64,000 nucleotides of DNA from Propioniciclava coleopterorum. GTDB taxonomy: Bacteria > Actinomycetota > Actinomycetes > Propionibacteriales > Propionibacteriaceae. The stretch is from assembly GCF_011393335.1 (NCBI RefSeq), contig NZ_CP049865.1:1320722-1384721 (forward strand). The letters are read 5' to 3'. The notes under the pieces were generated by a model, which was not told where the DNA came from, ran no database searches, and worked only from the letters and a program-made list of their open reading frames with translations. A program made the position numbers and the translations under genes. Of the stretch, positions 1-64,000 are shown piece by piece. Positions within the stretch are counted from its first letter, which is position 1. Every line of letters begins with the position of its first letter.

Positions 1-1431
1 CTCGATCGCGGCGGCGACCAGGGCGACGCCCGCGTGGGCGTCCGCCACGAGGCCTCCCTCGGCGCGGACCCGGTCGATCCAGCCGGTGTCGGCCCAGGCG
101 ACGCCCTCGGCGCCGATCACCTCGGGCTGGTCGAGCAGTTCGAGGACGAAGCTCTTGTTGGTGGCGCCGCCGTCGATGACGACGGTCGTCTCGGACAGGG
201 CGCGGCGCAGGCGTCCGAGCGCCTCGGCGCGGGTGCGGCCGTAGGCGATGATCTTGGCGATCATCGAGTCGAAGTCGGCGGGGATCGAGTCGCCCTCGGC
301 GACGCCGGTGTCGACGCGGATGCCGGGGCCGGCGGGCAGGTCGAGCCGGGTGATGAGCCCCGGCGCGGGCGCGAAGTCGCGGTCGGGATCCTCGGCGTTG
401 AGCCGGGCCTCGACGGCGTGGCCGAGCTCGGTGGGCCGCTCGGTCAGCGGCCGGCCGGACGCCACCGCGATCTGCGCCTTCACGAGGTCGAACTCGTTGG
501 TGACCTCGGTGATGGGGTGCTCGACCTGCAGGCGGGTGTTGACCTCGAGGAAGGCGAACTGCTCGTCGGTGGGGTGGTAGAGGAACTCGACGGTGCCCGC
601 GCCCTTGTAGTCCACGGCGAGGGCGAGCCGCTCGGCGGACGCCTTGAGCGCGTCGGTCTGGTCGGGGCGCAGCAGCGGCGAGGCGGACTCCTCGATGATC
701 TTCTGGTTGCGTCGCTGCACGGTGCAGTCCCGGACGCCGAGGGCCCAGGCGCTGCCCTGGCCGTCCGCGATCACCTGGACCTCGACGTGGCGGGCCCCCG
801 TGACGAGCTTCTCGAGGAACACGACGCCGGACCCGAACGCGCGCTCCGCCTCGTCGCGGGTGCGCTGGTAGGCGTCGGTGAGGTCCTCGGGGCCGTCGAC
901 GCGCCGGATGCCCCGGCCGCCGCCGCCCGCCGTGGCCTTCAGCATGAGCGGGTAGCCGATCCGGTCGGCGGCCTCCAGGGCGGCATCCAGGGTGTCGACG
1001 CCACCGCGCGACCAGGGCGCGACCGGGACACCGACCTCCTCGGCGATCAGCTTGGAGCCGATCTTGTCGCCGAGCTTGCGCATGGCGTCGCCGCTGGGTC
1101 CGATGAAGGTGATGCCCAGCGACTCGACGAGGTCGGCGAACGCGGCGTCCTCGGCGACGAAGCCCCAGCCGACCCACACGGCGTCTGCGCCCGCGCGGGT
1201 CAGGGTGTCGGCCAGCAGCCGATGGTTGAGGTAGGGACGCTCGGAGGCCGGGCCGAGCGGGTAGGCCTCGTCGGCCTCGCGCGCGAACATCGCGGAGCGT
1301 TCGGCGTCGGTGTACAGCGCGATCGTGGTGATCGGCTCGGCGTCGGGGTGTTCGGCGTTGAGGTCCCGGACCGCGTGGATGAGCCGCATGGCGGCCTCGC
1401 CTCGGTTGACGATGGCGATGCGCTGGAACAC
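1..1431 (-). CDS. Fused acyl-CoA carboxylase, biotin carboxylase N-terminal part (runs off left edge)
   Basis: Codes for 477 residues starting at GTG 1431, with AGGAGG just upstream. It begins VFQRIAIVNRGEAAMRL, the biotin carboxylase N-terminal fold. An ATP-grasp glycine loop (KATAGGGGRGI) follows, then the EFLYHP and FLEVNTRLQVEHP segments that carry the catalytic and metal-binding Glu, Asn and Arg. The enzyme would carboxylate biotin with ATP and bicarbonate. The wording IVNRGEAAMRLIHAVR and the tail ATNKSFVLELLDQPEV resemble the very long actinobacterial proteins that join biotin carboxylase, biotin carrier and carboxyltransferase domains. That fusion is inferred, because the C-terminal part lies outside the window. 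A 19-base inverted repeat sits about 170 bases upstream of the start. Confidence 0.88.
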   Translation of the reverse strand, partial: MFQRIAIVNRGEAAMRLIHAVRDLNAEHPDAEPITTIALYTDAERSAMFAREADEAYPLGPASERPYLNHRLLADTLTRAGADAVWVGWGFVAEDAAFADLVESLGITFIGPSGDAMRKLGDKIGSKLIAEEVGVPVAPWSRGGVDTLDAALEAADRIGYPLMLKATAGGGGRGIRRVDGPEDLTDAYQRTRDEAERAFGSGVVFLEKLVTGARHVEVQVIADGQGSAWALGVRDCTVQRRNQKIIEESASPLLRPDQTDALKASAERLALAVDYKGAGTVEFLYHPTDEQFAFLEVNTRLQVEHPITEVTNEFDLVKAQIAVASGRPLTERPTELGHAVEARLNAEDPDRDFAPAPGLITRLDLPAGPGIRVDTGVAEGDSIPADFDSMIAKIIAYGRTRAEALGRLRRALSETTVVIDGGATNKSFVLELLDQPEVIGAEGVAWADTGWIDRVRAEGGLVADAHAGVALVAAAIE

Positions 1432-1599
1432 TGGGCCTCCTGAGGTACGACGGCGTCCACGGGAGGGCGCGGCGAGCCGCGCCCGATGAGGACTGAGGAC
1501 GAATCTTGCACCGATGCGCGGCGGTGGCGAGTCGGCGCGACGGGGCGTCGATCAGGTTGCGGCATTCAACCGGTTGCTTCCCAACGTGCTCCGACGAAC

Positions 1600-1618
1600 T
1601 TTGTGGGGTCCCCACAAA
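1600..1618. promoter_or_regulatory. Perfect 9+1+9 inverted repeat, candidate operator
   Basis: TTTGTGGGG, one central T, then CCCCACAAA. It lies in the 576-base gap between the divergent carboxylase gene (starts 1431) and the URO-D-family gene (starts 2008). Such a short, perfect, AT-flanked dyad in GC-rich DNA fits a dimeric repressor site. No known regulator motif is recognised. Confidence 0.4.
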
Positions 1619-1679
1619 CCGCCCGCCTCGTCACGGCGCGCTGCCGGCGCATTGCGTCGACGGGCGGAGCGGCGCCAAC

Positions 1680-1748
1680 GCGGCCGAACTCCACGTCGTC
1701 CCACGTGATGAAGATCGGCAGCGCCAGCCCGATCTCCTTGATGGTCGC
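1680..1748 (-). pseudogene. Possible remnant of a GT2 (galactofuranosyltransferase-like) glycosyltransferase
   Basis: Minus-strand translation of this stretch reads IKEIGLALPIFITWDDVEFG. It resembles the acidic WDD-E-YG segment of GlfT2-type galactofuranosyltransferases as recalled from that family. Nothing convincing extends the match on either side, so if real it is a short leftover in the intergenic region. The rest of 1432-2007 holds only the inverted repeat at 1600-1618 and no supportable gene. A chance match is quite possible. Confidence 0.22.
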
Positions 1749-2007
1749 GGCCCGCCGATCACTCGGGCCCGCCGGGCGCGATGGAACCATGCCGACCAAA
1801 CGCTCCCGTCGACCACCCCTCGGGCCGGTACGCAGATGGCGGCGCCGGCGGGTGCCGAGCCCGCCGGCCGATGCTCTCAAATCTCGGGGTGCGCCGGGAG
1901 CACGTGCCCGCTCAGTTCGGACGTGTTCGCCGTACTCAGACCGGGGAGGCGCGGTCAGGCCTAGGGTGCTCGGCAACACCGCACAGCACAGATCGGAGCA
2001 CTCGGCC

Positions 2008-2949
2008 ATGAACAAGCGTCAGGTCCTGGACGACGTCCTCGCCGGCCGCCCGACGGTCGGCGTTCCCACGCTCTTCTGGAAGCACTTCGCTGGCGACGAC
2101 GCGCTCGGGGACGCAGCTGTCCGGGCGCATCGGGACTGGGTCACCGCGACCGACCCGGTGCTGATCAAGGTCATGAACGAGCAGCTCTACCCCGTCGCAC
2201 CCGACTGGGAGTCCGTGGCACCGTACCGAGTCGACGAGCCCCGCTTCCAGGAGCAGCTGCGGGTCGTGCGGGCACTGGTCGAGGAGTACGGCGAAAGCCA
2301 CCAGGTCTTCGTCACCATGCACGGGGTGGTCATCTCGGCGTTCCACTCGACCGGCGTCCCGGGCTACGAGCCGAACCGGATGCTCGTGTCGAAGGCGCTG
2401 CGGGAGCAGACCGAGGCCGTGGACGCCGCCTACCAGACGGTCGCAGAAAGCCTGATCGCTCACGCCGAGGCCTACCTGGACGCCGGCGCCGACGGCATCA
2501 CCTACGCCGCCTTGGGCGGAGAGCGCTCGAACTTCACCGCCGACGAGTTCGCCCGCCACGTCCGCCCGCGGGATCTCGCCGTCCTCGAGGCGATCGGGGA
2601 CGCCGGCGGCACGCGCATGCTCCACCTGTGCAAGGACGACCTCGACATCGATCGCTTCCGCGGCTACCCCACGGAACTGGTCAGCTGGGGCGCCCGCCTC
2701 AACGACATCTCCTTCGAGCGTGCCCGCGCGCTGTTCCCGGACGCGACCCTGGTGGGCGGGATCGCCAGCGACGACCCTCTCTTCGCGGGTGGGCCGCAGG
2801 CGGACCGCGACCCGGACGCCACGATCGAGCGGGTCGTGGCCGAGAACGGCGGCAGGGGACGCCTGATCGTGGGCGCCGACTGCAGCCTCCCCGACCAGAC
2901 CGCCGGCCGGGATGTCGGCGTCCTGGCCGCGGCGGCCGCCCGGGCATAG
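2008..2949 (+). CDS. Uroporphyrinogen decarboxylase (URO-D) family protein
   Basis: 313 residues from ATG 2008, chosen because GGAGCA precedes it and homology begins at MNKRQVLDDVLAG. Family traits are the early TLFWKHF segment, a central HGVV stretch, the ADGITYAALGGERSNFT barrel strand, HLCKDD, and a C-terminal FIVG-like turn (LIVGADCSLP). The family covers haem-pathway HemE and TIM-barrel methyltransferases such as MtaA and CmuA. This gene stands alone, away from haem genes, and lacks the classic HemE N-terminal arginine motif. A methyl- or decarboxylase-type role on an unknown substrate is more likely than haem synthesis. A strong stem-loop terminator follows. Confidence 0.8.
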   Translation: MNKRQVLDDVLAGRPTVGVPTLFWKHFAGDDALGDAAVRAHRDWVTATDPVLIKVMNEQLYPVAPDWESVAPYRVDEPRFQEQLRVVRALVEEYGESHQVFVTMHGVVISAFHSTGVPGYEPNRMLVSKALREQTEAVDAAYQTVAESLIAHAEAYLDAGADGITYAALGGERSNFTADEFARHVRPRDLAVLEAIGDAGGTRMLHLCKDDLDIDRFRGYPTELVSWGARLNDISFERARALFPDATLVGGIASDDPLFAGGPQADRDPDATIERVVAENGGRGRLIVGADCSLPDQTAGRDVGVLAAAAARA

Positions 2950-2963
2950 ACCGGACGGCCCGG

Positions 2964-2998
2964 CGGGTCGGAGCGCTCCCGTTCGGCGCTCCGACCCG
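2964..2998 (+). terminator. Stem-loop terminator after the URO-D-family gene
   Basis: A perfect 12-base stem, CGGGTCGGAGCG paired with CGCTCCGACCCG, around an 11-base loop. It starts 15 bases after the stop codon. There is no T-run, as is common in actinobacteria. Confidence 0.65.
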
Positions 2999-3184
2999 CT
3001 CCCGGGCGAGAAGGCGCGGGAGCTCGGCACCGCGCCGGGGCAACGGGGGAGCGTCCGCAGGCCCAAACCCTTCGGCCCCAGCACCTCCGACCGCGGCCCC
3101 GCGATGCGGGCGCGCGCCTCGTCCCCGGCGCTCCCCCCGTCTGCATCGCCCGGGCGGGACGGACCGTCCTCGTATGCTGGCGTC

Positions 3185-3226
3185 GTGTCCACCTCCTGCG
3201 TGCCCACCGCCTTCGGGAGGGCGTGA
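3185..3226 (+). CDS. Short leaderless upstream ORF (13 residues)
   Basis: GTG at 3185 opens a 13-codon frame, VSTSCVPTAFGRA, ending at TGA 3224-3226. This is one base before the GTG of the zinc-ribbon gene. A TATGCT hexamer at 3173-3178 stands exactly six bases before this GTG, the spacing repeated at many genes here, so the transcript probably begins at this codon. Translation of the leader would carry ribosomes to the next start, where GGGAGG inside the leader can act as its binding site. Whether the single Cys codon matters is unknown. Confidence 0.45.
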   Translation: MSTSCVPTAFGRA

Positions 3227-3227
3227 C

Positions 3228-3458
3228 GTGCCCGCCCGCTACCTGACGACGAACCCCTGCGAGGACGCCTGCGGCACCGTCGAGACCGACCGGCGCGTCG
3301 AGGACGCCCCCGTCTACCGCTGCCCCGGGTGCGACTCCGAATGGATCGAACTCGGCGAGCGCACTCCCCCGGCGTCGCGGCCCACCACTGCGCCACGACC
3401 TGCCGCCGAGCGCACCGCCGACGCGCCGCGTCGGCCCGCGGGGCCTTCCGGCGACTGA
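3228..3458 (+). CDS. Small protein with two CxxC-type pairs (putative zinc ribbon)
   Basis: 76 residues from GTG 3228. Cysteines at positions 11, 15, 32 and 35 (CEDAC and CPGC) form two pairs spaced as in a zinc ribbon, followed by DSEWIELGE and a Pro/Arg/Ala-rich disordered tail. No enzymatic motif is present. It sits directly behind a 13-codon leader frame with a one-base gap. The start is fixed by GGGAGG eight bases upstream and the coupled stop codon. The function is not recognised; a nucleic-acid or protein adaptor role is only a guess. Confidence 0.6.
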   Translation: MPARYLTTNPCEDACGTVETDRRVEDAPVYRCPGCDSEWIELGERTPPASRPTTAPRPAAERTADAPRRPAGPSGD

Positions 3459-3630
3459 TCCCCGCCTCGACCGGGCGCTCGGGAGCGGAAGAATCAACAA
3501 CGACGCACTCGCCGCCCGAACCCCCGGCATCCGCCCTTGTGGGTTTTCCTCAGATCGGCGCGACTGCGCGATTCTTGATTTTCTCGGTGGACAGCGACTC
3601 CCGCGGCCGCCGTCGGCCCAACCGTGAGGT

Positions 3631-4500
3631 GTGAAACCCGACCTGCGCCTGTTGTTCGACTCCGATGTCATCGTCACGCGGCGTGACCACCCCCAGTGGG
3701 CGAATCAACTCACGCACGGGAGCCGCGTGGGCGAGATCGTCGCACTGCTCCCCGGCGTGTACTGCCGCGCGAGCGTCGCCGCCGAGATTCCGGTGCGGCT
3801 GTTGGCCGTCATCCGCGCCGACCCGAACAGCGTGCTGACCCACGGCGCGGCCGCCCTGGCGGGGTACGACCCGCACCGGCCCTGCCCCTCGCCCATCGTC
3901 GCCGCGGCGCCGCACCGCGCCTCGAAATGGCCCCTGGCCCACTTCGAGCGCCGGCGCATCCCCGCGGAGTGGACCCACCGGTTCCGCGGCCTGCGGTTCA
4001 CCCATCCCGCGTGGACCGCCCTCGACCTGGCCGCGACGGAGGGGCCCCGGGCGATCGACGAGGCATTGCGGCTCGGGGTGCCCCTGGACGCGATGGAGGC
4101 CGCGCTCGCGGCTCGCCCCGGACGCCGCGGCAACCTGCAGGTCCGGGACTGGCTGGCCGAGTCGCGGGACCGGCCGTTCTCCTTCGCCGAGCGGGCCGCC
4201 CACCTCGCACTGCGGGACGCCGGCGTCGAGGGCTGGCGCGGCAACCTGCGGCTCCGGCTGTCCGGACGCGACGTGATCCTGGACATCGCCTTCGAGGCCG
4301 AACGGCTGGCGGTCGAGATCGACGGCTTCGCGTTCCACTCCTCGGCCAAGGCGTTCAACCACGATCGCCTGCGGGACGCGGACCTGATGGCCGCCGGCTG
4401 GGCGGTGCTCCGCCTGCCGGCGAGCCTCGTCCTCGACGAACCCGACCGGTTCGTGCGTCTCGTTCGGCGGGCCCTGAGCCACCGCGGACGCGGGGAGTGA
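3631..4500 (+). CDS. DUF559-type endonuclease-fold protein with AbiEi-like N-terminal region
   Basis: 289 residues from GTG 3631. The N-terminal half (GSRVGEIVALLPGVYCRA, VLTHGAAALAGYD) resembles the winged-helix region found in type IV toxin-antitoxin AbiEi antitoxins. The C-terminal part (AVEIDGFAFHSSAKAFNHDRLRD, then VLRLPASLVLDEPDRF) matches DUF559, a Vsr/PD-(D/E)XK-like fold. E and D-G near residues 228-230 and a following H fit the family core. No toxin partner is adjacent, so it is not called a toxin-antitoxin pair. Such proteins are very common as single genes in actinobacteria and their role is unknown. Confidence 0.72.
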   Translation: MKPDLRLLFDSDVIVTRRDHPQWANQLTHGSRVGEIVALLPGVYCRASVAAEIPVRLLAVIRADPNSVLTHGAAALAGYDPHRPCPSPIVAAAPHRASKWPLAHFERRRIPAEWTHRFRGLRFTHPAWTALDLAATEGPRAIDEALRLGVPLDAMEAALAARPGRRGNLQVRDWLAESRDRPFSFAERAAHLALRDAGVEGWRGNLRLRLSGRDVILDIAFEAERLAVEIDGFAFHSSAKAFNHDRLRDADLMAAGWAVLRLPASLVLDEPDRFVRLVRRALSHRGRGE

Positions 4501-4514
4501 GGCAGGCTGGGGAC

Positions 4515-5068
4515 GTGGCCACCTTCTACGACAGCATCGAACCGCAACTGGAGGCGTTCATCGCGCGGCAGCACATGTTCTTCGTCGCCACCGCCGCCCC
4601 CGACGGACGCGTGAACGTGTCCCCCAAGGGGCTGGACAGCTTCCGCGTGCTCGGCCCGAACCGGGTCGCGTGGCTCAACGGCACCGGGTCGGGCAACGAG
4701 ACCGCCGCGCACGTCGCCCTCCTGCCCCGCATGACCCTGATGTTCTGCGCGGTCGAGGGCAAGCCCTGGATCCTGCGGCTGTACGGGACGGCCCGGACGT
4801 GCAGCCGCCCGACGCCGAGTGGGACGACCTCGTCGGCCTGTTCCCCCCGATGGGAGGCGCGCGCCAGGTCTTCGTGGTGGACGTCGACCAGTGCCAGACC
4901 TCCTGCGGCTTCGGCGTCCCGCTGTACGGGTACGAGGGCCAGCGCGACCTGATGCCGAAGTGGGCCGCGACCAAGGGCACCGACGGCGTCGCCGCTTATC
5001 AGCGCAGCAAGAACTCCGTCTCGATCGACGGTTTCGACGCCGACCTGCGCCAGGCGCCGCCCGCGTGA
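4515..5068 (+). CDS. Pyridoxamine 5'-phosphate oxidase family protein (apparent one-base frameshift)
   Basis: GTG 4515 begins VATFYDSIEPQLEAFIARQ, a split-barrel flavin-binding family start, and reads through LRLYGTAR. Near 4797 the frame breaks. Continuing one base earlier gives DVQPPDAEWDDLVGLF through VFVVDVDQCQTSCGFGVP to RQAPPA, the expected C-terminus. Adding one base in the CCCGG run restores about 185 residues. The family binds FMN or F420; the substrate is unknown. A CAGGCT hexamer lies six bases before the start, suggesting a leaderless transcript. The stop overlaps the next gene by four bases, implying translational coupling. Sequencing error is likelier than a true pseudogene. Confidence 0.75.
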
Positions 5069-5916
5069 GCCCGCTGCCCGGCGACGCGCACGTCGCCTGG
5101 GTGGACGGGCTGCCCGTCCGCCTGCGCGAGCCGCACGACCTGACGTTCCTGGCACGCTGGGGACGCGTGACCGCGGTGTTCGACGACCAGGACTCCGGGA
5201 ATCTCGGCTTCCGGATGTCCGGCCCCGACGGCGACCGCTTCGTGAAGTACGCCGGGGCGGCGACCGTGCGGTTCGCGGGACGCATTCCCGACGCGGTCGC
5301 CGCCCTGCGCGCCGCCGAGAGCGCCTACCGCGACCTGGCGCATCCCACCCTGATCGCGCTGCGCGAGGGCGCGGCCGTCGGGAACGGGTACGCGCTGGTG
5401 TTCGACTGGTTCGAGGGGGTCAGCCTGGGGCTCCAGTACCAGCAGCGCGACCGCCTCGCCCACCTGGACGCCGCACGGCGGGCGGGCGTGGTCCAACAGT
5501 TGTACGACTTCGCCGCCGCCGTGGCCGGACGCGGCTGGGTCGCGGTGGACCTCTACGACGCCTCCCTGATGGTCGACCCGACCACCGGACGCCTCGGCGT
5601 CTGCGACATCGACTTCTTCCGGCGCGCCCCCACGCACAACGACATGGGGCGGATGTGGGGCTCCGCCCGCTTCATGGCGCCCGAGGAGTACGAGCGGGGC
5701 GCCGTTCTCGACCAGGTCACGAACGTGGTGGCCCTCGGCGGGCTCGCGCACACGCTGCTCGGGGACGACCGCACCAAGGACCGGGCGGCCTGGCGCGGGT
5801 CCGCGGCCCAGTGGGACGTCGCCGCCCGGGCCCTGCGGCCCGAGCGCGAGCGGCGCTGGCCGTCGGTCGCGGCGCTCGCCCTCGCGTGGCGCGCGGCGAC
5901 TCAGCCCAGCCAGTAG
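5065..5916 (+). CDS. Protein-kinase-fold protein (atypical)
   Basis: 283 residues from GTG 5065, overlapping the previous stop as GTGA. Kinase-like landmarks are DGDRFVKYAGA (beta-3 lysine), ALVFDWFEGVSL (hinge), VAVDLYDASLMVD in place of the usual HRD-N catalytic loop, and GVCDIDFFR where DFG would be. GSARFMAPEEYERG closely matches the activation-segment APE motif. The glycine-rich loop is weak. It may be an atypical Ser/Thr kinase or a small-molecule phosphotransferase. Coupling to the flavin-type protein suggests they act together. The last 16 bases overlap the end of the convergent dehydrogenase gene. Confidence 0.66.
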   Translation: MSPLPGDAHVAWVDGLPVRLREPHDLTFLARWGRVTAVFDDQDSGNLGFRMSGPDGDRFVKYAGAATVRFAGRIPDAVAALRAAESAYRDLAHPTLIALREGAAVGNGYALVFDWFEGVSLGLQYQQRDRLAHLDAARRAGVVQQLYDFAAAVAGRGWVAVDLYDASLMVDPTTGRLGVCDIDFFRRAPTHNDMGRMWGSARFMAPEEYERGAVLDQVTNVVALGGLAHTLLGDDRTKDRAAWRGSAAQWDVAARALRPERERRWPSVAALALAWRAATQPSQ

Positions 5917-6791
5917 CCGGGATCCGACACGTCGGCGTCGTAGTGGGCCAACAGGGCGGCCGAGTCGGCGGCGTCCAGGCCTCGGGAGCGCAGCCAGCGG
6001 TGCACCTCCGCGGACGCGGCCGTCAGCGGCACGGGGACGCCGGCGCCGCGCGCGGCCTCGGTGGCACCGTCGAGGTCCTTGATCATGTTGCCGATCCGCC
6101 CGGTGACGGTCGGGTCCGCGGTGGCGAACTTCACGAAGAACTCCTGCAGGAGCGGGGAGTCCGCGCGTCCGCCGGACAGCGCCCCGCGGACGACCTCCGG
6201 GTCGAGCCCGCGGGCGCGCACCAGGGCGGCCACCTCGGCCAGGGCGTTCATGTGGACGCCGACGATGATCTGGTTCAGCAGCTTGACGGTCTGCCCGGCG
6301 CCGGACGGGCCGCAGTGCGTCATCCGGGCCGCGACCGCCGCGAGCACCTCGCGGGCGCGGGCCACGTCGGCGTCCTCGCCGCCGAGCATCAGCGTGAGCG
6401 TCCCGGCCAGCGCCGCGGGCGCACCGCCGGACAGGGGCGCGTCCACCCAGGCGCGGCCCGATTCGGCCGCCCGCGCCGCGAACCGGGCGGTGGCGTTCGG
6501 GTCGATGGAGGACATGTCGATGACCAGGGTGTCGACCGGACCGGTGGCGGCGCCGCCTCCGCCGAAGGCGGCCGTCTCGACGATGGGCGCGTTCGGCAGG
6601 GACAGGATCACCACGCCGCCGGCCGCGGCGTCCATCGGGGTGTCGGCGGCGCGGGCGCCGGCCTCGACGGCCCGCGCGACCGCCTCGGGGTTCACGTCGA
6701 ACGCGGCCACCTCGTGCCCCGTCTCGAGCAGCCGCGTGAGGATCGCCGTCCCCATCACGCCGAGCCCCACCAGTCCCACCATCGCCGTCAT
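5901..6791 (-). CDS. NAD(P)-dependent beta-hydroxyacid dehydrogenase
   Basis: 296 residues from ATG 6791 with GAGGGGGAGCC upstream. It opens with a Rossmann motif (GLVGLGVMGTAIL), followed by the family signature DAPLSGGAPAAL and the catalytic lysine segment GAGQTVKLLNQ. The length fits 3-hydroxyisobutyrate, 6-phosphogluconate-like and tartronate semialdehyde reductases. The typical reaction is NAD(P)-linked oxidation or reduction of a short beta-hydroxyacid. The substrate cannot be chosen from sequence alone, and neighbours give no pathway hint. The product is cytosolic. Confidence 0.85.
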   Translation of the reverse strand: MTAMVGLVGLGVMGTAILTRLLETGHEVAAFDVNPEAVARAVEAGARAADTPMDAAAGGVVILSLPNAPIVETAAFGGGGAATGPVDTLVIDMSSIDPNATARFAARAAESGRAWVDAPLSGGAPAALAGTLTLMLGGEDADVARAREVLAAVAARMTHCGPSGAGQTVKLLNQIIVGVHMNALAEVAALVRARGLDPEVVRGALSGGRADSPLLQEFFVKFATADPTVTGRIGNMIKDLDGATEAARGAGVPVPLTAASAEVHRWLRSRGLDAADSAALLAHYDADVSDPGYWLG

Positions 6792-6956
6792 GGCTCCCCC
6801 TCGTCGAGTGCGTGGGACAACGCTAGTGGAGGCCGACGCTCCGCCCGGACCGGTCCAGCGTCCGCATCGCCTCCCAAGCTGCGGCCGTTGAGGTCCGCAA
6901 CGAGAAGGGCAGCCCAGAACGGACGATCCCCGTCCGCCTGCACGGAGACGAAACGC

Positions 6957-7367
6957 CTAGATGAGCCGCAGCAGGCCGGCCGCCGTGGGTCGCATCCCGC
7001 ACCCGCGCTCGTAGAACTCCACGAGGTGCGGCTCGTAGTCGGCGTGGAGCCAGTGGCAGCCCCGACGGCGGGCCTCCGCCGCGGCACGACGCACGAGCGA
7101 CGCACCGATACCGCGTCCCTGCAGGTCGGGGGCGACGCACGTGTCGAGCAGGAAGGCGTGGACGCCGCCGTCCCCGATCACGTTCACGAATCCGACGAGG
7201 TCCCCGTTCAGGGTCGCGGCGATCCAGAACAGGCTGTGGCGTTCCAGCCGCTCCCGCCACGGCGCACCGAGGGGCGAGCCGCCGAACGCCGCCGCGTGCA
7301 GGGCGTCCAACTCGGCGTCGTCCAGGGGCGGGCTCAGGTCGTAGGTCAGGCCGGTGGGGGTCACCAC
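6957..7367 (-). CDS. GNAT family N-acetyltransferase
   Basis: 136 residues from GTG 7367. The acetyl-CoA-binding motif is clear: LDTCVAPDLQGRGIGASLVRRAAAEAR, with the Q-x-x-G-x-G/A loop near residue 85. GCHWLHADYEPHLVEFYERGCG is the usual C-terminal strand and helix. The start could also be the next codon, also GTG. The acceptor substrate is unknown. The 165 bases between this stop and the dehydrogenase start hold no gene. The 108 bases upstream contain only a weak CCAGGG/CCCTGG hairpin. Confidence 0.82.
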   Translation of the reverse strand: MVTPTGLTYDLSPPLDDAELDALHAAAFGGSPLGAPWRERLERHSLFWIAATLNGDLVGFVNVIGDGGVHAFLLDTCVAPDLQGRGIGASLVRRAAAEARRRGCHWLHADYEPHLVEFYERGCGMRPTAAGLLRLI

Positions 7368-7475
7368 CCCATCATCACGCCACCGCTCGCGCTCCGACCA
7401 GCAAGGGCAGGTGCCATCCGGCAGTTCGTGCGGGACCGCCAGGGCAGATGCCCCTGGTCGATCGCGTCGAACCGG

Positions 7476-8087
7476 CTAGTCGCCGGCTCGTTCCCGGGCG
7501 ATTCCAGCGAGGGTGACGAGCAGGTGGGCGTAGCCCAGCGCGTCGTCGAGGGCTCGGTGGGTGTGCTCCACGTCGCCGAACCACGCGGCCGGAAGCGAGC
7601 CGGGGGTCACCTCGGCGGCGGGGCGGCCCGTGATGGCGGCAGCGTAGCTGCGGATGCACACGGGGACGCCGGCGAAAAGCCGATCGGCCTCGTACGGGCC
7701 CTGCGCGATGCCGTAGCGGGTGAACCGGCGCAGGTAGCGGTCGATCCAGCCGCCGTCGAAGGCGACCGGGGACGCGGCGAACACCGCCGGCCCGGGGAGA
7801 GTTCGCACCCAGGTCACGTAGTCAGCCATCACCTCCGGGATCGGGCGGGGCGCCGAGGTCGCGGCCGCCAGCACCTCGGGCTGCGACTGGAACCACGCCC
7901 ACGTGCCGGCGTCCGGAGCGGCGCCAGGCAACTCCTCGAGGACGGCCTCGAACTGGCCATGTTCGGTGCCGTCCATCGTGACCGCCACCGACGCGAAGGA
8001 CCGCATCGAGTTCGCCCCGTACCACGGTCCGTCGACCTCGATGTCCGTCACCACGTAGATCCAGCCGTCGTCGCCCTCGTGCTCCAT
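7476..8087 (-). CDS. 3'-5' exoribonuclease, DEDDh superfamily (Rv2179c-like)
   Basis: 203 residues from ATG 8087. It starts YVVTDIEVDGP, which supplies the first D and E of the DEDD core. Later come FDGGWIDRYL and a final HTHRALDDALGYA, with the histidine four residues before the last aspartate pair (DEDDh type). The size and the EVDGP wording match the mycobacterial Rv2179c group of 3'-5' exoribonucleases. An AACACT hexamer is six bases before the ATG, consistent with leaderless transcription. It likely trims RNA 3' ends in the cytosol. Confidence 0.78.
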   Translation of the reverse strand: MEHEGDDGWIYVVTDIEVDGPWYGANSMRSFASVAVTMDGTEHGQFEAVLEELPGAAPDAGTWAWFQSQPEVLAAATSAPRPIPEVMADYVTWVRTLPGPAVFAASPVAFDGGWIDRYLRRFTRYGIAQGPYEADRLFAGVPVCIRSYAAAITGRPAAEVTPGSLPAAWFGDVEHTHRALDDALGYAHLLVTLAGIARERAGD

Positions 8088-8270
8088 GCCAGGAGTGTTT
8101 CAGGTCGTACGACTCCGGGAGTGGGACCATGCATCAGACCTCGCCACACGGGTACCGCATGGCAACCCTGGCGGGGCGACCCCATCCTCCTGAACCTGCA
8201 GGAGAAATGGGCGGCGCCACGTGCGGCATCCTGACCGAACTTCCACCTCGGGATGCCTCCCGGAGGGTCT
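8088..8270. other. Gene-free interval between exoribonuclease and TetR genes
   Basis: About 180 bases without a supportable gene. It holds the promoter-like AACACT at 8094-8099 for the exoribonuclease and a CTCCTG-AACCTG-CAGGAG hairpin that could end the TetR transcript. Confidence 0.4.
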
Positions 8271-8846
8271 TCACACCGACGGAACACCCGGTTGACCCGC
8301 GGACCACATCGCCGTCAGGAGCGTGGGCAAGCGCGCGGCCGTCGCGGCTTGTGTCTCGGGTCGCGCGAGCACGAACTCGTCCACGGCGGCGAGCACGGCG
8401 CTGGTCAACCGGAGCATGATCTCGCGGTCCTCGGCGCGCACGAGGCCCAGATGCACGGCGTCCTCGATCAGAGCGGGCGTCCAAGCGTCCGCCGGCGGCA
8501 CCTCGGCCGCGAGCAGAGCCCGATCGTCCGGATGGCGCGCGAGGTGGTCGGCGAGCCTGCCGGCGACGTCATGGAACTGCTGCCAGAAGGCGGACACCTC
8601 GGCCGACGGTTCCCACGCACCGAGGACGTCCGCAAGCCGTGCCAGGACGTCGGCGCGCACGGCCCCGTAGAGATCCGCTTTACCGTCGAAGTAGTGGTAC
8701 GCGGAGGTTTTCGATATCCCGGCCTCGGCGATGATCCGGTTGTAGGACGCCTCCGAGAATCCGTCTCGTGCGAAGTGGGTGCGGGCGACGTCGAGCACCG
8801 CAGCCCGCGCCTCGGGAGCGAGCCGGTCGAATCGCGGCAGCGGCAT
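8271..8846 (-). CDS. TetR family transcriptional regulator
   Basis: 191 residues from ATG 8846. The start is set by the one-base overlap (TGATG) with the upstream membrane-protein gene. The N-terminal helix-turn-helix is typical: FARDGFSEASYNRIIAEAG followed by ISKTSAYHYFDGKADLY. The C-terminal ligand domain is generic. It is co-transcribed with the membrane protein upstream, and a TetR-type palindrome lies in front of that pair, so it probably represses its own operon. The inducer is unknown. Confidence 0.85.
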   Translation of the reverse strand: MPLPRFDRLAPEARAAVLDVARTHFARDGFSEASYNRIIAEAGISKTSAYHYFDGKADLYGAVRADVLARLADVLGAWEPSAEVSAFWQQFHDVAGRLADHLARHPDDRALLAAEVPPADAWTPALIEDAVHLGLVRAEDREIMLRLTSAVLAAVDEFVLARPETQAATAARLPTLLTAMWSAGQPGVPSV

Positions 8847-9322
8847 CAGCCGAGCCTCCTCATGGTCGTGGCCGTCAGCGCCCAGTGAACCACCCAGAGG
8901 ACGATCGCGAGCATTCCCCCGAGCAGCCCCACCTTCCCCGGGAGCAACGAGACCAACTGCGCGGCGCACCAGCCGTAGCCGAGCCGCCGCCACGCGCGTG
9001 TGACACCGGCACTCGCATGGTCGCCCAGCGCCGCCCCGACGCGCTCGATGATGAAGAAGTCCTCGATGAAGTTGTAGGGAATCGCGAACATCCACCACAC
9101 CGACGCCGGGCGCGCCATCCCGACCCGTCTCGCGAGTCGGTGCAGCGCCCCGCAGTAGAGCGCGACGAGGGCGAAGAACCCGACGACGATCGCCAGATTG
9201 CCGGGGAACGGCACGATCAGGATCTCGCCGAGCACGCCGGCCCCCCACTGCGGCGCCCAGAGCGGATAGGTGAGCAGTGCCGTGACCACCAGCGTCCCCA
9301 GGATCCGAAGCGTCGCGCGCAT
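8846..9322 (-). CDS. Multi-pass membrane protein in TetR operon, function unknown
   Basis: 158 residues from ATG 9322, MRATLRILGTLVVTALL. About four hydrophobic segments are visible: residues 7-25, 35-62, 80-95 and 125-152. One carries the unusual WWMFAIPYNFIEDFFIIERV. No recognised transporter motif is present. It is the first gene of a two-gene operon with the TetR regulator. The GTGTAC/GTACAC palindrome just upstream probably controls it, suggesting it handles a compound sensed by that regulator. Confidence 0.6.
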   Translation of the reverse strand: MRATLRILGTLVVTALLTYPLWAPQWGAGVLGEILIVPFPGNLAIVVGFFALVALYCGALHRLARRVGMARPASVWWMFAIPYNFIEDFFIIERVGAALGDHASAGVTRAWRRLGYGWCAAQLVSLLPGKVGLLGGMLAIVLWVVHWALTATTMRRLG

Positions 9323-9330
9323 GCAGGAGA

Positions 9331-9347
9331 GTGTACTACCGGTACAC
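9331..9347 (-). promoter_or_regulatory. TetR-type operator in front of the membrane protein/TetR operon
   Basis: GTGTAC, five bases (TACCG), then GTACAC. It lies 9-25 bases upstream of the first start codon, where it would overlap the promoter or transcript start. It is the likely autoregulatory site of the TetR protein at 8271-8846. Confidence 0.55.
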
Positions 9348-9552
9348 ACCAGCAGTCCCCTCGGGGCGCGATGGAGCAGGAGGCGCCGAGGGGAGCCGGC
9401 AGAGCCCGCAGGCCGGCGTCGCGAGGTCGAGGACGTGGAGCGTCCAGCGCGCCCACCTTCGCGCAGTCCTCCGCGCGTCCTCACGCGACCCGACCGTCCA
9501 ACAGGCTCCCCCACTCCGCGCACCGCCCTGGGCGAATCACATGGGTGTGATC

Positions 9553-9583
9553 TGTGCACAGCGGTGGACAACCCTGTGGATAA
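9553..9583. other. DnaA-box-like cluster
   Basis: TGTGGATAA at 9575-9583 is an exact reverse complement of the DnaA box TTATCCACA. GGTGGACAA at 9563-9571 is one mismatch from the high-GC box TGTGGACAA. TGTGCACA lies at 9553-9560. It sits between the TetR operon and a response regulator, with no dnaA, dnaN or other origin gene nearby. Confidence 0.35.
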
Positions 9584-9600
9584 CTTCTAGACAGGAGGCC

Positions 9601-9635
9601 GCCCGGCGTCGCGATGGCGACCGGGCTCGCCGGGC
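9601..9635 (-). terminator. Stem-loop terminator of the response regulator at 9646-10316
   Basis: GCCCGGCG pairs with CGCCGGGC, with an inner TCGC/GCGA pairing. It stands 11 bases beyond the repaired stop of the response regulator but inside the uncorrected reading frame. This supports the shorter protein end. Confidence 0.55.
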
Positions 9636-9645
9636 TAGGGAGCGG

Positions 9646-10316
9646 TCAGGCGAGCGGGGGCGGAGCAGCCCGGCGCGCTCGGCGAGCACCGCCACCGCCA
9701 CGCGGTTCCGGGCGCCGAGCTTGATCTGGGCGGCCCCCAGGTGCTGCTTGGCGGTCGCCTCGGAGATGTAGAGCCGGGCGCCGATCTCGGCGTTGGTGAG
9801 CCCCTCCCCCGCGGCCACCACGACGTCGCGCTCCCGCTCGGTCAGCCGGGCGACCAGGGCGGACGCCTTGCGTCGCAGGTCGGCGTCCTGGTTGCGCTCG
9901 AGATGGTCCAGCAACTGCCGGGTGCTGCGCGGGGAGAGCACGGCGTCCCCGTTCACCACCGAACGGATGGCCCCGATGATCTCGGTGGGCGAGGCGGCCT
10001 TGAGCAGGAACCCCGAGGCACCGGCCTCCAGCGTGCGGACGACGGCGTCGTCCACGTCCCAGGTGGTCAGGGCGATCACGTGCGGGGGCTGGGGCAGCGC
10101 CCGCACCGCCCGGGTCGCCTCGACACCGTTGAGGCGGGCCATCCGCAGGTCCATCAGGACGACGTCGGGGTGCGTGGCCTCGACCGCCGCGACGACCTCG
10201 TCGCCGTCGGACGCCTCCCCGACCACCTCGATGTCGGCCGCGGCGTCGAACAGGTAACCCAGCCCCGACCGGACGAGGGGATCGTCGTCGACGAGCAGGA
10301 CGCGGATGACGGGCAC
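9646..10316 (-). CDS. NarL/LiaR-type response regulator
   Basis: GTG 10316 begins VPVIRVLLVDDDPLVRSGL. Receiver residues are DDD near 9-11, the phospho-acceptor in VVLMDLRMARLNG, T in ALTTWD and K in GFLLKAA. A LuxR helix-turn-helix follows: LTERERDVVVAAGEGLTNAEIG, then EATAKQHLGAAQIKL. As written, the frame runs on to 9537 with a 39-residue Arg/Ser-rich tail. Adding one C in the C5 run at 9656-9660 gives LLRPPLA and a stop at 9646, normal family length (223), directly before a hairpin terminator. TAGGAT is six bases before the GTG. Its partner kinase is encoded next to it. Confidence 0.86.
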
Positions 10317-10368
10317 AGCCGCATCCTAGGGCCGCCCACCGACACCTTCGACCAGCGGCGGGATCGAC

Positions 10369-10440
10369 GCGGGCGGTTCAGCGGGCCGGGGCGGGCGGTT
10401 CAGCGGACCGGGGCAGTCGGGGCGGGCGGTTCAGCGGGCC
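10369..10440. repeat. Three 19-base direct repeats between response regulator and kinase
   Basis: GCGGGCGGTTCAGCGGRCC occurs at 10369-10387, 10391-10409 and 10422-10440. The last copy contains the stop codon of the kinase gene, so the two others look like duplications of the 3' end of that gene into the spacer. Confidence 0.7.
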
Positions 10441-11687
10441 GTCGCGGCGTCCCGCCAGGGCAGCACCACCCGGACGCGGAAGGTCGTCTTGTCCTCGAGG
10501 CCGTACTGCAGCTTGCCGCCGAGCAGTTCGGCGCGCTCGGCGATGCCCTTCAGGCCGCGCCCCGCGTCGGCGCCGGCGCCCTCGGCCACCCCGACGAACC
10601 GATTGCGGGCGTCGATCACCACCCCGGTCGCCGGCGCGCCCTCCACGGTGAGCAGGACCGGCTCGCCCGGGGCGTGCTTGCGGGCGTTGGTGAGCACCTC
10701 CTGCACGATGCGGTACACCGCCCGCGACAGGGTGGGGTCGGCGCGCTCGGCCTCGGAGATGAAGATCGACGAGCTCACCACCTGGCCGGCGCCGAAGGAC
10801 TCCTGGACGACCTCCCGCAACCGGCTCAGCGGGATCTCGGGGGTGTCCTCCCCCAGCGGGTCGCGCAACACCTGGAGCAGCGAGCGGAGGTCGTCCATCG
10901 CCTCGCCGGCGCTCTTGCGCACCAGCCCGGCCGACTCCTGGACGCGCGGGTCCTCGCCCGCGTTGAGCTCCAGCGCCCCGGCGTGCAGGTTGAGCAGCGA
11001 CAGCCGGTGCCCCATCGCATCGTGGACCTCGCGAGCGATGCGCTCGCGCTCCTGCCGGCGGGCGACCTCGTCGCCGAGGCGTCCGACGGTCTCGACGGCG
11101 CCGCGCACCTCCGCGCCCTGCTTCCTCGTGAGCCTCCGCAGCCGGAGGAGGTACCCGATCCCCACGGCGCCGGCGAACCAGACCACGGTGATCGCCACCA
11201 CGGCGCCGATCGGGGCGTCGACCCGCTCGAGGTCCGGTCCGGTCGGCGTCAGGAGCATCTTCGACACGGACGCGCCGCGCGGCTGGGCAAGGACATCTGC
11301 CGTGACGACCGCCGCGACGGACGCCGCCGCGACCCCCAGCGTGGCCCAGACCGCCGGTCCACGCCGGCGCCCGACGAGGGACGCCACCAGGACCAGCAGC
11401 AACGCGATGCCGATCGGGACCACGAGCGGAACCAGCAGCGCGGCGAACGTCAGCACGAACGGGAACCGATGCCGCCAGAACAGGGCGACGGGTCCCGCGA
11501 CCGCCAGCAGCATGCCCAACACGGCGAGGGAGGCCGTGCCGAGGTCCGGGGTGGCCCCCTGGACGTTGCCGCCCACGGGGGAGAAGACGGCGCTGGTCAT
11601 CATCGCCAGGCCGACCGGGGGCAGCATGAGCGCGGTCACCCACCAGGGCGAGGCCGCCCCGTCGTCGATCCGCTCGTAGCTCAGCAC
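10431..11687 (-). CDS. Sensor histidine kinase, NarX/LiaS (HisKA_3) type
   Basis: 418 residues from GTG 11687, chosen because TACGAT stands six bases upstream; an ATG at 11747 is an in-frame alternative. Five to six membrane helices fill residues 15-180. The phospho-acceptor motif RQERERIAREVHDAMGHRL follows near 215-235, then IVQEVLTNARKHAPGE (N box) and GRGLKGIAERAELLGG (G box), ending VRVVLPW. It phosphorylates the response regulator encoded downstream. A 9-base inverted repeat lies in the divergent promoter region. The stimulus is unknown; multi-pass kinases of this class often sense membrane or envelope state. Confidence 0.85.
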   Translation of the reverse strand: MLSYERIDDGAASPWWVTALMLPPVGLAMMTSAVFSPVGGNVQGATPDLGTASLAVLGMLLAVAGPVALFWRHRFPFVLTFAALLVPLVVPIGIALLLVLVASLVGRRRGPAVWATLGVAAASVAAVVTADVLAQPRGASVSKMLLTPTGPDLERVDAPIGAVVAITVVWFAGAVGIGYLLRLRRLTRKQGAEVRGAVETVGRLGDEVARRQERERIAREVHDAMGHRLSLLNLHAGALELNAGEDPRVQESAGLVRKSAGEAMDDLRSLLQVLRDPLGEDTPEIPLSRLREVVQESFGAGQVVSSSIFISEAERADPTLSRAVYRIVQEVLTNARKHAPGEPVLLTVEGAPATGVVIDARNRFVGVAEGAGADAGRGLKGIAERAELLGGKLQYGLEDKTTFRVRVVLPWRDAATAR

Positions 11688-11736
11688 ACGCTCATCGTAG
11701 GGACGATCCCCCCCGGACGGCGCCCCACCGAACGGC

Positions 11737-11773
11737 GGTGGAACCACACCCGATCGGGGGAGGCGGTTCCACC
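11737..11773. promoter_or_regulatory. Long-spaced inverted repeat, candidate binding site
   Basis: GGTGGAACC at 11737-11745 and GGTTCCACC at 11765-11773, perfect 9-base arms with 28 bases between their centres. It lies between the divergent kinase gene and the MmpS-like gene. The spacing (under three helical turns) fits a dimeric regulator, possibly the adjacent NarL-type protein. Confidence 0.4.
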
Positions 11774-11845
11774 CGAAGCGTCGATGTGCCGGCCACCCCG
11801 CGGCCGCTGGGATGGACCCGTTCCCAACGACCCGAGGAGTACGCC

Positions 11846-12547
11846 ATGTCCCAGCAGCCCATCCAGCCCTTCCCCGCCGACTCCGCCGCCCCCGGCGCCC
11901 AGCAGCCGCTCCCGCCGGCCAAGCCCGGACGCAACACCATCGGCCTGATCGCGCTGATCGTGGCCGTGCTGGGCTTCGTGTTCGCCGTGATGGAGGGCGC
12001 CTACATCCTCGGCTGGGTGCTGCTGCCCATCGGCTTCATCCTCGGCCTGGTCGGGCTGTTCGCACGGGACAAGCCCAAGCTGACCGCCATCGCCGCCGTC
12101 ATCGTCGCCATCGTCGGCACGGTCGCCGGGGCGATCGCGTTCACCTCCTCCATGGGGCGCATCGTCGACGAGGCCTTCCAGCAGGCCGGCACCACGACCG
12201 TCGCCCCCGCCACCCCCGGCGTCGCCACCACCACGGACGCCGCCGCCTCGACCACCCAGCCGGCGACCGGCAAGCGGACCATCGAGCTCAAGGTGGCCAC
12301 CGAGCGCGGCGCGACGGTGACCTACGGCACCGGCGCGGGGAGCAGCAACGAGGAGATCAAGGCCGCCTGGACCAAGACGCTCCAGACCGACAAGTCCTTC
12401 GAGATCGTGTCCCTGGTGGTCGTCTCGTCCGACTTCACCAAGGCCAACAACGTCACCTGCGAGATCCTCGTGGACGGCCAGAGCGTCGCCCAGCAGTCCG
12501 GCAGCGGCACCGGGGCCATGGCGTCCTGCACCGCGACCGTCAGCTGA
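11846..12547 (+). CDS. Membrane protein with MmpS-like C-terminal domain
   Basis: 233 residues from ATG 11846 with GAGGAG seven bases upstream. A Pro/Gln-rich N-terminus is followed by about three hydrophobic helices (residues 32-50, 54-74 and 80-105). A Thr/Ala linker leads to an extracytoplasmic domain (ATERGATVTYGTG, VTCEILVDGQSVAQQ, ASCTATVS). The pattern of TYGTG, two late Cys and a VDG turn recalls the beta-sandwich of MmpS accessory proteins, though no MmpL is nearby. It may be controlled by the divergent two-component pair. The function is not known. Confidence 0.66.
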   Translation: MSQQPIQPFPADSAAPGAQQPLPPAKPGRNTIGLIALIVAVLGFVFAVMEGAYILGWVLLPIGFILGLVGLFARDKPKLTAIAAVIVAIVGTVAGAIAFTSSMGRIVDEAFQQAGTTTVAPATPGVATTTDAAASTTQPATGKRTIELKVATERGATVTYGTGAGSSNEEIKAAWTKTLQTDKSFEIVSLVVVSSDFTKANNVTCEILVDGQSVAQQSGSGTGAMASCTATVS

Positions 12548-12560
12548 CCCCTCCGCGCCC

Positions 12561-12586
12561 GACGCCCGGCCATCCGGCCGGGCGTC
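12561..12586. terminator. Hairpin terminator abutting the arfB promoter
   Basis: GACGCCCGGCC, four-base loop, GGCCGGGCGTC: a perfect 11-base stem 13 bases after the MmpS-like gene. The -10 hexamer TACGCT of the next gene starts at 12587, so the stem occupies that promoter's -35 area. Confidence 0.6.
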
Positions 12587-12598
12587 TACGCTGACGCC

Positions 12599-13036
12599 GT
12601 GAGCGACCTCCACGTGCCGCCCGGACCGGGCATCCCACTGGGCCTCACCATCCCCGGACGCGAACTGTCCGAACGGTTCGCCCGGGCGTCGGGACCCGGC
12701 GGCCAGGGCGTGAACACCACCGACTCGCGCGTCCAGCTCAGCTGGGATCTGGGCGCGAGCACCGCCGTCTCCGCCGCCCAGCGCGACCGACTGTTCGACC
12801 GGCTCGAGACCCGGCTGGTCGGCACCACGCTCACCATCGACGCCGCGGAGTACCGCTCCCAGCGCCGCAACCGCACCGCCGCGCGCGAGCGGCTGGCCGC
12901 GATCGTGCGCGGCGCCCTGGCCCCGCCGCCCCCGAAGCGGCGTCCGCGGCGGCCGTCCCGCGCCTCGATCGAGCGCCGCCTGGCCGAGAAGCGCCACCGG
13001 TCACAGCTCAAGCAGTCCCGGCACCGTCCCGACTGA
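12599..13036 (+). CDS. arfB: Alternative ribosome-rescue factor / peptidyl-tRNA hydrolase ArfB
   Basis: 145 residues from GTG 12599, with TACGCT exactly six bases before it (leaderless). The GGQ catalytic motif is in SGPGGQGVNTTDSRVQL. The basic C-terminal tail (KRRPRRPSRASIERRLAEKRHRS) enters the empty mRNA channel in this family. ArfB (YaeJ/ICT1) hydrolyses peptidyl-tRNA on ribosomes stalled without a stop codon. Length and domain order are normal. Confidence 0.9.
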   Translation: MSDLHVPPGPGIPLGLTIPGRELSERFARASGPGGQGVNTTDSRVQLSWDLGASTAVSAAQRDRLFDRLETRLVGTTLTIDAAEYRSQRRNRTAARERLAAIVRGALAPPPPKRRPRRPSRASIERRLAEKRHRSQLKQSRHRPD

Positions 13037-13108
13037 CCCATACCCAGGGGCACAACCGGCCCCACGCAGGTTGGATCGAACGACCCATCACCCCTTCTAC
13101 TACGCAAA

Positions 13109-13139
13109 GTAGGACAAAAGGGCGTTTCCGTCCTACACT
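13109..13139 (+). promoter_or_regulatory. Promoter with overlapping inverted repeat, upstream of two-component operon
   Basis: AGGACA at 13111-13116 and TACACT at 13134-13139 are separated by 17 bases. GTAGGAC (13109-13115) and GTCCTAC (13130-13136) form a perfect 7-base inverted repeat with 21 bases between centres, overlying both promoter boxes. This is a strong layout for repression. A second imperfect dyad, CTACT/AGTAG, starts just upstream. Confidence 0.55.
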
Positions 13140-13163
13140 CGCCTTGGAGGAGGCGAGGCACCA

Positions 13164-14058
13164 GTGGACCGACGCGACGCGGCAGGCACCCGAACCCTGC
13201 AACGACTACGGCTTGCGGGCCTCGTGGCCCCGTCGTCTTCGTGGGACTGTGCATGTCGCTGCGTCCCTTCCTGGTGGACGTGCTGGGCCTGCACCTCGCC
13301 CACACCACCATCGACGCGGTCCTGTTCGGCAGCGCGGTCCTCTTCGGCTGGACCATGTACCGGCTCCTGGACCAGGCACATACCGTCGTCGTGGAGGCGG
13401 GCTGCCGCAACGCCGCCCTCCTGGAGCGCGAGCGCATCGCCCGCGAACTGCACGACAGCCTGGCCCAGGTGCTGGGCGTCACCCACCTGAAGCTGCACGC
13501 ACTGGCCGGACGCCCTCGGTCACCGCCGACGAGAAGGCCCACCGGGACGCCCTCGAGCTGGCCGACCTGTGCCACGAGGCCTACGCCGACGTGCGCGAGG
13601 CGATCATGGGCCTGCGGGACGCCACCCGCCCCGATCGCAGCCTGCCGCAGCACCTTGAGGAGTACGTGGCGGCGTTCACCCGCACCAGCGGCATCTCCAC
13701 CGACCTGGTCCTCGACGACGGCGTCCGCCTCTCCCCGGACGCCGAGGTGCAGGTCCTCCGCGTCGTGCAGGAGGCCCTCACCAACGTCCGTAAGCACTCC
13801 GGCGCCGTCCGCGCGACGGTCCACCTCAGCCGCGGCCCGCGGCAGGTCAGCGTCGTCGTCGAGGACGACGGCGAGGGGTTCGACCCCCGCCAGACCCGCC
13901 CCGACGGCTTCGGGCTGACCGCCATGCGCGACCGCGCCGAGTCCGTCGCCGGCCGCCTCACCATCGACTCCCAGCCGGGGCGCGGGACGCGCGTCGTCGT
14001 CCAGTTCCCGACCCCCGACGGCCTTCGCCCACGACTCCCCGAGGAGATGAGCGCGTGA
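13164..14058 (+). CDS. Sensor histidine kinase, NarX/LiaS type (two apparent frameshifts)
   Basis: GTG 13164 follows GGAGGAGG. The reading must be joined twice: near 13230 (one C added to a C4 run gives LVAPVVFVGLCMSL) and near 13514 (one C added to CCC gives GRPSVTADEK). The repaired protein has about 299 residues and two membrane helices. It then shows LLERERIARELHDSLAQVL (H box), VVQEALTNVRKHSGAV (N box) and DGFGLTAMRDRAESV (G box). It is a short relative of NarX-like kinases; no Cys cluster for oxygen sensing is evident. The stop overlaps the response regulator start as GTGA. It stands just before nrfHA. Confidence 0.78.
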
Positions 14059-14735
14059 CCACCGCGACCCAGGCGCCCCCCGTCCGCATCCTGCTCGCCG
14101 ACGATCTGCTGCTGTTCCGGCGCGCGATCGCCGAGCTCATCGACGACCAGGAGGACCTCTCCGTCATCGGCCAGGCCGACAACGGCGTGGAGGCGGTCGA
14201 GATGGCCCAGGCGCTGCGCCCGGACATCGTCGTCCTCGACGTCGAGATGCCGGTCATGGACGGCATCGCCGCCGCCCGGCGGATCCGCGAACTGCTCCCC
14301 GAGACCCGCATCGTGATGCTGACGGTGTGGCAGGACGACGACCACCTGCTCGAGGCCATCCAGCTCGGCGTCCACGGCTACCTGCTCAAGGATCTGCGGC
14401 CCGACGAGCTCTACGCCATGCTCCGCTCGGTGATGCGCGACGAGACCCCGGTCTCCCCCGCCCTCGTCGGCCGGCTGCTGACCGCGCTGCGCGAGTCCGG
14501 ACGCCGCACCGTCGTCCCCGAGCCCGAGCAGGCCCAGCTGTCGCGACGCGAGCTGGAGGTGCTGCGCCTCGTGGCGGACGGTCTGTCGAACAAGGAGATC
14601 GGCGCCAACCTCTGCATCACCGAGGGCACCGTGAAGAACCACGTGCACAACGCGTTGGCCAAGCTGGGCATGGAGAACCGGATCCAGGCCGCCGCCTACA
14701 TCGTGCGCCAAGGGCTGGGCCTGCCGCGTCGCTGA
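14055..14735 (+). CDS. NarL-type response regulator
   Basis: 226 residues from GTG 14055, coupled to the kinase by a four-base overlap. Receiver landmarks: LLADDLLLFRRA, VVLDVEMPVMDG (phospho-acceptor D), MLTVWQ and GYLLKDLRPDEL. The LuxR DNA-binding domain reads LSRRELEVLRLVADGLSNKEIG, then ITEGTVKNHVHNALAKL. It is the nearest regulator to nrfHA, 290 bases downstream, so control of nitrite reduction is plausible but inferred. No terminator of obvious strength separates them. Confidence 0.88.
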   Translation: MTTATQAPPVRILLADDLLLFRRAIAELIDDQEDLSVIGQADNGVEAVEMAQALRPDIVVLDVEMPVMDGIAAARRIRELLPETRIVMLTVWQDDDHLLEAIQLGVHGYLLKDLRPDELYAMLRSVMRDETPVSPALVGRLLTALRESGRRTVVPEPEQAQLSRRELEVLRLVADGLSNKEIGANLCITEGTVKNHVHNALAKLGMENRIQAAAYIVRQGLGLPRR

Positions 14736-14906
14736 CGCCCCGGCCCAGCCGGCCCCGGTCGCGCGGGCGGCGTCCCCTCGGTCGACCCTCCGCGCGGCCC
14801 CCGGCCGACACCGCCTCCATGCCCCGAACCACCCGGCCGAACACTCGGAGCGCGCCTCGTTCGCAATGAGAGCGTCAGGGACCGCATCCCCGTTCGTCAT
14901 GCCCCC

Positions 14907-14956
14907 GGGTATACCTCCGCGCTGCCGCTGTGCCCCTTTTCTACCCCCCGGCGGAT
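14907..14956 (+). promoter_or_regulatory. Two-part upstream element of nrfHA (copy 1 of 2)
   Basis: GGGTATACC at 14907-14915 and CCCCCGGCGGAT ending at 14956. The distance from the first G of GGGTATACC to the first G of GGCGGAT is 43 bases. The same two blocks at the same distance occur upstream of the cytochrome maturation operon (17058-17107). GGTATACC is a self-complementary octamer. The remainder of 14736-15026 holds no gene. Confidence 0.55.
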
Positions 14957-15026
14957 GGGATCGGGCTTGCTTCCTCGAAAGGATGGCGGGGTCGAGATCT
15001 GTCCACACGTGCGAAAGGAGGGGCAG

Positions 15027-15521
15027 GTGGAACCCACCAAGACTGGCTTCGTCCAGTGGATCGGCGGCGTCCGCGGCGTCTTCCTGATGATCGCGGGTGG
15101 CCTGGTCGGCATCCTGCTCGGGGTCGCGCTGTTCACCTTCGGCTACGCCGGCGGCTGGGCCTACTTCGGCAACGATCCGGCGACCTGCAACCAGTGCCAC
15201 GCGATGAACGAGCAGTACGACGCGTGGGCCAAGGGCAGCCACAAGAACGTGGCGGGCTGCAACGACTGCCACTCGCCGCACGACAACATCATCCACAAGT
15301 ACGTGAACAAGGCTGACAACGGTTTTTGGCACGCCCTGAAGTTCACGACGGGCGACTACCCCGAGAACATCAAGATCCGCGAGATGAACCGTGAGATCAC
15401 CCAGGAGGCGTGCCTGTCCTGCCACGCCAACCTGGTCTCCGACATCGAGAGCACGCGGGTGGGGCACGCGAACCGAGTCGACTGTCTCCAATGCCACAGC
15501 AACGTCGGGCACATGAGGTGA
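15027..15521 (+). CDS. nrfH: Cytochrome c nitrite reductase small subunit NrfH
   Basis: 164 residues from GTG 15027 with AAAGGAGG upstream. One membrane anchor (about residues 13-38, VFLMIAGGLVGILLGVALF) is followed by four haem-binding motifs: CNQCH near 54, CNDCH near 78, CLSCH near 129 and CLQCH near 153. This is the NapC/NirT-type tetrahaem quinol dehydrogenase. It oxidises menaquinol at the membrane and passes electrons to NrfA outside. The next gene starts five bases after the stop. Confidence 0.93.
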   Translation: MEPTKTGFVQWIGGVRGVFLMIAGGLVGILLGVALFTFGYAGGWAYFGNDPATCNQCHAMNEQYDAWAKGSHKNVAGCNDCHSPHDNIIHKYVNKADNGFWHALKFTTGDYPENIKIREMNREITQEACLSCHANLVSDIESTRVGHANRVDCLQCHSNVGHMR

Positions 15522-15526
15522 TCCAG

Positions 15527-16978
15527 ATGGCCAAAGAAACCAGAACCAAGCCACGGTGGCTGATCCCGGCGGGGGTGTTCCTCATCGCAGGCGCCCTCGT
15601 CACGCTCGGGATCGCGTCGTTGCTGATGAGCATCATGGAGAAGAGGAACGAGGCGCAGACCCCGTACTTCCCCGTCGTCCAGCTCGACGAGAAGAGCTTC
15701 GACCCCGCCGACTGGGGCAAGAACTTCCCGCTGCAGTACGAGGGCTGGCTGGCCACCAAGGAGATGCCGGTCGAGGACCAGCAGCCGCAGACGCCGACCG
15801 CCACCGATCCGCGCACGATCGTCGCCAAGAGCAAGATCGAAGAGGATCCGCGCCTGGTCACCATGTGGCAGGGCTACGCCTTCGCGGTCGACTACCGCCA
15901 CCCGCGCGGCCACGCCTACATGCTGGAGGACCAGCGCTTCACCAAGCGCGTCACCTCCCCGCAGTTCAAGCAGCCCGGCGCCTGCCTCAACTGCCACGCC
16001 TCCACCGTCCCGATCATGGACGAGCTCGGCAACGGCGACCGCAAGGCCGGCTTCGACGTCATGAACAAGATGACGTACCAGGCCGCCACCGAGCTCGCCG
16101 AGCACCCGGTCGCCTGCATCGACTGCCACGACCCCAAGACGATGGCGCTGCGCGTGACGCGTCCCGCCTTCGAGGAAGGGATCAAGGAGTACAAGGCCGG
16201 CCAGGGCATCAAGGACTACGACGTCAACCGCGACGCCACCGCCCAGGAGATGCGCTCCTTCGTGTGCGCCCAGTGCCACGTCGAGTACTACTTCAAGGGC
16301 GAGGAGAAGACCCTCACCTTCCCGTGGGACAAGGGGCTGACCGCCGACGACGCGCTGGCCTACTACGACGAGGTGGGCTGGAGCGACTTCACCCACAAGC
16401 TCACCGGCGCGAAGGCCGTCAAGGCGCAGCACCCCGACTTCGAGACCTGGAGCCAGGGCGTTCACGCCAAGTCCGGTGTGACCTGTGCGGACTGCCACAT
16501 GCCCTACCAGCGCGAGGGAGCGGCGAAGGTCTCCGACCACCAGATCGCCAGCCCGATGCGCAGTGACGAGTCCATCAACGCGTCCTGCCTGACCTGCCAC
16601 AGCAACACCGAGCAGCAGATGCGCGATCGCGTCGAGGGCATCCACTCGACTTACGAGCAGACCAAGAACGTCGCGTTCGACGCCCTCACGGCGCTGATCT
16701 ACGACATCGAGGCCGCCCAGAAGAACGGCACGCCCGAGGCGCAGGTGGAGGCCGCGCGCGGCTTCCAGCGCAAGGCGCAGTTCTTCCTGGACTACGTGGT
16801 CAGCGAGAACAGCCGCGGCTTCCACGCCCCGGCCTACACCAACCGGTTGCTCAACGATGTGACCGACGCCTCGCGCCGCGGCCAGATGGCCCTGCGTGGC
16901 GTGGAGTACGAGCCGGCGGGCCCGCCGACTCCGGCTCCGATCGGGCAGCCGACCCTGGCTCCGGACAAGCGCAAGTAA
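15527..16978 (+). CDS. nrfA: Cytochrome c nitrite reductase catalytic subunit NrfA (CxxCH at haem 1)
   Basis: 483 residues from ATG 15527. An N-terminal signal anchor (LIPAGVFLIAGALVTLGIA) exports it. Five haem motifs: CLNCH near 153, CIDCH near 197, CAQCH near 247, CADCH near 320 and CLTCH near 354. Haem 1 of classical NrfA is CxxCK; here it is CxxCH, a known minority variant. Active-site context is kept: CHVEYYFKG after haem 3, TFPWDKG, and SDHQI after haem 4. It reduces nitrite to ammonium with six electrons from NrfH. The C-terminus has a Pro-rich tail. A strong hairpin follows. Confidence 0.94.
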   Translation: MAKETRTKPRWLIPAGVFLIAGALVTLGIASLLMSIMEKRNEAQTPYFPVVQLDEKSFDPADWGKNFPLQYEGWLATKEMPVEDQQPQTPTATDPRTIVAKSKIEEDPRLVTMWQGYAFAVDYRHPRGHAYMLEDQRFTKRVTSPQFKQPGACLNCHASTVPIMDELGNGDRKAGFDVMNKMTYQAATELAEHPVACIDCHDPKTMALRVTRPAFEEGIKEYKAGQGIKDYDVNRDATAQEMRSFVCAQCHVEYYFKGEEKTLTFPWDKGLTADDALAYYDEVGWSDFTHKLTGAKAVKAQHPDFETWSQGVHAKSGVTCADCHMPYQREGAAKVSDHQIASPMRSDESINASCLTCHSNTEQQMRDRVEGIHSTYEQTKNVAFDALTALIYDIEAAQKNGTPEAQVEAARGFQRKAQFFLDYVVSENSRGFHAPAYTNRLLNDVTDASRRGQMALRGVEYEPAGPPTPAPIGQPTLAPDKRK

Positions 16979-17000
16979 GCAGCTCTCGTTCGGTTTCGGG

Positions 17001-17033
17001 ACGGGGAGGGGGAAGGGTGATCCCCCTCCCCGT
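17001..17033 (+). terminator. Terminator of nrfHA
   Basis: ACGGGGAGGGGG pairs perfectly with CCCCCTCCCCGT around a 9-base loop, followed by TCTCAT. It begins 22 bases after the nrfA stop. Confidence 0.75.
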
Positions 17034-17057
17034 TCTCATGCCCTGGAATGTACCCGC

Positions 17058-17107
17058 GGGTATACCCCGACCATGCCCCCTCTACCCGAACCGTGCCCCC
17101 GGCGGAT
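17058..17107 (+). promoter_or_regulatory. Two-part upstream element of the ccs operon (copy 2 of 2)
   Basis: GGGTATACC at 17058-17066, extended on the left to TACCCGCGGGTA (a 12-base palindrome), and CCCCCGGCGGAT ending at 17107. The spacing between blocks is 43 bases, identical to the copy before nrfH. It lies about 80-125 bases upstream of the TPR gene. Confidence 0.55.
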
Positions 17108-17183
17108 TGTCTACGACACGCTGTAGCAGAGAGGCTGGAGAGCGTGGGAAGGACTATCACCCGGTCCCCCACGAGGAGTGAGC

Positions 17184-18227
17184 ATGAGACGCCCTGCGCG
17201 CCCTGACGACGACGGCACCTACGCCGACATGGACGCCTTCGCCGAGCCGGATCCGGCGCAGCCCGACGCGGACGCCCCCGCCGACCCGGAACCCGCACCC
17301 GCCGACCCGGAACCCGCACCGTCCGAGCACGCCGCGCCCGGGCGGGCCCCGTCCGCAGCCGAGCCCCAGGACCCCGAGGCTGACGCCCCCGAGATCGAGC
17401 CCGTCGTGACCGAGGACACCGACGGCCCGGCGGCCGGAACCGACACCGCCGACGCGACGGCGGAACCGGACGCCGAGCCGGACGCGCCGCAGCCCGCCTC
17501 CTCCGAACTCGGCGAGGACCCCGTGCCGCTGGGCGAGGACGACCCGCCCGCGCTGGTCCGGCGAGCGCCCCGCGCCGCCGCCGTGGAGAAGGGCGCCGGG
17601 CGCAAGGCCCCCAAGCTGCTGTTCCTCGCCATCGGCGTCGCGATCGGGCTGGGCGTGGCCTGGTCGGTCAACGGACTGGCCCCCGCCCCCACGGCCGCCG
17701 CCGGCATGCCCAGCAACCACCCCGACATCTCCGGGGCCACGGCGTCCCCCGCGCCGGCCGCGCTCGACGAGGCCAAGGTCGCCGAATGGACGAAGCAGGC
17801 CGAGGCCAACCCCGCCGACCCCGCACCGCTGCGCGCGCTGGCCGACGAGTACGGGCGCGTGAAGGACTTCGGTGAGGCCGCCGTCTGGCTGCGCAAGCTG
17901 CTCGATCTCAACCCGGCCGACACCGACCAGCGGCTCATCCTCGGGGTGGCGCTGTACAACGACAACCAGCTCGAGGCCGCCGAGGCCGAGTGGCTGACCG
18001 TCGCCGAGCAGATCCCCACCAGCCCCGACCCCTGGTACAACCTGGGCTTCCTGTACCTCAGCCAGGACCCGCCGAACGACGCCAAGGCCGAGGCCGCCTG
18101 GAACAAGGTCCTCGAGCTGGCGCCCAACACCGAACTGGCGGCCGCCGTCACCCGACACCTGCAGAGCCTCAACACGCAGCTCCCGGTGAACGTGACCCCG
18201 GCCCCGTCACCGACTCCGAGCAAGTGA
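17184..18227 (+). CDS. TPR protein of the cytochrome c maturation cluster (NrfG/CcmI-like role)
   Basis: 347 residues from ATG 17184, preferred over GTG 17178 because GAGGAG is five bases upstream of the ATG. A long acidic Pro/Ala/Asp/Glu-rich segment (residues 1-125) precedes one membrane helix (LLFLAIGVAIGLGVAWSV). An extracytoplasmic TPR region follows (ANPADPAPLRALADEYG, FGEAAVWLRKLLDLNP, SPDPWYNLGFLYLSQDPP). Its position between nrfHA and resB suggests it holds apocytochrome for haem attachment, as NrfG and CcmI do; that is inference. It ends ten bases before resB. Confidence 0.75.
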   Translation: MRRPARPDDDGTYADMDAFAEPDPAQPDADAPADPEPAPADPEPAPSEHAAPGRAPSAAEPQDPEADAPEIEPVVTEDTDGPAAGTDTADATAEPDAEPDAPQPASSELGEDPVPLGEDDPPALVRRAPRAAAVEKGAGRKAPKLLFLAIGVAIGLGVAWSVNGLAPAPTAAAGMPSNHPDISGATASPAPAALDEAKVAEWTKQAEANPADPAPLRALADEYGRVKDFGEAAVWLRKLLDLNPADTDQRLILGVALYNDNQLEAAEAEWLTVAEQIPTSPDPWYNLGFLYLSQDPPNDAKAEAAWNKVLELAPNTELAAAVTRHLQSLNTQLPVNVTPAPSPTPSK

Positions 18228-18237
18228 GGACGCCGGC

Positions 18238-19673
18238 ATGAGCATCGAGACCCGACCCACCGTCGACCACGGCGCCGAGGCGCCCGAGGAGCACCACGAC
18301 CTGTCCGTGGGCGAACTGTTCCGGCGGCTGTACGCCCTGTTCTACAACAAGCGGTTCGGCCTGCTGCTGATCCTCGCCATGGCCGTCCTCACGCTCGTCG
18401 GCGTCCTGTTCCCGCAGGCGCCCGGCGAGGTGCTGGCCGATCCCGAGTCCAGCGCCCAGTGGCTCGCGGGCCAGGAGGGCCGCTACGGCAACTGGACCGG
18501 CGTGCTGGCCGCGGTGGGGATCTTCGGGGTGTTCTCGGCGATCCCCTTCAAGGTCGTCACGATCCTGCTGGCGCTGAGCATCATCGCGTGCACGACGCAT
18601 CGGCTGCCGCTGCTCTACAACCAGGCGATGAAGCCGCGCGTCCGCGTCCGGCCGACCTTCTTCGACCACGCCCGCGTCCGCGCCACCGCCGTCGTGAAGG
18701 GCGACGAGGCCGCCGCCGCGGAGGCCGTCCGGCAGCGGCTGCTCAAGGAGCGCTACCGCGTGACCACCGGCGAGGACGGCGTCCCGCTGTACGCCGACCG
18801 GAACCGGTTCGCGCCGTTCGGCACCGTGGTCGCCCACGCGGCGTTCGTGGTGATCCTCGCCGGGGTGTTCATCACCTCCACGTTCGGCTTCCGGGTCGAC
18901 GACCTGTCCGTGCCGATCGGGACGCGCGTCGAGGTCGGCCGCGACACCGGCCTGGCGGTCGAGGCCACCTCCTTCAAGGACTCCTACAACCCGGACGGCT
19001 CGCCCAACGACTACGTCTCCGACCTGGTCCTGTTCCACGACGGCCAGCAGGTCGCGTCCCAGACCGTCCGGGTCAACGCGCCGCTGAACTGGAACGGCTG
19101 GTCGCTCAACCAGGCGTCCTTCGGCATCGCGGCCGACCTCAAGGTCAGCGCCGCCGACGGCAGCGTCGTGTTCGATCAGTCGATCCCGCTGGTGTACCAG
19201 ACCCAGGACCGCCAGTACGCCTACGGCCGCATCGACCTGCCCGAGCAGCAGCTCCAGATCTACCTGATCACGCCCGCGTCGGGGAAGGTCGTCGACGACA
19301 TCCCGGCCGGCAAGGCCCAGATCGAGGTCTACCCGTTCGGCGCCGAGAAGCCGTCGTTCCAGACCATCCTGACCCCCGGCGAGGCCGTCACCGGCGCCGA
19401 CCACTCCTGGACGTTCGCCCGCGAGCGTCAGTACACCGGCCTGATGCTGAGCCGCGACCCGGGCGCCGTCTGGGTCTGGGTCGGCAGCGCGATGCTCGCC
19501 ATCGGCACCTGCTGGACCATGTTCCTGCGCCACAAGCGGATCTGGGTCCGGCTCGAGCCCGTCAAGGGGGCACGCGCGTGTCCCTCGCCTCGCCCGACCG
19601 TCACGACGTGACGTTCGAGCGCTCCGTCCACCGCCTGGTCGCCACCCTCGGCGGCAACGAATCGAAGAGGTAG
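18238..19673 (+). CDS. resB: Cytochrome c biogenesis protein ResB (apparent frameshift near 3' end)
   Basis: ATG 18238. Membrane helices near residues 40-60, 82-105 and 200-220, plus one close to the C-terminus, surround a large extracytoplasmic domain (FRVDDLSVPIGTRVEV through YTGLMLSRDPG). This is the ResB/Ccs1 layout for system II haem delivery. As written, the frame ends at 19611 in CPSPRPTVTT. Adding one G to the G5 run near 19569 gives GTRVSLASPDRHDVTFERS to a stop at 19673. That restores the family's usual tail and about 478 residues. It works with CcsB to move haem outward and keep it reduced. Confidence 0.87.
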
Positions 19674-19679
19674 TCACCC

Positions 19680-20612
19680 ATGCTCGAGCTGTCCCGCGCC
19701 CTGCTGATGGGCGCCACCGGCCTGGTGATCGTGTCCCTGATCATCAACGTCGTCGTCGTGGCGACCCGCCACCGCAAGCCCGTCTCCAAGGCGGCGCGCA
19801 AGCCCGTCGCCGTCGGACGCGGCGCGTCCCATCCGGTCTCCCCGCTCAGCCCGGCCGAGTTCGACGAGAACCCGAACCCGGCCGTCGCCCCGGCGCCGCA
19901 GCGCGGGGTGGCCTGGTTCAGCGACCGGTCCGTCGAGGTGGCGCTGCTCGCCATGACCGTGGCGCTGATCCTGCGCAGCGTCGTCACCGGGCACGCCCCG
20001 TTCTCCAACCAGTACGAGTTCGCCTGCGCCTTCGGCTGGGGCATCACGGCCGCCTACGTATACTTCGAGCGGAAGTACCGCGTCCGGACGCTGTCACTGG
20101 TCGTGCTGCCGCTCGTCGTCACCGCGATGCTCTACGCGTTCGCGCAGGGCTCGGAGGCCGCGCCGCTCATGCCCGCGCTGCAGAACCGGCTGCTGCTGAC
20201 GCTGCACGTCATCACCGCGGTCATCGCCTACGGCGCCGCGGCGGTGTCCTCGGCGGCCGCCATCCTCTACCTGCTGCGTCCGCGGCTGACGAAGATCAAG
20301 GGCCTGCCCAGCGCCGACCTGCTCGACGAGATCGGCTACCGCGGCATCGTCATCTGCTTCCCGATGCTGACGATCATGATCATCCTCGGCGCGATCTGGG
20401 CCGACATCGCCTGGGGCCGCTACTGGTCGTGGGACCCCAAGGAGACGGCCGCGCTGGTCACCTGGCTGATCTACGGCGCCTACCTGCACGCGCGCGTCGT
20501 CCGCGACTGGCGCGGCAACAAGGCCGCCTGGCTGCTCATCCTCGGCTTCGCCGCGGTGGTGTTCACCTTCCTGGGTAACCACTTCTTCGGCGGCCTGCAC
20601 AGCTACGCCTGA
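19680..20612 (+). CDS. ccsB: Cytochrome c biogenesis protein CcsB/CcsA (haem handling)
   Basis: 310 residues from ATG 19680. Eight or so membrane helices and the haem-handling WWD-type signature WGRYWSWDPKETAALVTWLIY near residues 243-263. Conserved histidines occur in LLTLHVITAV and GNHFFGGLHSY. With ResB it forms the system II synthase that attaches haem to CxxCH motifs outside the membrane. Its presence beside nrfHA fits the nine haems that pair requires. It lies seven bases after the repaired resB stop. Confidence 0.92.
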   Translation: MLELSRALLMGATGLVIVSLIINVVVVATRHRKPVSKAARKPVAVGRGASHPVSPLSPAEFDENPNPAVAPAPQRGVAWFSDRSVEVALLAMTVALILRSVVTGHAPFSNQYEFACAFGWGITAAYVYFERKYRVRTLSLVVLPLVVTAMLYAFAQGSEAAPLMPALQNRLLLTLHVITAVIAYGAAAVSSAAAILYLLRPRLTKIKGLPSADLLDEIGYRGIVICFPMLTIMIILGAIWADIAWGRYWSWDPKETAALVTWLIYGAYLHARVVRDWRGNKAAWLLILGFAAVVFTFLGNHFFGGLHSYA

Positions 20613-20624
20613 TCGGGGATCGGT

Positions 20625-21233
20625 ATGAGCGCTCCCACGGCCCCGCGCCCGCAGGTCACCGTCGAGAACCCCGCCGGCACGCGCGGGCGGACCCTGCTGG
20701 TCATCGCCGTCGTCGCCGCCATCGTGCTGGGCGGCGGCTGGTGGATGACCCGCCCGGTGATGACCGGCGGCGCCGAGGGCAACTACGCCGGCGTCCAGGT
20801 GGACGGCGCCGCCACCGCGCCCCGGGTGGGCACGATGGCGCCCGACTTCACCGCCACGACGACCGACGGCCGCACGATCACCCTGTCGCAGCTGCGCGGC
20901 CGGCCGGTGTGGCTGAACTTCGGCGCCACGTGGTGCGCCCCGTGCCGCGTCGAGGCGCCCGACATCCAGGCCGCGCACGCGGCGCAGGAGCAGGGCGTCC
21001 AGATCATCGCGGTGTACCTGGGCGAGGACCGGACGGCCATCGAGCCGTTCGCCTCCTCGCTCGGCCTGACCTACGACCACGTGCCGGACCCGAAGAAGGC
21101 CCTGGCGTCCGCCTGGGGCGTCAGCGGGATCCCGGTGCACTGGTTCATCGACTCCGACGGCATCATCCGGTCCACCCAGGTCGGCATCCTGGGCCCGGGC
21201 CGGATCACCGAACTGCTGGCGCAGGTCGGCTGA
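20625..21233 (+). CDS. Membrane-anchored thioredoxin-like protein, TlpA/ResA family
   Basis: 202 residues from ATG 20625. One N-terminal anchor (LLVIAVVAAIVLGGGWW) and a thioredoxin fold with WCAPC in FGATWCAPCRVEAPD, then GIPVHWFIDSDG with the cis-Pro. ResA-type proteins reduce the disulfide in apocytochrome CxxCH motifs before haem is attached. It is the last gene of the maturation operon, 12 bases after ccsB, and is followed by a strong terminator. Confidence 0.88.
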   Translation: MSAPTAPRPQVTVENPAGTRGRTLLVIAVVAAIVLGGGWWMTRPVMTGGAEGNYAGVQVDGAATAPRVGTMAPDFTATTTDGRTITLSQLRGRPVWLNFGATWCAPCRVEAPDIQAAHAAQEQGVQIIAVYLGEDRTAIEPFASSLGLTYDHVPDPKKALASAWGVSGIPVHWFIDSDGIIRSTQVGILGPGRITELLAQVG

Positions 21234-21270
21234 CCACCGACCCCGTCGGCCTCGGGTCCACCGACCCGAC

Positions 21271-21305
21271 GACGCCCGCCTCCCCTGCTCCGGGAGGCGG
21301 GCGTC
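21271..21305. terminator. Bidirectional terminator between ccs operon and MerR gene
   Basis: GACGCCCGCCTCCC pairs with GGGAGGCGGGCGTC, a perfect 14-base stem with a 7-base loop. It lies between the convergent thioredoxin gene (ends 21233) and merR-type gene (ends 21319). Confidence 0.8.
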
Positions 21306-21318
21306 GACGCGTTGCACG

Positions 21319-22140
21319 TCAGCGGTGCACCGGCACGCACACGTCGGTGAGGTAGTCGGCCGGGGCCGCCTGCGACGGGTCGTTCAGGTACAGGTTGAAC
21401 ACGTGGCTGGCGGGGTCGTCGGCCGTCCAGGCCGGGCGCAGGCCGTGCTCGGTCATGAAGGCGGCGATGCTGCCGTGCCCCTGCGGGATCGCCTCCGCGT
21501 AGGGGCCCTGGACGCGCGCGACGACGACGTCCCGGGCGGGAACGTCGAGGCCGACGAGCGGGGCGGCCACGGCGGTCCCGGGCGCGACCTCGACGAACGC
21601 GGACTCCTCCACGTCGGACTCCTTGTACTCCTGGTCGTGCTCGATGCAGCCGCCCGTCCCGGTGGGCGCGATGCCCTGGGCCTGCAGGGCGGGCATGAGC
21701 GCGTCCCAGAGGACGCCCTCGGCCTGGTAGGACGGGATGACGCTGCGGTAGGTGGCCAGGCGCGTGGCGGGCAGCGACTTCAGGGTGACGTCGATGGTGG
21801 ACATGGTGGTCTCCTTCAGGTGGTCCAGCAGGGAATCGATGAGGTGGAGGCGCTGCGTGGCGGCGGCGGCCTCGTCCACGAGCACGGCGCGCTGCAACAG
21901 CAGCGACCGCTCGAACGTGGGGGTGCCGCGGGCCGCGAGCAGGGCCCCGATGGCGGAGACGCCCAGGCCGACGTCGCGGAGGTTGCGCAGGTCGACGGCG
22001 TCGGTCACCTGGGACGGGGCGTAGCGCCGGTAGCCGGACGCCGCGTCCACCGACGCCGGCGCCAGGACGCCGTGCTCGTCGTAGTGCCGCAGCATCCGCA
22101 CGCTGATCCGCGTCCGGGCGGAGAACTCCCCGATCGTCAT
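21319..22140 (-). CDS. MerR family regulator with GyrI-like effector domain
   Basis: 273 residues from ATG 22140. The N-terminal MerR winged helix-turn-helix reads MTIGEFSARTRISVRMLRHYDEHG, then YRRYAPSQV and a coiled-coil dimer helix to about residue 110. The C-terminal half (VTLKSLPATRLATYRSV through YLTDVCVPV) is the GyrI-like/BmrR small-molecule binding domain. Its own promoter has the wide 19-base spacer typical of MerR targets, so it likely activates its own expression on ligand binding. The ligand is unknown, possibly a lipophilic drug. Confidence 0.86.
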   Translation of the reverse strand: MTIGEFSARTRISVRMLRHYDEHGVLAPASVDAASGYRRYAPSQVTDAVDLRNLRDVGLGVSAIGALLAARGTPTFERSLLLQRAVLVDEAAAATQRLHLIDSLLDHLKETTMSTIDVTLKSLPATRLATYRSVIPSYQAEGVLWDALMPALQAQGIAPTGTGGCIEHDQEYKESDVEESAFVEVAPGTAVAAPLVGLDVPARDVVVARVQGPYAEAIPQGHGSIAAFMTEHGLRPAWTADDPASHVFNLYLNDPSQAAPADYLTDVCVPVHR

Positions 22141-22181
22141 CTGCGCCCCGCGGGGGCCTGTGGGTCATCGGTCATGGCACG

Positions 22182-22212
22182 ACCCTGCCCCCTCCCACCG
22201 TGTGAGGGTCAA
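22182..22212 (-). promoter_or_regulatory. MerR-type promoter with 19-base spacer
   Basis: On the minus strand TTGACC (22212-22207) and CAGGGT (22187-22182) are 19 bases apart. The spacer contains the dyad CCCTC/GAGGG-like CTCACACGGTGGGAG. Over-long spacers with a central dyad are the hallmark of MerR-activated promoters. Confidence 0.6.
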
Positions 22213-22395
22213 CCCCCGACGACGATCAGTTCTCCCGGGGCCGGAGGCGGACCGTCGGGGGTGGTCGGCGCCCGTCCCCCGGGGGTGACCCAGGCCGTGA
22301 CGGGCGCGTGTCGGTCGCGGCGCGACTGCGGGCGATGGCTACCGTCAGGCGTGCTGGGGCAGTTCCCAGTCGTGACGAAGAGGTACGACCGACCC

Positions 22396-24512
22396 ATGCA
22401 GCCCGCTTCCCCTCGAACGCTGCCGACCGCTCCGATCCCCGCGCCGCAGAAGCGCCTGCCGGACGCGGCGATCACCATGCGTCCGGGCCACCGTCCCGAA
22501 CTGCAGGGGCTGCGCGCCGTCGCGATCGGGATGGTCGTCGTCTACCACGTCTTCCTCGACCGGGTCAGCGGAGGGGTGGACGTCTTCCTCCTCATCTCCG
22601 CTTTCCTGCTCACCGGCTCGTTCGCGGCGAAGCTCGAGTCGGGTGCGCCGCTGCGGATCGGGCGCTACTGGATCAAGGCCTTCAAGCGCCTGCTGCCGCC
22701 GGCCGTCGTCACGATCGCGGGCGTCCTGCTCCTGACCTACCTGTTCTTCCCCGCCTACCGCTGGCGGGAGATCCTGAACCAGGCGATCGCGTCCACCCTG
22801 TACACCGAGAACTGGCACCTCGCCGCCGCCGCGATCGACTACTACGCGGCCGATCGCTCCCTGGCCAGCCCCCTGCAGCACTTCTGGTCGCTGTCGATCC
22901 AGGGTCAGGTCTTCGTCGTGTGGCCGCTGCTGTTCCTGGGCGCCCGCTGGCTGATCCGCCGATACGGCTGGGAGACGCGGCGCACGCTCGCCGTCCTGTT
23001 CGGCGCCGTCTTCGTCGCGTCCCTGGGCTGGTCCATCCGGGAGACGGCCACCGTCCAGGCGCACGCCTACTTCAGCAGCTTCACCCGCCTGTGGGAGTTC
23101 GCCCTCGGCTCGCAGCTCGCCATCGGGCTGCCCCTGCTGGAGCGGGCGTACGGCTTCGGCCCTGGCCTGCCCGGACGCCGCGGGCCCGTGCGCGCGGCGC
23201 GGGTGGTCGCCGGCTGGGTGGGTCTGGTCGGCATGCTGAGCTGCGGGCTGCTCGTCACGGTGGAGGGCTCCTTCCCCGGGTGGATCGCGCTGTGGCCGCT
23301 GCTGTCGGCCTGCCTGATCATCGCCGCCGGCCACACGGGCAGCCGCTGGGGGTGGACCACCTCCTCGCGGGGCGTCCCCTCAGCAAGCTCGGCGACATGT
23401 CCTACGGCGTCTACCTGGTGCACTGGCCCCTGCTCATCACCCTGCTGGTCGTGCAGGACGCCAGCCGCGCCGGGGCCATCGAGGGACTGATCCTGATCGC
23501 ACTGTCGGTGCGCGCCGGGTCGCTGCTGACCCGCTACGTCGACGCGCCGATCCGCTTCTCCCGCAGTCTGGCGCTGCTCCCCGGCCGGGCGGTCCTGGTG
23601 ATCGCGCTGGCCGTCGCGGTGGGGGTCACGCCGTCGCTCCTGATCCAGTCCGCGCTGGACCGACAGACCGCCCGGATCCTCGCCGGCGCCGCCCTCAACA
23701 ACCCCGGCGCGGCGGTGCTGCTCGGGTCCTCCTCCGGTCCGCAGGACCCGGACGCGCCGCCCATCCCGCTGCCCGAGGACATCAAGTGGGACTGGGGCAA
23801 CATCGACGACCTGTCGTGCAAGGGGCCCTACAAGCCGACCGACCCCAGCCTGGCGGCGGCCTGCCGGCAGACGGCCACGGGGGAACCGGGCAAGGTGATC
23901 GTGGCGGTGGGCAACTCCCGCACGCAGCAGATGATCGGGTCCTACCTGCCGCTCGCCGAGGCCAACGGCTACACGATCGTGTCGATCATCAAGTCGGGCT
24001 GCCCGCTGGACACCACCACCACGTGGGAGGGCTGCCTGGACTGGAACGTCGAACTGCGGGACTACCTCGTGGCGTTGCACCCGGCGGCCGTCGTCACCAA
24101 CACCACCCAGATCGACCCGGGGCAGCGCGAGAAGCGCACCCCCGGCGTCGAGGGCCTCATCGGCGACCTGACGGGCGCCGGCATCGCCGTGATCGGGTTC
24201 CGGGACGCCCCCCGCCTGCCCTGGGATCCACCCGCCTGCCTGCACGAGCGGAGCGAGGAGCAGTGCACGGTCCCGACGCGGGGCATGTTCGGGGAGGCCG
24301 AACTCAACCGCGGGCTGGCGAGCTCGGTCCGCGGCTCGGGAGCGTTCCACCCCATCGACCTGACCGACTACTTCTGCCCCGGCGGCGAGTGCGTGCCCAT
24401 CATCGGCAACGTCCACGTCTACATGGACGCCGTCCATCCCACGCGCACGTACGTCCGCACGATCGCCCCCGAGGTCGACCGCCAGCTCTCCTCCTCCGGC
24501 TGGCGCTGGTAG
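22396..24512 (+). CDS. Membrane acyltransferase (acyltransferase-3, OafA-like) with SGNH domain; apparent frameshift
   Basis: ATG 22396 is used; an in-frame GTG at 22351 behind TACCGT is possible. The N-terminal half has HRPELQGLRAVAIGMVVVYH, the acyltransferase-3 start with its H and R residues, and around ten membrane helices. At about 23350 the frame breaks; one G added to the G5 run gives RWGVDHLLAGRPLSKLGDMSYG and continues. The C-terminal 250 residues form an extracytoplasmic SGNH-hydrolase-like domain (VAVGNSRTQQM, VYMDAVHPTRTY with D-x-x-H). Such proteins O-acylate cell-surface polysaccharides. The repaired length is about 705 residues. Confidence 0.83.
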
Positions 24513-24541
24513 GACGCCCGCGGCTGAGGGATGCTGGAGCG

Positions 24542-25300
24542 GTGAACATCGACCTCCACGCCGACCTGGGTGAGTCGTTCGGAGCCTGGACGATGGGCGC
24601 CGACGCCGACCTGCTGGACGTCGTCACCTCCGCGAACGTCGCCTGCGGCTTCCACGCCGGTGACCCGCTGACCATGCGCCGCACCGCCGCGGCCGCCGCC
24701 GCCCGCGGCGTCACGGTCGGGGCCCATCCCGCCTACCGCGACCTGGCCGGCTTCGGCCGCCGCTTCCTCGACGTCGCGCCGGACGAACTGGCCGCCGACG
24801 TCCTCTACCAGCTGGGTGCCCTCGAGGCCGCCTGCCGGGCGGCGGGCACCCGCGTCGCCTACGTGAAGCCACACGGCGCCCTCTACAACGCGATCGTCCA
24901 CCACGAGGCGCAGGCGCGGGCCGTCGTGGAGGCGGTCGCCGCCTTCGACCCGACGCTGCCCGTGCTGGGCCTGCCCGGCTCGGCGGTGCTGCGCGAGGCC
25001 GAGCGCGCCGGACTGCGGCCGGTCATCGAGGCGTTCGCGGACCGCGCGTACACCCCCGCGGGCACGCTGGTGTCGCGCCGGGAGCCCGGGGCCGTCGTGC
25101 ACGACGAGGCCGAGGTCGTCGCCCGGGCCGTCCGGTTCGCGACCGAGGGCACCGTCGTCGCGCAGGACGGATCGGTCGTCCGGGTCGACCCCGCCTCGCT
25201 GTGCGTCCACGGCGACACGCCCGGGGCGGCCCGGCTCGCGGCCGCCGTCCGCGACGCCCTCGCCGCGGCGGGCGTCACCGTCGCCCCCTTCGCGCCGTGA
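24542..25300 (+). CDS. pxpA: 5-oxoprolinase subunit PxpA (LamB/YcsF family)
   Basis: 252 residues from GTG 24542, with GATGCT six bases upstream. Motifs [52 protein letters not shown] and [10 protein letters not shown] are all characteristic. With PxpB and PxpC it cleaves 5-oxoproline (pyroglutamate) to glutamate using ATP. The stop codon overlaps the next start as GTGA, so PxpA and PxpBC are translationally coupled. Confidence 0.92.
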
Positions 25301-26825
25301 CCGGTCGGCTGCTGCCCTGCGGCGAGCGGGCCGTCCTCGCCGAACTCGACGACCTCACCGCGGCGCTCGCGCTGTACCGCACCCTGGACGGCGCCCGGCC
25401 TGCCGGGACGGAGGACCTGGTGCTGGGCGCCCGCACCGTTTTGCTCGTCGTCGCCGCGGCGTCCCAGCTCCCGGACGCCGCCGCCGCGGTCGCGGCCCTG
25501 CTCGCCCACCCGCCGGCCGCGACCGACTGGGACGACGGCGCCGAGGTCGTCCTCGACGTCCGCTACGACGGCCCCGACCTGGCCGAGGTCGCCGGGCTCA
25601 CCGGGCTGGACGCCGACGGCGTCGTGGCGGCCCACATGTCGACGCCCTGGCGGGTCGCGTTCGGGGGTTCGCCCCCGGCTTCGCCTACCTGGTCGGCGGC
25701 GATCCGCGGCTGGAGGTGCCCCGCAAGACCGAGCCCCGCACCAGCGTCCCGGCGGGATCGGTCGGCCTGGCCGGGGCGTTCTCCGGGGTCTACCCGCGCA
25801 GCTCGCCGGGCGGCTGGCAGCTGATCGGCACCACCGACGCCCTCCTCTGGGACGCCGCCCGCCCCGACCCCGCCCTGCTCACCCCCGGGACCCGCGTCCG
25901 GTTCCGGGCGGTGGACGCCCTCGCGCCCGCGCCGCCCGTCGCCGCCCCCACGCCCGCGACGGCTGCGCGCTCGCTGGAGGTGCTCCGCACCGGCCCGCTC
26001 GCCACTATCCAGGACGGCGGTCGTCCCGGATGGGCGCACGTGGGGGTCACCGGGTCGGGCGCGGCCGACCGGGGCGCGCTGCGCCTGGCGAACCGCCTCG
26101 TGGGCAACCCCCAGGACGCCGCGGCGATCGAGACGGTCCTGGGCGGCCTGGCCCTCACCGCGACCGACTCCCTCGCGCTCGCGGTCACCGGCGCGCACGC
26201 GCCCGCCACGCTCAACGGCGCCCCGGTCCCACACGCCGTCGTGCTCTACCTCACTGCGGGCGACACCCTCGCCCTCGGGACGCCGGCTGCTGGGCTGCGC
26301 AGCTACGTGGCCGTCTCGGGCGGCTGCGTCACCGACGAGGTCCTGGGCGGCCGCAGCACCGACACGCTCTCGGGCCTGGGGCCCGCGCCGCTGCGCCCCG
26401 GCGACCGCGTCCCGGTGGGCGAGCAGCCCGCCGTCGAGACCCTGCACCCGCAGGCGCCGCCGCTGCACGCCGACGCCGAGGTGCTCGTCCTGGAGGTGCT
26501 GCCCGGGCCCCGCAGCCACTGGCTCGCCGATCTGGACGCGCTGGGCGGCCCCTGGCGGGTCACGGACCAGGCCGACCGAGTCGGCGTCCGCTTGGCCGGG
26601 ACGCCCCTGGCGCGTCGCCCGGAGTTCGTCGGGGTCGAGCTGCCGAGCGAGGGCGTCGTGCGCGGTGCCATCCAGCTGCCGGGCAGCGGCCAGCCGGTCG
26701 TCTTCGGGCCGGATCACCCGGTGACGGGCGGCTACCCGGTGATCGGGGTGGTCACCGAGGCGTCCTGCGACCTGCTGGCGCAGGCGCGTCCCGGGCAGGC
26801 CGTGGTGCTCCGCCCGCCGCGCTGA
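25297..26825 (+). CDS. pxpBC: Fused 5-oxoprolinase subunits PxpB-PxpC (apparent frameshift in PxpB part)
   Basis: GTG 25297 begins [19 protein letters not shown] (PxpB/KipI). Near 25670 the frame breaks inside the PxpB signature. One G added to the G5 run gives [14 protein letters not shown], the expected GF-PGF-YL motif. The frame then passes without a stop through a Pro/Ala linker ([15 protein letters not shown]) into PxpC/Kip[50 protein letters not shown], and [12 protein letters not shown]. About 509 residues. Fused PxpBC proteins are known in actinobacteria, sometimes labelled urea amidolyase-like. Confidence 0.85.
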
Positions 26826-26884
26826 CGGGCGGCTCGCCCCGCCAAATCCGTCCCGCCGCTTGTCCCGTGGGGTAGAACCGTCGC

Positions 26885-27382
26885 ATGAAGGCGCTCACCG
26901 AGGACGGGGTGCGCGGCTGCTTCGTCAACGCCACGGACGCCGAGCTCGAGCGCCTCGACCTGCCCTGGTGGTTCGACGCCACGCTGTGGGACTCCCTCGA
27001 CTACTTCGGCTGGACCGACCCGGCGCTGCCCGAGCGGGGGTACCTCGTCGCCGACACGTCCTTCGGCTTGGTCGGCGCGGTGCTGCGCCTCCCGAAGAAC
27101 CGGCCGCAGGGACGCCGCGCGCTGTGCAGCCTGTGCTACACCCAGCACAAGAGCCAGGGCGCGCTGCTGATGGTCGCCAACCGGGCGGGGCGGGCCGGCC
27201 GCAACCACAACACCGTCGGGACCTACATCTGCGCGGACCTCTCCTGCTCGCTGTACCTGCGCGGTCTGCGGCGGGCGTTCGGCGGCGGCATGCTGCCGGA
27301 GACGCTCGATCCCGAGGCGCGGATCCGCCGCCTCAACGAGCGCGTCGAAGACTTCCTCGGACGCGTCCTCGTGGACGACTGA
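26885..27382 (+). CDS. FBP-domain (FusB-type treble-clef zinc finger) protein
   Basis: 165 residues from ATG 26885, with TAGAAC six bases upstream. It contains WDSLDYFGWTDPALPERGYL and a four-Cys zinc site, CSLC in ALCSLCYTQHKSQGALLMVA and C-x4-C in YICADLSCSLYLRG. This matches the C-terminal domain of FusB, which binds elongation factor G and frees stalled ribosomes. Stand-alone copies are common in actinobacteria; a role in EF-G binding is inferred. Confidence 0.8.
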   Translation: MKALTEDGVRGCFVNATDAELERLDLPWWFDATLWDSLDYFGWTDPALPERGYLVADTSFGLVGAVLRLPKNRPQGRRALCSLCYTQHKSQGALLMVANRAGRAGRNHNTVGTYICADLSCSLYLRGLRRAFGGGMLPETLDPEARIRRLNERVEDFLGRVLVDD

Positions 27383-27398
27383 CCCCTAGGCTGAGGGC

Positions 27399-27791
27399 AT
27401 GTCCGAGGCGCCGCGCAGACCCTTCTTCACCATCGGCACACCGATGAAGTACGCCCTCATCCTGGCCGCGATCTTCATGCTGCCCATCGTGAACTCCTGG
27501 CTGAAGTACGGCGGCACCATCACCGACGACGACCTCATGTATTCGGCGATCGCGAGCCTGGTGCTGGTCAACCCGCTGGCGGTGATCGTCGTGGGGGCGG
27601 TGTACGCCTGGCGCCACGGCTTCAGCGCGACGGCGCCCCTGCTCTTCGGGATCGCCTTCCTGCCCGCGGCGCTGGTGGCCTACAACGAGACCGCGCTGCC
27701 TTACGCCCTGGCCTACGTGGCGTTCGGGTACCTGGGCGAGGGCATCGGCCTGGGCCTCAAGCGGCTGCGGAGTGCCGTGAGGGCCCGCTGA
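27399..27791 (+). CDS. Small four-helix membrane protein, unknown function
   Basis: 130 residues from ATG 27399, with TAGGCT exactly six bases upstream. Hydrophobic spans near residues 20-33, 48-67, 74-92 and 95-115. A charged C-terminus (KRLRSAVRAR) would face the cytoplasm. No family motif is recognised. It begins 16 bases after the FBP gene but appears to have its own promoter. Confidence 0.6.
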   Translation: MSEAPRRPFFTIGTPMKYALILAAIFMLPIVNSWLKYGGTITDDDLMYSAIASLVLVNPLAVIVVGAVYAWRHGFSATAPLLFGIAFLPAALVAYNETALPYALAYVAFGYLGEGIGLGLKRLRSAVRAR

Positions 27792-27931
27792 CAAGCGCTT
27801 CTCCCGCGCTGACTCCGACTAAAGGATGAGTGGGAATTGGCACTTTCTGCCGATGTACGGGATCCATAACAGCGCTTAGGGTGTCTACTGAGGCAGGCAC
27901 GGCAGTGCTGCTCGGCCAAGAGGAGGAACAC

Positions 27932-28063
27932 ATGAAGGCTGCGATCGCGTCAGTGACCGCCATGTTCGTCCTTGCCGGCGGTGTTTCCCTGGTCGGCATG
28001 CAGCCCTTGGCGCCCGACTGGTTCTGCAAGATGTTCCCCATCATGTGCCCGCCCAGGACGTAA
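27932..28063 (+). CDS. 43-residue secreted or membrane-anchored peptide with two Cys
   Basis: ATG 27932 follows a strong ribosome site (AGAGGAGG, six bases before the start). The product starts MKAAIASVTAMFVLAGGVSL, a classic signal or anchor segment. It ends in a short aromatic/Pro-rich part, PDWFCKMFPIMCPPRT, with Cys six residues apart. The upstream 140 bases are AT-richer than the surroundings. A stem-loop lies 26 bases after the stop. It could be a small membrane peptide or a pre-peptide. There are no neighbouring maturation or export genes, so no bacteriocin claim is made. Confidence 0.5.
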   Translation: MKAAIASVTAMFVLAGGVSLVGMQPLAPDWFCKMFPIMCPPRT

Positions 28064-28089
28064 CAAGTCCGTCTGCCCACCCCAGACAT

Positions 28090-28120
28090 CGAGCCCCGGC
28101 GTCGTCCACGTCGGGGCTCG
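28090..28120 (+). terminator. Terminator of the small peptide gene
   Basis: CGAGCCCCG and CGGGGCTCG, a perfect 9-base stem with a 13-base loop, beginning 26 bases after the stop codon. Confidence 0.6.
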
Positions 28121-28305
28121 AGGACGTCCCCGCGCGGCGAGGCGAACCCTCGCGGCCGGCACCCACCCCTCCCCCAACGCGGCAGGTCGCGCCTGGTGCG
28201 GAGCGTTGCCGGGCGTCGCCGAGGCTGGGGCCGCGCGGTCCGACTGGCCGCGCGGGTCGACGCAGCGTACGGGGCGACGCAGAGGATCGGCCGACGCAGT
28301 GTAAG

Positions 28306-28343
28306 GGCGGGGCACCCCCGACTCGCCTCAGGGGTGCCCCGCC
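28306..28343 (-). terminator. Terminator of the small minus-strand membrane protein
   Basis: GGCGGGGCACCCC pairs with GGGGTGCCCCGCC, a 13-base stem. On the minus strand it begins seven bases after the repaired stop at 28351. The stretch 28121-28305 shows no gene. Confidence 0.6.
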
Positions 28344-28350
28344 GCAGCCG

Positions 28351-28556
28351 TCACCGCACGCGGTGCCGGCCGGGGCTCGCGGGGGTCCGCTCCGCACGGG
28401 GGGAATGGCGGTCAGCAGACAACCCAGCACGAGCCCTAGTAGCGCTCCCACGACCCCGATGGTCCGGGCAGAGCCGATGAACATCCCGATCAGTCCACCG
28501 ATCAGCGCGCCGGCCACCACCGCGATGACGACGACGACGTCGGACTTGATCGACAC
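28351..28556 (-). CDS. Small two-helix membrane protein (apparent frameshift)
   Basis: GTG 28556 with AAGGAG seven bases upstream. The product MSIKSDVVVVIAVVAGALIG continues as two glycine-rich membrane helices (residues 7-30 and 34-50). As written, the frame runs on to 28041 through low-complexity sequence and across a terminator. One C added to the C6 run (G6 at 28398-28403 on the plus strand) gives PPRAERTPASPGRHRVR and a stop at 28351, right before that terminator, for 68 residues. The function is unknown; the glycine-zipper pattern suggests self-association. Confidence 0.55.
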
Positions 28557-28626
28557 GGGACACTCCTTGGCTTGGGGTGTGGGAGCAACGCCAGCCTAGC
28601 CACGACCCCTCCGCGTCCACATCGGG

Positions 28627-28658
28627 CGAAAGTCCCAACCCGACCGGTACGAAAGTAC
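28627..28658 (+). promoter_or_regulatory. Repeated CGAAAGT boxes upstream of kinase gene
   Basis: CGAAAGT occurs at 28627-28633 and 28650-28656, 23 bases apart. The second lies inside GTACGAAAGTAC. They sit 30-60 bases before the kinase start, about two helical turns apart, and may bind the cognate NarL-type regulator. Confidence 0.38.
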
Positions 28659-28689
28659 GGGTTCGGCGTGACCGTGAGACACTGCCGCC

Positions 28690-29844
28690 ATGCAAGCCCC
28701 GCCACTGCGCCGCTGGCGCGGCCAGCTTCCCGGCTGGCTGGCACGCCTGGGCGCGAGCGGCTTCCCGGAGGCCGTGGTGGCCACGGTGCTGTTCCTGTAC
28801 TTCGAGGTCTTCGGGTCCAACGGCGTGGGGGTGCGCGGCACCGAGTTCGCGATCAACGTCGTGATGTCGATGTCGGCGGGCATCGTGGGCCGGTGGCCCC
28901 GCGCCGGCGTCATCGGGGCGGCCGTCGGACTGCTGCTCATGCTGCTGAACCCCCTGGAGTTCCTCCGGTTCAGCGCGCTCGCCGCCTTCGTCCCGCTCAT
29001 CTCCACCGGCGTCCGCGGCCACGCTCGGCTGTGCAACATCGCGAGCGTCGGCTACTTCGTGCTGCTCGTCGTCCTCACCGTCCCCATCAGCGGCGAGCTC
29101 CGGCAGCAGTTGGACAGCGCCATGCTGTGGGCCATCCTCATCGCTCTCACCCGGTTCGCCAGCCACACGGTCGACCGGCTGCGCCGGGAGACCCGCGCGC
29201 AGGCCGGGCTCCGGGTCGACGCGTTGCGCCAGCAGCGCCGCGGCATCGCGCACGACCTGCACGACACCGTGGCCTACTCCACCACGACGATGATCATGCG
29301 GGCCGAGCAGATGAAGCTGCGCGCGACCGACCCGGAGTTGCAGGCGGACCTCGACTTCATCATCACCACCGGGAGGCGCTCGGTCCGCGACCTGCGCGGC
29401 ATGATGGAGACGCTGCGCCGCAACGACCCGGCGCTCGACACCGGCGAGGTCAGCATGTGGCGGCTGGTCAAGGTGTCCGACGTGATCGTCGAGCGCGTGG
29501 CTGAGCTCGCCGCCCACGGCCTCGCGCTGCAGGTCAGCGCCCCCGACGACCTGGACTCGCTGCCCGAGTCGGTGCGCGAGACACTGGGCAAGCTGATCGT
29601 GGAGGCCACCTCCAACATGGTCAAGCACGCCGCCCCGGGCCCCTGCCGGCTGCTGATCGAAAGCGATGCGGCCTGGGTGGAGGCGGTGTTCACCAACCGG
29701 GTCGACCCCCAACTGCCGATCTCGGACGAGGGGTTGGGACTGCTCGGCGCGGCGGAACGCGTCGAGGCGCTCGGGGGCGAACTGGAAGCCACGGAGGCGT
29801 CGGGCACCTGGATCGTGCGCGCCCAGCTTCCGTTGGGGGAATAA
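28690..29844 (+). CDS. Sensor histidine kinase, HisKA_3 type
   Basis: 384 residues from ATG 28690, with GACACT six bases upstream. Four to five membrane helices lie between residues 25 and 165 with little outside the membrane. The H box RRGIAHDLHDTVAYSTTTM follows, then the N region LIVEATSNMVKHAAPGP and the G box EGLGLLGAAERVEALGG. It is paired with the response regulator starting eight bases after its stop. The lack of an extracellular domain suggests it senses something within the membrane. Confidence 0.85.
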   Translation: MQAPPLRRWRGQLPGWLARLGASGFPEAVVATVLFLYFEVFGSNGVGVRGTEFAINVVMSMSAGIVGRWPRAGVIGAAVGLLLMLLNPLEFLRFSALAAFVPLISTGVRGHARLCNIASVGYFVLLVVLTVPISGELRQQLDSAMLWAILIALTRFASHTVDRLRRETRAQAGLRVDALRQQRRGIAHDLHDTVAYSTTTMIMRAEQMKLRATDPELQADLDFIITTGRRSVRDLRGMMETLRRNDPALDTGEVSMWRLVKVSDVIVERVAELAAHGLALQVSAPDDLDSLPESVRETLGKLIVEATSNMVKHAAPGPCRLLIESDAAWVEAVFTNRVDPQLPISDEGLGLLGAAERVEALGGELEATEASGTWIVRAQLPLGE

Positions 29845-29851
29845 TGGCGCT

Positions 29852-30502
29852 ATGAGGCCGCCCGTCACCGTCGCGATCGTCGACGACGACGCCATTGTCC
29901 GGTCGGCACTGGTCTCCTACGTGTCCGCAACCCCCGGCTTCCATGTGGTGCACGAGTGCACCGACGGCGCCCAGGCCGTCGAGGTCATCGTCAACGCGCC
30001 GGTGGACGTCGTCATCACCGACGTCCGGATGCCCAAGCTGGACGGCATCCGTGCCACCGAGGCGCTGCGCCGGGCGCTCCCGGACATCAAGATCCTCGTC
30101 ATCACCTCCTTCGACGAGGACGACGCGGTCCGCGAGGCGCTGCAGGCCGGCGCCAACGGCTTCCTGCTCAAGGACACCTCTCCGCGCGGCCTCATCGACG
30201 CGATCCGTGCCGTCATGGAGGGCAGCTCGGTGGTCTCCCCCGGGCCCATCACGAGCCTGCTGCTGAACCAGAAGCGCCCCAAGCCCGAGCCGCCCGCCGA
30301 CCTGGGCCTGAGCCCGCGCGAACTCCACGTCCTGCAACTGCTGTGCGCCGCCTACAGCAACACCGAGATCGCCTCGGAGCTCCACGTGACGGAGTCCACG
30401 GTCAAGACGCACGTGTCGGCGATCATGATGAAGCTCAACGTCACCTCGCGCCTGAAGGCCGTCGTGCGCGCGTACGAGCTGGGCCTGGTCAACCGCGCCT
30501 GA
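29852..30502 (+). CDS. NarL-type response regulator
   Basis: 216 residues from ATG 29852. Receiver motifs: AIVDDDAIVRSALVSY, VVITDVRMPKLDGIRAT (phospho-acceptor D), VITSFDEDD and GFLLKDTSPRGL. The DNA-binding domain reads LSPRELHVLQLLCAAYSNTEIA, then VTESTVKTHVSAIMMKLNV. It is translated with its kinase. An AATAAT hexamer six bases before the ATG suggests an additional leaderless start of its own. Possible targets are the CGAAAGT boxes upstream of the kinase. Confidence 0.88.
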   Translation: MRPPVTVAIVDDDAIVRSALVSYVSATPGFHVVHECTDGAQAVEVIVNAPVDVVITDVRMPKLDGIRATEALRRALPDIKILVITSFDEDDAVREALQAGANGFLLKDTSPRGLIDAIRAVMEGSSVVSPGPITSLLLNQKRPKPEPPADLGLSPRELHVLQLLCAAYSNTEIASELHVTESTVKTHVSAIMMKLNVTSRLKAVVRAYELGLVNRA

Positions 30503-30554
30503 GGCGTCCGGCGCCGCGCCTGACAACGGGCGCGGCGCGGGCCATGATGGCGGC

Positions 30555-31034
30555 ATGGAACTGCATCCCCACACCGAGGCGCTCGGCGGACTGATCGGGA
30601 CCTGGCGCGGCCGGGGCCACGGCTCCTACCCGACCATCGACGACTTCGACTACGCCGACGAGTGGGTCTTCAGCCACTCGGGCAAGCCGTTCGTCGGGTT
30701 CGTGCAGCGGACCCGCATGAACGACGAGCCCCGCCACACCGAGTCGGGCTACCTCCGCTCGCCCGGCCCCGGGCTGCTCGAGATCGTCGCCGCGCTGCCC
30801 ACCGGCCAGGCCGAATCCGGCACGGGGTCCTTCCGCGTCGAGGACGACCAGACGCTCGTGCTGTCCACCGACGCGACGGTGACCAACACCCCCTCGGCCA
30901 AGACCGTCGCGCGCATCGTGCGGTCGTTCCGCCTGCGCGGCGATCGACTGGATGTGGAGACCTTCATGGACGCCGTCGGGCAGGGGCTGACCCGCCATCT
31001 CGTCGCCGCGCTGGAGCGCGTGCCGTCCCCCTGA
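30555..31034 (+). CDS. Nitrobindin-family haem protein (FABP-like barrel)
   Basis: 159 residues from ATG 30555, with CATGAT six bases upstream. The signature GTWRGRGHGSYPTI near residues 15-28 and a late RHLVAALERV that carries the proximal His identify the family. Bacterial nitrobindins hold ferric haem in a ten-stranded barrel and turn peroxynitrite into nitrate. The window also encodes a nitrite-to-ammonia reductase, so a role against reactive nitrogen species is plausible. It has its own promoter. Confidence 0.83.
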   Translation: MELHPHTEALGGLIGTWRGRGHGSYPTIDDFDYADEWVFSHSGKPFVGFVQRTRMNDEPRHTESGYLRSPGPGLLEIVAALPTGQAESGTGSFRVEDDQTLVLSTDATVTNTPSAKTVARIVRSFRLRGDRLDVETFMDAVGQGLTRHLVAALERVPSP

Positions 31035-31082
31035 TCGGTTCCCGGTGGCGTGCCCGCGCCGCCGGGATGCCACAATGCTGTG

Positions 31083-31967
31083 ATGGCCGATGTTCCGCCT
31101 ACCTTCTCGGAGGTCCTGACCGAGGCGATCCAGCAGCGCGGTCTGTCGCTGGAGCGGATCCGCATGCGCCTGGACGCCGCGGGCGTCCCGGTGAGCATCG
31201 CGACGCTCTCGTACTGGCAGTCGGGGCGGTCGCTGCCCACGCGTTCCCGCAGCTACCACACGCTCGTGGAACTGGAGCGGATCCTCAACCTCGAACCCGG
31301 CCACCTCACCCAGCTCACCCACACCGCGGACGGCCGGACGCGCCGCGAGCTGTTCGAGTGGCAGACGGTGCTGCCCGTCCGCGACCTCGCGACGCAGATC
31401 ATCGAGGACCTGGGCATCGAGATGCAGGGGCGCATCACGCGGGTCTCGATGCTGGACCACGTGCACGTGCGCGCCGACAAGTCCGAGGCGACCCAGCACA
31501 GCCAGGTGGTCTGGCGGGTCGAACGGCAGGGGATGCACCGGTGGGCCGTGGTGCTGGAGCAGGACGCCGACACCGAGACCACCCCGCAGATCGAGGCGCT
31601 GTTCGGGTGCACCGTCGGGGAGGTCGTGGAGGTGCCCGAGCGGCGGTTGCTCGTCGCCGAGATGGTGGCGCCGCGCCCCATGCAGCGCGGCGAGCACTTC
31701 CTCGCCGAGTACCGGATCACCTACGGCCGCACCACGACCCCCTCCTTCCGGACGCAGCGAGCCGTCTCGGACGCCGTCCGCACCCTCGGGTTGTGCGTCA
31801 CGTTCAGCCCGGGCGCGACGCCCGCCCGCGTCGTCGCCGGCTTCCAGAGCGCGATGGACCAGCCGCTCACCCACCCTTCGGTGATCCCCCAGAACGGCCA
31901 CCAGGCGCAGTCGATCTGGGTGGACGCCAAGCCCGGGGTCTACAGCCTGCAGTGGGAGTGGGACTGA
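31083..31967 (+). CDS. XRE-type helix-turn-helix protein with large C-terminal domain
   Basis: 294 residues from ATG 31083, with CACAAT six bases upstream. The helix-turn-helix is near residues 8-60 (FSEVLTEAIQQRGLSLERIR, VSIATLSYWQSGRSLPTRS). The C-terminal 200 residues have no recognised domain, but the YRITYGRTTTPSFRTQRAV and GVYSLQWEWD segments look structured. The next gene's start lies inside its stop region, so the two are translated together. It is probably a regulator or adaptor responding to an unknown signal. Confidence 0.68.
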   Translation: MADVPPTFSEVLTEAIQQRGLSLERIRMRLDAAGVPVSIATLSYWQSGRSLPTRSRSYHTLVELERILNLEPGHLTQLTHTADGRTRRELFEWQTVLPVRDLATQIIEDLGIEMQGRITRVSMLDHVHVRADKSEATQHSQVVWRVERQGMHRWAVVLEQDADTETTPQIEALFGCTVGEVVEVPERRLLVAEMVAPRPMQRGEHFLAEYRITYGRTTTPSFRTQRAVSDAVRTLGLCVTFSPGATPARVVAGFQSAMDQPLTHPSVIPQNGHQAQSIWVDAKPGVYSLQWEWD

Positions 31968-32950
31968 CCGGCTGGGCGGACGAGGTCGACGCGCTGTACG
32001 CGGGCGATCCGGCCGCCTTCGTCGCCGGGCGGGACGCGCTGGCCAAGCGCGTCCGGGCGGCCGGCGAGCGCGACGCCGCCGCGGCCATCAAGGGGCTGCG
32101 GCGCCCGAGCGTCGGAGCCTGGTACGCGAACGTGGCCGCCCGGGCGTCCCTGATGTCGCTGCGGGAATGGCTGGGGCTGGGGGCCGAGATCCGCGAGGCG
32201 CAGGCCCGGCTCGACCTGCGGCGCGTCGGGGAACTGGGCGGCCGCCGCGCCGCCCTCGAGGACCGCGTCGTGCGGGACTTGGCCGCCCACCTGGGCGCGC
32301 TGGGGATCACCGCGAGCGCCGCCGGGCTGGAGGAACTCCGGGGGACGCTGCGGGCCGCGCTGGCCGACCCCGCGGCCGCCGACGCGCTGGCGTCCGGACG
32401 CCTCGAGCGCTCCCTGAGCTACGCGGGCTTCGGCGAGGTGGACGTGAGCGCCGCCCTGGCGGCGATGGCGGCCGACCTGCCCGTCGCCGAGCCGGGCGCG
32501 GGCTCCCCCGCGGACGGCGAACCGGCCGGCGCCGCGCCGGAGACCTCCGCCACGGGCGAGGGTCCGCCTGTGCCCGCCGAGGCCCCCGAGGAGGCCGAGG
32601 AGGGGCCCGACCCCGAGGAACAAGCCCGCGCCGAGGCCCGCGCGGACCTGGAGCGTCGCCGCAACAGCGCGCGGGCGACGCTGACCCAACTCGACTCCCG
32701 CGTGGCCGCCGCGACGCGCGACACCACCGCGGCCGCGACCGCCCGGGCACGGGCGAGCGAGGCCGTCGAGGCCGCCGAGCGGGCGCTGAAGGCCGCGCAG
32801 GAGCGGCTGCAGGCCTCCGCATCCCAGCTCGGCGAGGCCAGCCGGACGCTCGAGGCGGCGCTGCGAACCGAGCGGGAGGCGACCGACGAGCGGGCGCGCG
32901 CGGAGGCCGCCCTCCGGGCCGCCGAGCGGGACCTCGACGCGGCACCCTAG
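31958..32950 (+). CDS. Coiled-coil protein of unknown function, coupled to XRE protein
   Basis: 330 residues from GTG 31958, overlapping the preceding gene by ten bases. The N-terminal half is helical (DEVDALYAGDPAAFVAGRD, LRRPSVGAWYANVAARAS). An acidic Pro/Glu linker covers about residues 170-220. The last 110 residues form a long Ala/Arg/Glu-rich coiled coil (DLERRRNSARATLTQLDSRV and onward). There is no signal peptide or membrane segment. It is not recognised. The coupling suggests it forms a complex with, or is controlled by, the XRE protein. Confidence 0.62.
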   Translation: MGLTGWADEVDALYAGDPAAFVAGRDALAKRVRAAGERDAAAAIKGLRRPSVGAWYANVAARASLMSLREWLGLGAEIREAQARLDLRRVGELGGRRAALEDRVVRDLAAHLGALGITASAAGLEELRGTLRAALADPAAADALASGRLERSLSYAGFGEVDVSAALAAMAADLPVAEPGAGSPADGEPAGAAPETSATGEGPPVPAEAPEEAEEGPDPEEQARAEARADLERRRNSARATLTQLDSRVAAATRDTTAAATARARASEAVEAAERALKAAQERLQASASQLGEASRTLEAALRTEREATDERARAEAALRAAERDLDAAP

Positions 32951-32960
32951 GCTGGCGGGC

Positions 32961-33611
32961 ATGCCGCTGCTCCTGCTCGATCTCGATAACACCCTCGTCG
33001 ACCGCGCCGGGGCGTTCCGCACCTGGGCCGCGTCCTACCTCGCCGAACGCGGCGACTCCCCCGACCTGCTGGAGGAGATGGTCGTCGCCGACGGCGACGG
33101 CCTCCACCACAAGCCCGGGGTGGCGGCGGCGATCACCTCGCTGCTCGGACTGGGCCAAGACGAGCAGGACGCCATCATCACCACCCTGCGCGCCGGCGTC
33201 GTCGAACACCTGACCCTGGTCCCGGACGCCGAGGCGGCGCTCGCGGCCGCCCGCGGGGCGGGCTGGACCCCGTTCATCGTGACCAACGGCGTCGTCGCCC
33301 AGCAGGAGGCGAAGATCCACACGCTCGGGCTGGACCGGCTCGTGGACGGCTGGGTCGTGTCGGAGGGCGTGGGCTTCACCAAGCCCGACCCGCGAATCTT
33401 CACCGTCGCGGCCGAGCGGGCCGGGCAGAGCCTCGACGGGGCCTGGATGGTCGGCGACTCCGCGGAGGCCGACATCGCGGGCGCGCACGCCGCCGGTATC
33501 GCGTCGGTCTACCTCAGCAGGGGTCGGGCCTGGACCGCGTCCGTCACCGAGCCCACCGCCTTCGCCGATTCGCTCGGCGAGGCCGTCCGGGTCGCGCTCG
33601 CGTCGCGTTGA
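32961..33611 (+). CDS. HAD-family hydrolase
   Basis: 216 residues from ATG 32961, with TAGGCT seven bases upstream. Motif I is LLLDLDNTLVD, motif II VTNGV, motif III lysine in GFTKPDPRIF, and motif IV MVGDSAEADIAGA. The cap domain between motifs I and II is alpha-helical (subclass I). It likely dephosphorylates a small metabolite; the substrate is unknown. It converges with the LacI-type gene, leaving seven bases between stops. Confidence 0.85.
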   Translation: MPLLLLDLDNTLVDRAGAFRTWAASYLAERGDSPDLLEEMVVADGDGLHHKPGVAAAITSLLGLGQDEQDAIITTLRAGVVEHLTLVPDAEAALAAARGAGWTPFIVTNGVVAQQEAKIHTLGLDRLVDGWVVSEGVGFTKPDPRIFTVAAERAGQSLDGAWMVGDSAEADIAGAHAAGIASVYLSRGRAWTASVTEPTAFADSLGEAVRVALASR

Positions 33612-33618
33612 CGGCCCC

Positions 33619-34613
33619 TCAGGCGGTGCCGCGGGGGATCACGAACAACGACAACGGGTCGGGCTCGAGGGGAGCCACCTCGTCACCGGTGAGGCGCATC
33701 GCGGTGTCGAACAGTTCGTCGGCCCGCTCGTCCATCGGGACCCGGATCGTGCTCAGCGGGGGGTCGAGCAGCGTCGCGTACGCCTCGTCGTCCACCCCGA
33801 TCACGGCGAGGTCGCGCGGCACGACGAGTCCCAGCTCGCGGGCGGCGGCCAGCACCAGCGCGGCGACGGCGTCGTTGTAGGCGCCGACGGCCGTCACGGG
33901 GTCCTCGCCTGTGCGCCACTCGCGCAGGATCGCGGCCGCATCCGCAGCCGTCCCGGCGGGCGGCAGTTCCACCGCGGCGATCCGCGGGACCGGCAGGTCG
34001 CGCTCCTCGCACGCGGTGAGGAAACCCTCCCTGCGCGGCTCGGCCCAGGTGGCCACGTTGGCGCCGCTGGCCATCAGGTAGCCGAGCCGGCGGTGCCCCG
34101 GTCGGCGAGGTAGCCGACCTGCAGCGCTGAGACCTCGTCCTCGCGGCGGGACATCGTCTCGGAGCCCGCGGTGCACGCGTAGGGGATGTGGTGGGCGGCC
34201 AGCGCGCCCAGGTCTGCGTCGGGCAGCGGGTAGAACGACATGACGACGCGCGGCTGCAGATGCGTGATCGCCCCCGCCAGCGGCTGGCCGGGGCCGGACT
34301 GCCAGACCAGCAGCGTCAGCCCACGCTCGGCGGCCCGCTCCGCGAGCCGCGCGGTCGCCAGGCCCACGTTGCTGCCGTACGGGGTGTGCCGCACGACGAA
34401 GAGCACGACGGTGGAGCGCCCGGAACGCAGCGCCCGCGCGGCCGGGTTCGGGGTGTAGCCGAGCGACTCGGCCGCGGCGCGGACCCGGGCCCGGGTCGAC
34501 TCGGGGATCGACTGACGCGTCGAGCCGTTGAGGACGTAGCTGACGGTGGCGCGCGAGACGCCGGCCACCCGCGCGACGTCGGCGCTGGTCGGTCGCCTGG
34601 TGTCCACGGTCAT
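33619..34613 (-). CDS. LacI family transcriptional regulator (apparent frameshift)
   Basis: GTG/ATG region at 34613 begins MTVDTRRPTSADVARVAGVS followed by RATVSYVLNGST, the LacI helix-turn-helix and hinge. Near 34097 the frame breaks. One G (C on the plus strand, C4 run 34096-34099) gives LADRGHRRLGYLMASGANVA and continues through the sugar-binding fold (TAVGAYNDAVAALVLAAARE, VIGVDDEAYATLLDPPLSTI) to 33619. The repaired length is about 331 residues. No metabolic gene is adjacent on its strand, so the target is not evident. The LacI protein at 60.5 kb is a better candidate for the rhamnose genes. Confidence 0.83.
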
Positions 34614-35021
34614 CCTCCCTGTCGGTGGCGGACCGCCCCGATGCGACCGCCGATCACGGACCCGTCCACCGGGCTACACGTCGTGGCCGCGTTCAGCTGC
34701 CACTACGCCGTTCGTGCTCACCCTAGCGTGCCCTGACACGTGCAATCAGGCGGTCCGCACGCCATACCGCGCGGCGGGTTGGGCGGCCGCTTTCTCGAAC
34801 GTGAGAATCCTGTGGCGGGGACACATTCATCCGACGCGACCGAGGTGCAGTTTTCTTGTTCTGACAACCAGAAACACTCGGGTGCCAGCGCCGTTGTCGC
34901 GCGAAGAACAACGCGGAGGCGAATATCCGTGACCGCCGACCGTGACACGAATAACGGTGTAGCGTCGCCGGTGGGAACCCCCTTTTCGCCCCCCTCTTGC
35001 AGAGAAGACCCCGAGGACATC
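34614..35021. promoter_or_regulatory. Upstream region of cstA, AT-enriched
   Basis: About 400 bases without a gene between the divergent LacI gene and cstA. The right half is notably AT-rich (for example TTTTCTTGTTCTGACAACC near 34850). It contains two CCGTGAC repeats near 34929 and 34941, the second in CGTGACACGAATAACGGTGT. These could be half-sites for a CRP-family regulator, which controls cstA in other actinobacteria. No exact consensus is present. Confidence 0.35.
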
Positions 35022-37331
35022 ATGCAGACACCCATGCCGGGCAACCCCGGCCCCTCCGACGCGCCCCCGTCGGACGACCCGCTCGCCGCCGAGCGTCCGG
35101 CCATCGAGGTCGACCCCGCCGTCGAGCAGCAGCACGCGACGTGGACGCCCACCAAGATCGCCGTCTGGGTCGTCATCTCCCTGATCGGCGCCTTCTCCTG
35201 GTGGATGATCGCGTTCAGCCGCGGCGAGTCGATCAACGCGGTGTGGTTCGTGTTCGCGGCCATCGCGTCCTACCTGATCGCGTACCGGTTCTACTCCAAG
35301 TACATCCAGGACAAGCTCGTCCACCCCAACAACCGGCGGGCGACGCCGGCGGAGACGCACTACGACGGCAAGGACTTCGTCCCCACCGACCGCCGCATCC
35401 TGTACGGCCACCACTTCGCGGCCATCGCCGGCGCGGGGCCGCTCGTCGGTCCGGTGCTCGCCGCTCAGATGGGCTACCTGCCCGGAACCATCTGGATCAT
35501 CGTCGGCGTCATCCTGGCCGGCGCCGTCCAGGACTACCTCGTGCTGTTCGTCTCGATGCGCCGCAAGGGCCGCTCGCTGGGGCAGATGGCCCGCGACGAG
35601 CTGGGCCTGTTCGGCGGCATCGCGGCGTTCGTCGCGACGCTGTCGATCATGCTGATCATCGTCGCCATCCTCGCGATGGTCGTCGTCAACGCGCTCGGCG
35701 AGAGCTCGTGGGGCGTCTACTCGGTCGGCCTGACGATCCCGATCGCGCTGTTCATGGGCTTCTACCTGCGCTACCTGCGTCCGGGCAAGGTCATGGAGGT
35801 CTCGGTCATCGGCTGCGTCCTGCTGATGTTCGCCATCATCTCGGGCCGCTGGGTGTCGCAGTCGGATCTGGGTCACCAGCTGTTCGCGCTCGACCGCCCG
35901 ACCATCGCGTGGATCATCATCGCCTACGGCTTCATCGCCGCCGTCCTGCCGGTGTGGATGCTGCTGGCCCCGCGCGACTACCTCTCGACGTTCATGAAGA
36001 TCGGCGTCATCGCGATGTTGGCCGTCGCGATCATCGTGGTGCGCCCGGAGATCCACGTGCCCGCGATCACCCGCTTCGCCGAGGCGGGCGACGGGCCGGT
36101 CTTCAGCGGCAAACTGTTCCCGTTCCTCTTCGTGACCATCGCCTGCGGCGCCCTGTCGGGCTTCCACGCGATGATCAGCTCGGGCACGACGCCCAAGCTG
36201 GTGGAGAAGGAGTCCCAGACCCGCCTCATCGGCTACGGCGGCATGCTCATGGAATCCTTCGTGGCCATCATGGCGTTCGTCGCCGCGCTGTCCATCGACC
36301 AGGGCATCTACTTCGCCATGAACTCCTCGGCGGCCGCCACGGGCGGCACGGTCGAGGGCGCGGCGGCGTTCGTGAACTCGTTGGGGCTGGTCAACGCGGA
36401 CGGCTCCGCCGTCACCGTGACCGCCGAGACGCTGGCCGGCACCGCCAAGGAGGTCGGCGAGGCGTCCGTGGTGTCCCGGACGGGCGGAGCGCCCACGCTG
36501 GCCGTGGGCCTGTCGCAGATCATGCACTCGCTCATCCCCGGCGAGGGGATGGCCAGCTTCTGGTACCACTTCGCCATCATGTTCGAGGCGCTGTTCATCC
36601 TCACCTCGGTGGACGCCGGCACCCGTGTCGCCCGCTTCATGGCCTCGGACGCCCTGGGCAACATCCACGCCCGCTTCCGCGACCTGAACTGGCGCGTCGG
36701 AGCCTGGATCACCACCGGGCTGATGGTCGCGGGCTGGGGGTCGATCCTCGTCATGGGCGTCAACGACCCGCTGGGCGGCATCAACACGCTGTTCCCGCTC
36801 TTCGGCATCGCCAACCAGCTGCTCGCGGCCGTCGCGCTGTCGATCTGCCTGGTGATCTTCGCCCGCAAGGGGTACACGTGGCAGCTGCTGATCATCGCGG
36901 TCCCGATGGTCTTCACCGCGGTCATCACGGTGTACGGCTCGTTCCTGAAGATCTTCGACCCCAACCCGTCCATCGGCTACTGGGCCAACCACGTCGTCTA
37001 CCGGGACGCCATCGCCGCCGGCAAGACGTCGCTGGGGGCCGCCAAGAACCTCGGCCAGATGGAGACGGTCGTGTTCAACACCGCCGTCCAGGGCTCGCTG
37101 TCGATCCTGTTCGTGGTCTGCGGCCTGATCGTGATGATCGTGTCGTCGATCAAGGCCATCCAGGCGCTGCGGGGCATCGGCATCATCGACACCGAGGAGC
37201 CGGCGGTACCCTCGAAGATGTTCGCCCCCACCGGCATCCTGGCCAACCCGGCCGAGCGCGAACTGGAGAAGGAGTGGGCGGCGTTCTACGCCAAGCACCC
37301 CGAGCAGAACCTCGAAGGGACGGGTCACTGA
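35022..37331 (+). CDS. cstA: CstA family peptide/pyruvate transporter
   Basis: 769 residues from ATG 35022, preceded by GAGGAC. A short acidic Pro-rich N-terminus leads into about 16-18 membrane helices. Family hallmarks include DGKDFVPTDRRILYGHHFAAIAGAGPLVGPVLAAQMGYLPG, ISSGTTPKLVEKE and LTSVDAGTRVARF. CstA imports peptides or pyruvate under carbon limitation. The small YbdD partner is encoded immediately downstream. The ORF could be read further upstream, but the added sequence is not family-like. Confidence 0.92.
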   Translation: MQTPMPGNPGPSDAPPSDDPLAAERPAIEVDPAVEQQHATWTPTKIAVWVVISLIGAFSWWMIAFSRGESINAVWFVFAAIASYLIAYRFYSKYIQDKLVHPNNRRATPAETHYDGKDFVPTDRRILYGHHFAAIAGAGPLVGPVLAAQMGYLPGTIWIIVGVILAGAVQDYLVLFVSMRRKGRSLGQMARDELGLFGGIAAFVATLSIMLIIVAILAMVVVNALGESSWGVYSVGLTIPIALFMGFYLRYLRPGKVMEVSVIGCVLLMFAIISGRWVSQSDLGHQLFALDRPTIAWIIIAYGFIAAVLPVWMLLAPRDYLSTFMKIGVIAMLAVAIIVVRPEIHVPAITRFAEAGDGPVFSGKLFPFLFVTIACGALSGFHAMISSGTTPKLVEKESQTRLIGYGGMLMESFVAIMAFVAALSIDQGIYFAMNSSAAATGGTVEGAAAFVNSLGLVNADGSAVTVTAETLAGTAKEVGEASVVSRTGGAPTLAVGLSQIMHSLIPGEGMASFWYHFAIMFEALFILTSVDAGTRVARFMASDALGNIHARFRDLNWRVGAWITTGLMVAGWGSILVMGVNDPLGGINTLFPLFGIANQLLAAVALSICLVIFARKGYTWQLLIIAVPMVFTAVITVYGSFLKIFDPNPSIGYWANHVVYRDAIAAGKTSLGAAKNLGQMETVVFNTAVQGSLSILFVVCGLIVMIVSSIKAIQALRGIGIIDTEEPAVPSKMFAPTGILANPAERELEKEWAAFYAKHPEQNLEGTGH

Positions 37332-37332
37332 G

Positions 37333-37584
37333 TTGACCGAACCGGCAGCGCGGGCCGCCTCGGCGGCCACCGACCGGTCGGCGGGCACCCCCGCCGACCG
37401 GTTGGTCGCGCTCGCGCGGGAGATCCGGCGGTTCGCCCGCGGCATCCTGGGCTCGGACGCCTACGACAAGTACCTCCACCATCACAGGGTGACGGGCTGC
37501 CAGGCCCCGCCGCTGTCGGAGAAGGAGTTCTGGCGGGCCAAGTACCGCGACCAGGACCTCAATCCCCGCTCCCGCTGCTGCTGA
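37333..37584 (+). CDS. YbdD/YjiX family small protein, CstA partner
   Basis: 83 residues from TTG 37333, one base after the cstA stop. The conserved core SDAYDKYLHHHRVTGCQAPP, the following EFWRAKY and the terminal RCC are typical of YbdD/YjiX proteins. These accompany CstA-type carriers and are needed for pyruvate uptake in enterobacteria. The rare TTG start is inferred from coupling and homology; an upstream start is not available. Confidence 0.85.
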   Translation: MTEPAARAASAATDRSAGTPADRLVALAREIRRFARGILGSDAYDKYLHHHRVTGCQAPPLSEKEFWRAKYRDQDLNPRSRCC

Positions 37585-37645
37585 CCCCGACGCGGCGCGC
37601 CCCCGCCTGGGCTGCTGGGAGCGCCCGCGTCCTCCGGTCGGAGTG

Positions 37646-38623
37646 TCAGTCGGGCTCCGCCAGGCCGAGCGCGGCCGCCAGGTAGTCGTTGCGGTCGACG
37701 AGCATGTCCACGATGAGCGGCACCGACGGGAAGGCCTCGCCCGCATGGTGCATCCCCTCCACGACGTCCAGGTCGACGGGGACGCCCGCGGCGCGCAGTC
37801 GCGCGGCGTAGTCGAGGCACTCGTCCAGGAACAGGTCGGCGTCGCCGATGCCGATGTAGGCCGGGGGCAGCCCGGACAGGTCCGGACGGCGCGCGGGCAC
37901 CGCGTAGGGGCGGTCGTCCGGCTCGCCGGGCTCATGGCCCAGGTAGGACGCCCACCCGAACCGGTTGGAGGCGACCGTCCAGGCCAGTGCGGCGACGTCG
38001 GCCGCCTCCGCGCGCGGGACGGTGCGGTCGTCCAGCATCGGTTCGACGAGCACCTGGTAGGCGACGGGCAGCCCGTCGTCGTGGGCGCGCTGCACCAGGG
38101 CCGCGGCGAGGCCGCCGCCGGCGCTTCCGCCGCCCACGGCGATCCGGGCGGGGTCGACGCCGAGGTCGTCGGCGTGGTCGAGCAACCACCGGTACGCCGC
38201 GTACACGTCGTCGATGGCGGCCGGGAAGGGATGCTCGGGCGCCAGGCGGTAGCGGGGGCTGACGACGACGATCCCCAGGTCGTCGGCGAAGCCCGACGCG
38301 AGCGCGTGGTCGAGTTCGGGGGCACCCATGATGAGCCCGCCCCCGTGGATCCAGAACAGGGCGGGCGTCGGCTCGGCGGCGCGGCCCGCCTCGTACACGT
38401 AGACGTCCGCGACGGCGCGGCCCCCGGCCGCCGGCGCCAGCACGCGGCGCGCCGCGACGCCGTCGCGGACCGCGCTGGGCACCTCGCGGGCGCGGCGCCT
38501 CCGGACGCCGGGGAGCGTGGTGACCGACAGGGGCAGCCACACGGTCGGGTTGCGTCCCTTCAGCCCCGGCGCCACGCGGCGCAGCGCGCGGACGTGGTTG
38601 AGCGCACGGCGCCAGGAACTCAT
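37646..38623 (-). CDS. Alpha/beta hydrolase (hormone-sensitive-lipase-type esterase)
   Basis: 325 residues from ATG 38623, one base after the stop of the rhamnulose-1-phosphate aldolase gene (TGACATG). The oxyanion motif HGGGLIMGAPE and the nucleophile elbow GGGSAGGGLAAAL are clear. The late Asp and His lie near VDLDVVEGMHHAGEAF. The enzymes hydrolyse short acyl esters. The tight coupling to a rhamnose gene suggests it may remove acyl groups from rhamnose-containing substrates; this is inference. No signal peptide is visible. Confidence 0.82.
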   Translation of the reverse strand: MSSWRRALNHVRALRRVAPGLKGRNPTVWLPLSVTTLPGVRRRRAREVPSAVRDGVAARRVLAPAAGGRAVADVYVYEAGRAAEPTPALFWIHGGGLIMGAPELDHALASGFADDLGIVVVSPRYRLAPEHPFPAAIDDVYAAYRWLLDHADDLGVDPARIAVGGGSAGGGLAAALVQRAHDDGLPVAYQVLVEPMLDDRTVPRAEAADVAALAWTVASNRFGWASYLGHEPGEPDDRPYAVPARRPDLSGLPPAYIGIGDADLFLDECLDYAARLRAAGVPVDLDVVEGMHHAGEAFPSVPLIVDMLVDRNDYLAAALGLAEPD

Positions 38624-38624
38624 G

Positions 38625-39449
38625 TCAGACGAGCGTAGTGGGCACGTCGAACGCTGCCACCACCCGGCGCAGTTCCTCCTCCGAGAGGCCCTGCGCGCGG
38701 CCGCCGGTGGCGAGGTTCTTGTACTCGTACAGCGCACCGGTCTCGGCGTACTCGATCTTGTCGCAGGCGCCCAGCGGCGAGGCGTCCGAGCGGGCCATGA
38801 CGCCGTGCTTGGCCCACAGGACGATCTGGTGCTCGCGCAGCCCGGCGACGTTGTTCTCCATCAGCTCCGCCGACCCGGGGACCATGAACGGCAGGTACTT
38901 CACGCCCTCGGGCAGCTGCACGATGGTCTCGGGCTCCCACCGCAGGATCGCCCGGTTGAGCTCGGCGGTGCCCTGGAACTCGGGGATGTGCGAGAGCAGC
39001 GTCAGGTGCGGGGGCTGCGCGTGGATGACCGCGTGGAACGCCAGGCCCCGCCGGGCCACCTGGTCCTCGTGGACCGCCAGGTGGGAGTTGAACTCGCTGG
39101 TGGGCCGCTCGAAGTTGCCGCTCGCCTTGTAGTGCAGGGTCCCGGTGAGCCCGCCGTCGTGCACGACGACCGCACCGACGTTGCGGGCGGGCTGGGCGTG
39201 CACGCCGCGCAGGCGGCAGCCGGAGCCGGTGACCAGCACGGTGTAGCCGGCCAGGTGGGGCGCGGCCAGCGGCAACTCGATCTCGCGTCGCGCGTCGAAG
39301 AACTCCCCGAGGTCGACCTCCCAGTCGAAGACGACGGACAGGTTGCCCGCGCCGGCCTCGACGGCGTCGATGCCGTTGAGGCGTCGGCCGGCGGCGCCCA
39401 TGCTCTCGAGCACTTCGGCCAGGGTCTCGGGATGCGATGTGGTGCCCAT
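38625..39449 (-). CDS. rhaD: Rhamnulose-1-phosphate aldolase, class II aldolase family
   Basis: 274 residues from ATG 39449, the same length as E. coli RhaD. Matching segments include AGAGNLSVVFDWEV, VLVTGSGCRLRGVHAQPARNVG, PTSEFNSHLAVHED, FHAVIHAQPPHLTLLSHI (metal-binding His pair) and VLWAKHGVMARS. It splits L-rhamnulose-1-phosphate to dihydroxyacetone phosphate and L-lactaldehyde with a divalent metal. A LacI-type palindrome is centred about 29 bases upstream. A second, larger aldolase with the same reaction (rhaEW) is at 56.8-58.9 kb. Confidence 0.88.
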   Translation of the reverse strand: MGTTSHPETLAEVLESMGAAGRRLNGIDAVEAGAGNLSVVFDWEVDLGEFFDARREIELPLAAPHLAGYTVLVTGSGCRLRGVHAQPARNVGAVVVHDGGLTGTLHYKASGNFERPTSEFNSHLAVHEDQVARRGLAFHAVIHAQPPHLTLLSHIPEFQGTAELNRAILRWEPETIVQLPEGVKYLPFMVPGSAELMENNVAGLREHQIVLWAKHGVMARSDASPLGACDKIEYAETGALYEYKNLATGGRAQGLSEEELRRVVAAFDVPTTLV

Positions 39450-39469
39450 AGGACTTCCTTCGTCGGCGT

Positions 39470-39485
39470 TATGAATCGTTTCATA
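39470..39485 (-). promoter_or_regulatory. LacI-type operator in front of rhaD
   Basis: TATGAATCGTTTCATA; on the minus strand its core is TGAAACGATTCA. Its near edge is 21 bases upstream of the rhaD start. Related sites stand at 46618-46631 and 60442-60453. Confidence 0.65.
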
Positions 39486-39629
39486 GTGTAGTGCCGGACG
39501 ACCGGCCTCCGCCAGCGTTCCGGGGGTTTCGCCGAGACGGTCGTGCGCCCGTCCGGACGCCCCGGAGCGCCGCGGCCCACGCCGGCCCGATCATCTGCTG
39601 GTCTCGCGCGTCGCGGGCCTGCGCCCCGA

Positions 39630-40516
39630 TCAGCGGCCGCGGTCGGCGCGCGCGGGCGGGCGGTCGCCGCGCAGGGACGCCACCATGTCGAGGACGCGGC
39701 GGGTCGCGCGGACGTCGTGGGCGCGGAAGACCGTCGCCCCCTGCCAGGCGGCGATGGCTGTCGCGGCGAGCGTCCCCTCGAGCCGCTCGTCCGCGGGCAG
39801 GTCGAGCGTCTCGCCGACGAAGTCCTTGCGGCTGATCGCCTGCAGCACCGGGAAGCCGAGCTCGACCAGGCGGCCCGTGTGCGCGACGAGCGCCAGCGAG
39901 TTGAGGGTGGTCTTGCCGAAATCGAGGGTCGGGTCGACCAGGACCCGCTCGGGCGGCAGCCCCGCGGCGAGCGCGCGGGCCGCGCCGTCGTGCAGGACGC
40001 GGACGACCTCGTCGACCACGGCGTCCCCCGGGCCGTAGTCCACGCCGACCGGGTCGGTGCGGGGCGGCAGCCCGCCCGCGTGCGAGACGACGTAGCCGAC
40101 GCCCTGCCGCGCCGCCTCGGCGAGCAGGTCGGGGTCGGCCCCCTGCCAGGTGTCGTTCACCAGGTCGATCAGCCCGGAGCACGCCTGCGCCACCTCGGCC
40201 CGCCACGTGTCGAGCGAGATCAGCAGGTCCGGCATCTCGGCGCGGAGCGCCACCAGAGCCGGGCGCACCCGGTCGATCTCGGCGGTCGCGTCGATCCACT
40301 CCCCTCCTGGCCGGCGCGGACGCCGCCGACGTCGACGATGCTGACTCCCTCCCGCACCATCGCGCCGGCACGGGCGACCACGCTCGCGACGTCGGCGTGC
40401 CGCGCCGGCGCGTAGAAGGAGTCGGGGGTGCGGTTGATGATCCCCATGATCGCCGGGGCCGCCGCGTCGAAGCGTCGGCCGCGCAGGATCAGGGGAGCCG
40501 GGATCCGCCTCGTCAT
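39630..40516 (-). CDS. folP: Dihydropteroate synthase (apparent frameshift)
   Basis: ATG 40516, with CACAAT exactly six bases upstream. The N-terminal signature is IMGIINRTPDSFYAPARH. Near 40302 the frame breaks after IVDVGGVRAG. One G added (C4 run 40301-40304) gives GQEGEWIDATAEIDRV. Downstream are ISLDTWRAEVA, LIDLVNDTW, YVVSHAGG, DPTLDFGKTTLNSLAL and VFRAHDVRATRRVLDMV. The enzyme joins para-aminobenzoate to the pterin pyrophosphate in folate synthesis. No other folate gene is near, so this may be a second, non-operonic homologue. The length is about 295 residues. Confidence 0.85.
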
Positions 40517-40580
40517 GCCCGGATTGTGCCACCCGCGGCCAACCCCGCGGGGCCGTTCCATCGCCGAGCCGGGCGCCGAT

Positions 40581-42044
40581 TCACATCAGGGCGGAGGTCA
40601 GCCGGCAGACGTTGTTGACGTACTTCTCGTACCAGGGCCGCTGCCGCCATTCCTCGAGCGTCAGCACCGTCGAGACCTGCCGGTAGTGGGCGTCGTTGCG
40701 GTGCAGCAGGTCGACCAGGTTCCCGTCGAAGGCCATCAGCATGATCTCGTAGTCCAGCGCGAACGACCGGTAGTCCATGTTGGAGGATCCGATCACTCCG
40801 ACCTTGTCGTCGACCGTCATGTACTTGGAGTGCAGCACGGCCGGCGCCGGGTACAGGTAGATCTGGACGCCGGCCTCCAGCAGGGCCTCGTAGTAGGAGC
40901 GCTGGGCGTGCCCGACGACGAACTGGTCGGCCTCCGCCCCGACGTAGAGCTCGACGTGGACGCCGCGGTAGACCGCCGAGGTGAGCGCGGTGAGCAGCGA
41001 CTCGTCCGGGACGAAGTACGGGCTCGCGATCGTGATGGTCTCCTCGGCGAGGTACATCAGTGCGATGAACATGCGGTGGTTGGGCTGCGTCGGGTAGCCG
41101 GGGCCCGAGGGCACGAGCTGCATCGCGTTGACGCTGCCGCCGGGGATGAGGTCGGGCTTGTCGATGAAATGCTCCGCCGGGTCGAGCCGCTCGCCGGACT
41201 CGGTGTACCAGTCCATCGCGAACACCGCCTCGACCTCCAGCACGATGTCGCCGGACACGACGACGGACAGGTCGTGCCAGCGGCGTCCGATCTGCTCGTT
41301 GCGGCGGCTGCCGTAGCTGGGGTCGATGACGTTGTGGGAGCCCACCAGCGCCCTCTCGCCGTCCACGACCAGGAGCTTGCGGTGGTTGCGCAGGTCGGGG
41401 CGGCGCCAGCGTCCGCGCAGCAGGTCGATCGGCATCATGAGGCGCCACTCGACGCCGATGGCGGTCAGGCGCCGGCCGAACTCCCGCCAGCCGGGGTACT
41501 TCTGCGAGCCGAGCTGGTCGACGAGCAGCCGCACCTTCACCCCGCGCTTCACCGCGGCGGCCAGCGCCTGGAAGAACACGTCGGTCGTCGCGTCCCAGGC
41601 CATGATGTAGAACTCGACGTGGACGTACCGCGTCGCCCCGTCGACCGCCTCGGCCATCGCGGCGTAGGTGTCGGCGGCGTCGGCGAGCAGTCCGTGGATC
41701 TCGCCGGTCATGCACGGCAGCCCCGTGAGGTCCCGGTTCATCGCGATCACCCCGTCGAGGCCCTGCGAGGCGTCGGCGCCCTCGGGGATCAGCGGCAGCC
41801 CCAGCGCGTGGGTGCGGATGATCTCGTCGGCCTGCTGCTGCACCTGCTGGCGCCGACCCGTGACCCACGGGCTCCCGATCAGCCAGTAGAGCGGGAAGCC
41901 GACGACCGGCAGGAACAGGATCAGCAGCAGCCACGCCGAGGAGGACGAGGGTCGGCGGTTCTCGGGCACCACCCCGATGGCGATGATCTTCATCGCGTAC
42001 TCGAGGACCAGCCAGATCGTGCTGAGGATCACCGTGGGGGTCAT
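40581..42044 (-). CDS. cls: Cardiolipin synthase, phospholipase D family
   Basis: 487 residues from ATG 42044 with AAGGAGG upstream. Two membrane helices lie near residues 5-22 and 36-56. Two HKD motifs follow: NHRKLLVVDGERALVG and HSKYMTVDDKVGVIGSSN. FYIMAWDATTDVF and WRQRPWYEKYVNNVCRL are typical of bacterial Cls. It makes cardiolipin from phosphatidylglycerol at the membrane. It appears as a single gene with its own start signals. Confidence 0.92.
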   Translation of the reverse strand: MTPTVILSTIWLVLEYAMKIIAIGVVPENRRPSSSSAWLLLILFLPVVGFPLYWLIGSPWVTGRRQQVQQQADEIIRTHALGLPLIPEGADASQGLDGVIAMNRDLTGLPCMTGEIHGLLADAADTYAAMAEAVDGATRYVHVEFYIMAWDATTDVFFQALAAAVKRGVKVRLLVDQLGSQKYPGWREFGRRLTAIGVEWRLMMPIDLLRGRWRRPDLRNHRKLLVVDGERALVGSHNVIDPSYGSRRNEQIGRRWHDLSVVVSGDIVLEVEAVFAMDWYTESGERLDPAEHFIDKPDLIPGGSVNAMQLVPSGPGYPTQPNHRMFIALMYLAEETITIASPYFVPDESLLTALTSAVYRGVHVELYVGAEADQFVVGHAQRSYYEALLEAGVQIYLYPAPAVLHSKYMTVDDKVGVIGSSNMDYRSFALDYEIMLMAFDGNLVDLLHRNDAHYRQVSTVLTLEEWRQRPWYEKYVNNVCRLTSALM

Positions 42045-42133
42045 GGGGGCCTCCTTCGCCGCGATCGTAGCGGCTCGGAGGCCTCCCATCCGGCGGCCTG
42101 CGGGCGGCCGGCGCACGCCGCCCGGGGCGGCCG

Positions 42134-43642
42134 TCAGGCGTTCTTCAGGGTCACCCGGGCCAGGCCGGCGGCGACGAGCATCAGCACGATGCCGATCCCC
42201 GACGTCACCACCACGCCCGAGTCGAACGCGGCCCGAGCGGACTCCAGCAGCGGCTCGGCGAGCGCGGCGGGCAGCCCTGCGGCCACGTCGAGCGCACCGC
42301 CGAGCGTCTCCCCGGCCGCGGCCGCCTGCTCGGGGCTGAGCCCCGCCGGCACCTGGACGCCGCCGCGGTAGATCGCGGTCAGCAGCCCGCCCAGGACGGC
42401 GGTGCCGAGCACCGACCCGACCTCGTAGGCAGTCTCGGAGATCGCGGAGGCGGCGCCGGCCTTGGCCGCCGGGACGCTCGCGAGGATGAGGTCGTTGGAG
42501 ATCGTCTCGGAGAACCCGACCCCGGCGCCCAGCAGGGCGAACGCGACCAGGAGGCCGGCGTCCGAACCGGCGCGGCCGCTCAGCATCACCAGCGCGTAAC
42601 CGACCGCGTTGAGCAGCAGCCCGATCACCACGATGGTGCCCGGGCGCAGCACGCGCGCGATTCGGACGACCACGAGGCCCGCCACGATGGTGATGACCAG
42701 CCCGGGGAGCAGCACGAGGCCGGCCTGGATCGGCGTCCTGCCCGACACGAGCTGCAGGTGCTGCGACACGAAGAACAGGAACCCGACCATCGAGAAGATG
42801 CTCAGCAGGTTGGCCGACACCGCACCGCTGAACGTGGGGTTGGCGAACAGCCGGACGTCCAGCATGGGGTTGGCGCGGTGGAGTTGGCGATGGACGAACC
42901 ACACGCCGGTGACCAGGGACGCGGCCAGCGTCGCCATCACCTCGGGCGTCGCGCCGTACACCGTGACGGACTTGATGCTCCACACCAGCGTCGACATGGC
43001 GGCCAGCACCAGCAGCGTGGAGAGCGGGTCGATCGCGCCGGGCTGCGGGTCGCGGGACTCGGGCAGCACCAGCAGGCCCGCGATCAGCAGCGGCAGCAGC
43101 ACCGGGACGGCCAGCAGGAAGACCGAGCCCCACCAGAAGTGCTCGAGCAGGAAGCCGCCCACGAGCGGGCCGAGCGCGGCCCCGCCGCTGAAGCCGGCCG
43201 CCCAGATCGCGATGGCCAGGCGGCGCTCCTCGGCGTCGGTGAAGATGTTGCGGATCAGGCTCAGGGTCGCGGGCATGATCATGGCGCCGAAGAAGCCCAT
43301 GGCCGCGCGCAGCGCGATCAGGGCGGACGCCGTGGGCGCGAAGGCGGCGATCACGGACACCGCGGCGAAGCCGGTGGCGCCGATCAGCAGGAGCCGACGG
43401 CGTCCGAAGCGGTCGCCGAGGCTGCCCATCGGGATCAGCAGGCCGGCCAGCACCAGCGGGTACACGTCGACGATCCACAGCAGCTCCACCCCGGTCGGGC
43501 GCAACGCCTCGGAGATCGCGGGCACCGCGAACGCGAGCACGGTGTTGTCGACCGCGACGAGGAGCACCGGCAGCATCAGCACGGCCAGGGCCCACCAGCG
43601 CAGCTTGGCAGCCGTCGGCGAGCTCAGTTCGGTGATGGTCAT
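42134..43642 (-). CDS. MFS drug exporter, DHA2 (14-helix) type
   Basis: 502 residues from ATG 43642. Helix 1 carries LLVAVDNTVLAFAVPAI, the DHA2 motif D1 form, then GSLGDRFGRRRLLL (motif A) and RAAMGFFGAMIMPATLSLI (motif C neighbourhood). About 14 helices are expected. It resembles SmvA/QacA-type exporters of cationic compounds. It is transcribed divergently from a TetR gene, and a perfect palindrome lies between them, so it is probably repressed by that regulator until a substrate appears. Confidence 0.87.
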   Translation of the reverse strand: MTITELSSPTAAKLRWWALAVLMLPVLLVAVDNTVLAFAVPAISEALRPTGVELLWIVDVYPLVLAGLLIPMGSLGDRFGRRRLLLIGATGFAAVSVIAAFAPTASALIALRAAMGFFGAMIMPATLSLIRNIFTDAEERRLAIAIWAAGFSGGAALGPLVGGFLLEHFWWGSVFLLAVPVLLPLLIAGLLVLPESRDPQPGAIDPLSTLLVLAAMSTLVWSIKSVTVYGATPEVMATLAASLVTGVWFVHRQLHRANPMLDVRLFANPTFSGAVSANLLSIFSMVGFLFFVSQHLQLVSGRTPIQAGLVLLPGLVITIVAGLVVVRIARVLRPGTIVVIGLLLNAVGYALVMLSGRAGSDAGLLVAFALLGAGVGFSETISNDLILASVPAAKAGAASAISETAYEVGSVLGTAVLGGLLTAIYRGGVQVPAGLSPEQAAAAGETLGGALDVAAGLPAALAEPLLESARAAFDSGVVVTSGIGIVLMLVAAGLARVTLKNA

Positions 43643-43701
43643 GCGGGCACATCCTCTCGGGTTCGGGGGCGGTGACGCGATTGCGCCGTCAACCATTCTA
43701 A

Positions 43702-43715
43702 ACCGTCTAGACGGT
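43702..43715. promoter_or_regulatory. TetR-type palindromic operator in the MFS/TetR divergent promoter
   Basis: ACCGTCTAGACGGT, a perfect 14-base palindrome in a locally AT-rich stretch. It lies 60 bases from the MFS start and 30 bases from the TetR start, well placed to repress both. Confidence 0.75.
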
Positions 43716-43744
43716 ACAGTTCAAACGCCGCTAGGGTGGTTGCC

Positions 43745-44277
43745 ATGTCCGCGCGCGACCGCGTCCTCGACTCGTTCGAGACGATCCTGACCACCGAGGG
43801 GGAACGGGCGGCGACGCTCGACGCGGTCGCCGCCCACGCCGGCGTGTCCAAGGGCGGGCTGCTGTACCACTTCCCCAACCGGGAGGCGCTCGCCGCCGGC
43901 CTGCTCGAGCGCCTGCGCTCGCTCGCCGACGTCGACCTGGCCGCCATGGCCGCCGCCCCGAGGGCCCGTCGATCTACTACGTCTCCACGTCGTCCAACGT
44001 CGGCTCGGCGTTCGACCGCGCCCTCATCGCGGCGACCCGGCTGGGCATGGAGAAGCACCCGGACGCCAGCGCGACGATCCGCGACATCCAGCAGCGATGG
44101 CTGGCGCTGATCCGAGCCGAGGTCGGCGCCGACGGCGTCGCCGCCGCCATCATGCTGCTGGGCGACGGCATGTACTACAACGCGGTGTTCGGCGGCGAGG
44201 GCTTCGCCTCCCCCGCCCGCAACATGGACGCCCTCCTGGCCGTCGTCCGCGACCTCATCGCCACCGCGCGCGCCTGA
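43745..44277 (+). CDS. TetR family regulator of the MFS exporter (apparent frameshift)
   Basis: ATG 43745, with TAGGGT seven bases upstream. The helix-turn-helix reads AATLDAVAAHAGVSKGGLLY followed by HFPNREALAAGLLERL. Near 43957 the frame breaks. One C added to the C4 run gives AAPEGPSIYYVSTSSNVGSA and continues through LIAATRLGMEKHPDASATI to 44277, about 177 residues. It is most similar to QacR/SmvR-like repressors by layout. The operator at 43702-43715 is its likely target. Confidence 0.82.
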
Positions 44278-44299
44278 CCCACCTCGGACGCCTGAGCCA

Positions 44300-44326
44300 C
44301 CTCGGGCGAAGGGGCGCCGCCCGAGG
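44300..44326. terminator. Bidirectional terminator between TetR and GH78 genes
   Basis: CCTCGGGC and GCCCGAGG, a perfect 8-base stem with an 11-base loop, between the convergent stops at 44277 and 44336. Confidence 0.6.
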
Positions 44327-44335
44327 GAGGCTCCC

Positions 44336-46596
44336 TCAGATCGCCGCAGCCGCCGGCACCGTCCGGGCGTGCGCGCCCGCCCCGACCTCCAGGCGCGTCC
44401 CGTCCGGCAGGACCCAGTCGGCGACGATTCCCGCGGGCACCTCGGCGGTGACCTCGATCGTGCCGTCCGGGAGCCGCTTCCACCCCGACCGGATCGTGCC
44501 GACCGGGGCGTCCAGGGACGCCGCGGCCCAGTCCAGCCCGGGGCCGGGGACCGGCTCCAGCCGGACGCGCGCGTAGCCGGGCTCGGCCGGCCGGATGCCT
44601 CCGACGACCTGGTAGAGCCAGTCGGCGACCGCGCCCAGCGCGTAGTGGTTGAAGCTGGTCATCTGGCCGGGGTTGATCGAGCCGTCGGGCAGCATCGAGT
44701 CCCAGCGCTCCCACACGGTGGTCGCGCCCATCGAGATCGGGTAGAGCCACGAGGGGCACTCCTCCTCAAGCAGCAGCCGGTAGGCGTCGGCGACGTGGCC
44801 GGTCTCCGACAGCGCCCAGGTGACGTACGGCGTGCCGGCGAAGCCGGTGCTGACGCGGTAGCCGGCCCCGCGGACCAGCTCGGCGAGCCGCTCGCCGGCC
44901 CGCGCGCGGGCGGGTCCGTCCAGCAGGCCGAAGGCGATGGCGACCGCGTACACGGTGGCGCAGTCGGAGCGGATGCGCCCGGCGTCGTCGACGTAGTGCT
45001 CGATGAAGGCGGCCCGCACCCGGTCGGCCAGGGCGCGCCAGCGGGCGGCGTCGGCGTCCCGGCCGAGCACGGCGGCGGCGTCCGCGGCGAAGGACGCCGA
45101 GCGGAACAGGCTGGCCGTCGCGACCACGGCCGGGTCGGCCTTGGCCTGCTCCGGGGCGTCCGCGGGTGCGTCCGGGTCGAGCCAGTCACCCAGGATCTGG
45201 TCGGCCTCCCACAGGCCGGTCGGGCTGAGGACCGCCTCCACCGACTCAAGGTGGGCGACCATGCCGGGGTAGTGCTCGGCTAGCCGGCCGCGGTCGCCGT
45301 AGGCGTGCCACAGCGCCTCGGGCACCCAGCATGCCGCGTCCGCCCACACGGCCTGGATCCCGGGGAAGCCCTGCCAGCCGGCGTTCGCGCGGTGCCGCAG
45401 GACCTGGGGGACGATGATCGGGACGAACCCCTCCTGCTCGGTCTCGTGACGTAGGTCGAGCAGCCACTTGTGCAGGAAGTCGGCCACGTCGAACTGGAAG
45501 CACGCCGTCGCCGCGTAGGCGGCGATGTCGCCGGTCCAGCCCAGCCGCTCGTCGCGCTGGGGACAGTCGGTGGGCACGTCCAGGAAGTTGCCCTTCTGGC
45601 CCCATACCGAGTTGTGGACCAGCTGGTTCACGCCGGGATGGCTGCACGCGAAGGTCCCGGTCGGACGCAGGTCGCTGTGCACGACCACGGCCACCAGGTC
45701 CTCGGGTCGCAGGTCTCCGGGCCAGCCGGTGACCTCGGCGTACCGGAAGCCGTGGAAGGTCATGGTCGGCTCGACGGCGTCCTCGCCCCGGAGAGGGTGA
45801 TCGTGTCGGTCTGTCGGGCGGCGCGCAACGGCCGGACGCCGAGTTCGCCGTCCTCCAGCACCTCGGCGTGGCGCAGCGTTAGGGTGGCGCCGCGCTCGCC
45901 CCGCACCGTGAAGCGCAGCCACCCGACGAGGTTCTGCCCGAAGTCGACCAGCGTCGCACCGGACGGCGAGGTCCACACCTTCACCGGCGCGATCACCTCG
46001 TGCCGCCCGATCAGCGGCCCGGTCTGCGGGACGAGCGCGGCGGCGTCCAGGGACCCCAGCGCCACCGGCTGGTCGGGCTCGGGGACGTGGGTGAAGTCGA
46101 GGTGCTGGCCGTGGTACAGGTTGTTGGCGCGCACGGGCCCCGTGGTCGCCAGCCAGGACGCGTCGGTCACCACCCGCTGCTCGTGACCGTCGGAGAACCG
46201 GACGATCAGCGACGCGGCGACGCCGGTGTCGGGCCCGTAGTCGGCCTGGGCGTCGGCGAACCCGAGCTTGCCGCGCCACCAGCCGTTGCCCACGGTGAAG
46301 GCCAGAACTGCGCCGTCGCGCACCAGGTCGGTGACGTCGAAGGACTGCACCTGCAGCCGCCACTCGTACGAGGTCCAGCCCGGGTTGAGCACCGACGCGC
46401 TGACCGGGTGGCCGTCGATCGTGGCCTCGTAGACGCCATGGGCGGTGGCGGCCAGCCGCGCGGAGACGACCGGGCCGTGCCCGGCATCCAGCTTCAGGGT
46501 GGTGTGCAGGACGGACGCCGGCGCGTCGGGGCGCGGGTCGTCCAGGGGGTGACGGATCAGGGCGGCGGTGGCGAGATCGGCGACGGCGTCGGTCAT
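44336..46596 (-). CDS. Alpha-L-rhamnosidase, GH78 family (apparent frameshift)
   Basis: ATG 46596. The N-terminal part is beta-rich (TSYEWRLQVQSFDVTDLVRD, GNGWWRGKLGF). Near 45787 the frame breaks. One G added (C4 run 45786-45789) gives TLSGGEDAVEPTMTFHGFRY. The catalytic barrel carries SVWGQKGNFLDVPTDCPQRD and ERLGWTGDIAAY, with the acidic residues of GH78, then WERWDSMLPDGS. The C-terminal beta domain follows. About 753 residues. No signal peptide is seen, so it likely acts on imported rhamnosides. A LacI-type operator stands 22 bases upstream, like the other rhamnose genes. Confidence 0.87.
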
Positions 46597-46617
46597 GGCT
46601 CAACCCTGGCCACCTTT

Positions 46618-46631
46618 TTGAAACGAGTCAA
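46618..46631 (-). promoter_or_regulatory. LacI-type operator in front of the GH78 gene
   Basis: TTGAAACGAGTCAA, differing from the rhaM site by one core base plus flanks. Its near edge is 22 bases upstream of the start codon, the same position as at rhaD and rhaM. Confidence 0.6.
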
Positions 46632-46675
46632 TCGGTTGCCGCCCACCGCGGCCGTCCGAACCGATCGTCCCCCAT

Positions 46676-46712
46676 GGACCGCTGCCGCCGTGTCCAAGGA
46701 CGGCAGCGGTCC
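46676..46712 (-). terminator. Terminator downstream of the amidohydrolase gene
   Basis: GGACCGCTGCCG pairs perfectly with CGGCAGCGGTCC, a 12-base stem. It lies 78 bases beyond the amidohydrolase stop. The 46632-46789 interval has no gene. Confidence 0.6.
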
Positions 46713-46789
46713 ACTCCCGGGGGGTCCCGTCAGGCGGGAGGCCCCGGGTCGGGATGGGCCGCCTGCAGTCGGCCCACGTCTCTCCCGGC

Positions 46790-48037
46790 TCAGGCCGGGA
46801 CGTACTGGGGTTGGCTCACCTCGTCGTTCCAGCGGCGCCTCGACCGGAACTCGGGGCGGTACTCCTCACCGCGCGCGATGACGAGCTCGACGTCGCGGAG
46901 CGCCTCGAGGTCGGCCCGCGGGTTGCCCCGCACGACGATCACGTCGGCGTCCAGGCCGGCGGCGAGCCGACCGGTGACGCCCTCCAGGCCGAGGGACTCG
47001 GCGGCCAGCGCCGTCGCGGAGTGCAGCACCTCGTCGTTCGTCATGCCGAACGCCGCCATGCCGGCCAGGCCGTAGACGTATTCGACGTGCGGCGCGTTGT
47101 CGATGCCCGCGTCGGTGCCCGCGACGACCTTGACGCCGGCGTCCAGCAGCCGCCGGTTGAGCCCCGGCTCGAAGACCTCGTCGGCGGTCTTGTCGATGTA
47201 GGTGAGGAACGTCCCGAGGGCCGCGCACACGGTCCGGCAGACGTACTGCCCGCTCTGGGCCGTCATGGCGATGACCTCGGCGTCGGGCCGGTTGGTGCCG
47301 TCGGCCTGGGTGAACGCGTAGTGCTCCAGCGAGTCGACGCCGGCGTTGATGGCGTTGCGGATGCCGGGCGTGCCGTGGCAGTGCGCGGCGACCCGCATGC
47401 CGTAGTGGTGCGCGGCGTCCACGATGGCCTGCATCTCCTCGGGCGTGAACTGGGCCTTGGCGGGCAGCGTGCCGGGGGTCATGTTGCCGCCGGTCGACAT
47501 GATCTTGATGTGGTCCGCGCCGTCGCGACGCGCCCGCCGCACGGCCTGGATCACGCCGTCGACCGTCTCGGCCTCCCCGCCGAGGAAGTAGCAGTGACCG
47601 CCGGTGACGGTGATGGGGGCGTTCACGACAAGCAGGCGAGGCCCGCGCGCGCTGCCGGCGTTGATCGCCTGCTTGACGCGCACGTCCAGCAGCCCGGGCG
47701 CGCCCAGGTCGCGCGCGGTCGTGACGCCGGCGCTCAGCAGCTCCCGCGCGCTGCGCAGCATGATCGTGTAGCGCTCCAGGTCGTCGGCGGCCAGCATGAC
47801 CTCGACGGGCTTGGCGGACCCGTCGAACGCCAGGTGGACGTGAGTGTCGATCAGGCCGGGCAGGATCGTGGCGTCGTCGCCGTGGTCGACGACCGCTCCA
47901 TGCTCCGCCGGCAGGTCGGCGACGGGGCCGACCCAGGCGATGGTCGTCCCGTCGATCACGACGGCGGCGTCGCGCAGTTCCTCGCCGGGCGTCCCGGTCA
48001 GGACGCGGCCGGCGCGGTGGGTGGTGGGTGCGGACAT
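46790..48037 (-). CDS. Metal-dependent amidohydrolase (imidazolonepropionase/prolidase-like)
   Basis: 415 residues from ATG 48037 with AAGGAGGACGTC upstream. Metal-ligand motifs of the amidohydrolase barrel are present: LPGLIDTHVHL (H-x-H), a lysine in ADHIKIMSTGG that may be carboxylated, VAAHCHGTPG, SLEHYAF and VVAGTDAGID. It hydrolyses a C-N bond in an amide, cyclic amide or dipeptide; the substrate is not readable. It is the last gene of a three-gene run with a PatB-like enzyme and a DauR-like regulator, opposite an MHS transporter. Confidence 0.82.
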   Translation of the reverse strand: MSAPTTHRAGRVLTGTPGEELRDAAVVIDGTTIAWVGPVADLPAEHGAVVDHGDDATILPGLIDTHVHLAFDGSAKPVEVMLAADDLERYTIMLRSARELLSAGVTTARDLGAPGLLDVRVKQAINAGSARGPRLLVVNAPITVTGGHCYFLGGEAETVDGVIQAVRRARRDGADHIKIMSTGGNMTPGTLPAKAQFTPEEMQAIVDAAHHYGMRVAAHCHGTPGIRNAINAGVDSLEHYAFTQADGTNRPDAEVIAMTAQSGQYVCRTVCAALGTFLTYIDKTADEVFEPGLNRRLLDAGVKVVAGTDAGIDNAPHVEYVYGLAGMAAFGMTNDEVLHSATALAAESLGLEGVTGRLAAGLDADVIVVRGNPRADLEALRDVELVIARGEEYRPEFRSRRRWNDEVSQPQYVPA

Positions 48038-48068
48038 TGACGTCCTCCTTGGTGGGGGGTTACCTCGG

Positions 48069-49250
48069 TCAGCCTCGGACGCCGACGGCGTCCAGGGCGG
48101 TGGCGATGCGATCGAGGGTGTGCATCATCAAGGGGTGGGGCATGGCGAAGACGAACCGGACGTGGCCGGCTCCGATGCGGCCGCACGCGGGGCCGTCGGA
48201 GCACATCACCCCGGCGCGCTGCAGCAGGAACTCCTGCGCCGAGCCGTCCAGCGCGTAGGCGCGCAGGTCGAGCCAGGCGATGTAGGTGCCCTCCGCGTGC
48301 GAGACCCGCGCGTGCGGCAGCCGGGCGGCGACGAACTCCTCCAGGGCGTCCCGGTTGCGGCGCAGGTAGGCCAGCACGTCGGCCAGCCAGGGGTCGGCGT
48401 CGTCGAAGGCCGCGGTGGTGGCGACGAGGCCGAGGTTCGCGGCGCCGTGCATGGGCAGGAAGCCGACCTCGTCCCAGCGCGCCTGGTCGGCGTCGTTGCT
48501 GGTGATCAGCTGGGCGCACTTCAGCCCGGGCAGGTTGAAGGCCTTGGACGCCGCCGTCGCGGTGACCGTGTGGCCGGCCGCGACGGGGCCGAGCGAGGCG
48601 TAGGAGACGTGCTGGTGTCCCGGGAAGACCAGCGGCAGCCAGATCTCGTCGGAGAACACGCGGCCGCCCTTGCGGTCGACGATCTCCTCCAGCGCGCGCA
48701 GCTCGTCGGTGGTGAAGACGCGCCCCGTGGGGTTGTGGGGGTTGCACAGCACCAGCAGGCCGCCGCCCTCGTCGAAGGCGCGCTCGATGCCGGCCAGATC
48801 GTTGACGTAGTGGACGCCGTCGTCTGTGAGCATCGGCACCTCGATGACCTCGCGCCCCATCATGGGGGGCACCGACAGGAACGGCATGTAGGCGGGCGTG
48901 GGGACGATGATCCTGCTGCCCGGCTCGCTGAAGTGTTCGATGGCGGCCTGCAGCACGGCGATGACGTCGGGCATCTCGTTGACGCGGGCGGGCGGCACGT
49001 CCCACCCGGCTCGGCGGCGCAGGTAGTCGGCGACCGCCCGCTGCATCTCGCGCTTGTGGCGCGGCGGCAGGTAGGCGAACAGCCCCGCGTCCACCTCGCG
49101 GTGGAGCGCGTCGACGATCTGGGGCGCGATCCCGTAGTCCATCTCGGCGGTGAACGCGCCGATCGCGCTGTCCTCGCGGACCCACTTGGTCGCGCCGGTG
49201 GCGCGCAGGTGGGCCAGGGTGATGGCGTCGAGTTCGTCGAAGGTGGGCAT
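48069..49250 (-). CDS. PatB/MalY-type PLP enzyme (C-S lyase or aminotransferase)
   Basis: 393 residues from ATG 49250. Class I/II aminotransferase fold: WVREDSAIGAFTAEMDYGIA (MalY/PatB-style N-terminus), LLVLCNPHNPTGRVF, FSDEIWLPLVF, and the PLP lysine in TATAASKAFNLPGLK. PatB and MalY cleave cystathionine and cysteine conjugates, releasing thiol, pyruvate and ammonia. An aminotransferase role cannot be excluded. It lies 31 bases before the amidohydrolase gene and 11 after the regulator gene. Confidence 0.83.
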   Translation of the reverse strand: MPTFDELDAITLAHLRATGATKWVREDSAIGAFTAEMDYGIAPQIVDALHREVDAGLFAYLPPRHKREMQRAVADYLRRRAGWDVPPARVNEMPDVIAVLQAAIEHFSEPGSRIIVPTPAYMPFLSVPPMMGREVIEVPMLTDDGVHYVNDLAGIERAFDEGGGLLVLCNPHNPTGRVFTTDELRALEEIVDRKGGRVFSDEIWLPLVFPGHQHVSYASLGPVAAGHTVTATAASKAFNLPGLKCAQLITSNDADQARWDEVGFLPMHGAANLGLVATTAAFDDADPWLADVLAYLRRNRDALEEFVAARLPHARVSHAEGTYIAWLDLRAYALDGSAQEFLLQRAGVMCSDGPACGRIGAGHVRFVFAMPHPLMMHTLDRIATALDAVGVRG

Positions 49251-49261
49251 CGTCGCTCCTC

Positions 49262-49996
49262 TCAGGGCTGGACGGCCGGGCCGTCCGCCTCCTCGATCTC
49301 GTTGAGGTAGTTGTAGACGGTGAAGCGCGAGACCCCGAGCGCCTGCGCGGCGGTCTCCACCGAGTCGCGCAGCAGGAAGAACCCCCGCGCCTGGAGCTCC
49401 CGGACGACGTCGACCTTGTCGGCCTTGCGCATGTGCGAGACGCGCTTGCCCGTGCGGAGGATCGCGGCCTCGAGCACGTGGTCGGCCAGCTCGGAGACGC
49501 TCCGGGCGAAGCGCTCATTGCTCGGCGCCGCCTCGGTGGCCGCCGGCCGAGGCGGCAGCGCCACCCCCAGCGGCTCGGTCGGGGTGGGTGCGCCCGGCTC
49601 CAGCATGGACGCCGCGGCGTCGGCCAGGGCCTGCCAGAACGCGACCGCGCGGTTGACGCACAGCACGGCCACCGGCTCGTCCGCGGAGTTGCGGATCACC
49701 GTCGTGGTGCAGCGCAGGGTGCCGGCCGTGGGGTGCTGGGCGACGTAGTCGGTGACGGTCTCGTAGCGGCCGCGCACCGCCATCTCCAACAGCAGATCGG
49801 TCGCCGGATCGCCCACGACGCGGCCCGTGACGTGGCCGGCCAACGCGACGATCGATTCGGGGAGCGCCCCGATGTCGTGCAGCACGACCTCCACGCCGGC
49901 GGGCACGGCGCCGTGCAGCGCGTCGACCGCCTTGGCCAACGTGGCCAGGATGACCTCGTTCTCCTCGCGCGGACCCGACCCACCGCTGACGTCCAT
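49262..49996 (-). CDS. DauR-like PAS/helix-turn-helix regulator
   Basis: 244 residues from ATG 49996, set by GGGAGGAGTGCC. The N-terminal half is a YheO-like PAS domain (GVEVVLHDIGALPESIVAL, TGTLRCTTTVIRNSADEPVA-like segment). The C-terminal helix-turn-helix (LLRDSVETAAQALGVSRFTV, then YNYLNEIE) matches DauR, a repressor of D-arginine catabolism. It heads the operon with the PLP enzyme and amidohydrolase and is divergent from the MHS transporter, so it probably senses the compound they import and degrade. A good TTGACG-17-TGTATA promoter precedes it. Confidence 0.82.
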   Translation of the reverse strand: MDVSGGSGPREENEVILATLAKAVDALHGAVPAGVEVVLHDIGALPESIVALAGHVTGRVVGDPATDLLLEMAVRGRYETVTDYVAQHPTAGTLRCTTTVIRNSADEPVAVLCVNRAVAFWQALADAAASMLEPGAPTPTEPLGVALPPRPAATEAAPSNERFARSVSELADHVLEAAILRTGKRVSHMRKADKVDVVRELQARGFFLLRDSVETAAQALGVSRFTVYNYLNEIEEADGPAVQP

Positions 49997-50031
49997 GGCA
50001 CTCCTCCCGGCGTGGAACTCCTGACCTGCTT

Positions 50032-50060
50032 TATACACCATGTTGAAGGTGTCTCGTCAA
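50032..50060 (-). promoter_or_regulatory. Promoter of the DauR-like regulator operon
   Basis: On the minus strand TTGACG (50060-50055), a 17-base spacer, and TGTATA (50037-50032). Transcription would start near 50025, about 30 bases before the start codon. Confidence 0.65.
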
Positions 50061-50065
50061 ACTGC

Positions 50066-50080
50066 TTAAACGTTTCATAA
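50066..50080. promoter_or_regulatory. LacI-like half-matching site between divergent promoters
   Basis: TTAAACGTTTCATAA shares the AAACGTTTCA core with the rhaM operator. Its place, 70 bases from one start and 150 from the other, differs from the 19-22 base position of the rhamnose sites, so membership of that regulon is doubtful. Confidence 0.3.
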
Positions 50081-50120
50081 CTTGTTGCACTATTTGCCCT
50101 AGTCACAGAGCCCTTCACTC

Positions 50121-50148
50121 TTGATTGTCAACAGTTCGTTGGGATAAT
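50121..50148 (+). promoter_or_regulatory. Promoter of the MHS transporter
   Basis: TTGATT (50121-50126), a 16-base spacer, and GATAAT (50143-50148). Transcription would begin near 50155, leaving a 75-base leader. The whole 49997-50229 interval is unusually AT-rich for this window. Confidence 0.65.
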
Positions 50149-50229
50149 CTCTCACCGCTTGTTGAAGTTGCGGTCACCACGGCGGTGAACGTCCCGACGA
50201 GCACACCCCACCCGACGAAGGGAGCAACC

Positions 50230-51540
50230 ATGTCCGACACCGCGACGACATCGAGTGGCAGACGATCGATCTTCAGCATCCCCGGCGTCTCGGGCTCGCA
50301 GTTGCGGGCCGCGGCGGTCGGGAACCTCATCGAGTGGTTCGACTGGAACGCGTACGCGTTCCTGGCGGTCTACTTCTCCAGCCAGTTCTTCCCCAAGGAC
50401 AGTCCCCCGCTCGTCGCCCTCCTGGGCACGTTCGGGATCATGGCCGTGGGCTTCATCATGCGGCCGATCTCGGGGCTCATCATCGGCTGGGTGGCCGACC
50501 GGCTGGGCCGCAAGGTCGCCATGCTCATCACCGTGTGGGGCATGGGCATCGCCAGCCTGCTGATCGGTCTGGCGCCCACCTTCGAGCAGGTCGGCGTCCT
50601 CGCGCCGGTCATCCTGCTGCTCGCGCGGGCCACCCAGGGCATCTGCATCGGCGGCGAGTACGCGTCGATGTCGGCGTTCGCGATGGAGATGACGCCGACG
50701 GGCAAGCGCGGCTTCATCGCCGGCATCCTCGGCGGCGTGGCCGCGCTGGGCCAGGTGGCCGTCACGCTCATCATCGTGCTGCTGGCCAACATCCTGAGCC
50801 ACGAGCAGATGGTCGAGTTCGGCTGGCGCATCGTCTTCGTCGTCGGCGGCCTGCTGTCCATCTGGGGCATCATCCTGCGCCGCGGCATGCACGACACCGT
50901 CGAGAAGGCCGATCGGCCCCGCACGCGCAGCACCCTCGGCTCGATGTTCCGGCCGATGCGCGAGCACCCGAAGGAGACGGTCCGGGTCATCGGGCTCACC
51001 ATCGGCTTCACCGCGATGGTCTACGCCTGGGGCGCCTACATGCCGACCTACGCGACCACCTACGCCGGCCTGGATCCGCGCTTCACCATGATCGCGATGC
51101 TGGTCACCTCGCTGACGCTCATCGTGGCCACCCCGCTGGCCGGCATCCTGTCGGACAAGGTGGGACGTCGACCCACGATGCTCGCCGCGGGCATCATCCT
51201 CGCGGTCGCGACCGTGCCGGCGCTGGGCCTGCTCAACGATCAGTTGTGGCGCCTCATCCTCATCCAGGCGGCGGGCAACCTGGTGATCGCGCTGCTGCAG
51301 GCCAGCTCGATGCCCGCCTACTCCGAGATGTTCCCGACGCAGTTCCGGGCGGCCGGTTTCGGCTTCCCGTACGCGCTGACCGTTGGCCTGGTGGGCGGCA
51401 CCGTCCCGATGGTCGGCACCCAGCTCGCCTCCATGGGGGCGGGCCACATGTTCCCGTGGTACCTCGTCGCCCTGATCGTCATCTCGATCTTCTTCTACGC
51501 CACGATGAAGGAGACCGCCTTCCAGGACATGCCCGACTGA
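50230..51540 (+). CDS. MFS transporter, metabolite:H+ symporter (MHS) family
   Basis: 436 residues from ATG 50230 with GGGAGCAACC upstream. MHS features: AVGNLIEWFDWNAYAFLAVY in helix 1, RPISGLIIGWVADRLGRKVA (motif A), ARATQGICIGGEYASMSAFA, and LSDKVGRRPTML in the second half. Twelve helices are expected. Known members import organic acids, betaines and related compounds with protons. It is divergent from the DauR-like regulator, the PatB-like enzyme and the amidohydrolase, so it most likely feeds them. Confidence 0.87.
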   Translation: MSDTATTSSGRRSIFSIPGVSGSQLRAAAVGNLIEWFDWNAYAFLAVYFSSQFFPKDSPPLVALLGTFGIMAVGFIMRPISGLIIGWVADRLGRKVAMLITVWGMGIASLLIGLAPTFEQVGVLAPVILLLARATQGICIGGEYASMSAFAMEMTPTGKRGFIAGILGGVAALGQVAVTLIIVLLANILSHEQMVEFGWRIVFVVGGLLSIWGIILRRGMHDTVEKADRPRTRSTLGSMFRPMREHPKETVRVIGLTIGFTAMVYAWGAYMPTYATTYAGLDPRFTMIAMLVTSLTLIVATPLAGILSDKVGRRPTMLAAGIILAVATVPALGLLNDQLWRLILIQAAGNLVIALLQASSMPAYSEMFPTQFRAAGFGFPYALTVGLVGGTVPMVGTQLASMGAGHMFPWYLVALIVISIFFYATMKETAFQDMPD

Positions 51541-51597
51541 CCTCTGCCGGGTTCGGCGCGCCGGCCGCCGGCGCGCCGGCCGTGCCCGAGGGTCGTC

Positions 51598-51636
51598 CGG
51601 TCCGGGCGGGGAGGGGCTTGCTCCCCGTTCGGACCG
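51598..51636. terminator. Composite stem-loop terminator
   Basis: Outer arms CGGTCCG/CGGACCG and inner arms GGGGAG/CTCCCC with small internal bulges. It lies between the convergent MHS gene (ends 51540) and TSUP gene (ends 51704) and could serve both. Confidence 0.65.
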
Positions 51637-51703
51637 GGTCGCCCTGATGCTCGCCGGCTTCGACACCGACGCCCGGCCGCTCCCCCGTCGGGTGGGGCCC
51701 GGC

Positions 51704-52432
51704 TCAGATCACGGCGCGGATCAGCAGGATCACCGCGGCCAGGGTCGAGAACCCCACCACGGCCGCCCCGAAGGCGGTGTCGCTGAAGCGGCGTCCGCCC
51801 AGGATGGACGCCCCGAACCCGAGCAGCGTGGCCGGCAGCATCGACAGCCCCACCATCCACGAGGTCGCACTGAGGCGTCCGACCGCGGCCAGGGACGCCA
51901 GCGTCACGACGGTGCTCATCAGGAAGTAGACGGCCATGGTGGCGCGCGCCCGGGAGGGCGTGTCGTTGCGCAGCACGATCGCGATCGGCGGGCCGCCGAT
52001 GGACGCCGTGGTGCCGCCCAGGCTCGAGATCGCGCCTGCGCTGATCAGGGTCGCCGGGCCGCGGCGCGGCTCGATCCGGAACAGCGGCAGCACCGCGACC
52101 AGCAGCACCACGATGCCGACGATCACCTGCAGCACGCGCGCCGGCACCGCCGCGACGATCCAGGCGCCGAGCAGCGTGGCCGGCAGCGTCCCGACCATGA
52201 TCCAGCCCAGCGCGCGCCAGTCCACGGACCGGCCCTCGCGGGCGAGCGTCATGAACGGCAGCGGGATGGATCCGATGATGAGCGCCGCGGGGATCAGCTC
52301 GGGCGCGAGGAACGCCACGACGGGCGCGGCGATCACGCCGAAACCGAAACCGATGTAGCCCTGCACCGCGGCGCCCACGAAGGCGAGCACGAGCAGCACC
52401 ACGAAGACGCCGGTCGAGACTCCGACGATCAC
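51704..52432 (-). CDS. TSUP (TauE/SafE) family membrane transporter, end of the rha-lut operon
   Basis: 242 residues from GTG 52432, which overlaps the lutC stop as GTGA. Seven to eight helices. Family repeats AAVQGYIGFGFGVIAAPVVA and SSLGGTTASIGGPPIAIVL each carry the Gly/Pro motif of TSUP proteins. TSUP members move sulfite, sulfoacetate and other organic anions. Overlap with the lactate genes suggests an organic-acid substrate such as lactate, which is inference only. Confidence 0.83.
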   Translation of the reverse strand: MIVGVSTGVFVVLLVLAFVGAAVQGYIGFGFGVIAAPVVAFLAPELIPAALIIGSIPLPFMTLAREGRSVDWRALGWIMVGTLPATLLGAWIVAAVPARVLQVIVGIVVLLVAVLPLFRIEPRRGPATLISAGAISSLGGTTASIGGPPIAIVLRNDTPSRARATMAVYFLMSTVVTLASLAAVGRLSATSWMVGLSMLPATLLGFGASILGGRRFSDTAFGAAVVGFSTLAAVILLIRAVI

Positions 52433-53073
52433 AGGCGCCCGCCCACCAGGACGACGTGCAGCGTCCGGGGTCCGTGCACGCCCTCGACCCGGCTGAGTTC
52501 GATGTCGGAGGTGGCGGACGGCCCGCTGATCCAGGTCAGCGGGGAGCCGTCGCCGATCGCGGCGGTGAGGCGTGCGACCGCCTCGGGGACGCCGCTGACG
52601 ACCTGGTCGGCGCGCACGACGCACACGTGCAGGTCGGGGACGAGCGTGAGGGCGCGGCGGCCCTGGTCGGGTCCGTGGTCGAGCACGATCGTGCCGGTCT
52701 CGGCGATGCCGACGGCCGATGCGGTCACGACGGCGTCGATCCGGTCGAGTTCGCGGCGGTCCAGCGGCGGGTCATCGTCGTGCACCGTCAAGCCGGCCGC
52801 GGCGATCGCATCCCGCCAGGACGCGGGGACGCCCGCGGGCAGGACGACCGAGGCCGCCTCGCCCAGCCCCGCCACGACGGCGGCGGGCACGTCGTCGGGC
52901 GCGACCCGGACGACGGTGGCCCGGTAGTCGGCGACGCGTTCGTCGAAGACGTCCAGGACGTCGCCCGCGAGCTCCACGGGACGGCCGTAGGCCCAGCCCG
53001 CGGAGCGTCCGGGCGCGCGCTCGTCGCCGAGCGCGGCGGCGATCCGCCCGAGGATGACCTCACGGCTGCCCAT
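52429..53073 (-). CDS. lutC: Lactate utilization protein C (LutC/LldG family)
   Basis: 214 residues from ATG 53073. DUF162 features: MGSREVILGRIAAALGD, AVVTASAVGIAETGTIVLD, RALTLVPDLHVCVVRADQVV and a final ISGPSATSDIELSRVEGVHGP. With LutA and LutB it oxidises L-lactate to pyruvate. It overlaps the end of lutB by 14 bases and is overlapped by the TSUP gene, so the four are tightly coupled. Confidence 0.9.
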   Translation of the reverse strand: MGSREVILGRIAAALGDERAPGRSAGWAYGRPVELAGDVLDVFDERVADYRATVVRVAPDDVPAAVVAGLGEAASVVLPAGVPASWRDAIAAAGLTVHDDDPPLDRRELDRIDAVVTASAVGIAETGTIVLDHGPDQGRRALTLVPDLHVCVVRADQVVSGVPEAVARLTAAIGDGSPLTWISGPSATSDIELSRVEGVHGPRTLHVVLVGGRL

Positions 53074-54579
53074 CGTTCCCCTTCCCCTGCGTCGCGCCGC
53101 GCTCCCGCCGCCACCAGTCCCGGAACGTCTCCGTGGGGGGCTTGGGCAGGTCGCGGGCGGTGGTCCAATGCGCGGCCGGGCCGGGGACCGGCAGCGGGCC
53201 GATGACGGGCTTGGGCCAGAGGCGTCCGGCGAGTTCGACGCCCTTCTCGGCCAGCCCGAGGCGGGCGCCGGCGCCCATGAGCCAGCCGCCGCCCTTCATG
53301 ACCAGCGCCTCCGCGGTGGGGCGCTTGGCCGTCTCCACGACGCGGTTGCGCAGGTGGACGAGCACCTCGGGGATGTCGATCCGCACCGGGCACACCTCGA
53401 AGCAGGCCCCGCACAGCGAGGACGCGTACGGCAGCGACCGGTCAATGTCGGACTCCAGCCCGCGCAGCATCGGCGTCAGGATCGCGCCGATGGGCCCCGG
53501 GTAGACCGAGCCGTAGGCGTGGCCGCCGGTGCGCTCGTAGACGGGGCAGATGTTGAGGCAGGCCGAGCACCGGATGCAGCGCAGCGCCTGGCGTCCGACC
53601 TTGTCGGCCAGCACCTTGGTGCGGCCGTTGTCGACCAGCACGACGTGTACGTTCTGCGGCCCGTCGCCCTCGCGGACGCCGGTCCACATGGACGTGTACG
53701 GGTTCATCCGCTCGGCGGTCGAGGAGCGCGGCAGCAGCTGCAGGAAGACCTCGAGGTCGGACGCCGTGGGCAGCACCTTCTCGATGCCCACCACCGAGAT
53801 CAGCGTCTCGGGCAGCGTCAGGCACATCCGGCCGTTGCCCTCGGACTCGACCACCACCAGCGTCCCGGTGTCGGCGATCGCGAAGTTGGCCCCGACACCG
53901 CCACCTTGGCGCGCAGGAACTTCTCCCGCAGGTGGACGCGCGCCGCCCCGGCCAGCTCGCCGGGCTCATCGGTGAGCCCCGCGGGCGCGGGCTCGCCGTA
54001 GTTGCCCATCTCGGCGTTGAAGATCTCGCGCACCTCGGAGCGGTTGCGGTGGATCGCGGGCACGAGGATGTGGCTGGGTCGGTCGTGACCCAGCTGGACG
54101 ATCAGCTCGGCCAGGTCGGTCTCCCAGGACGCGATCCCGGCCGCTTCGAGGGCCTCGTTGAGGTCGATCTCCTGGGTGGCCATCGACTTCACCTTGACGA
54201 CCTCGTCGGCGCCCTGCTCGCGCACCAGGTCGATGACGATCCGGTTGGCCTCCTCGGCGTCGGTGGCCCAGTGGACGACCGCGCCGGCGCGGGTGAGCGA
54301 CTCCTCGAGCTGCAGCAGGTAGGTGTCCAGGTGCGCCAGGACGTCGTCCTTGATCGCCTCGCCGGCCAGCCGCATCTCCTCCCAGTTCGGGACCTCGGCC
54401 ACGGCGTTGGCCCGCTTGTCGCGGATGGTCGTGGTGGCGTGCTTGAGGTTGCGCCGCAGCTGGGAGTCGGCGACGGCCTTGGCGGCGTTCTTGTCGAACT
54501 TCGGCATCCCGATGAACGTGCCGGGCGGCGGCGCCGGGGTGAGGCGTCCGGCGTCGGGGCGGCGGAGCGGGGCGTTCAT
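53060..54579 (-). CDS. lutB: Lactate utilization iron-sulfur protein LutB (apparent frameshift)
   Basis: ATG 54579 overlaps the lutA stop as ATGA. The N-terminal DUF162-like region includes ADEVVKVKSMATQEIDLNEAL and PAIHRNRSEVREIF. Near 53891 the frame breaks. One G added (C4 run 53890-53893) gives KVAVSGANFAIADTGTLVV, the expected family stretch. Two iron-sulfur motifs follow: CIRCSACLNICPVY and SSLCGACFEVCPVRID. The repaired protein has about 506 residues, normal for LutB. It carries electrons from lactate oxidation. Confidence 0.87.
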
Positions 54580-55331
54580 GCGACCGCCTCGCCGGTCTCC
54601 GTGCCGGCGAGGATCTCCGCCAGGTGGATGGGCCGGACGCCCGTCTGCAGCCGGCTGAGCAGGCCGCCGATGTGCATCAGGCAGGAGTTGTCGCCGGCGA
54701 CGAGGTATTCGGCCCCGGTGTCGAGCACCGCCCGCACCTTGTCCGAGCCCATCGCGACGGAGACGTCGGGGTTCTTCACCGAGAAGGTGCCCCCGAAGCC
54801 GCAGCACTGCTGGGCGTCGGGCAGGTCGAGCAGCGTGAGCCCGCGGACGGCCTGCAGCAGGCGGTAAGGGCGGTCCCCCACCTTCGTGACGCGCAGCGAG
54901 TGGCACGTCGGGTGGTAGGTGACCCGGTGCGGGAAGTAGGCGCCCACGTCGGTGGTGCCCAGCACGTCCACGATGAACTCGCTCAGCTCGTAGGTCTTGG
55001 CGACCACGTCGGCGACGCCGGCGCGCAGGGCCGGGCTGCCGTCACGGGCGGCGAGCATCGGGTGCTGGTCGCGGACCGAGCCGACGCACGACCCGGACGG
55101 GCCGACGATGTAGTCGTAGTCGGCGAAGGCGTCGACGTAGTTGCGCACCGACCCCATGGCCTCATCGAAGTAGCCGGTGTTGGTGAACATCTGGCCGCAG
55201 CAGCTCTGGCTCAGCGGGAACTCCACCGTGCAGCCGAGCCGCTCCAGCAGCGCGACGACCGCCTTCGGGGTCGACGGGAACATGGCGTCGTTCACGCAGG
55301 TGGCGAACAGGGCCACGGTCGGTCCGCTCAT
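54576..55331 (-). CDS. lutA: Lactate utilization protein A (cysteine-rich CCG domain)
   Basis: 251 residues from ATG 55331 with AAGGGAGG upstream. Two CCG domains: LSQSCCGQMFTNTGY and DAQQCCGFGGTFSVKN, with accessory Cys in FATCVNDAMFP and SGSCVGSV. These bind an iron-sulfur cluster of the heterodisulfide-reductase type. It begins 50 bases after the rhaB stop. A TTGACC box in that gap may be an extra internal promoter, but there is no terminator. Confidence 0.9.
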   Translation of the reverse strand: MSGPTVALFATCVNDAMFPSTPKAVVALLERLGCTVEFPLSQSCCGQMFTNTGYFDEAMGSVRNYVDAFADYDYIVGPSGSCVGSVRDQHPMLAARDGSPALRAGVADVVAKTYELSEFIVDVLGTTDVGAYFPHRVTYHPTCHSLRVTKVGDRPYRLLQAVRGLTLLDLPDAQQCCGFGGTFSVKNPDVSVAMGSDKVRAVLDTGAEYLVAGDNSCLMHIGGLLSRLQTGVRPIHLAEILAGTETGEAVA

Positions 55332-55381
55332 GGTCCTCCCTTGTCGTCGTCGTTCGACTCTGGTACGAGCCCGGTGATTGG

Positions 55382-56803
55382 TCAACTGGTTGGCACGAGG
55401 TGGCCGGGTTCGTGGCGGCGCGGGCTCGTCGAGCGGGCGACGAGGTCGCGCAGGTCCGCCAGGCCGCCGGGCAGGCCCAAGCCGCGGGCCTGGGCCAGGA
55501 CGTTGCCCAGCGCGGTCGCCTCGACCGGGCCGGCGAGCACCGGGACGCCGGCGCGTGCGGCCGTCCGGGCGCACAGAAGTTCGTTCAACGAGCCGCCGCC
55601 GACGATGTGGATCTGCGCGATCGGGATCCCGGAGAGTTCCCCGGCCAGCAGCGCGGTGCGCGCGAAGGCGTCCGCGAGGCTCTCCAGGATCAGCCGGACC
55701 AGCGCGGGCTGCGAGGCGGGGACGGGCAGGCCACGCTCGGTCAGCCAGGACGCGATCCTCGCGGGCATGTCGCCGGGCGGCAGGAAGCGGGCGTCGTCGA
55801 CGTCGAAGAGGTGCGCGGGCTCCGGCTCGGCGGTGGCCGCCGCGAGAACGTCCGTCAGGTCGACGGGCCGGCCCTCGCGCTCCCAGCCGCGCAGGGTCTC
55901 GGTGAGGATCCACAGCCCCATCACGTTGCGCAGGAAGCGGGTGGTGCCGTCCACGCCGCCCTCGTTGGTGAAGTTGGCCTCCCGGGCGGCGTCGGTGAGG
56001 ATCGGCGCCGGCGTCTCGACGCCGACCAGCCCCCACGTGCCGCACGAGATGTAGGCGGCCCGGGTGGGGTCCATCGGCACGGCCAGCACGGCGGCGGCCG
56101 TGTCGTGGCTGGGCGCCGCGAACACCGGGACGGCCGCGCCGACCATCTCCGCGGCGTGCCCGGTCAGCGCGCCGATCCGGTCCCCCGGCTGCACGAGCGG
56201 CCCGAACAGGGACGCGGGGATGCCGAGGCGTCCCATCAGGTCGGTGTCCCAGGTGCCGGTGCGCGGGTCGAGCAGGCCGGTGCTGGACGCGTTGGTCACC
56301 TCGTTGACCCGCTCCCCGGTCAGCCAGAACGCGAGCAGGTCCGGCAGCATCAGGAACCGCTCGGCGCCCAGCCCCGACGGGGTCTCGGCGGCGAGCTGGT
56401 AGAGGGTGTTGAAGGGCAGGAACTGCAGCCCGTTGCGCCCGTACAACTCGGCGAACGGCACCACCGCGTGCACCGCCTCGACGCCGCGGGCGCCGCGCTC
56501 GTCGCGGTAGGCGTACGGCAGCCCGACCAGGGCGTCGCCGCGCAGCAACCCGTAGTCGACGGCCCACGAGTCGATGCCGATGCCGTCCAGCGGTGCGGAC
56601 GCCGCGGCCGCGCGCAGGCCGTCCAACGCGGACGCGTAGAGGTGCAGCAGGTCCCAGTGCAGGCCATCGGGCAGGCGGACCGGCTCATGGGCGAACCGGG
56701 CCACCTGCTCCAAGGCGATGCCGTCGGCCGACACCCGGCCGAGCATGACGCGCCCGCTGGTCGCTCCGAGATCGACCGCGGCGACCGTGACGGGCGCGCT
56801 CAT
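55382..56803 (-). CDS. rhaB: Rhamnulokinase
   Basis: 473 residues from ATG 56803. FGGY carbohydrate kinase layout: VAAVDLGATSGRVMLGRV (phosphate loop), IGIDSWAVDYGLL (catalytic Asp), NEVTNASSTGLLDPRTGTWD, PSHDTAAAVLAVP, YISCGTWGLVGVE and IHIVGGGSLNELLCARTA. It phosphorylates L-rhamnulose at C1. It lies 12 bases after the aldolase/dehydrogenase gene in the same operon. Confidence 0.93.
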   Translation of the reverse strand: MSAPVTVAAVDLGATSGRVMLGRVSADGIALEQVARFAHEPVRLPDGLHWDLLHLYASALDGLRAAAASAPLDGIGIDSWAVDYGLLRGDALVGLPYAYRDERGARGVEAVHAVVPFAELYGRNGLQFLPFNTLYQLAAETPSGLGAERFLMLPDLLAFWLTGERVNEVTNASSTGLLDPRTGTWDTDLMGRLGIPASLFGPLVQPGDRIGALTGHAAEMVGAAVPVFAAPSHDTAAAVLAVPMDPTRAAYISCGTWGLVGVETPAPILTDAAREANFTNEGGVDGTTRFLRNVMGLWILTETLRGWEREGRPVDLTDVLAAATAEPEPAHLFDVDDARFLPPGDMPARIASWLTERGLPVPASQPALVRLILESLADAFARTALLAGELSGIPIAQIHIVGGGSLNELLCARTAARAGVPVLAGPVEATALGNVLAQARGLGLPGGLADLRDLVARSTSPRRHEPGHLVPTS

Positions 56804-56815
56804 CTCTCCCCCGGC

Positions 56816-58852
56816 CTAGCGCAGGAACGCGGCCGCGACGCCGGCGTCCACCGGGACGTGCAGGCCGGTCGTGTGCGACAGGTCGGACGTGCACAGCACG
56901 AACGCCGCGTTGGCGATGTTCTCGGGCAGCACCTCGCGCTTGAGCAGGGTGCGCTGGGCGTAGTACTTGCCCAGGTCCTCCTCGGCGACGCCGTAGACGG
57001 CGGCGCGCTTGGCTCCCCAGCCGCCGGCGAAGATGCCCGATCCGCGGACCACGCCGTCGGGGTTGATGCCGTTGACCTTGACGCCGTGCTCGCCCAGCTC
57101 GGCGGCCAGCAGCCGCACCTGGTGCGCCTGGTCGGCCTTGGTGGCGGAGTAGGCGATGTTGTTCGGGCCGGCGAAGACCGAGTTCTTGGACGAGATGTAG
57201 AGGATGTCCCCGCCCAGCTTCTGCTCGATCAGCACCTTGGCGGCGGCGCGGGAGACCAGGAACGAGCCCTTGGCCATCACGTCGTGCTGCAGGTCCCAGT
57301 CGGCCTCGGTGGTCTCCAGCAGTGACTTGGAGAGCGACAGGCCGGCGTTGTTCACCACGATGTCCAGGCCGCCGAAGGCCAGCACGGTGGCGTCCACCGC
57401 GGCCTGCACCTGCTCGGCCGAGGTGACGTCGCACTGCAGCCCGATGGCGACGTCCGGGCCGCCGATCTCGGCGGCGGCCGCCTGCGCCTTGGCGAGGTCG
57501 AGGTCGGCGATGGCGACGCAGGCGCCCTCGGCCGCGAACCGGGCGGCGATGGCCTTGCCGATGCCGGACGCCGCGCCGGTGACCAGCGCGATCCGGGTGG
57601 CGAGCGGCTTGGGCTTGGGCATCCGCTGCAGCTTGGCCTCCTCCAGCGCCCAGTACTCGATGCGGAACTTCTCGGCCTCGTCGATGGGCGCGTACGTCGA
57701 CAGCGCCTCGGCGCCGCGCATCACGTTGATCGCGTTGACGTAGAACTCGCCGGCGACGCGGGCGGTCTGCTTGTTCGCGCCGTAGGAGAACATGCCCACG
57801 CCCGGGATCAGGATGATCAGTGGGTCGGCGCCGCGGATCGCGGGGCTGTCGGGGGTGGCGTTGCGCTCGTAGTAGCCGGCGTAGTCGGCACGGTACTCCT
57901 CGTGCAGGGTCTCCAGGCGGGCGATCGTGTCCTCGACCGAGGCGTCCGCGGGCAGGTCGAGCAGCATCGGCTTGACCTTGGTGCGCAGGAAGTGGTCGGG
58001 GCAGGACGTCCCGAGCTCGGCCAGCGCGGGCGCCTTCTCCGAGGCCAGGAACTCGAGCACGACGTCGGCGTCGGTGAAGTGGCCGACCATCGGACGGTCC
58101 TGGCTGGCGATCGCGCGCAGGGTTGGGGCCAGCGCGGCGGCCTTGGCCTTCCGCTCCGCCTCGGGCAGCGCCTCGAACCCGGCCCGGACGCCGCCGAACG
58201 GGTCGGCCTTGCCGTGCGCCGCGATGTGGTCCTCGGCGGTCTTGATGATCCACAGGGAGTTGGCCTCGGCCTCCTCCGAGGTGTCGCCCCACGCGGTGAT
58301 GCCGTGCCCGCCCAGGATCGTGCCGATCGCGGCCGGGTTGGCCTCCTTGATCGCGGCGATGTCCAGGCCGAGCTGGAAGCCCGGACGCCGCCACGGCACC
58401 CACACCACCTTGTCACCGAAGATCTGCGCCGTGAGCGCCTCGCCGTCGGCGGCCGTCGCGATGGCGATGCCGGAGTCGGGGTGGAGGTGGTCGACGTGGG
58501 CGGCGTCCACCAGGCCGTGCATGGCGGTGTCGATGGACGGCGCCGCCCCACCCTTGCCGTGCAGGCAGTAGTCGAAGGCCGCGACCATCTCGTCCTCGCG
58601 GTCGATGCCGGGATAAACGTCGACCAGGGCGCGCATCCGGTCCAGGCGCAGAACGGCCAGGCCCTCGGGCTTGAGGGTGCCCAGGTCGCCGCCCGAGCCC
58701 TTGACCCAGCACAGCTCGACGGGCTCGCCCGTGACGGGGTCGATCTCGGTGCCCTTGGCGGAGGTGTTGCCGCCGGCGTAGTTGGTGTTGCGGGGGTCGG
58801 CGCCCAGACGGTTGGAGCGCTCGATCAGCTGACGGACTGCTTCATTGACCAT
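56816..58852 (-). CDS. rhaEW: Bifunctional rhamnulose-1-phosphate aldolase / short-chain dehydrogenase (RhaEW)
   Basis: 678 residues from ATG 58852. The first about 400 residues are a class II aldolase domain (NTNYAGGNTSAKG, WVKGSGGDLGTL, VDHLHPDSGIAIA with metal-binding His, GGHGITAWGDTSEEAE). The rest is a short-chain dehydrogenase: ALVTGAASGIGKAIAARFAA, VVNNAGLSLSKS, and the catalytic YSATKAD. The aldolase yields dihydroxyacetone phosphate and L-lactaldehyde; the dehydrogenase oxidises the latter to L-lactate with NAD. That fits the lut genes further along the operon. Full normal length, no frameshift. Confidence 0.92.
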   Translation of the reverse strand: MVNEAVRQLIERSNRLGADPRNTNYAGGNTSAKGTEIDPVTGEPVELCWVKGSGGDLGTLKPEGLAVLRLDRMRALVDVYPGIDREDEMVAAFDYCLHGKGGAAPSIDTAMHGLVDAAHVDHLHPDSGIAIATAADGEALTAQIFGDKVVWVPWRRPGFQLGLDIAAIKEANPAAIGTILGGHGITAWGDTSEEAEANSLWIIKTAEDHIAAHGKADPFGGVRAGFEALPEAERKAKAAALAPTLRAIASQDRPMVGHFTDADVVLEFLASEKAPALAELGTSCPDHFLRTKVKPMLLDLPADASVEDTIARLETLHEEYRADYAGYYERNATPDSPAIRGADPLIILIPGVGMFSYGANKQTARVAGEFYVNAINVMRGAEALSTYAPIDEAEKFRIEYWALEEAKLQRMPKPKPLATRIALVTGAASGIGKAIAARFAAEGACVAIADLDLAKAQAAAAEIGGPDVAIGLQCDVTSAEQVQAAVDATVLAFGGLDIVVNNAGLSLSKSLLETTEADWDLQHDVMAKGSFLVSRAAAKVLIEQKLGGDILYISSKNSVFAGPNNIAYSATKADQAHQVRLLAAELGEHGVKVNGINPDGVVRGSGIFAGGWGAKRAAVYGVAEEDLGKYYAQRTLLKREVLPENIANAAFVLCTSDLSHTTGLHVPVDAGVAAAFLR

Positions 58853-58892
58853 GGTTGGTGGTTTTCCTGTCGTGGGTGAGGGACGGGAGGGC

Positions 58893-60059
58893 TCAGGCGC
58901 CCCAGGACGCCTGGGTGCCGCCGACGCGGTCGGCCTCGATCTTCTCCTGGTAACCGGAGGCCAGGTAGGCGGCCATCGGGTCGCCGGGCAGGCCGCGTTC
59001 TCCGCGCCAGGCGGCCAGCTGGGAGCGGACGTCGGTGTAGAAGGCGTCCATGAGGACCTGATTGGCGCCGAGCACGTCGCCGTTCTCCTGGGCGACCTTC
59101 AGCGCGTCGGCGTCGACGGCCAGCGCGCGGGCCAGCATCTCCTGGACGTTGAGCACCGACCGGATCTGGCCGGGGATCTTCTTCTCGATGTTGTGGCACT
59201 GGTCGAGCATGAACACCACGCCCGAGTCGGCCTTCAGGCCGCCGCCGCGCACGACCTCGTACAGGATGCGGAACAGCTGGAACGGGTCGGCCGCGCCCAC
59301 GATCAGGTCGTCGTCGGCGTAGAACCGGCTGTTGAAGTCGAAGCTGCCCAGGCGTCCGAGGCGCAGCAGCTGCATGACGATGAACTCGATGTTCGTGCCG
59401 GGGGCGTGGTGGCCGGTGTCGAGGCAGACCGAGGCCTGCTCGCCCAGCGCGAGGCACTGCACCAGCGAGGTGCCCCAGTCCGGGACGTCGGTGTGGTAGA
59501 ACGCCGGCTCGAAGAACTTGTACTCCAGGACGAGGCGCTGGTCGGCGTCCAGGGCGGCGTAGATCTCGGCGAGCCCCTCGGCGAGCCGGTCCTGCCGGCC
59601 GCGCAGGTCGTCCTGGCCCGGGTAGTTGGTGCCGTCGGCGAGCCAGATCTTCAGATCCTTCGAGCCGGTGGCGCGCATGATCTCGATGCACTCGAGGTGG
59701 TGGTCGATCGCGGCGCGGCGGACGGCGGCGTCGGTGTGGCACAGCGAACCCAGCTTGTACTGGTCGTCCTGGAACGTGTTGGAGTTGATCGTGCCGATCC
59801 GCACGCCGCGGTCGGCGGCGTGCGCCGCCAGGGCGTCCCAGTCGTCCACCTTGTCCCACGGGATGTGCAGCGCGACGGCCGGGGCGAGCCCGGTGAAGGC
59901 GTTGACCTGGGCGGCGTCGTCGATCTTCTCGAACGGGTCGCGCGGGCCGCCGGGGCCGGCGAAGACCTTGAACCGCGTGCCGGAGTTGCCGTACGCCCAC
60001 GAGGGCACCTCGATCGCCAGGGTGGCGAGGGTGTCGAGCTGGTCGGTGGTCAAAGCCAT
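58893..60059 (-). CDS. rhaI: L-rhamnose isomerase (RhaI type)
   Basis: 388 residues from ATG 60059, one base after the rhaM stop. Xylose-isomerase-like barrel of the RhaI group: VPSWAYGNSGTRFKVFAGPG, LHIPWDKVDDWDAL, LVLEYKFFEPAFYHTDVPDW (Glu/His metal ligands), CLDTGHHAPGTNIEFIV, SFDFNSRFYADDDLIVG. It converts L-rhamnose to L-rhamnulose with manganese or a similar metal. This is the Pseudomonas/actinobacterial form, unlike E. coli RhaA. Confidence 0.92.
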   Translation of the reverse strand: MALTTDQLDTLATLAIEVPSWAYGNSGTRFKVFAGPGGPRDPFEKIDDAAQVNAFTGLAPAVALHIPWDKVDDWDALAAHAADRGVRIGTINSNTFQDDQYKLGSLCHTDAAVRRAAIDHHLECIEIMRATGSKDLKIWLADGTNYPGQDDLRGRQDRLAEGLAEIYAALDADQRLVLEYKFFEPAFYHTDVPDWGTSLVQCLALGEQASVCLDTGHHAPGTNIEFIVMQLLRLGRLGSFDFNSRFYADDDLIVGAADPFQLFRILYEVVRGGGLKADSGVVFMLDQCHNIEKKIPGQIRSVLNVQEMLARALAVDADALKVAQENGDVLGANQVLMDAFYTDVRSQLAAWRGERGLPGDPMAAYLASGYQEKIEADRVGGTQASWGA

Positions 60060-60060
60060 G

Positions 60061-60423
60061 TCAGTCTCCTTGAGGGGCGGTCGGCAGCCCCGCCGCGCGT
60101 AGTTGGTCGTCGAGGTTGAAGATCTCCTCCAGGCGGAGGAACCCCTGGTCGGGCGGCAGGTCGAGGTCCACGAAGAACTCTCCCATCTCGGCCTGCCAGC
60201 GGGCGTTCACGTCCGTCGCCGCCATCGCGTCCTGCGCGGCGGCGAGGCTCTCGGTCTCCAGGTACCCGATGAGCAGCCCGTCAGGGCGCAGGAAGATCGA
60301 GTAGTTCCCCCAGCCGGTGTCGCGGAGCGCGGCGAGCATGTCGGGCCACACGGCGGCGTGCCGGGCCTTGTACTCCTCGAGGCGCTCGGGCCTGACCTGC
60401 AACTGGAAGCACACGCGCTCCAT
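60061..60423 (-). CDS. rhaM: L-rhamnose mutarotase
   Basis: 120 residues from ATG 60423 with AGGAGG upstream. RhaM traits: VCFQLQVRPERLEEYKARH (His in the active site), VWPDMLAALRDTGWGNYSIF and GYLETESLAAAQDAM. It interconverts the alpha and beta anomers of L-rhamnose so the isomerase gets its preferred form. It is the first gene of the eight-gene operon, with a perfect LacI-type palindrome 19 bases upstream of its start. Confidence 0.93.
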   Translation of the reverse strand: MERVCFQLQVRPERLEEYKARHAAVWPDMLAALRDTGWGNYSIFLRPDGLLIGYLETESLAAAQDAMAATDVNARWQAEMGEFFVDLDLPPDQGFLRLEEIFNLDDQLRAAGLPTAPQGD

Positions 60424-60441
60424 GTCCCCGACCTCCTTGCC

Positions 60442-60453
60442 TGAAACGTTTCA
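60442..60453 (-). promoter_or_regulatory. LacI-type operator of the rha-lut operon
   Basis: TGAAACGTTTCA, a perfect 12-base palindrome with the AACGTT centre typical of LacI-family sites. It lies 19 bases before rhaM and 83 bases before the divergent lacI-type gene. Confidence 0.78.
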
Positions 60454-60535
60454 TGACGAACTCTGCCAGCGCCCGAACGCGCGGTCAAGGTGGTCCCCGG
60501 AATTTCCTCGTTGGCGTTGTCGCTACGATCCCAGC

Positions 60536-61564
60536 ATGGAACGCAACGGCGCCGTGGGCGTCAAGGAGGTCGCCGCGCGCGCCGGCGTCTCGGTCGGCAC
60601 CGTCTCCAACGTCCTCAACCGCCCCGCCAAGGTCTCCCAGGCCACCCGCGACAAAGTGCAGTCGGCGATCGACGAGCTCGGCTTCGTCCGCAACGAGGCG
60701 GCGCGCCAGCTCCGCGCGGGGATGAGCAACTGCGTCGGCCTCATCGTCCTCAACGCCACCAACCCCTTCTTCAACGACATCGCCGCCGGCGCCGAGGAGG
60801 TCGCCGCCGAGCACGGCGTCTCGGTGCTGGTCGGCAACAGCGCGGAGATCGAGTCCCGCGAGGACGCCTACCTCGCCCTGTTCGAGCAGCAGCGGGTCCG
60901 CGGCGTCCTGGTCAGCCCGATCGGCGCCGCCACCGCGAAGCTGGACCGGCTGAAGCGGCACGGCATCCCCAGCGTCATCGTCGACCGGGACATCACCGGC
61001 GGGTCCTACACGTCGGTCTCGGTCGACGACGTGACCGGCGGCGAGCTGGCCGTGCGCCACCTGGCCGAACTGGGCCACCGGCGCATCGCCTACGTCGCGG
61101 GGCCCGTGAACCTGCGGCAGGTCGTGGACCGCTGGGAGGGCGTCGAGCGCGAGTCGGCGCGGCACCCCGGCATGGAGGCCGAGTTCGTCCACGTCCCCAA
61201 CCTCACGATCCCCGCCGGGCTGCACGCCGGCCTGCAGATCCTCGACCGCCCGCGCGAGGAGTGGCCCACGGCGATCTTCGGCGCCAACGACCTCGTCGCC
61301 CTGGGGCTGCTGCAGGCGATGGCGGCCCGCGACGTCGACGTGCCCGGCGACATCGCCCTGATCGGCTACGACGACATCGAGTTCGCCGCCGGCGCCGCCA
61401 TCCCGCTCAGCTCGATCTCCCAGCCCCGCCACGAAATCGGACGCCGCGCGATGGAGCTGCTGCTGGCCACCACCGAGGCGCCCGACCGCCCCTCCGAGCG
61501 GATCGTGCTGCAACCGGAGCTCGTGGTGCGCCGCACGACCGACCCGGACGCGGCGCTGGACTGA
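60536..61564 (+). CDS. LacI family regulator, probable rhamnose repressor
   Basis: 342 residues from ATG 60536, with TACGAT exactly six bases upstream (leaderless). The helix-turn-helix is VKEVAARAGVSVGTVSNVLN. The sugar-binding fold contains LIVLNATNPFFNDIAAGAEE, IPSVIVDRDITGGSYTSVSV, HRRIAYVAGP, IFGANDLVALGLLQAM and LIGYDDIEFAAGA. It is divergent from the rhamnose operon and next to its operator, so L-rhamnose or a breakdown product is its likely inducer. The stop overlaps the ligase start (TGATG). Confidence 0.88.
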   Translation: MERNGAVGVKEVAARAGVSVGTVSNVLNRPAKVSQATRDKVQSAIDELGFVRNEAARQLRAGMSNCVGLIVLNATNPFFNDIAAGAEEVAAEHGVSVLVGNSAEIESREDAYLALFEQQRVRGVLVSPIGAATAKLDRLKRHGIPSVIVDRDITGGSYTSVSVDDVTGGELAVRHLAELGHRRIAYVAGPVNLRQVVDRWEGVERESARHPGMEAEFVHVPNLTIPAGLHAGLQILDRPREEWPTAIFGANDLVALGLLQAMAARDVDVPGDIALIGYDDIEFAAGAAIPLSSISQPRHEIGRRAMELLLATTEAPDRPSERIVLQPELVVRRTTDPDAALD

Positions 61565-62606
61565 TGCTCCCCATCGCCCTGCCCCTGGCGCCGATGCTCG
61601 CGCGGTCCGTGCGGGAGGTGCCCCGCCCCGGACGCCGGGCGAGTTGAGCTACGAGCCCAAGTGGGACGGCTTCCGCTGCATCGCCGCGCGCGACGGTGAC
61701 ACCGTCGCCCTGTGGAGCCGCTCGCGCAAGCCGCTCACGGATTACTTCCCGGAGGTGGCCGCGGCCTGCCGCCGCTGGCTGCCGGAGCAGGCGGTCGTGG
61801 ACGGCGAGATCATCGTCCGCAGCGGCGAGCCGGGCGCCGAGCGGCTGGACTGGGAGGCGCTCAGCGTCCGCATCCACCCCGCGGCCAAGCGCGTCCGCCA
61901 GCTCGTCCAGTCCACCCCCGCGGAGCTGGTGACCTTCGACCTGCTGGCCCTGGCCGACCTGGACCTGATGCCGCTGCCGCAGCGTCAGCGGCGCGAGGCC
62001 CTGCTGACGCTGCTGGGCGACGCCCCGCGCGACTCCGGGCTGCACGTGACCCGCGCCACCGACGACCCGGAGCTCGCGGCCGACTGGTTCACCCACTTCG
62101 AGGGTGCGGGCCTGGACGGGGTGATGATCAAGCCGACCGACGCCCCCTACTCCCCGGGCGCGCGCACCATGATGAAGCTCAAGCACGCCCGCACCGCCGA
62201 GGCCGTCATCATCGGGTTCTCCCGCTCCCGCACCGGCCACGGCGTCGGGTCGCTGCACCTGGGGCTCTACGACGACGGCGTCCTGCTGCCGGTCGGCGGC
62301 ATCGGCGCGTTCCCGGACGCCGCCCGCGGCGTCTTCGAGGAGATCCTGGAGCCACTGCTGCTGCCCGAGGACGAGGCCCACGACGCCCCGCGGCCGTCCG
62401 CCGTCTCGCGGCTGGGGCCGCGCGACTTCGTCCCGCTGCGTCCGGTGCTGGTGGTCGAGTTGGCCTACGACCAGCTCGAGGGCAAGAGGTTCCGCAACAG
62501 CGCCCAGTTCGTGCGCTGGCGTCCCGACCGGGACCCCGAGTCCTGCCGACTCGACCAGCTCGAGGCGGTGCCGGGTTACGACCTGGACGCCGTGCTGCGC
62601 CCCTGA
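61564..62606 (+). CDS. ATP-dependent DNA ligase, LigC/LigD-ligase type (apparent frameshift)
   Basis: ATG 61564 gives MLPIALPLAPMLARSVREVP, the usual ligase start, but the frame ends at 61648. One base added in the CCCCGG run near 61632 gives PRPGTPGELSYEPKWDGFRC and an uninterrupted protein of about 347 residues. Motif I is EPKWDGFR (nucleotidyl lysine). VVDGEIIV (III), GLDGVMIKP (IV) and MMKLKHARTAEAVIIG (V) follow, plus an OB-fold end. The size fits LigC used in repair. It is coupled to the preceding regulator only by overlap. Confidence 0.85.
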
Positions 62607-62676
62607 CACGTCCGGTTCCCGGCCGCGACCCCGGCGGCGCCGGCCGTGCGCGGAGCGTCCCGGGCGGAGTCGGTCG

Positions 62677-63885
62677 CTAGGCGTACTGCTTGAGGTCGCC
62701 CTCGCCGCGCTTCATGGCCTCGAAGAAGGCCTTGGAGCGGGCGGCGTCCCACAGGACGCTGGAGCCCGCCGGCGTGTTCGCGTTGGCGTTGCCGACCGGG
62801 ACGCTGAGGGTGTCGGCCTGCCCGGTGCCCACCTTGAGCGCCGCGGCTCCCAGCCCGAAGAAGCCCGCCGGGCCGGTGTCGTCGCCGATCGTCAGGGCCT
62901 TCGACGTGGAGGAGTTGACGCCCCACCAGCGCCACGGCAGCGCCACCGTCGCCGGCGACAGCATCTTCTTGGCCAGCGCCGAGACCATCTCCCGCTGCCG
63001 CTTGGCGCGGCCGAGGTCGCCCTCCGGGTCGGCCTTGCGCATCCGGACGTAGCCCAGCGCGGTGGTGCCGTCCATCTGCTGGCAGCCGGCGGGGATGTCG
63101 AGGTTGGAGTCGCGGTCCTTGATCGCGGTCGGCGGGCACATCTCGATGCCGCCGACGGCGTCCACGACGTTCACGAAGCCGCCGAAGCCGACCTCGACGT
63201 AGCCGTCGACGTGCAGGCCGGTGTTCTGCTCGATCGTCTGGACGAGCAGCGGGGCGCCCCCGAAGGAGTAGGCGGCGTTGATCTTGTTCTTGCCGTGGCC
63301 GGGGATCGCGACGTAGCTGTCGCGGGGCACCGAGATGAGGGCGGCGCGCCCCGACGGCGGCACGTAGAGCAGCATGATCGTGTCGGTGCGCCGGCCCGCG
63401 TCGTTGCCCGTGCCGAGCTTGTTCTGCTCGTCGGTGCTCATCCCCTCGCGCGAGTCCGACCCGGCCAGGACGTAGACGAAGCCCGGGGAGTCGGGCGGGC
63501 GCTGACCGGTGGGGGCCGCGTCGGTCCGCGGCATGAACGGCCAGGTCGCCAGGGGGATGCCCAGCAGGTACACCAGCACCAGGGCGAGGATCAGCACCAG
63601 GACGCGCGCGCCCCGGCGGCCGCGACGCCGCGGCGTCCGGCTCGGGACGGCCGAGCGGGGCTCGGGTGCGCGAGGCGGCGGACCGCTCGGCGCCGTCCGG
63701 GACGCCCGGTACTCGCCGGTGCGCAGCGGGTCGCCGTCGGCGTCGTAGTGGCCCACCGGGGTGGGTTCGGCGGCGCGGGGACGCGGTGGCTCGGGCGCCG
63801 GTTCGGGCGCTCGTTCCGCGGGCTCCTGGCCGTCGGAGTAGGCGCCCCGACGGTAGAGCCAGTCCTCGTCGTCGGATCCGCTCAC
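62677..63885 (-). CDS. LytR-CpsA-Psr (LCP) family cell-wall glycopolymer ligase
   Basis: 402 residues from GTG 63885 (TACGGT seven bases upstream); GTG 63894 is an in-frame alternative. A disordered acidic/Pro-rich cytoplasmic part leads to one membrane helix near residue 105 (VLVLILALVLVYLLGIPLA). The LCP domain follows: GSDSREGMSTDEQNKLG, RTDTIMLLYV, LISVPRDSYVAIPGHGKNKINAAYSFGG, and YVRMRKADPEGDLGRAKRQ. Family members attach teichoic acid-like or arabinogalactan polymers to peptidoglycan. Confidence 0.9.
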   Translation of the reverse strand: MSGSDDEDWLYRRGAYSDGQEPAERAPEPAPEPPRPRAAEPTPVGHYDADGDPLRTGEYRASRTAPSGPPPRAPEPRSAVPSRTPRRRGRRGARVLVLILALVLVYLLGIPLATWPFMPRTDAAPTGQRPPDSPGFVYVLAGSDSREGMSTDEQNKLGTGNDAGRRTDTIMLLYVPPSGRAALISVPRDSYVAIPGHGKNKINAAYSFGGAPLLVQTIEQNTGLHVDGYVEVGFGGFVNVVDAVGGIEMCPPTAIKDRDSNLDIPAGCQQMDGTTALGYVRMRKADPEGDLGRAKRQREMVSALAKKMLSPATVALPWRWWGVNSSTSKALTIGDDTGPAGFFGLGAAALKVGTGQADTLSVPVGNANANTPAGSSVLWDAARSKAFFEAMKRGEGDLKQYA

Positions 63886-63921
63886 CCGATCCACCGTACG
63901 CGACGGTGCCGTGGGCCGGTA

Positions 63922-64000
63922 TCAGGCCAGGGTCGCAACCACGGCGCCCACGGTCTCACCGTGGCCCAGGACGGGGACGTCCGCCAGCGCGTCGAGGGCG
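63922..64000 (-). CDS. C-terminal end of an unidentified gene (runs off right edge)
   Basis: The last 25 codons of a minus-strand frame, reading ALDALADVPVLGHGETVGAV and ending VATLA before TGA. The gene lies upstream of the LCP gene on the same strand, 36 bases away, so the two may be co-transcribed. Too little is present to name it. Confidence 0.5.
   Translation of the reverse strand, partial: ALDALADVPVLGHGETVGAVVATLA

Follow-up and report, generated by a model that had tools for sequence, protein, structure and literature searches.

The window analysed here, a stretch of 64,000 nucleotides from the Propioniciclava coleopterorum contig NZ_CP049865.1 (assembly GCF_011393335.1; positions 1,320,722 to 1,384,721 of the forward strand), encodes at window positions 51704..60423 eight minus-strand genes in the order rhaM-rhaI-rhaEW-rhaB-lutA-lutB-lutC-TSUP. 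These genes likely form one operon leading from L-rhamnose to pyruvate. Our explanation as a whole, to which we give a probability of roughly 0.7, is that of an L-rhamnose operon of the RhaR type to which genes for L-lactate oxidation are added, controlled by a LacI-family regulator, transcribed as one message, ending with a TSUP carrier of organic acids and showing an assembly indel in lutB. The LacI-type regulator would bind a palindrome at 60442-60453 and block transcription when rhamnose is absent. Its release would allow rhaM-rhaI-rhaEW-rhaB-lutABC-TSUP to be transcribed together, as the gene spacing suggests. From what is known of the families, RhaM and RhaI would convert L-rhamnose to L-rhamnulose, RhaB would then phosphorylate it, RhaEW would split the phosphorylated rhamnulose into DHAP and L-lactaldehyde and oxidise L-lactaldehyde to L-lactate, and LutABC would oxidise L-lactate to pyruvate. 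As a guess, the TSUP protein probably carries a short organic acid, with lactate and pyruvate as plausible substrates.

Family searches gave the following assignments. The L-rhamnose mutarotase gene rhaM (60061..60423) scored 101 bits against the Pfam rhaM family (cut-off 23.4) and 57.5 bits against TIGR02625, below the cut-off of 99.6. The L-rhamnose isomerase gene rhaI (58893..60059) scored 628 bits against TIGR02635 (cut-off 531), and rhaEW (56816..58852), a fusion of rhamnulose-1-phosphate aldolase and lactaldehyde dehydrogenase, scored 1022 bits against TIGR02632 (cut-off 568). For the rhamnulokinase gene rhaB (55382..56803), which has FGGY domains, TIGR02627 was the best match with 395 bits, below its equivalog cut-off of 528. 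The genes for RhaI, RhaB and the RhaEW fusion adjoin one another, a feature of actinobacterial RhaR-RhaEW rhamnose operons. Features of LutABC, which we take to be the same as LldEFG, are also present: two CCG stretches occur in the product of lutA (54576..55331), the Cys-rich (CCG) subunit of L-lactate oxidase, and lutC (52429..53073) encodes the LUD subunit (Pfam LUD_dom, 89.7 bits; cut-off 22.6). The last gene (51704..52432) starts with GTG and encodes a TSUP (TauE/SafE) membrane carrier (Pfam TauE, 88 bits; cut-off 32.6).

From rhaM to lutA, the intergenic spaces are 1, 40, 12 and 50 bases, and the overlaps of lutA/lutB, lutB/lutC and lutC/TSUP are 4, 14 and 4 bases. The 50-base gap between rhaB and lutA (55332-55381) contains no terminator-like site and folds no better than its own shuffles (z 0.67), in agreement with a preliminary description of this DNA that had seen no terminator there. 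A sigma-70 scan yielded no site, which is weakly informative at such high G+C. The window showed no Rfam match at the gathering threshold, and the tRNA scan was likewise empty. The gene identities, strand and gap sizes of the preliminary description were borne out by the family searches and coordinates, apart from lutB as a single frame. Its view that the gene order mirrors the pathway is supported by the gene families and their order. Three things described below had escaped it: that lutB is interrupted by a frame change, that an operator-like site precedes rhaM, and that the window has further rhamnose genes (a RhaD-type aldolase and a GH78 rhamnosidase).

A gene for a LacI-family regulator, the candidate RhaR (60536..61564, plus strand; Pfam LacI and Peripla_BP_3), is divergent from the operon, and a LacI gene with 70% identity lies beside rhaI in a genome of the same genus (G011). 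Between this gene and rhaM, 18 bases before rhaM, is the operator-like palindrome TGAAACGTTTCA (60442..60453), which has no second exact copy in the genome. The motif was derived here, independently of the logo of Rodionova et al. 2013. For comparison, we used 105 loci, namely 25 loci of relatives and 80 named loci; the latter are the best 80 of at least 587 RhaEW relatives, and the sample leans to close relatives. Exact occurrences of TGAAACGTTTCA or of two one-base variants were searched in the 400 bases preceding rhaM, rhaI, rhaEW or the LacI gene. They were found in 67 of the 105 loci (12 of the 25 relatives' loci and 55 of the best 80 named loci), and the reversed control gave 0 of 105. 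Of the 16 loci that have lut, none showed an exact operator in the 400 nt preceding lutA, a result that lends no support to direct control by RhaR where lut stands apart. In a Nocardioides locus (L057), a long gene (12904-15975) has an exact variant at 12844, 48 bases ahead of it, and ends about 22 bases before lutA; this gene looks homologous to a gene of locus L034, and it is the L034 gene that was assigned by Pfam to the GH106 rhamnosidases.

The preliminary description had proposed a comparison of gene order in related genomes as a check, and in that comparison the linkage recurs. Full-length RhaEW (at least 72% identity) is present in 26 of 57 genomes, including that of P. coleopterorum, and in one of the 13 genomes of its genus. 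A lutA gene lies near rhaEW in 16 of the 105 loci (five of the 25 relatives' loci and 11 of the best 80 named loci), and the remaining 89 showed no lutA, with 11 of the 105 stretches being shorter than 18 kb. Under random placing, about half a case of a nearby lutA would be expected in 80 loci; since the loci are related, computed probabilities are inexact. On the same strand, rhaB is followed directly by lutA in none of the 25 relatives' loci and in five of the best 80 named loci, which belong to Nocardioides (L073 and L120), Arthrobacter (L117 and L126) and Zafaria (L087). These five share with the window the direct succession of rhaB and lutABC, with estimated rhaB-lutA gaps of -6 to 35 bases, but they differ from it by having no TSUP match and by a lutB in one open frame. 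L073 further differs in ABC-carrier-like genes before rhaM, as read from the sequence. The lut genes of three Geodermatophilus loci and of two family members flank the rha genes on their other side and are encoded on the opposite strand. Judged by these gene orders, the joining of rhamnose and lactate-oxidation genes is real and recurrent, beyond chance. Two further genomes seem to show what is left of this arrangement once rha genes have been lost. In one (G074), rhaB fragments stand directly before lutA; this genome also keeps an exact operator together with a LacI match of full length, a fragment of rhaM and, at E 0.03, a possible rhaEW trace of 21 residues. In the other (G028), a 55-residue rhaB tail stands directly before lutA.

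The preliminary description had not regarded rhamnose and lactate oxidation combined in one unit as a standard described arrangement. The combination is in fact recurrent, and at the level of the regulon it has been published. According to passages of Rodionova et al. 2013 (PMC3870299), the activity of RhaEW leading to L-lactate was demonstrated, lldD and lldEFG belong to the RhaR regulons of certain RhaEW-bearing Actinomycetales and Rhodobacterales, and the extension of the pathway to pyruvate was inferred as probable. The window shares with the RhaR regulon presented in those passages the LacI-type regulator, RhaEW, the lactate oxidase genes and the inferred route to pyruvate. The paper reports regulon membership in certain genomes, whereas the gene order of the window with TSUP is absent from its main-text passages considered here. 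Set against that literature, the operon is largely known, with one odd appendage, the TSUP gene. The top match of the window RhaEW, with 86% identity, is from a Nocardioides genome (G040). An import of rhaEW from Nocardioides was weighed for this match and for the single occurrence in 13 same-genus genomes. In a tree built from 32 of the available rows, the window RhaEW groups with a Micropruina MAG (99/94) and not with Nocardioides; the window RhaI pairs with that of same-genus G011 (100/98).

The lutB gene had been described as one gene, but its domains are spread over two frames, with all parts (LUD, Fe-S and LutB_C) present. The first part (53818..54579) contains the N-terminal half of LUD (TIGR00273 positions 2-190) and its frame stops at 53818; the second part (53060..53857) contains the rest of LUD, the Fe-S domain and LutB_C in the other frame (TIGR00273 positions 201-432). 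Positions 3-91 of LUD_dom were matched in the first frame and 104-189 in the second, and the frame change was located at around 53,890 (about 53896 by a codon-model decoder). In all 26 relatives' loci in which both halves were matched, lutB is a single open frame. Programmed frameshifting, which none of these loci needs, was therefore rejected. Unexplained frame changes on the same strand with a stop more than 45 nt on numbered 43 in 400 kb of this genome and 13 in 400 kb of same-genus G001 (20 stretches of 20 kb per genome, with G001 as the single control genome), a ratio of 3.3. Under a stricter rule, with no start codon nearby, the counts were 19 and 1; because a start codon lies close to the lutB frame change, that event is outside this stricter class. 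At least four further genes of the window have domains over two frames; the changes lie near 25,660 in a carboxyltransferase-domain gene, near 34,086 in a LacI gene, near 43,958 in a TetR gene and near 45,790 in the GH78-type rhamnosidase. We conclude from these counts that assembly indels are common in this genome. Because its frame changes are 3.3 times those of the same-genus control, the break in lutB is probably an assembly indel, which is likelier than a dead gene.

The competing reading of the break takes lutB for a genuine pseudogene of recent origin; the operon would be transcribed, and rhamnose catabolism would stop at L-lactate, which would be exported, perhaps via TSUP. Several observations are in line with it. 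The break affects the only LutB found in the genome, where a LUD family search matched only lutB and lutC of the operon. No Lactate_perm was detected in the genome, and the three FMN_dh matches are partial and just above the cut-off of 24.9 (25-33 bits), so that they offer no clear substitute for LldD. The position of the lutB event outside the stricter class of frame changes also favours a pseudogene. Nevertheless, both halves of lutB still score high against the family, and the other split genes of the window and the raised rate of frame changes in the sampled stretches count against it. We consider a dead lutB rather unlikely. Another alternative would have lutABC merely adjoin the rha genes and depend on its own promoter or regulator. 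In locus L034 (G040), a GntR/FCD gene is divergent before lutA, between lutA and the GH106 gene that follows rhaB, and same-genus G002 has lut in the neighbourhood of the same LytR and DNA-ligase genes, with no rha match. Against such separate control speak the 50-base gap of the window, in which neither a terminator nor a regulator gene lies between rhaB and lutA, and the short or overlapping junctions in the five other loci. Separate control of lut thus appears quite improbable here, and we retain one message from rhaM to TSUP.

The TSUP gene is the part of the operon for which the relatives offered no counterpart. A TSUP match was absent from the 105 loci and from 14 further lut stretches in a tblastn search (E 1e-5), which a very distant TSUP could escape. 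Of 25 other loci with lutC that were scored, 23 had more than 1 kb after lutC, and none of these 23 has a TSUP gene there. Open frames after lutC were also listed, and none reads as TSUP, with no frame passing the filter in 11 of the 25 loci. The nearest relatives of the protein were found in G005 (55%) and as a second copy in the own genome (51%). As read from the sequence, the former sits behind genes resembling a 2-oxoacid dehydrogenase complex, and the latter adjoins a CoA-ligase-like gene. No solved structure was related to it by sequence at E 0.1. In the loci examined, the TSUP gene is thus outside the conserved rha-lut unit, an odd appendage of the operon by its gene context. It may be an unrelated recent arrival that relies on the promoter of the operon and has no connection with lactate. 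The lack of a TSUP match near lut in the relatives and the other gene sets around its closest relatives agree with such an arrival, but the 4-base overlap with lutC does not, nor does the fact that, in passages of PMC12671195, a mutant is reported to connect a TSUP protein from Neisseria with alpha-ketobutyrate use. Because of that link, small organic acids are possible substrates of TSUP by analogy. We regard an unrelated arrival as a real possibility at somewhat less than even odds, and keep an organic-acid carrier as our reading. In searches of the open-licence literature, no listed title or abstract connected TSUP with rha or lut, and the appendage looks new.

In addition to the operon, the window encodes other genes that may belong to a rhamnose regulon. 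With up to two mismatches, four operator-like sites occur in the window, and 6 of 100 shuffles also reach four; the two one-mismatch sites therefore need caution. A RhaD-type rhamnulose-1-phosphate aldolase (38625..39449, minus strand; NF002963, 152 bits, below the cut-off of 170) would be the second aldolase of the presumed regulon. The exact operator variant TGAATCGTTTCA (39472..39483) is located 22 bases before this gene, which was found in 8 of 96 genomes searched, including that of P. coleopterorum. The rhaI-rhaB and RhaD locus of G011 (L272) resembles the window in its LacI gene, in RhaI and RhaD (each 84% identical), in exact operators before rhaI and before RhaD, and in a LytR neighbour; it differs in showing no match to rhaM, RhaEW or lut within the 20 kb read. 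That the G011 RhaD bears the same exact site, and its rhaI-rhaB and LacI genes the exact palindrome, supports membership of the RhaD-type gene in the regulon. The GH78-type alpha-L-rhamnosidase (44366..46596, minus strand) matched Bac_rhamnosid at positions 4-67 and 66-102 in different frames and a 6-hairpin domain with 373 bits; a site with one mismatch (46619..46630) lies 22 bases before its start. The other one-mismatch site (50066..50077) lies between a gene for an MFS metabolite:H+ symporter (50230..51540, plus strand, convergent with the operon; TIGR00883, 330 bits, below the cut-off of 443) and a divergent gene for a YheO-like regulator. The MFS gene is a possible member of the regulon, and the site could instead serve the YheO-like regulator.

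This MFS protein is a candidate for the rhamnose carrier, but it belongs to another subfamily than RhaY. Genome searches with an ABC binding protein from L034 gave a weak best match (27%), and those with a RhaY-like MFS protein from L079 gave partial matches only (27-36%). The genome thus differs from the RhaR regulon in the passages of Rodionova et al. 2013, since no close RhaFGHJ binding protein or RhaY was found in it. The presumed regulon with two aldolases looks new. It might have two outlets: as long as there is a way to dispose of electrons, RhaEW and LutABC would pass the three lower carbons on to pyruvate, and otherwise the separately located RhaD-type aldolase, under the same operator, would free L-lactaldehyde for reduction, with TSUP as a dedicated overflow valve for lactate or pyruvate. 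We mention this scheme as a speculation that is very unlikely to hold in full.

The frame break in lutB is a warning against judging the lactate ability of this strain from the assembly alone, and the TSUP gene provides a testable lead on the substrate of a poorly known carrier family. The operon itself likely represents a clear case in which the genes of a sugar pathway share one operon with those that oxidise its product, an arrangement that occurs in several actinobacterial families and whose decayed stage appears to be visible in relatives.

Two relatives carry lutABC beside partial rhamnose genes. In G074 (stretch L199), the region 6961-9598 holds a full-length LacI match amid fragments of rhaM and rhaB and a possible trace of rhaEW, with lutABC directly after these remnants; the rha operon of this genome is seemingly in the course of being lost. 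At 12566-15410 in a Propionibacteriaceae MAG (L090), rhaB is directly followed by a RhaD-type gene (59%), and a RhaW-like fragment lies upstream of lutABC.

The closest relative of the TSUP carrier was found in G005 (L193, 16344-17057), which also encodes a distant RhaEW-like aldolase-dehydrogenase (33%; 2289-4325) about 12 kb away. The genes upstream of this carrier appear to resemble a 2-oxoacid dehydrogenase complex. In P. coleopterorum itself, a second TSUP copy (51%; G000:C1, about 2193520; L194) comes after a gene that resembles a CoA ligase; the cluster also includes a TRAP-type carrier and an amidohydrolase, these neighbours being named from sequence reading.

In the same-genus genome G011 (L272), the rhaB match at 14175-15337 is in two pieces, apparently frame-offset. 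Within the window, the domains of a carboxyltransferase-domain gene (25294-26783), a LacI gene (33619-34613), a TetR gene (43742-44271) and a rhamnosidase gene (44366-46596) are each spread over two frames, pointing to common indels in the P. coleopterorum assembly.

An operator-like site with one mismatch (50066-50077) is flanked by genes for an MFS symporter, which may be the missing carrier for rhamnose or lactate, and a YheO-like regulator. An exact operator variant precedes a RhaD-type rhamnulose-1-phosphate aldolase gene (38625-39449). Therefore, the presumed regulon would include two aldolases that yield L-lactaldehyde, RhaEW and the RhaD-type enzyme.
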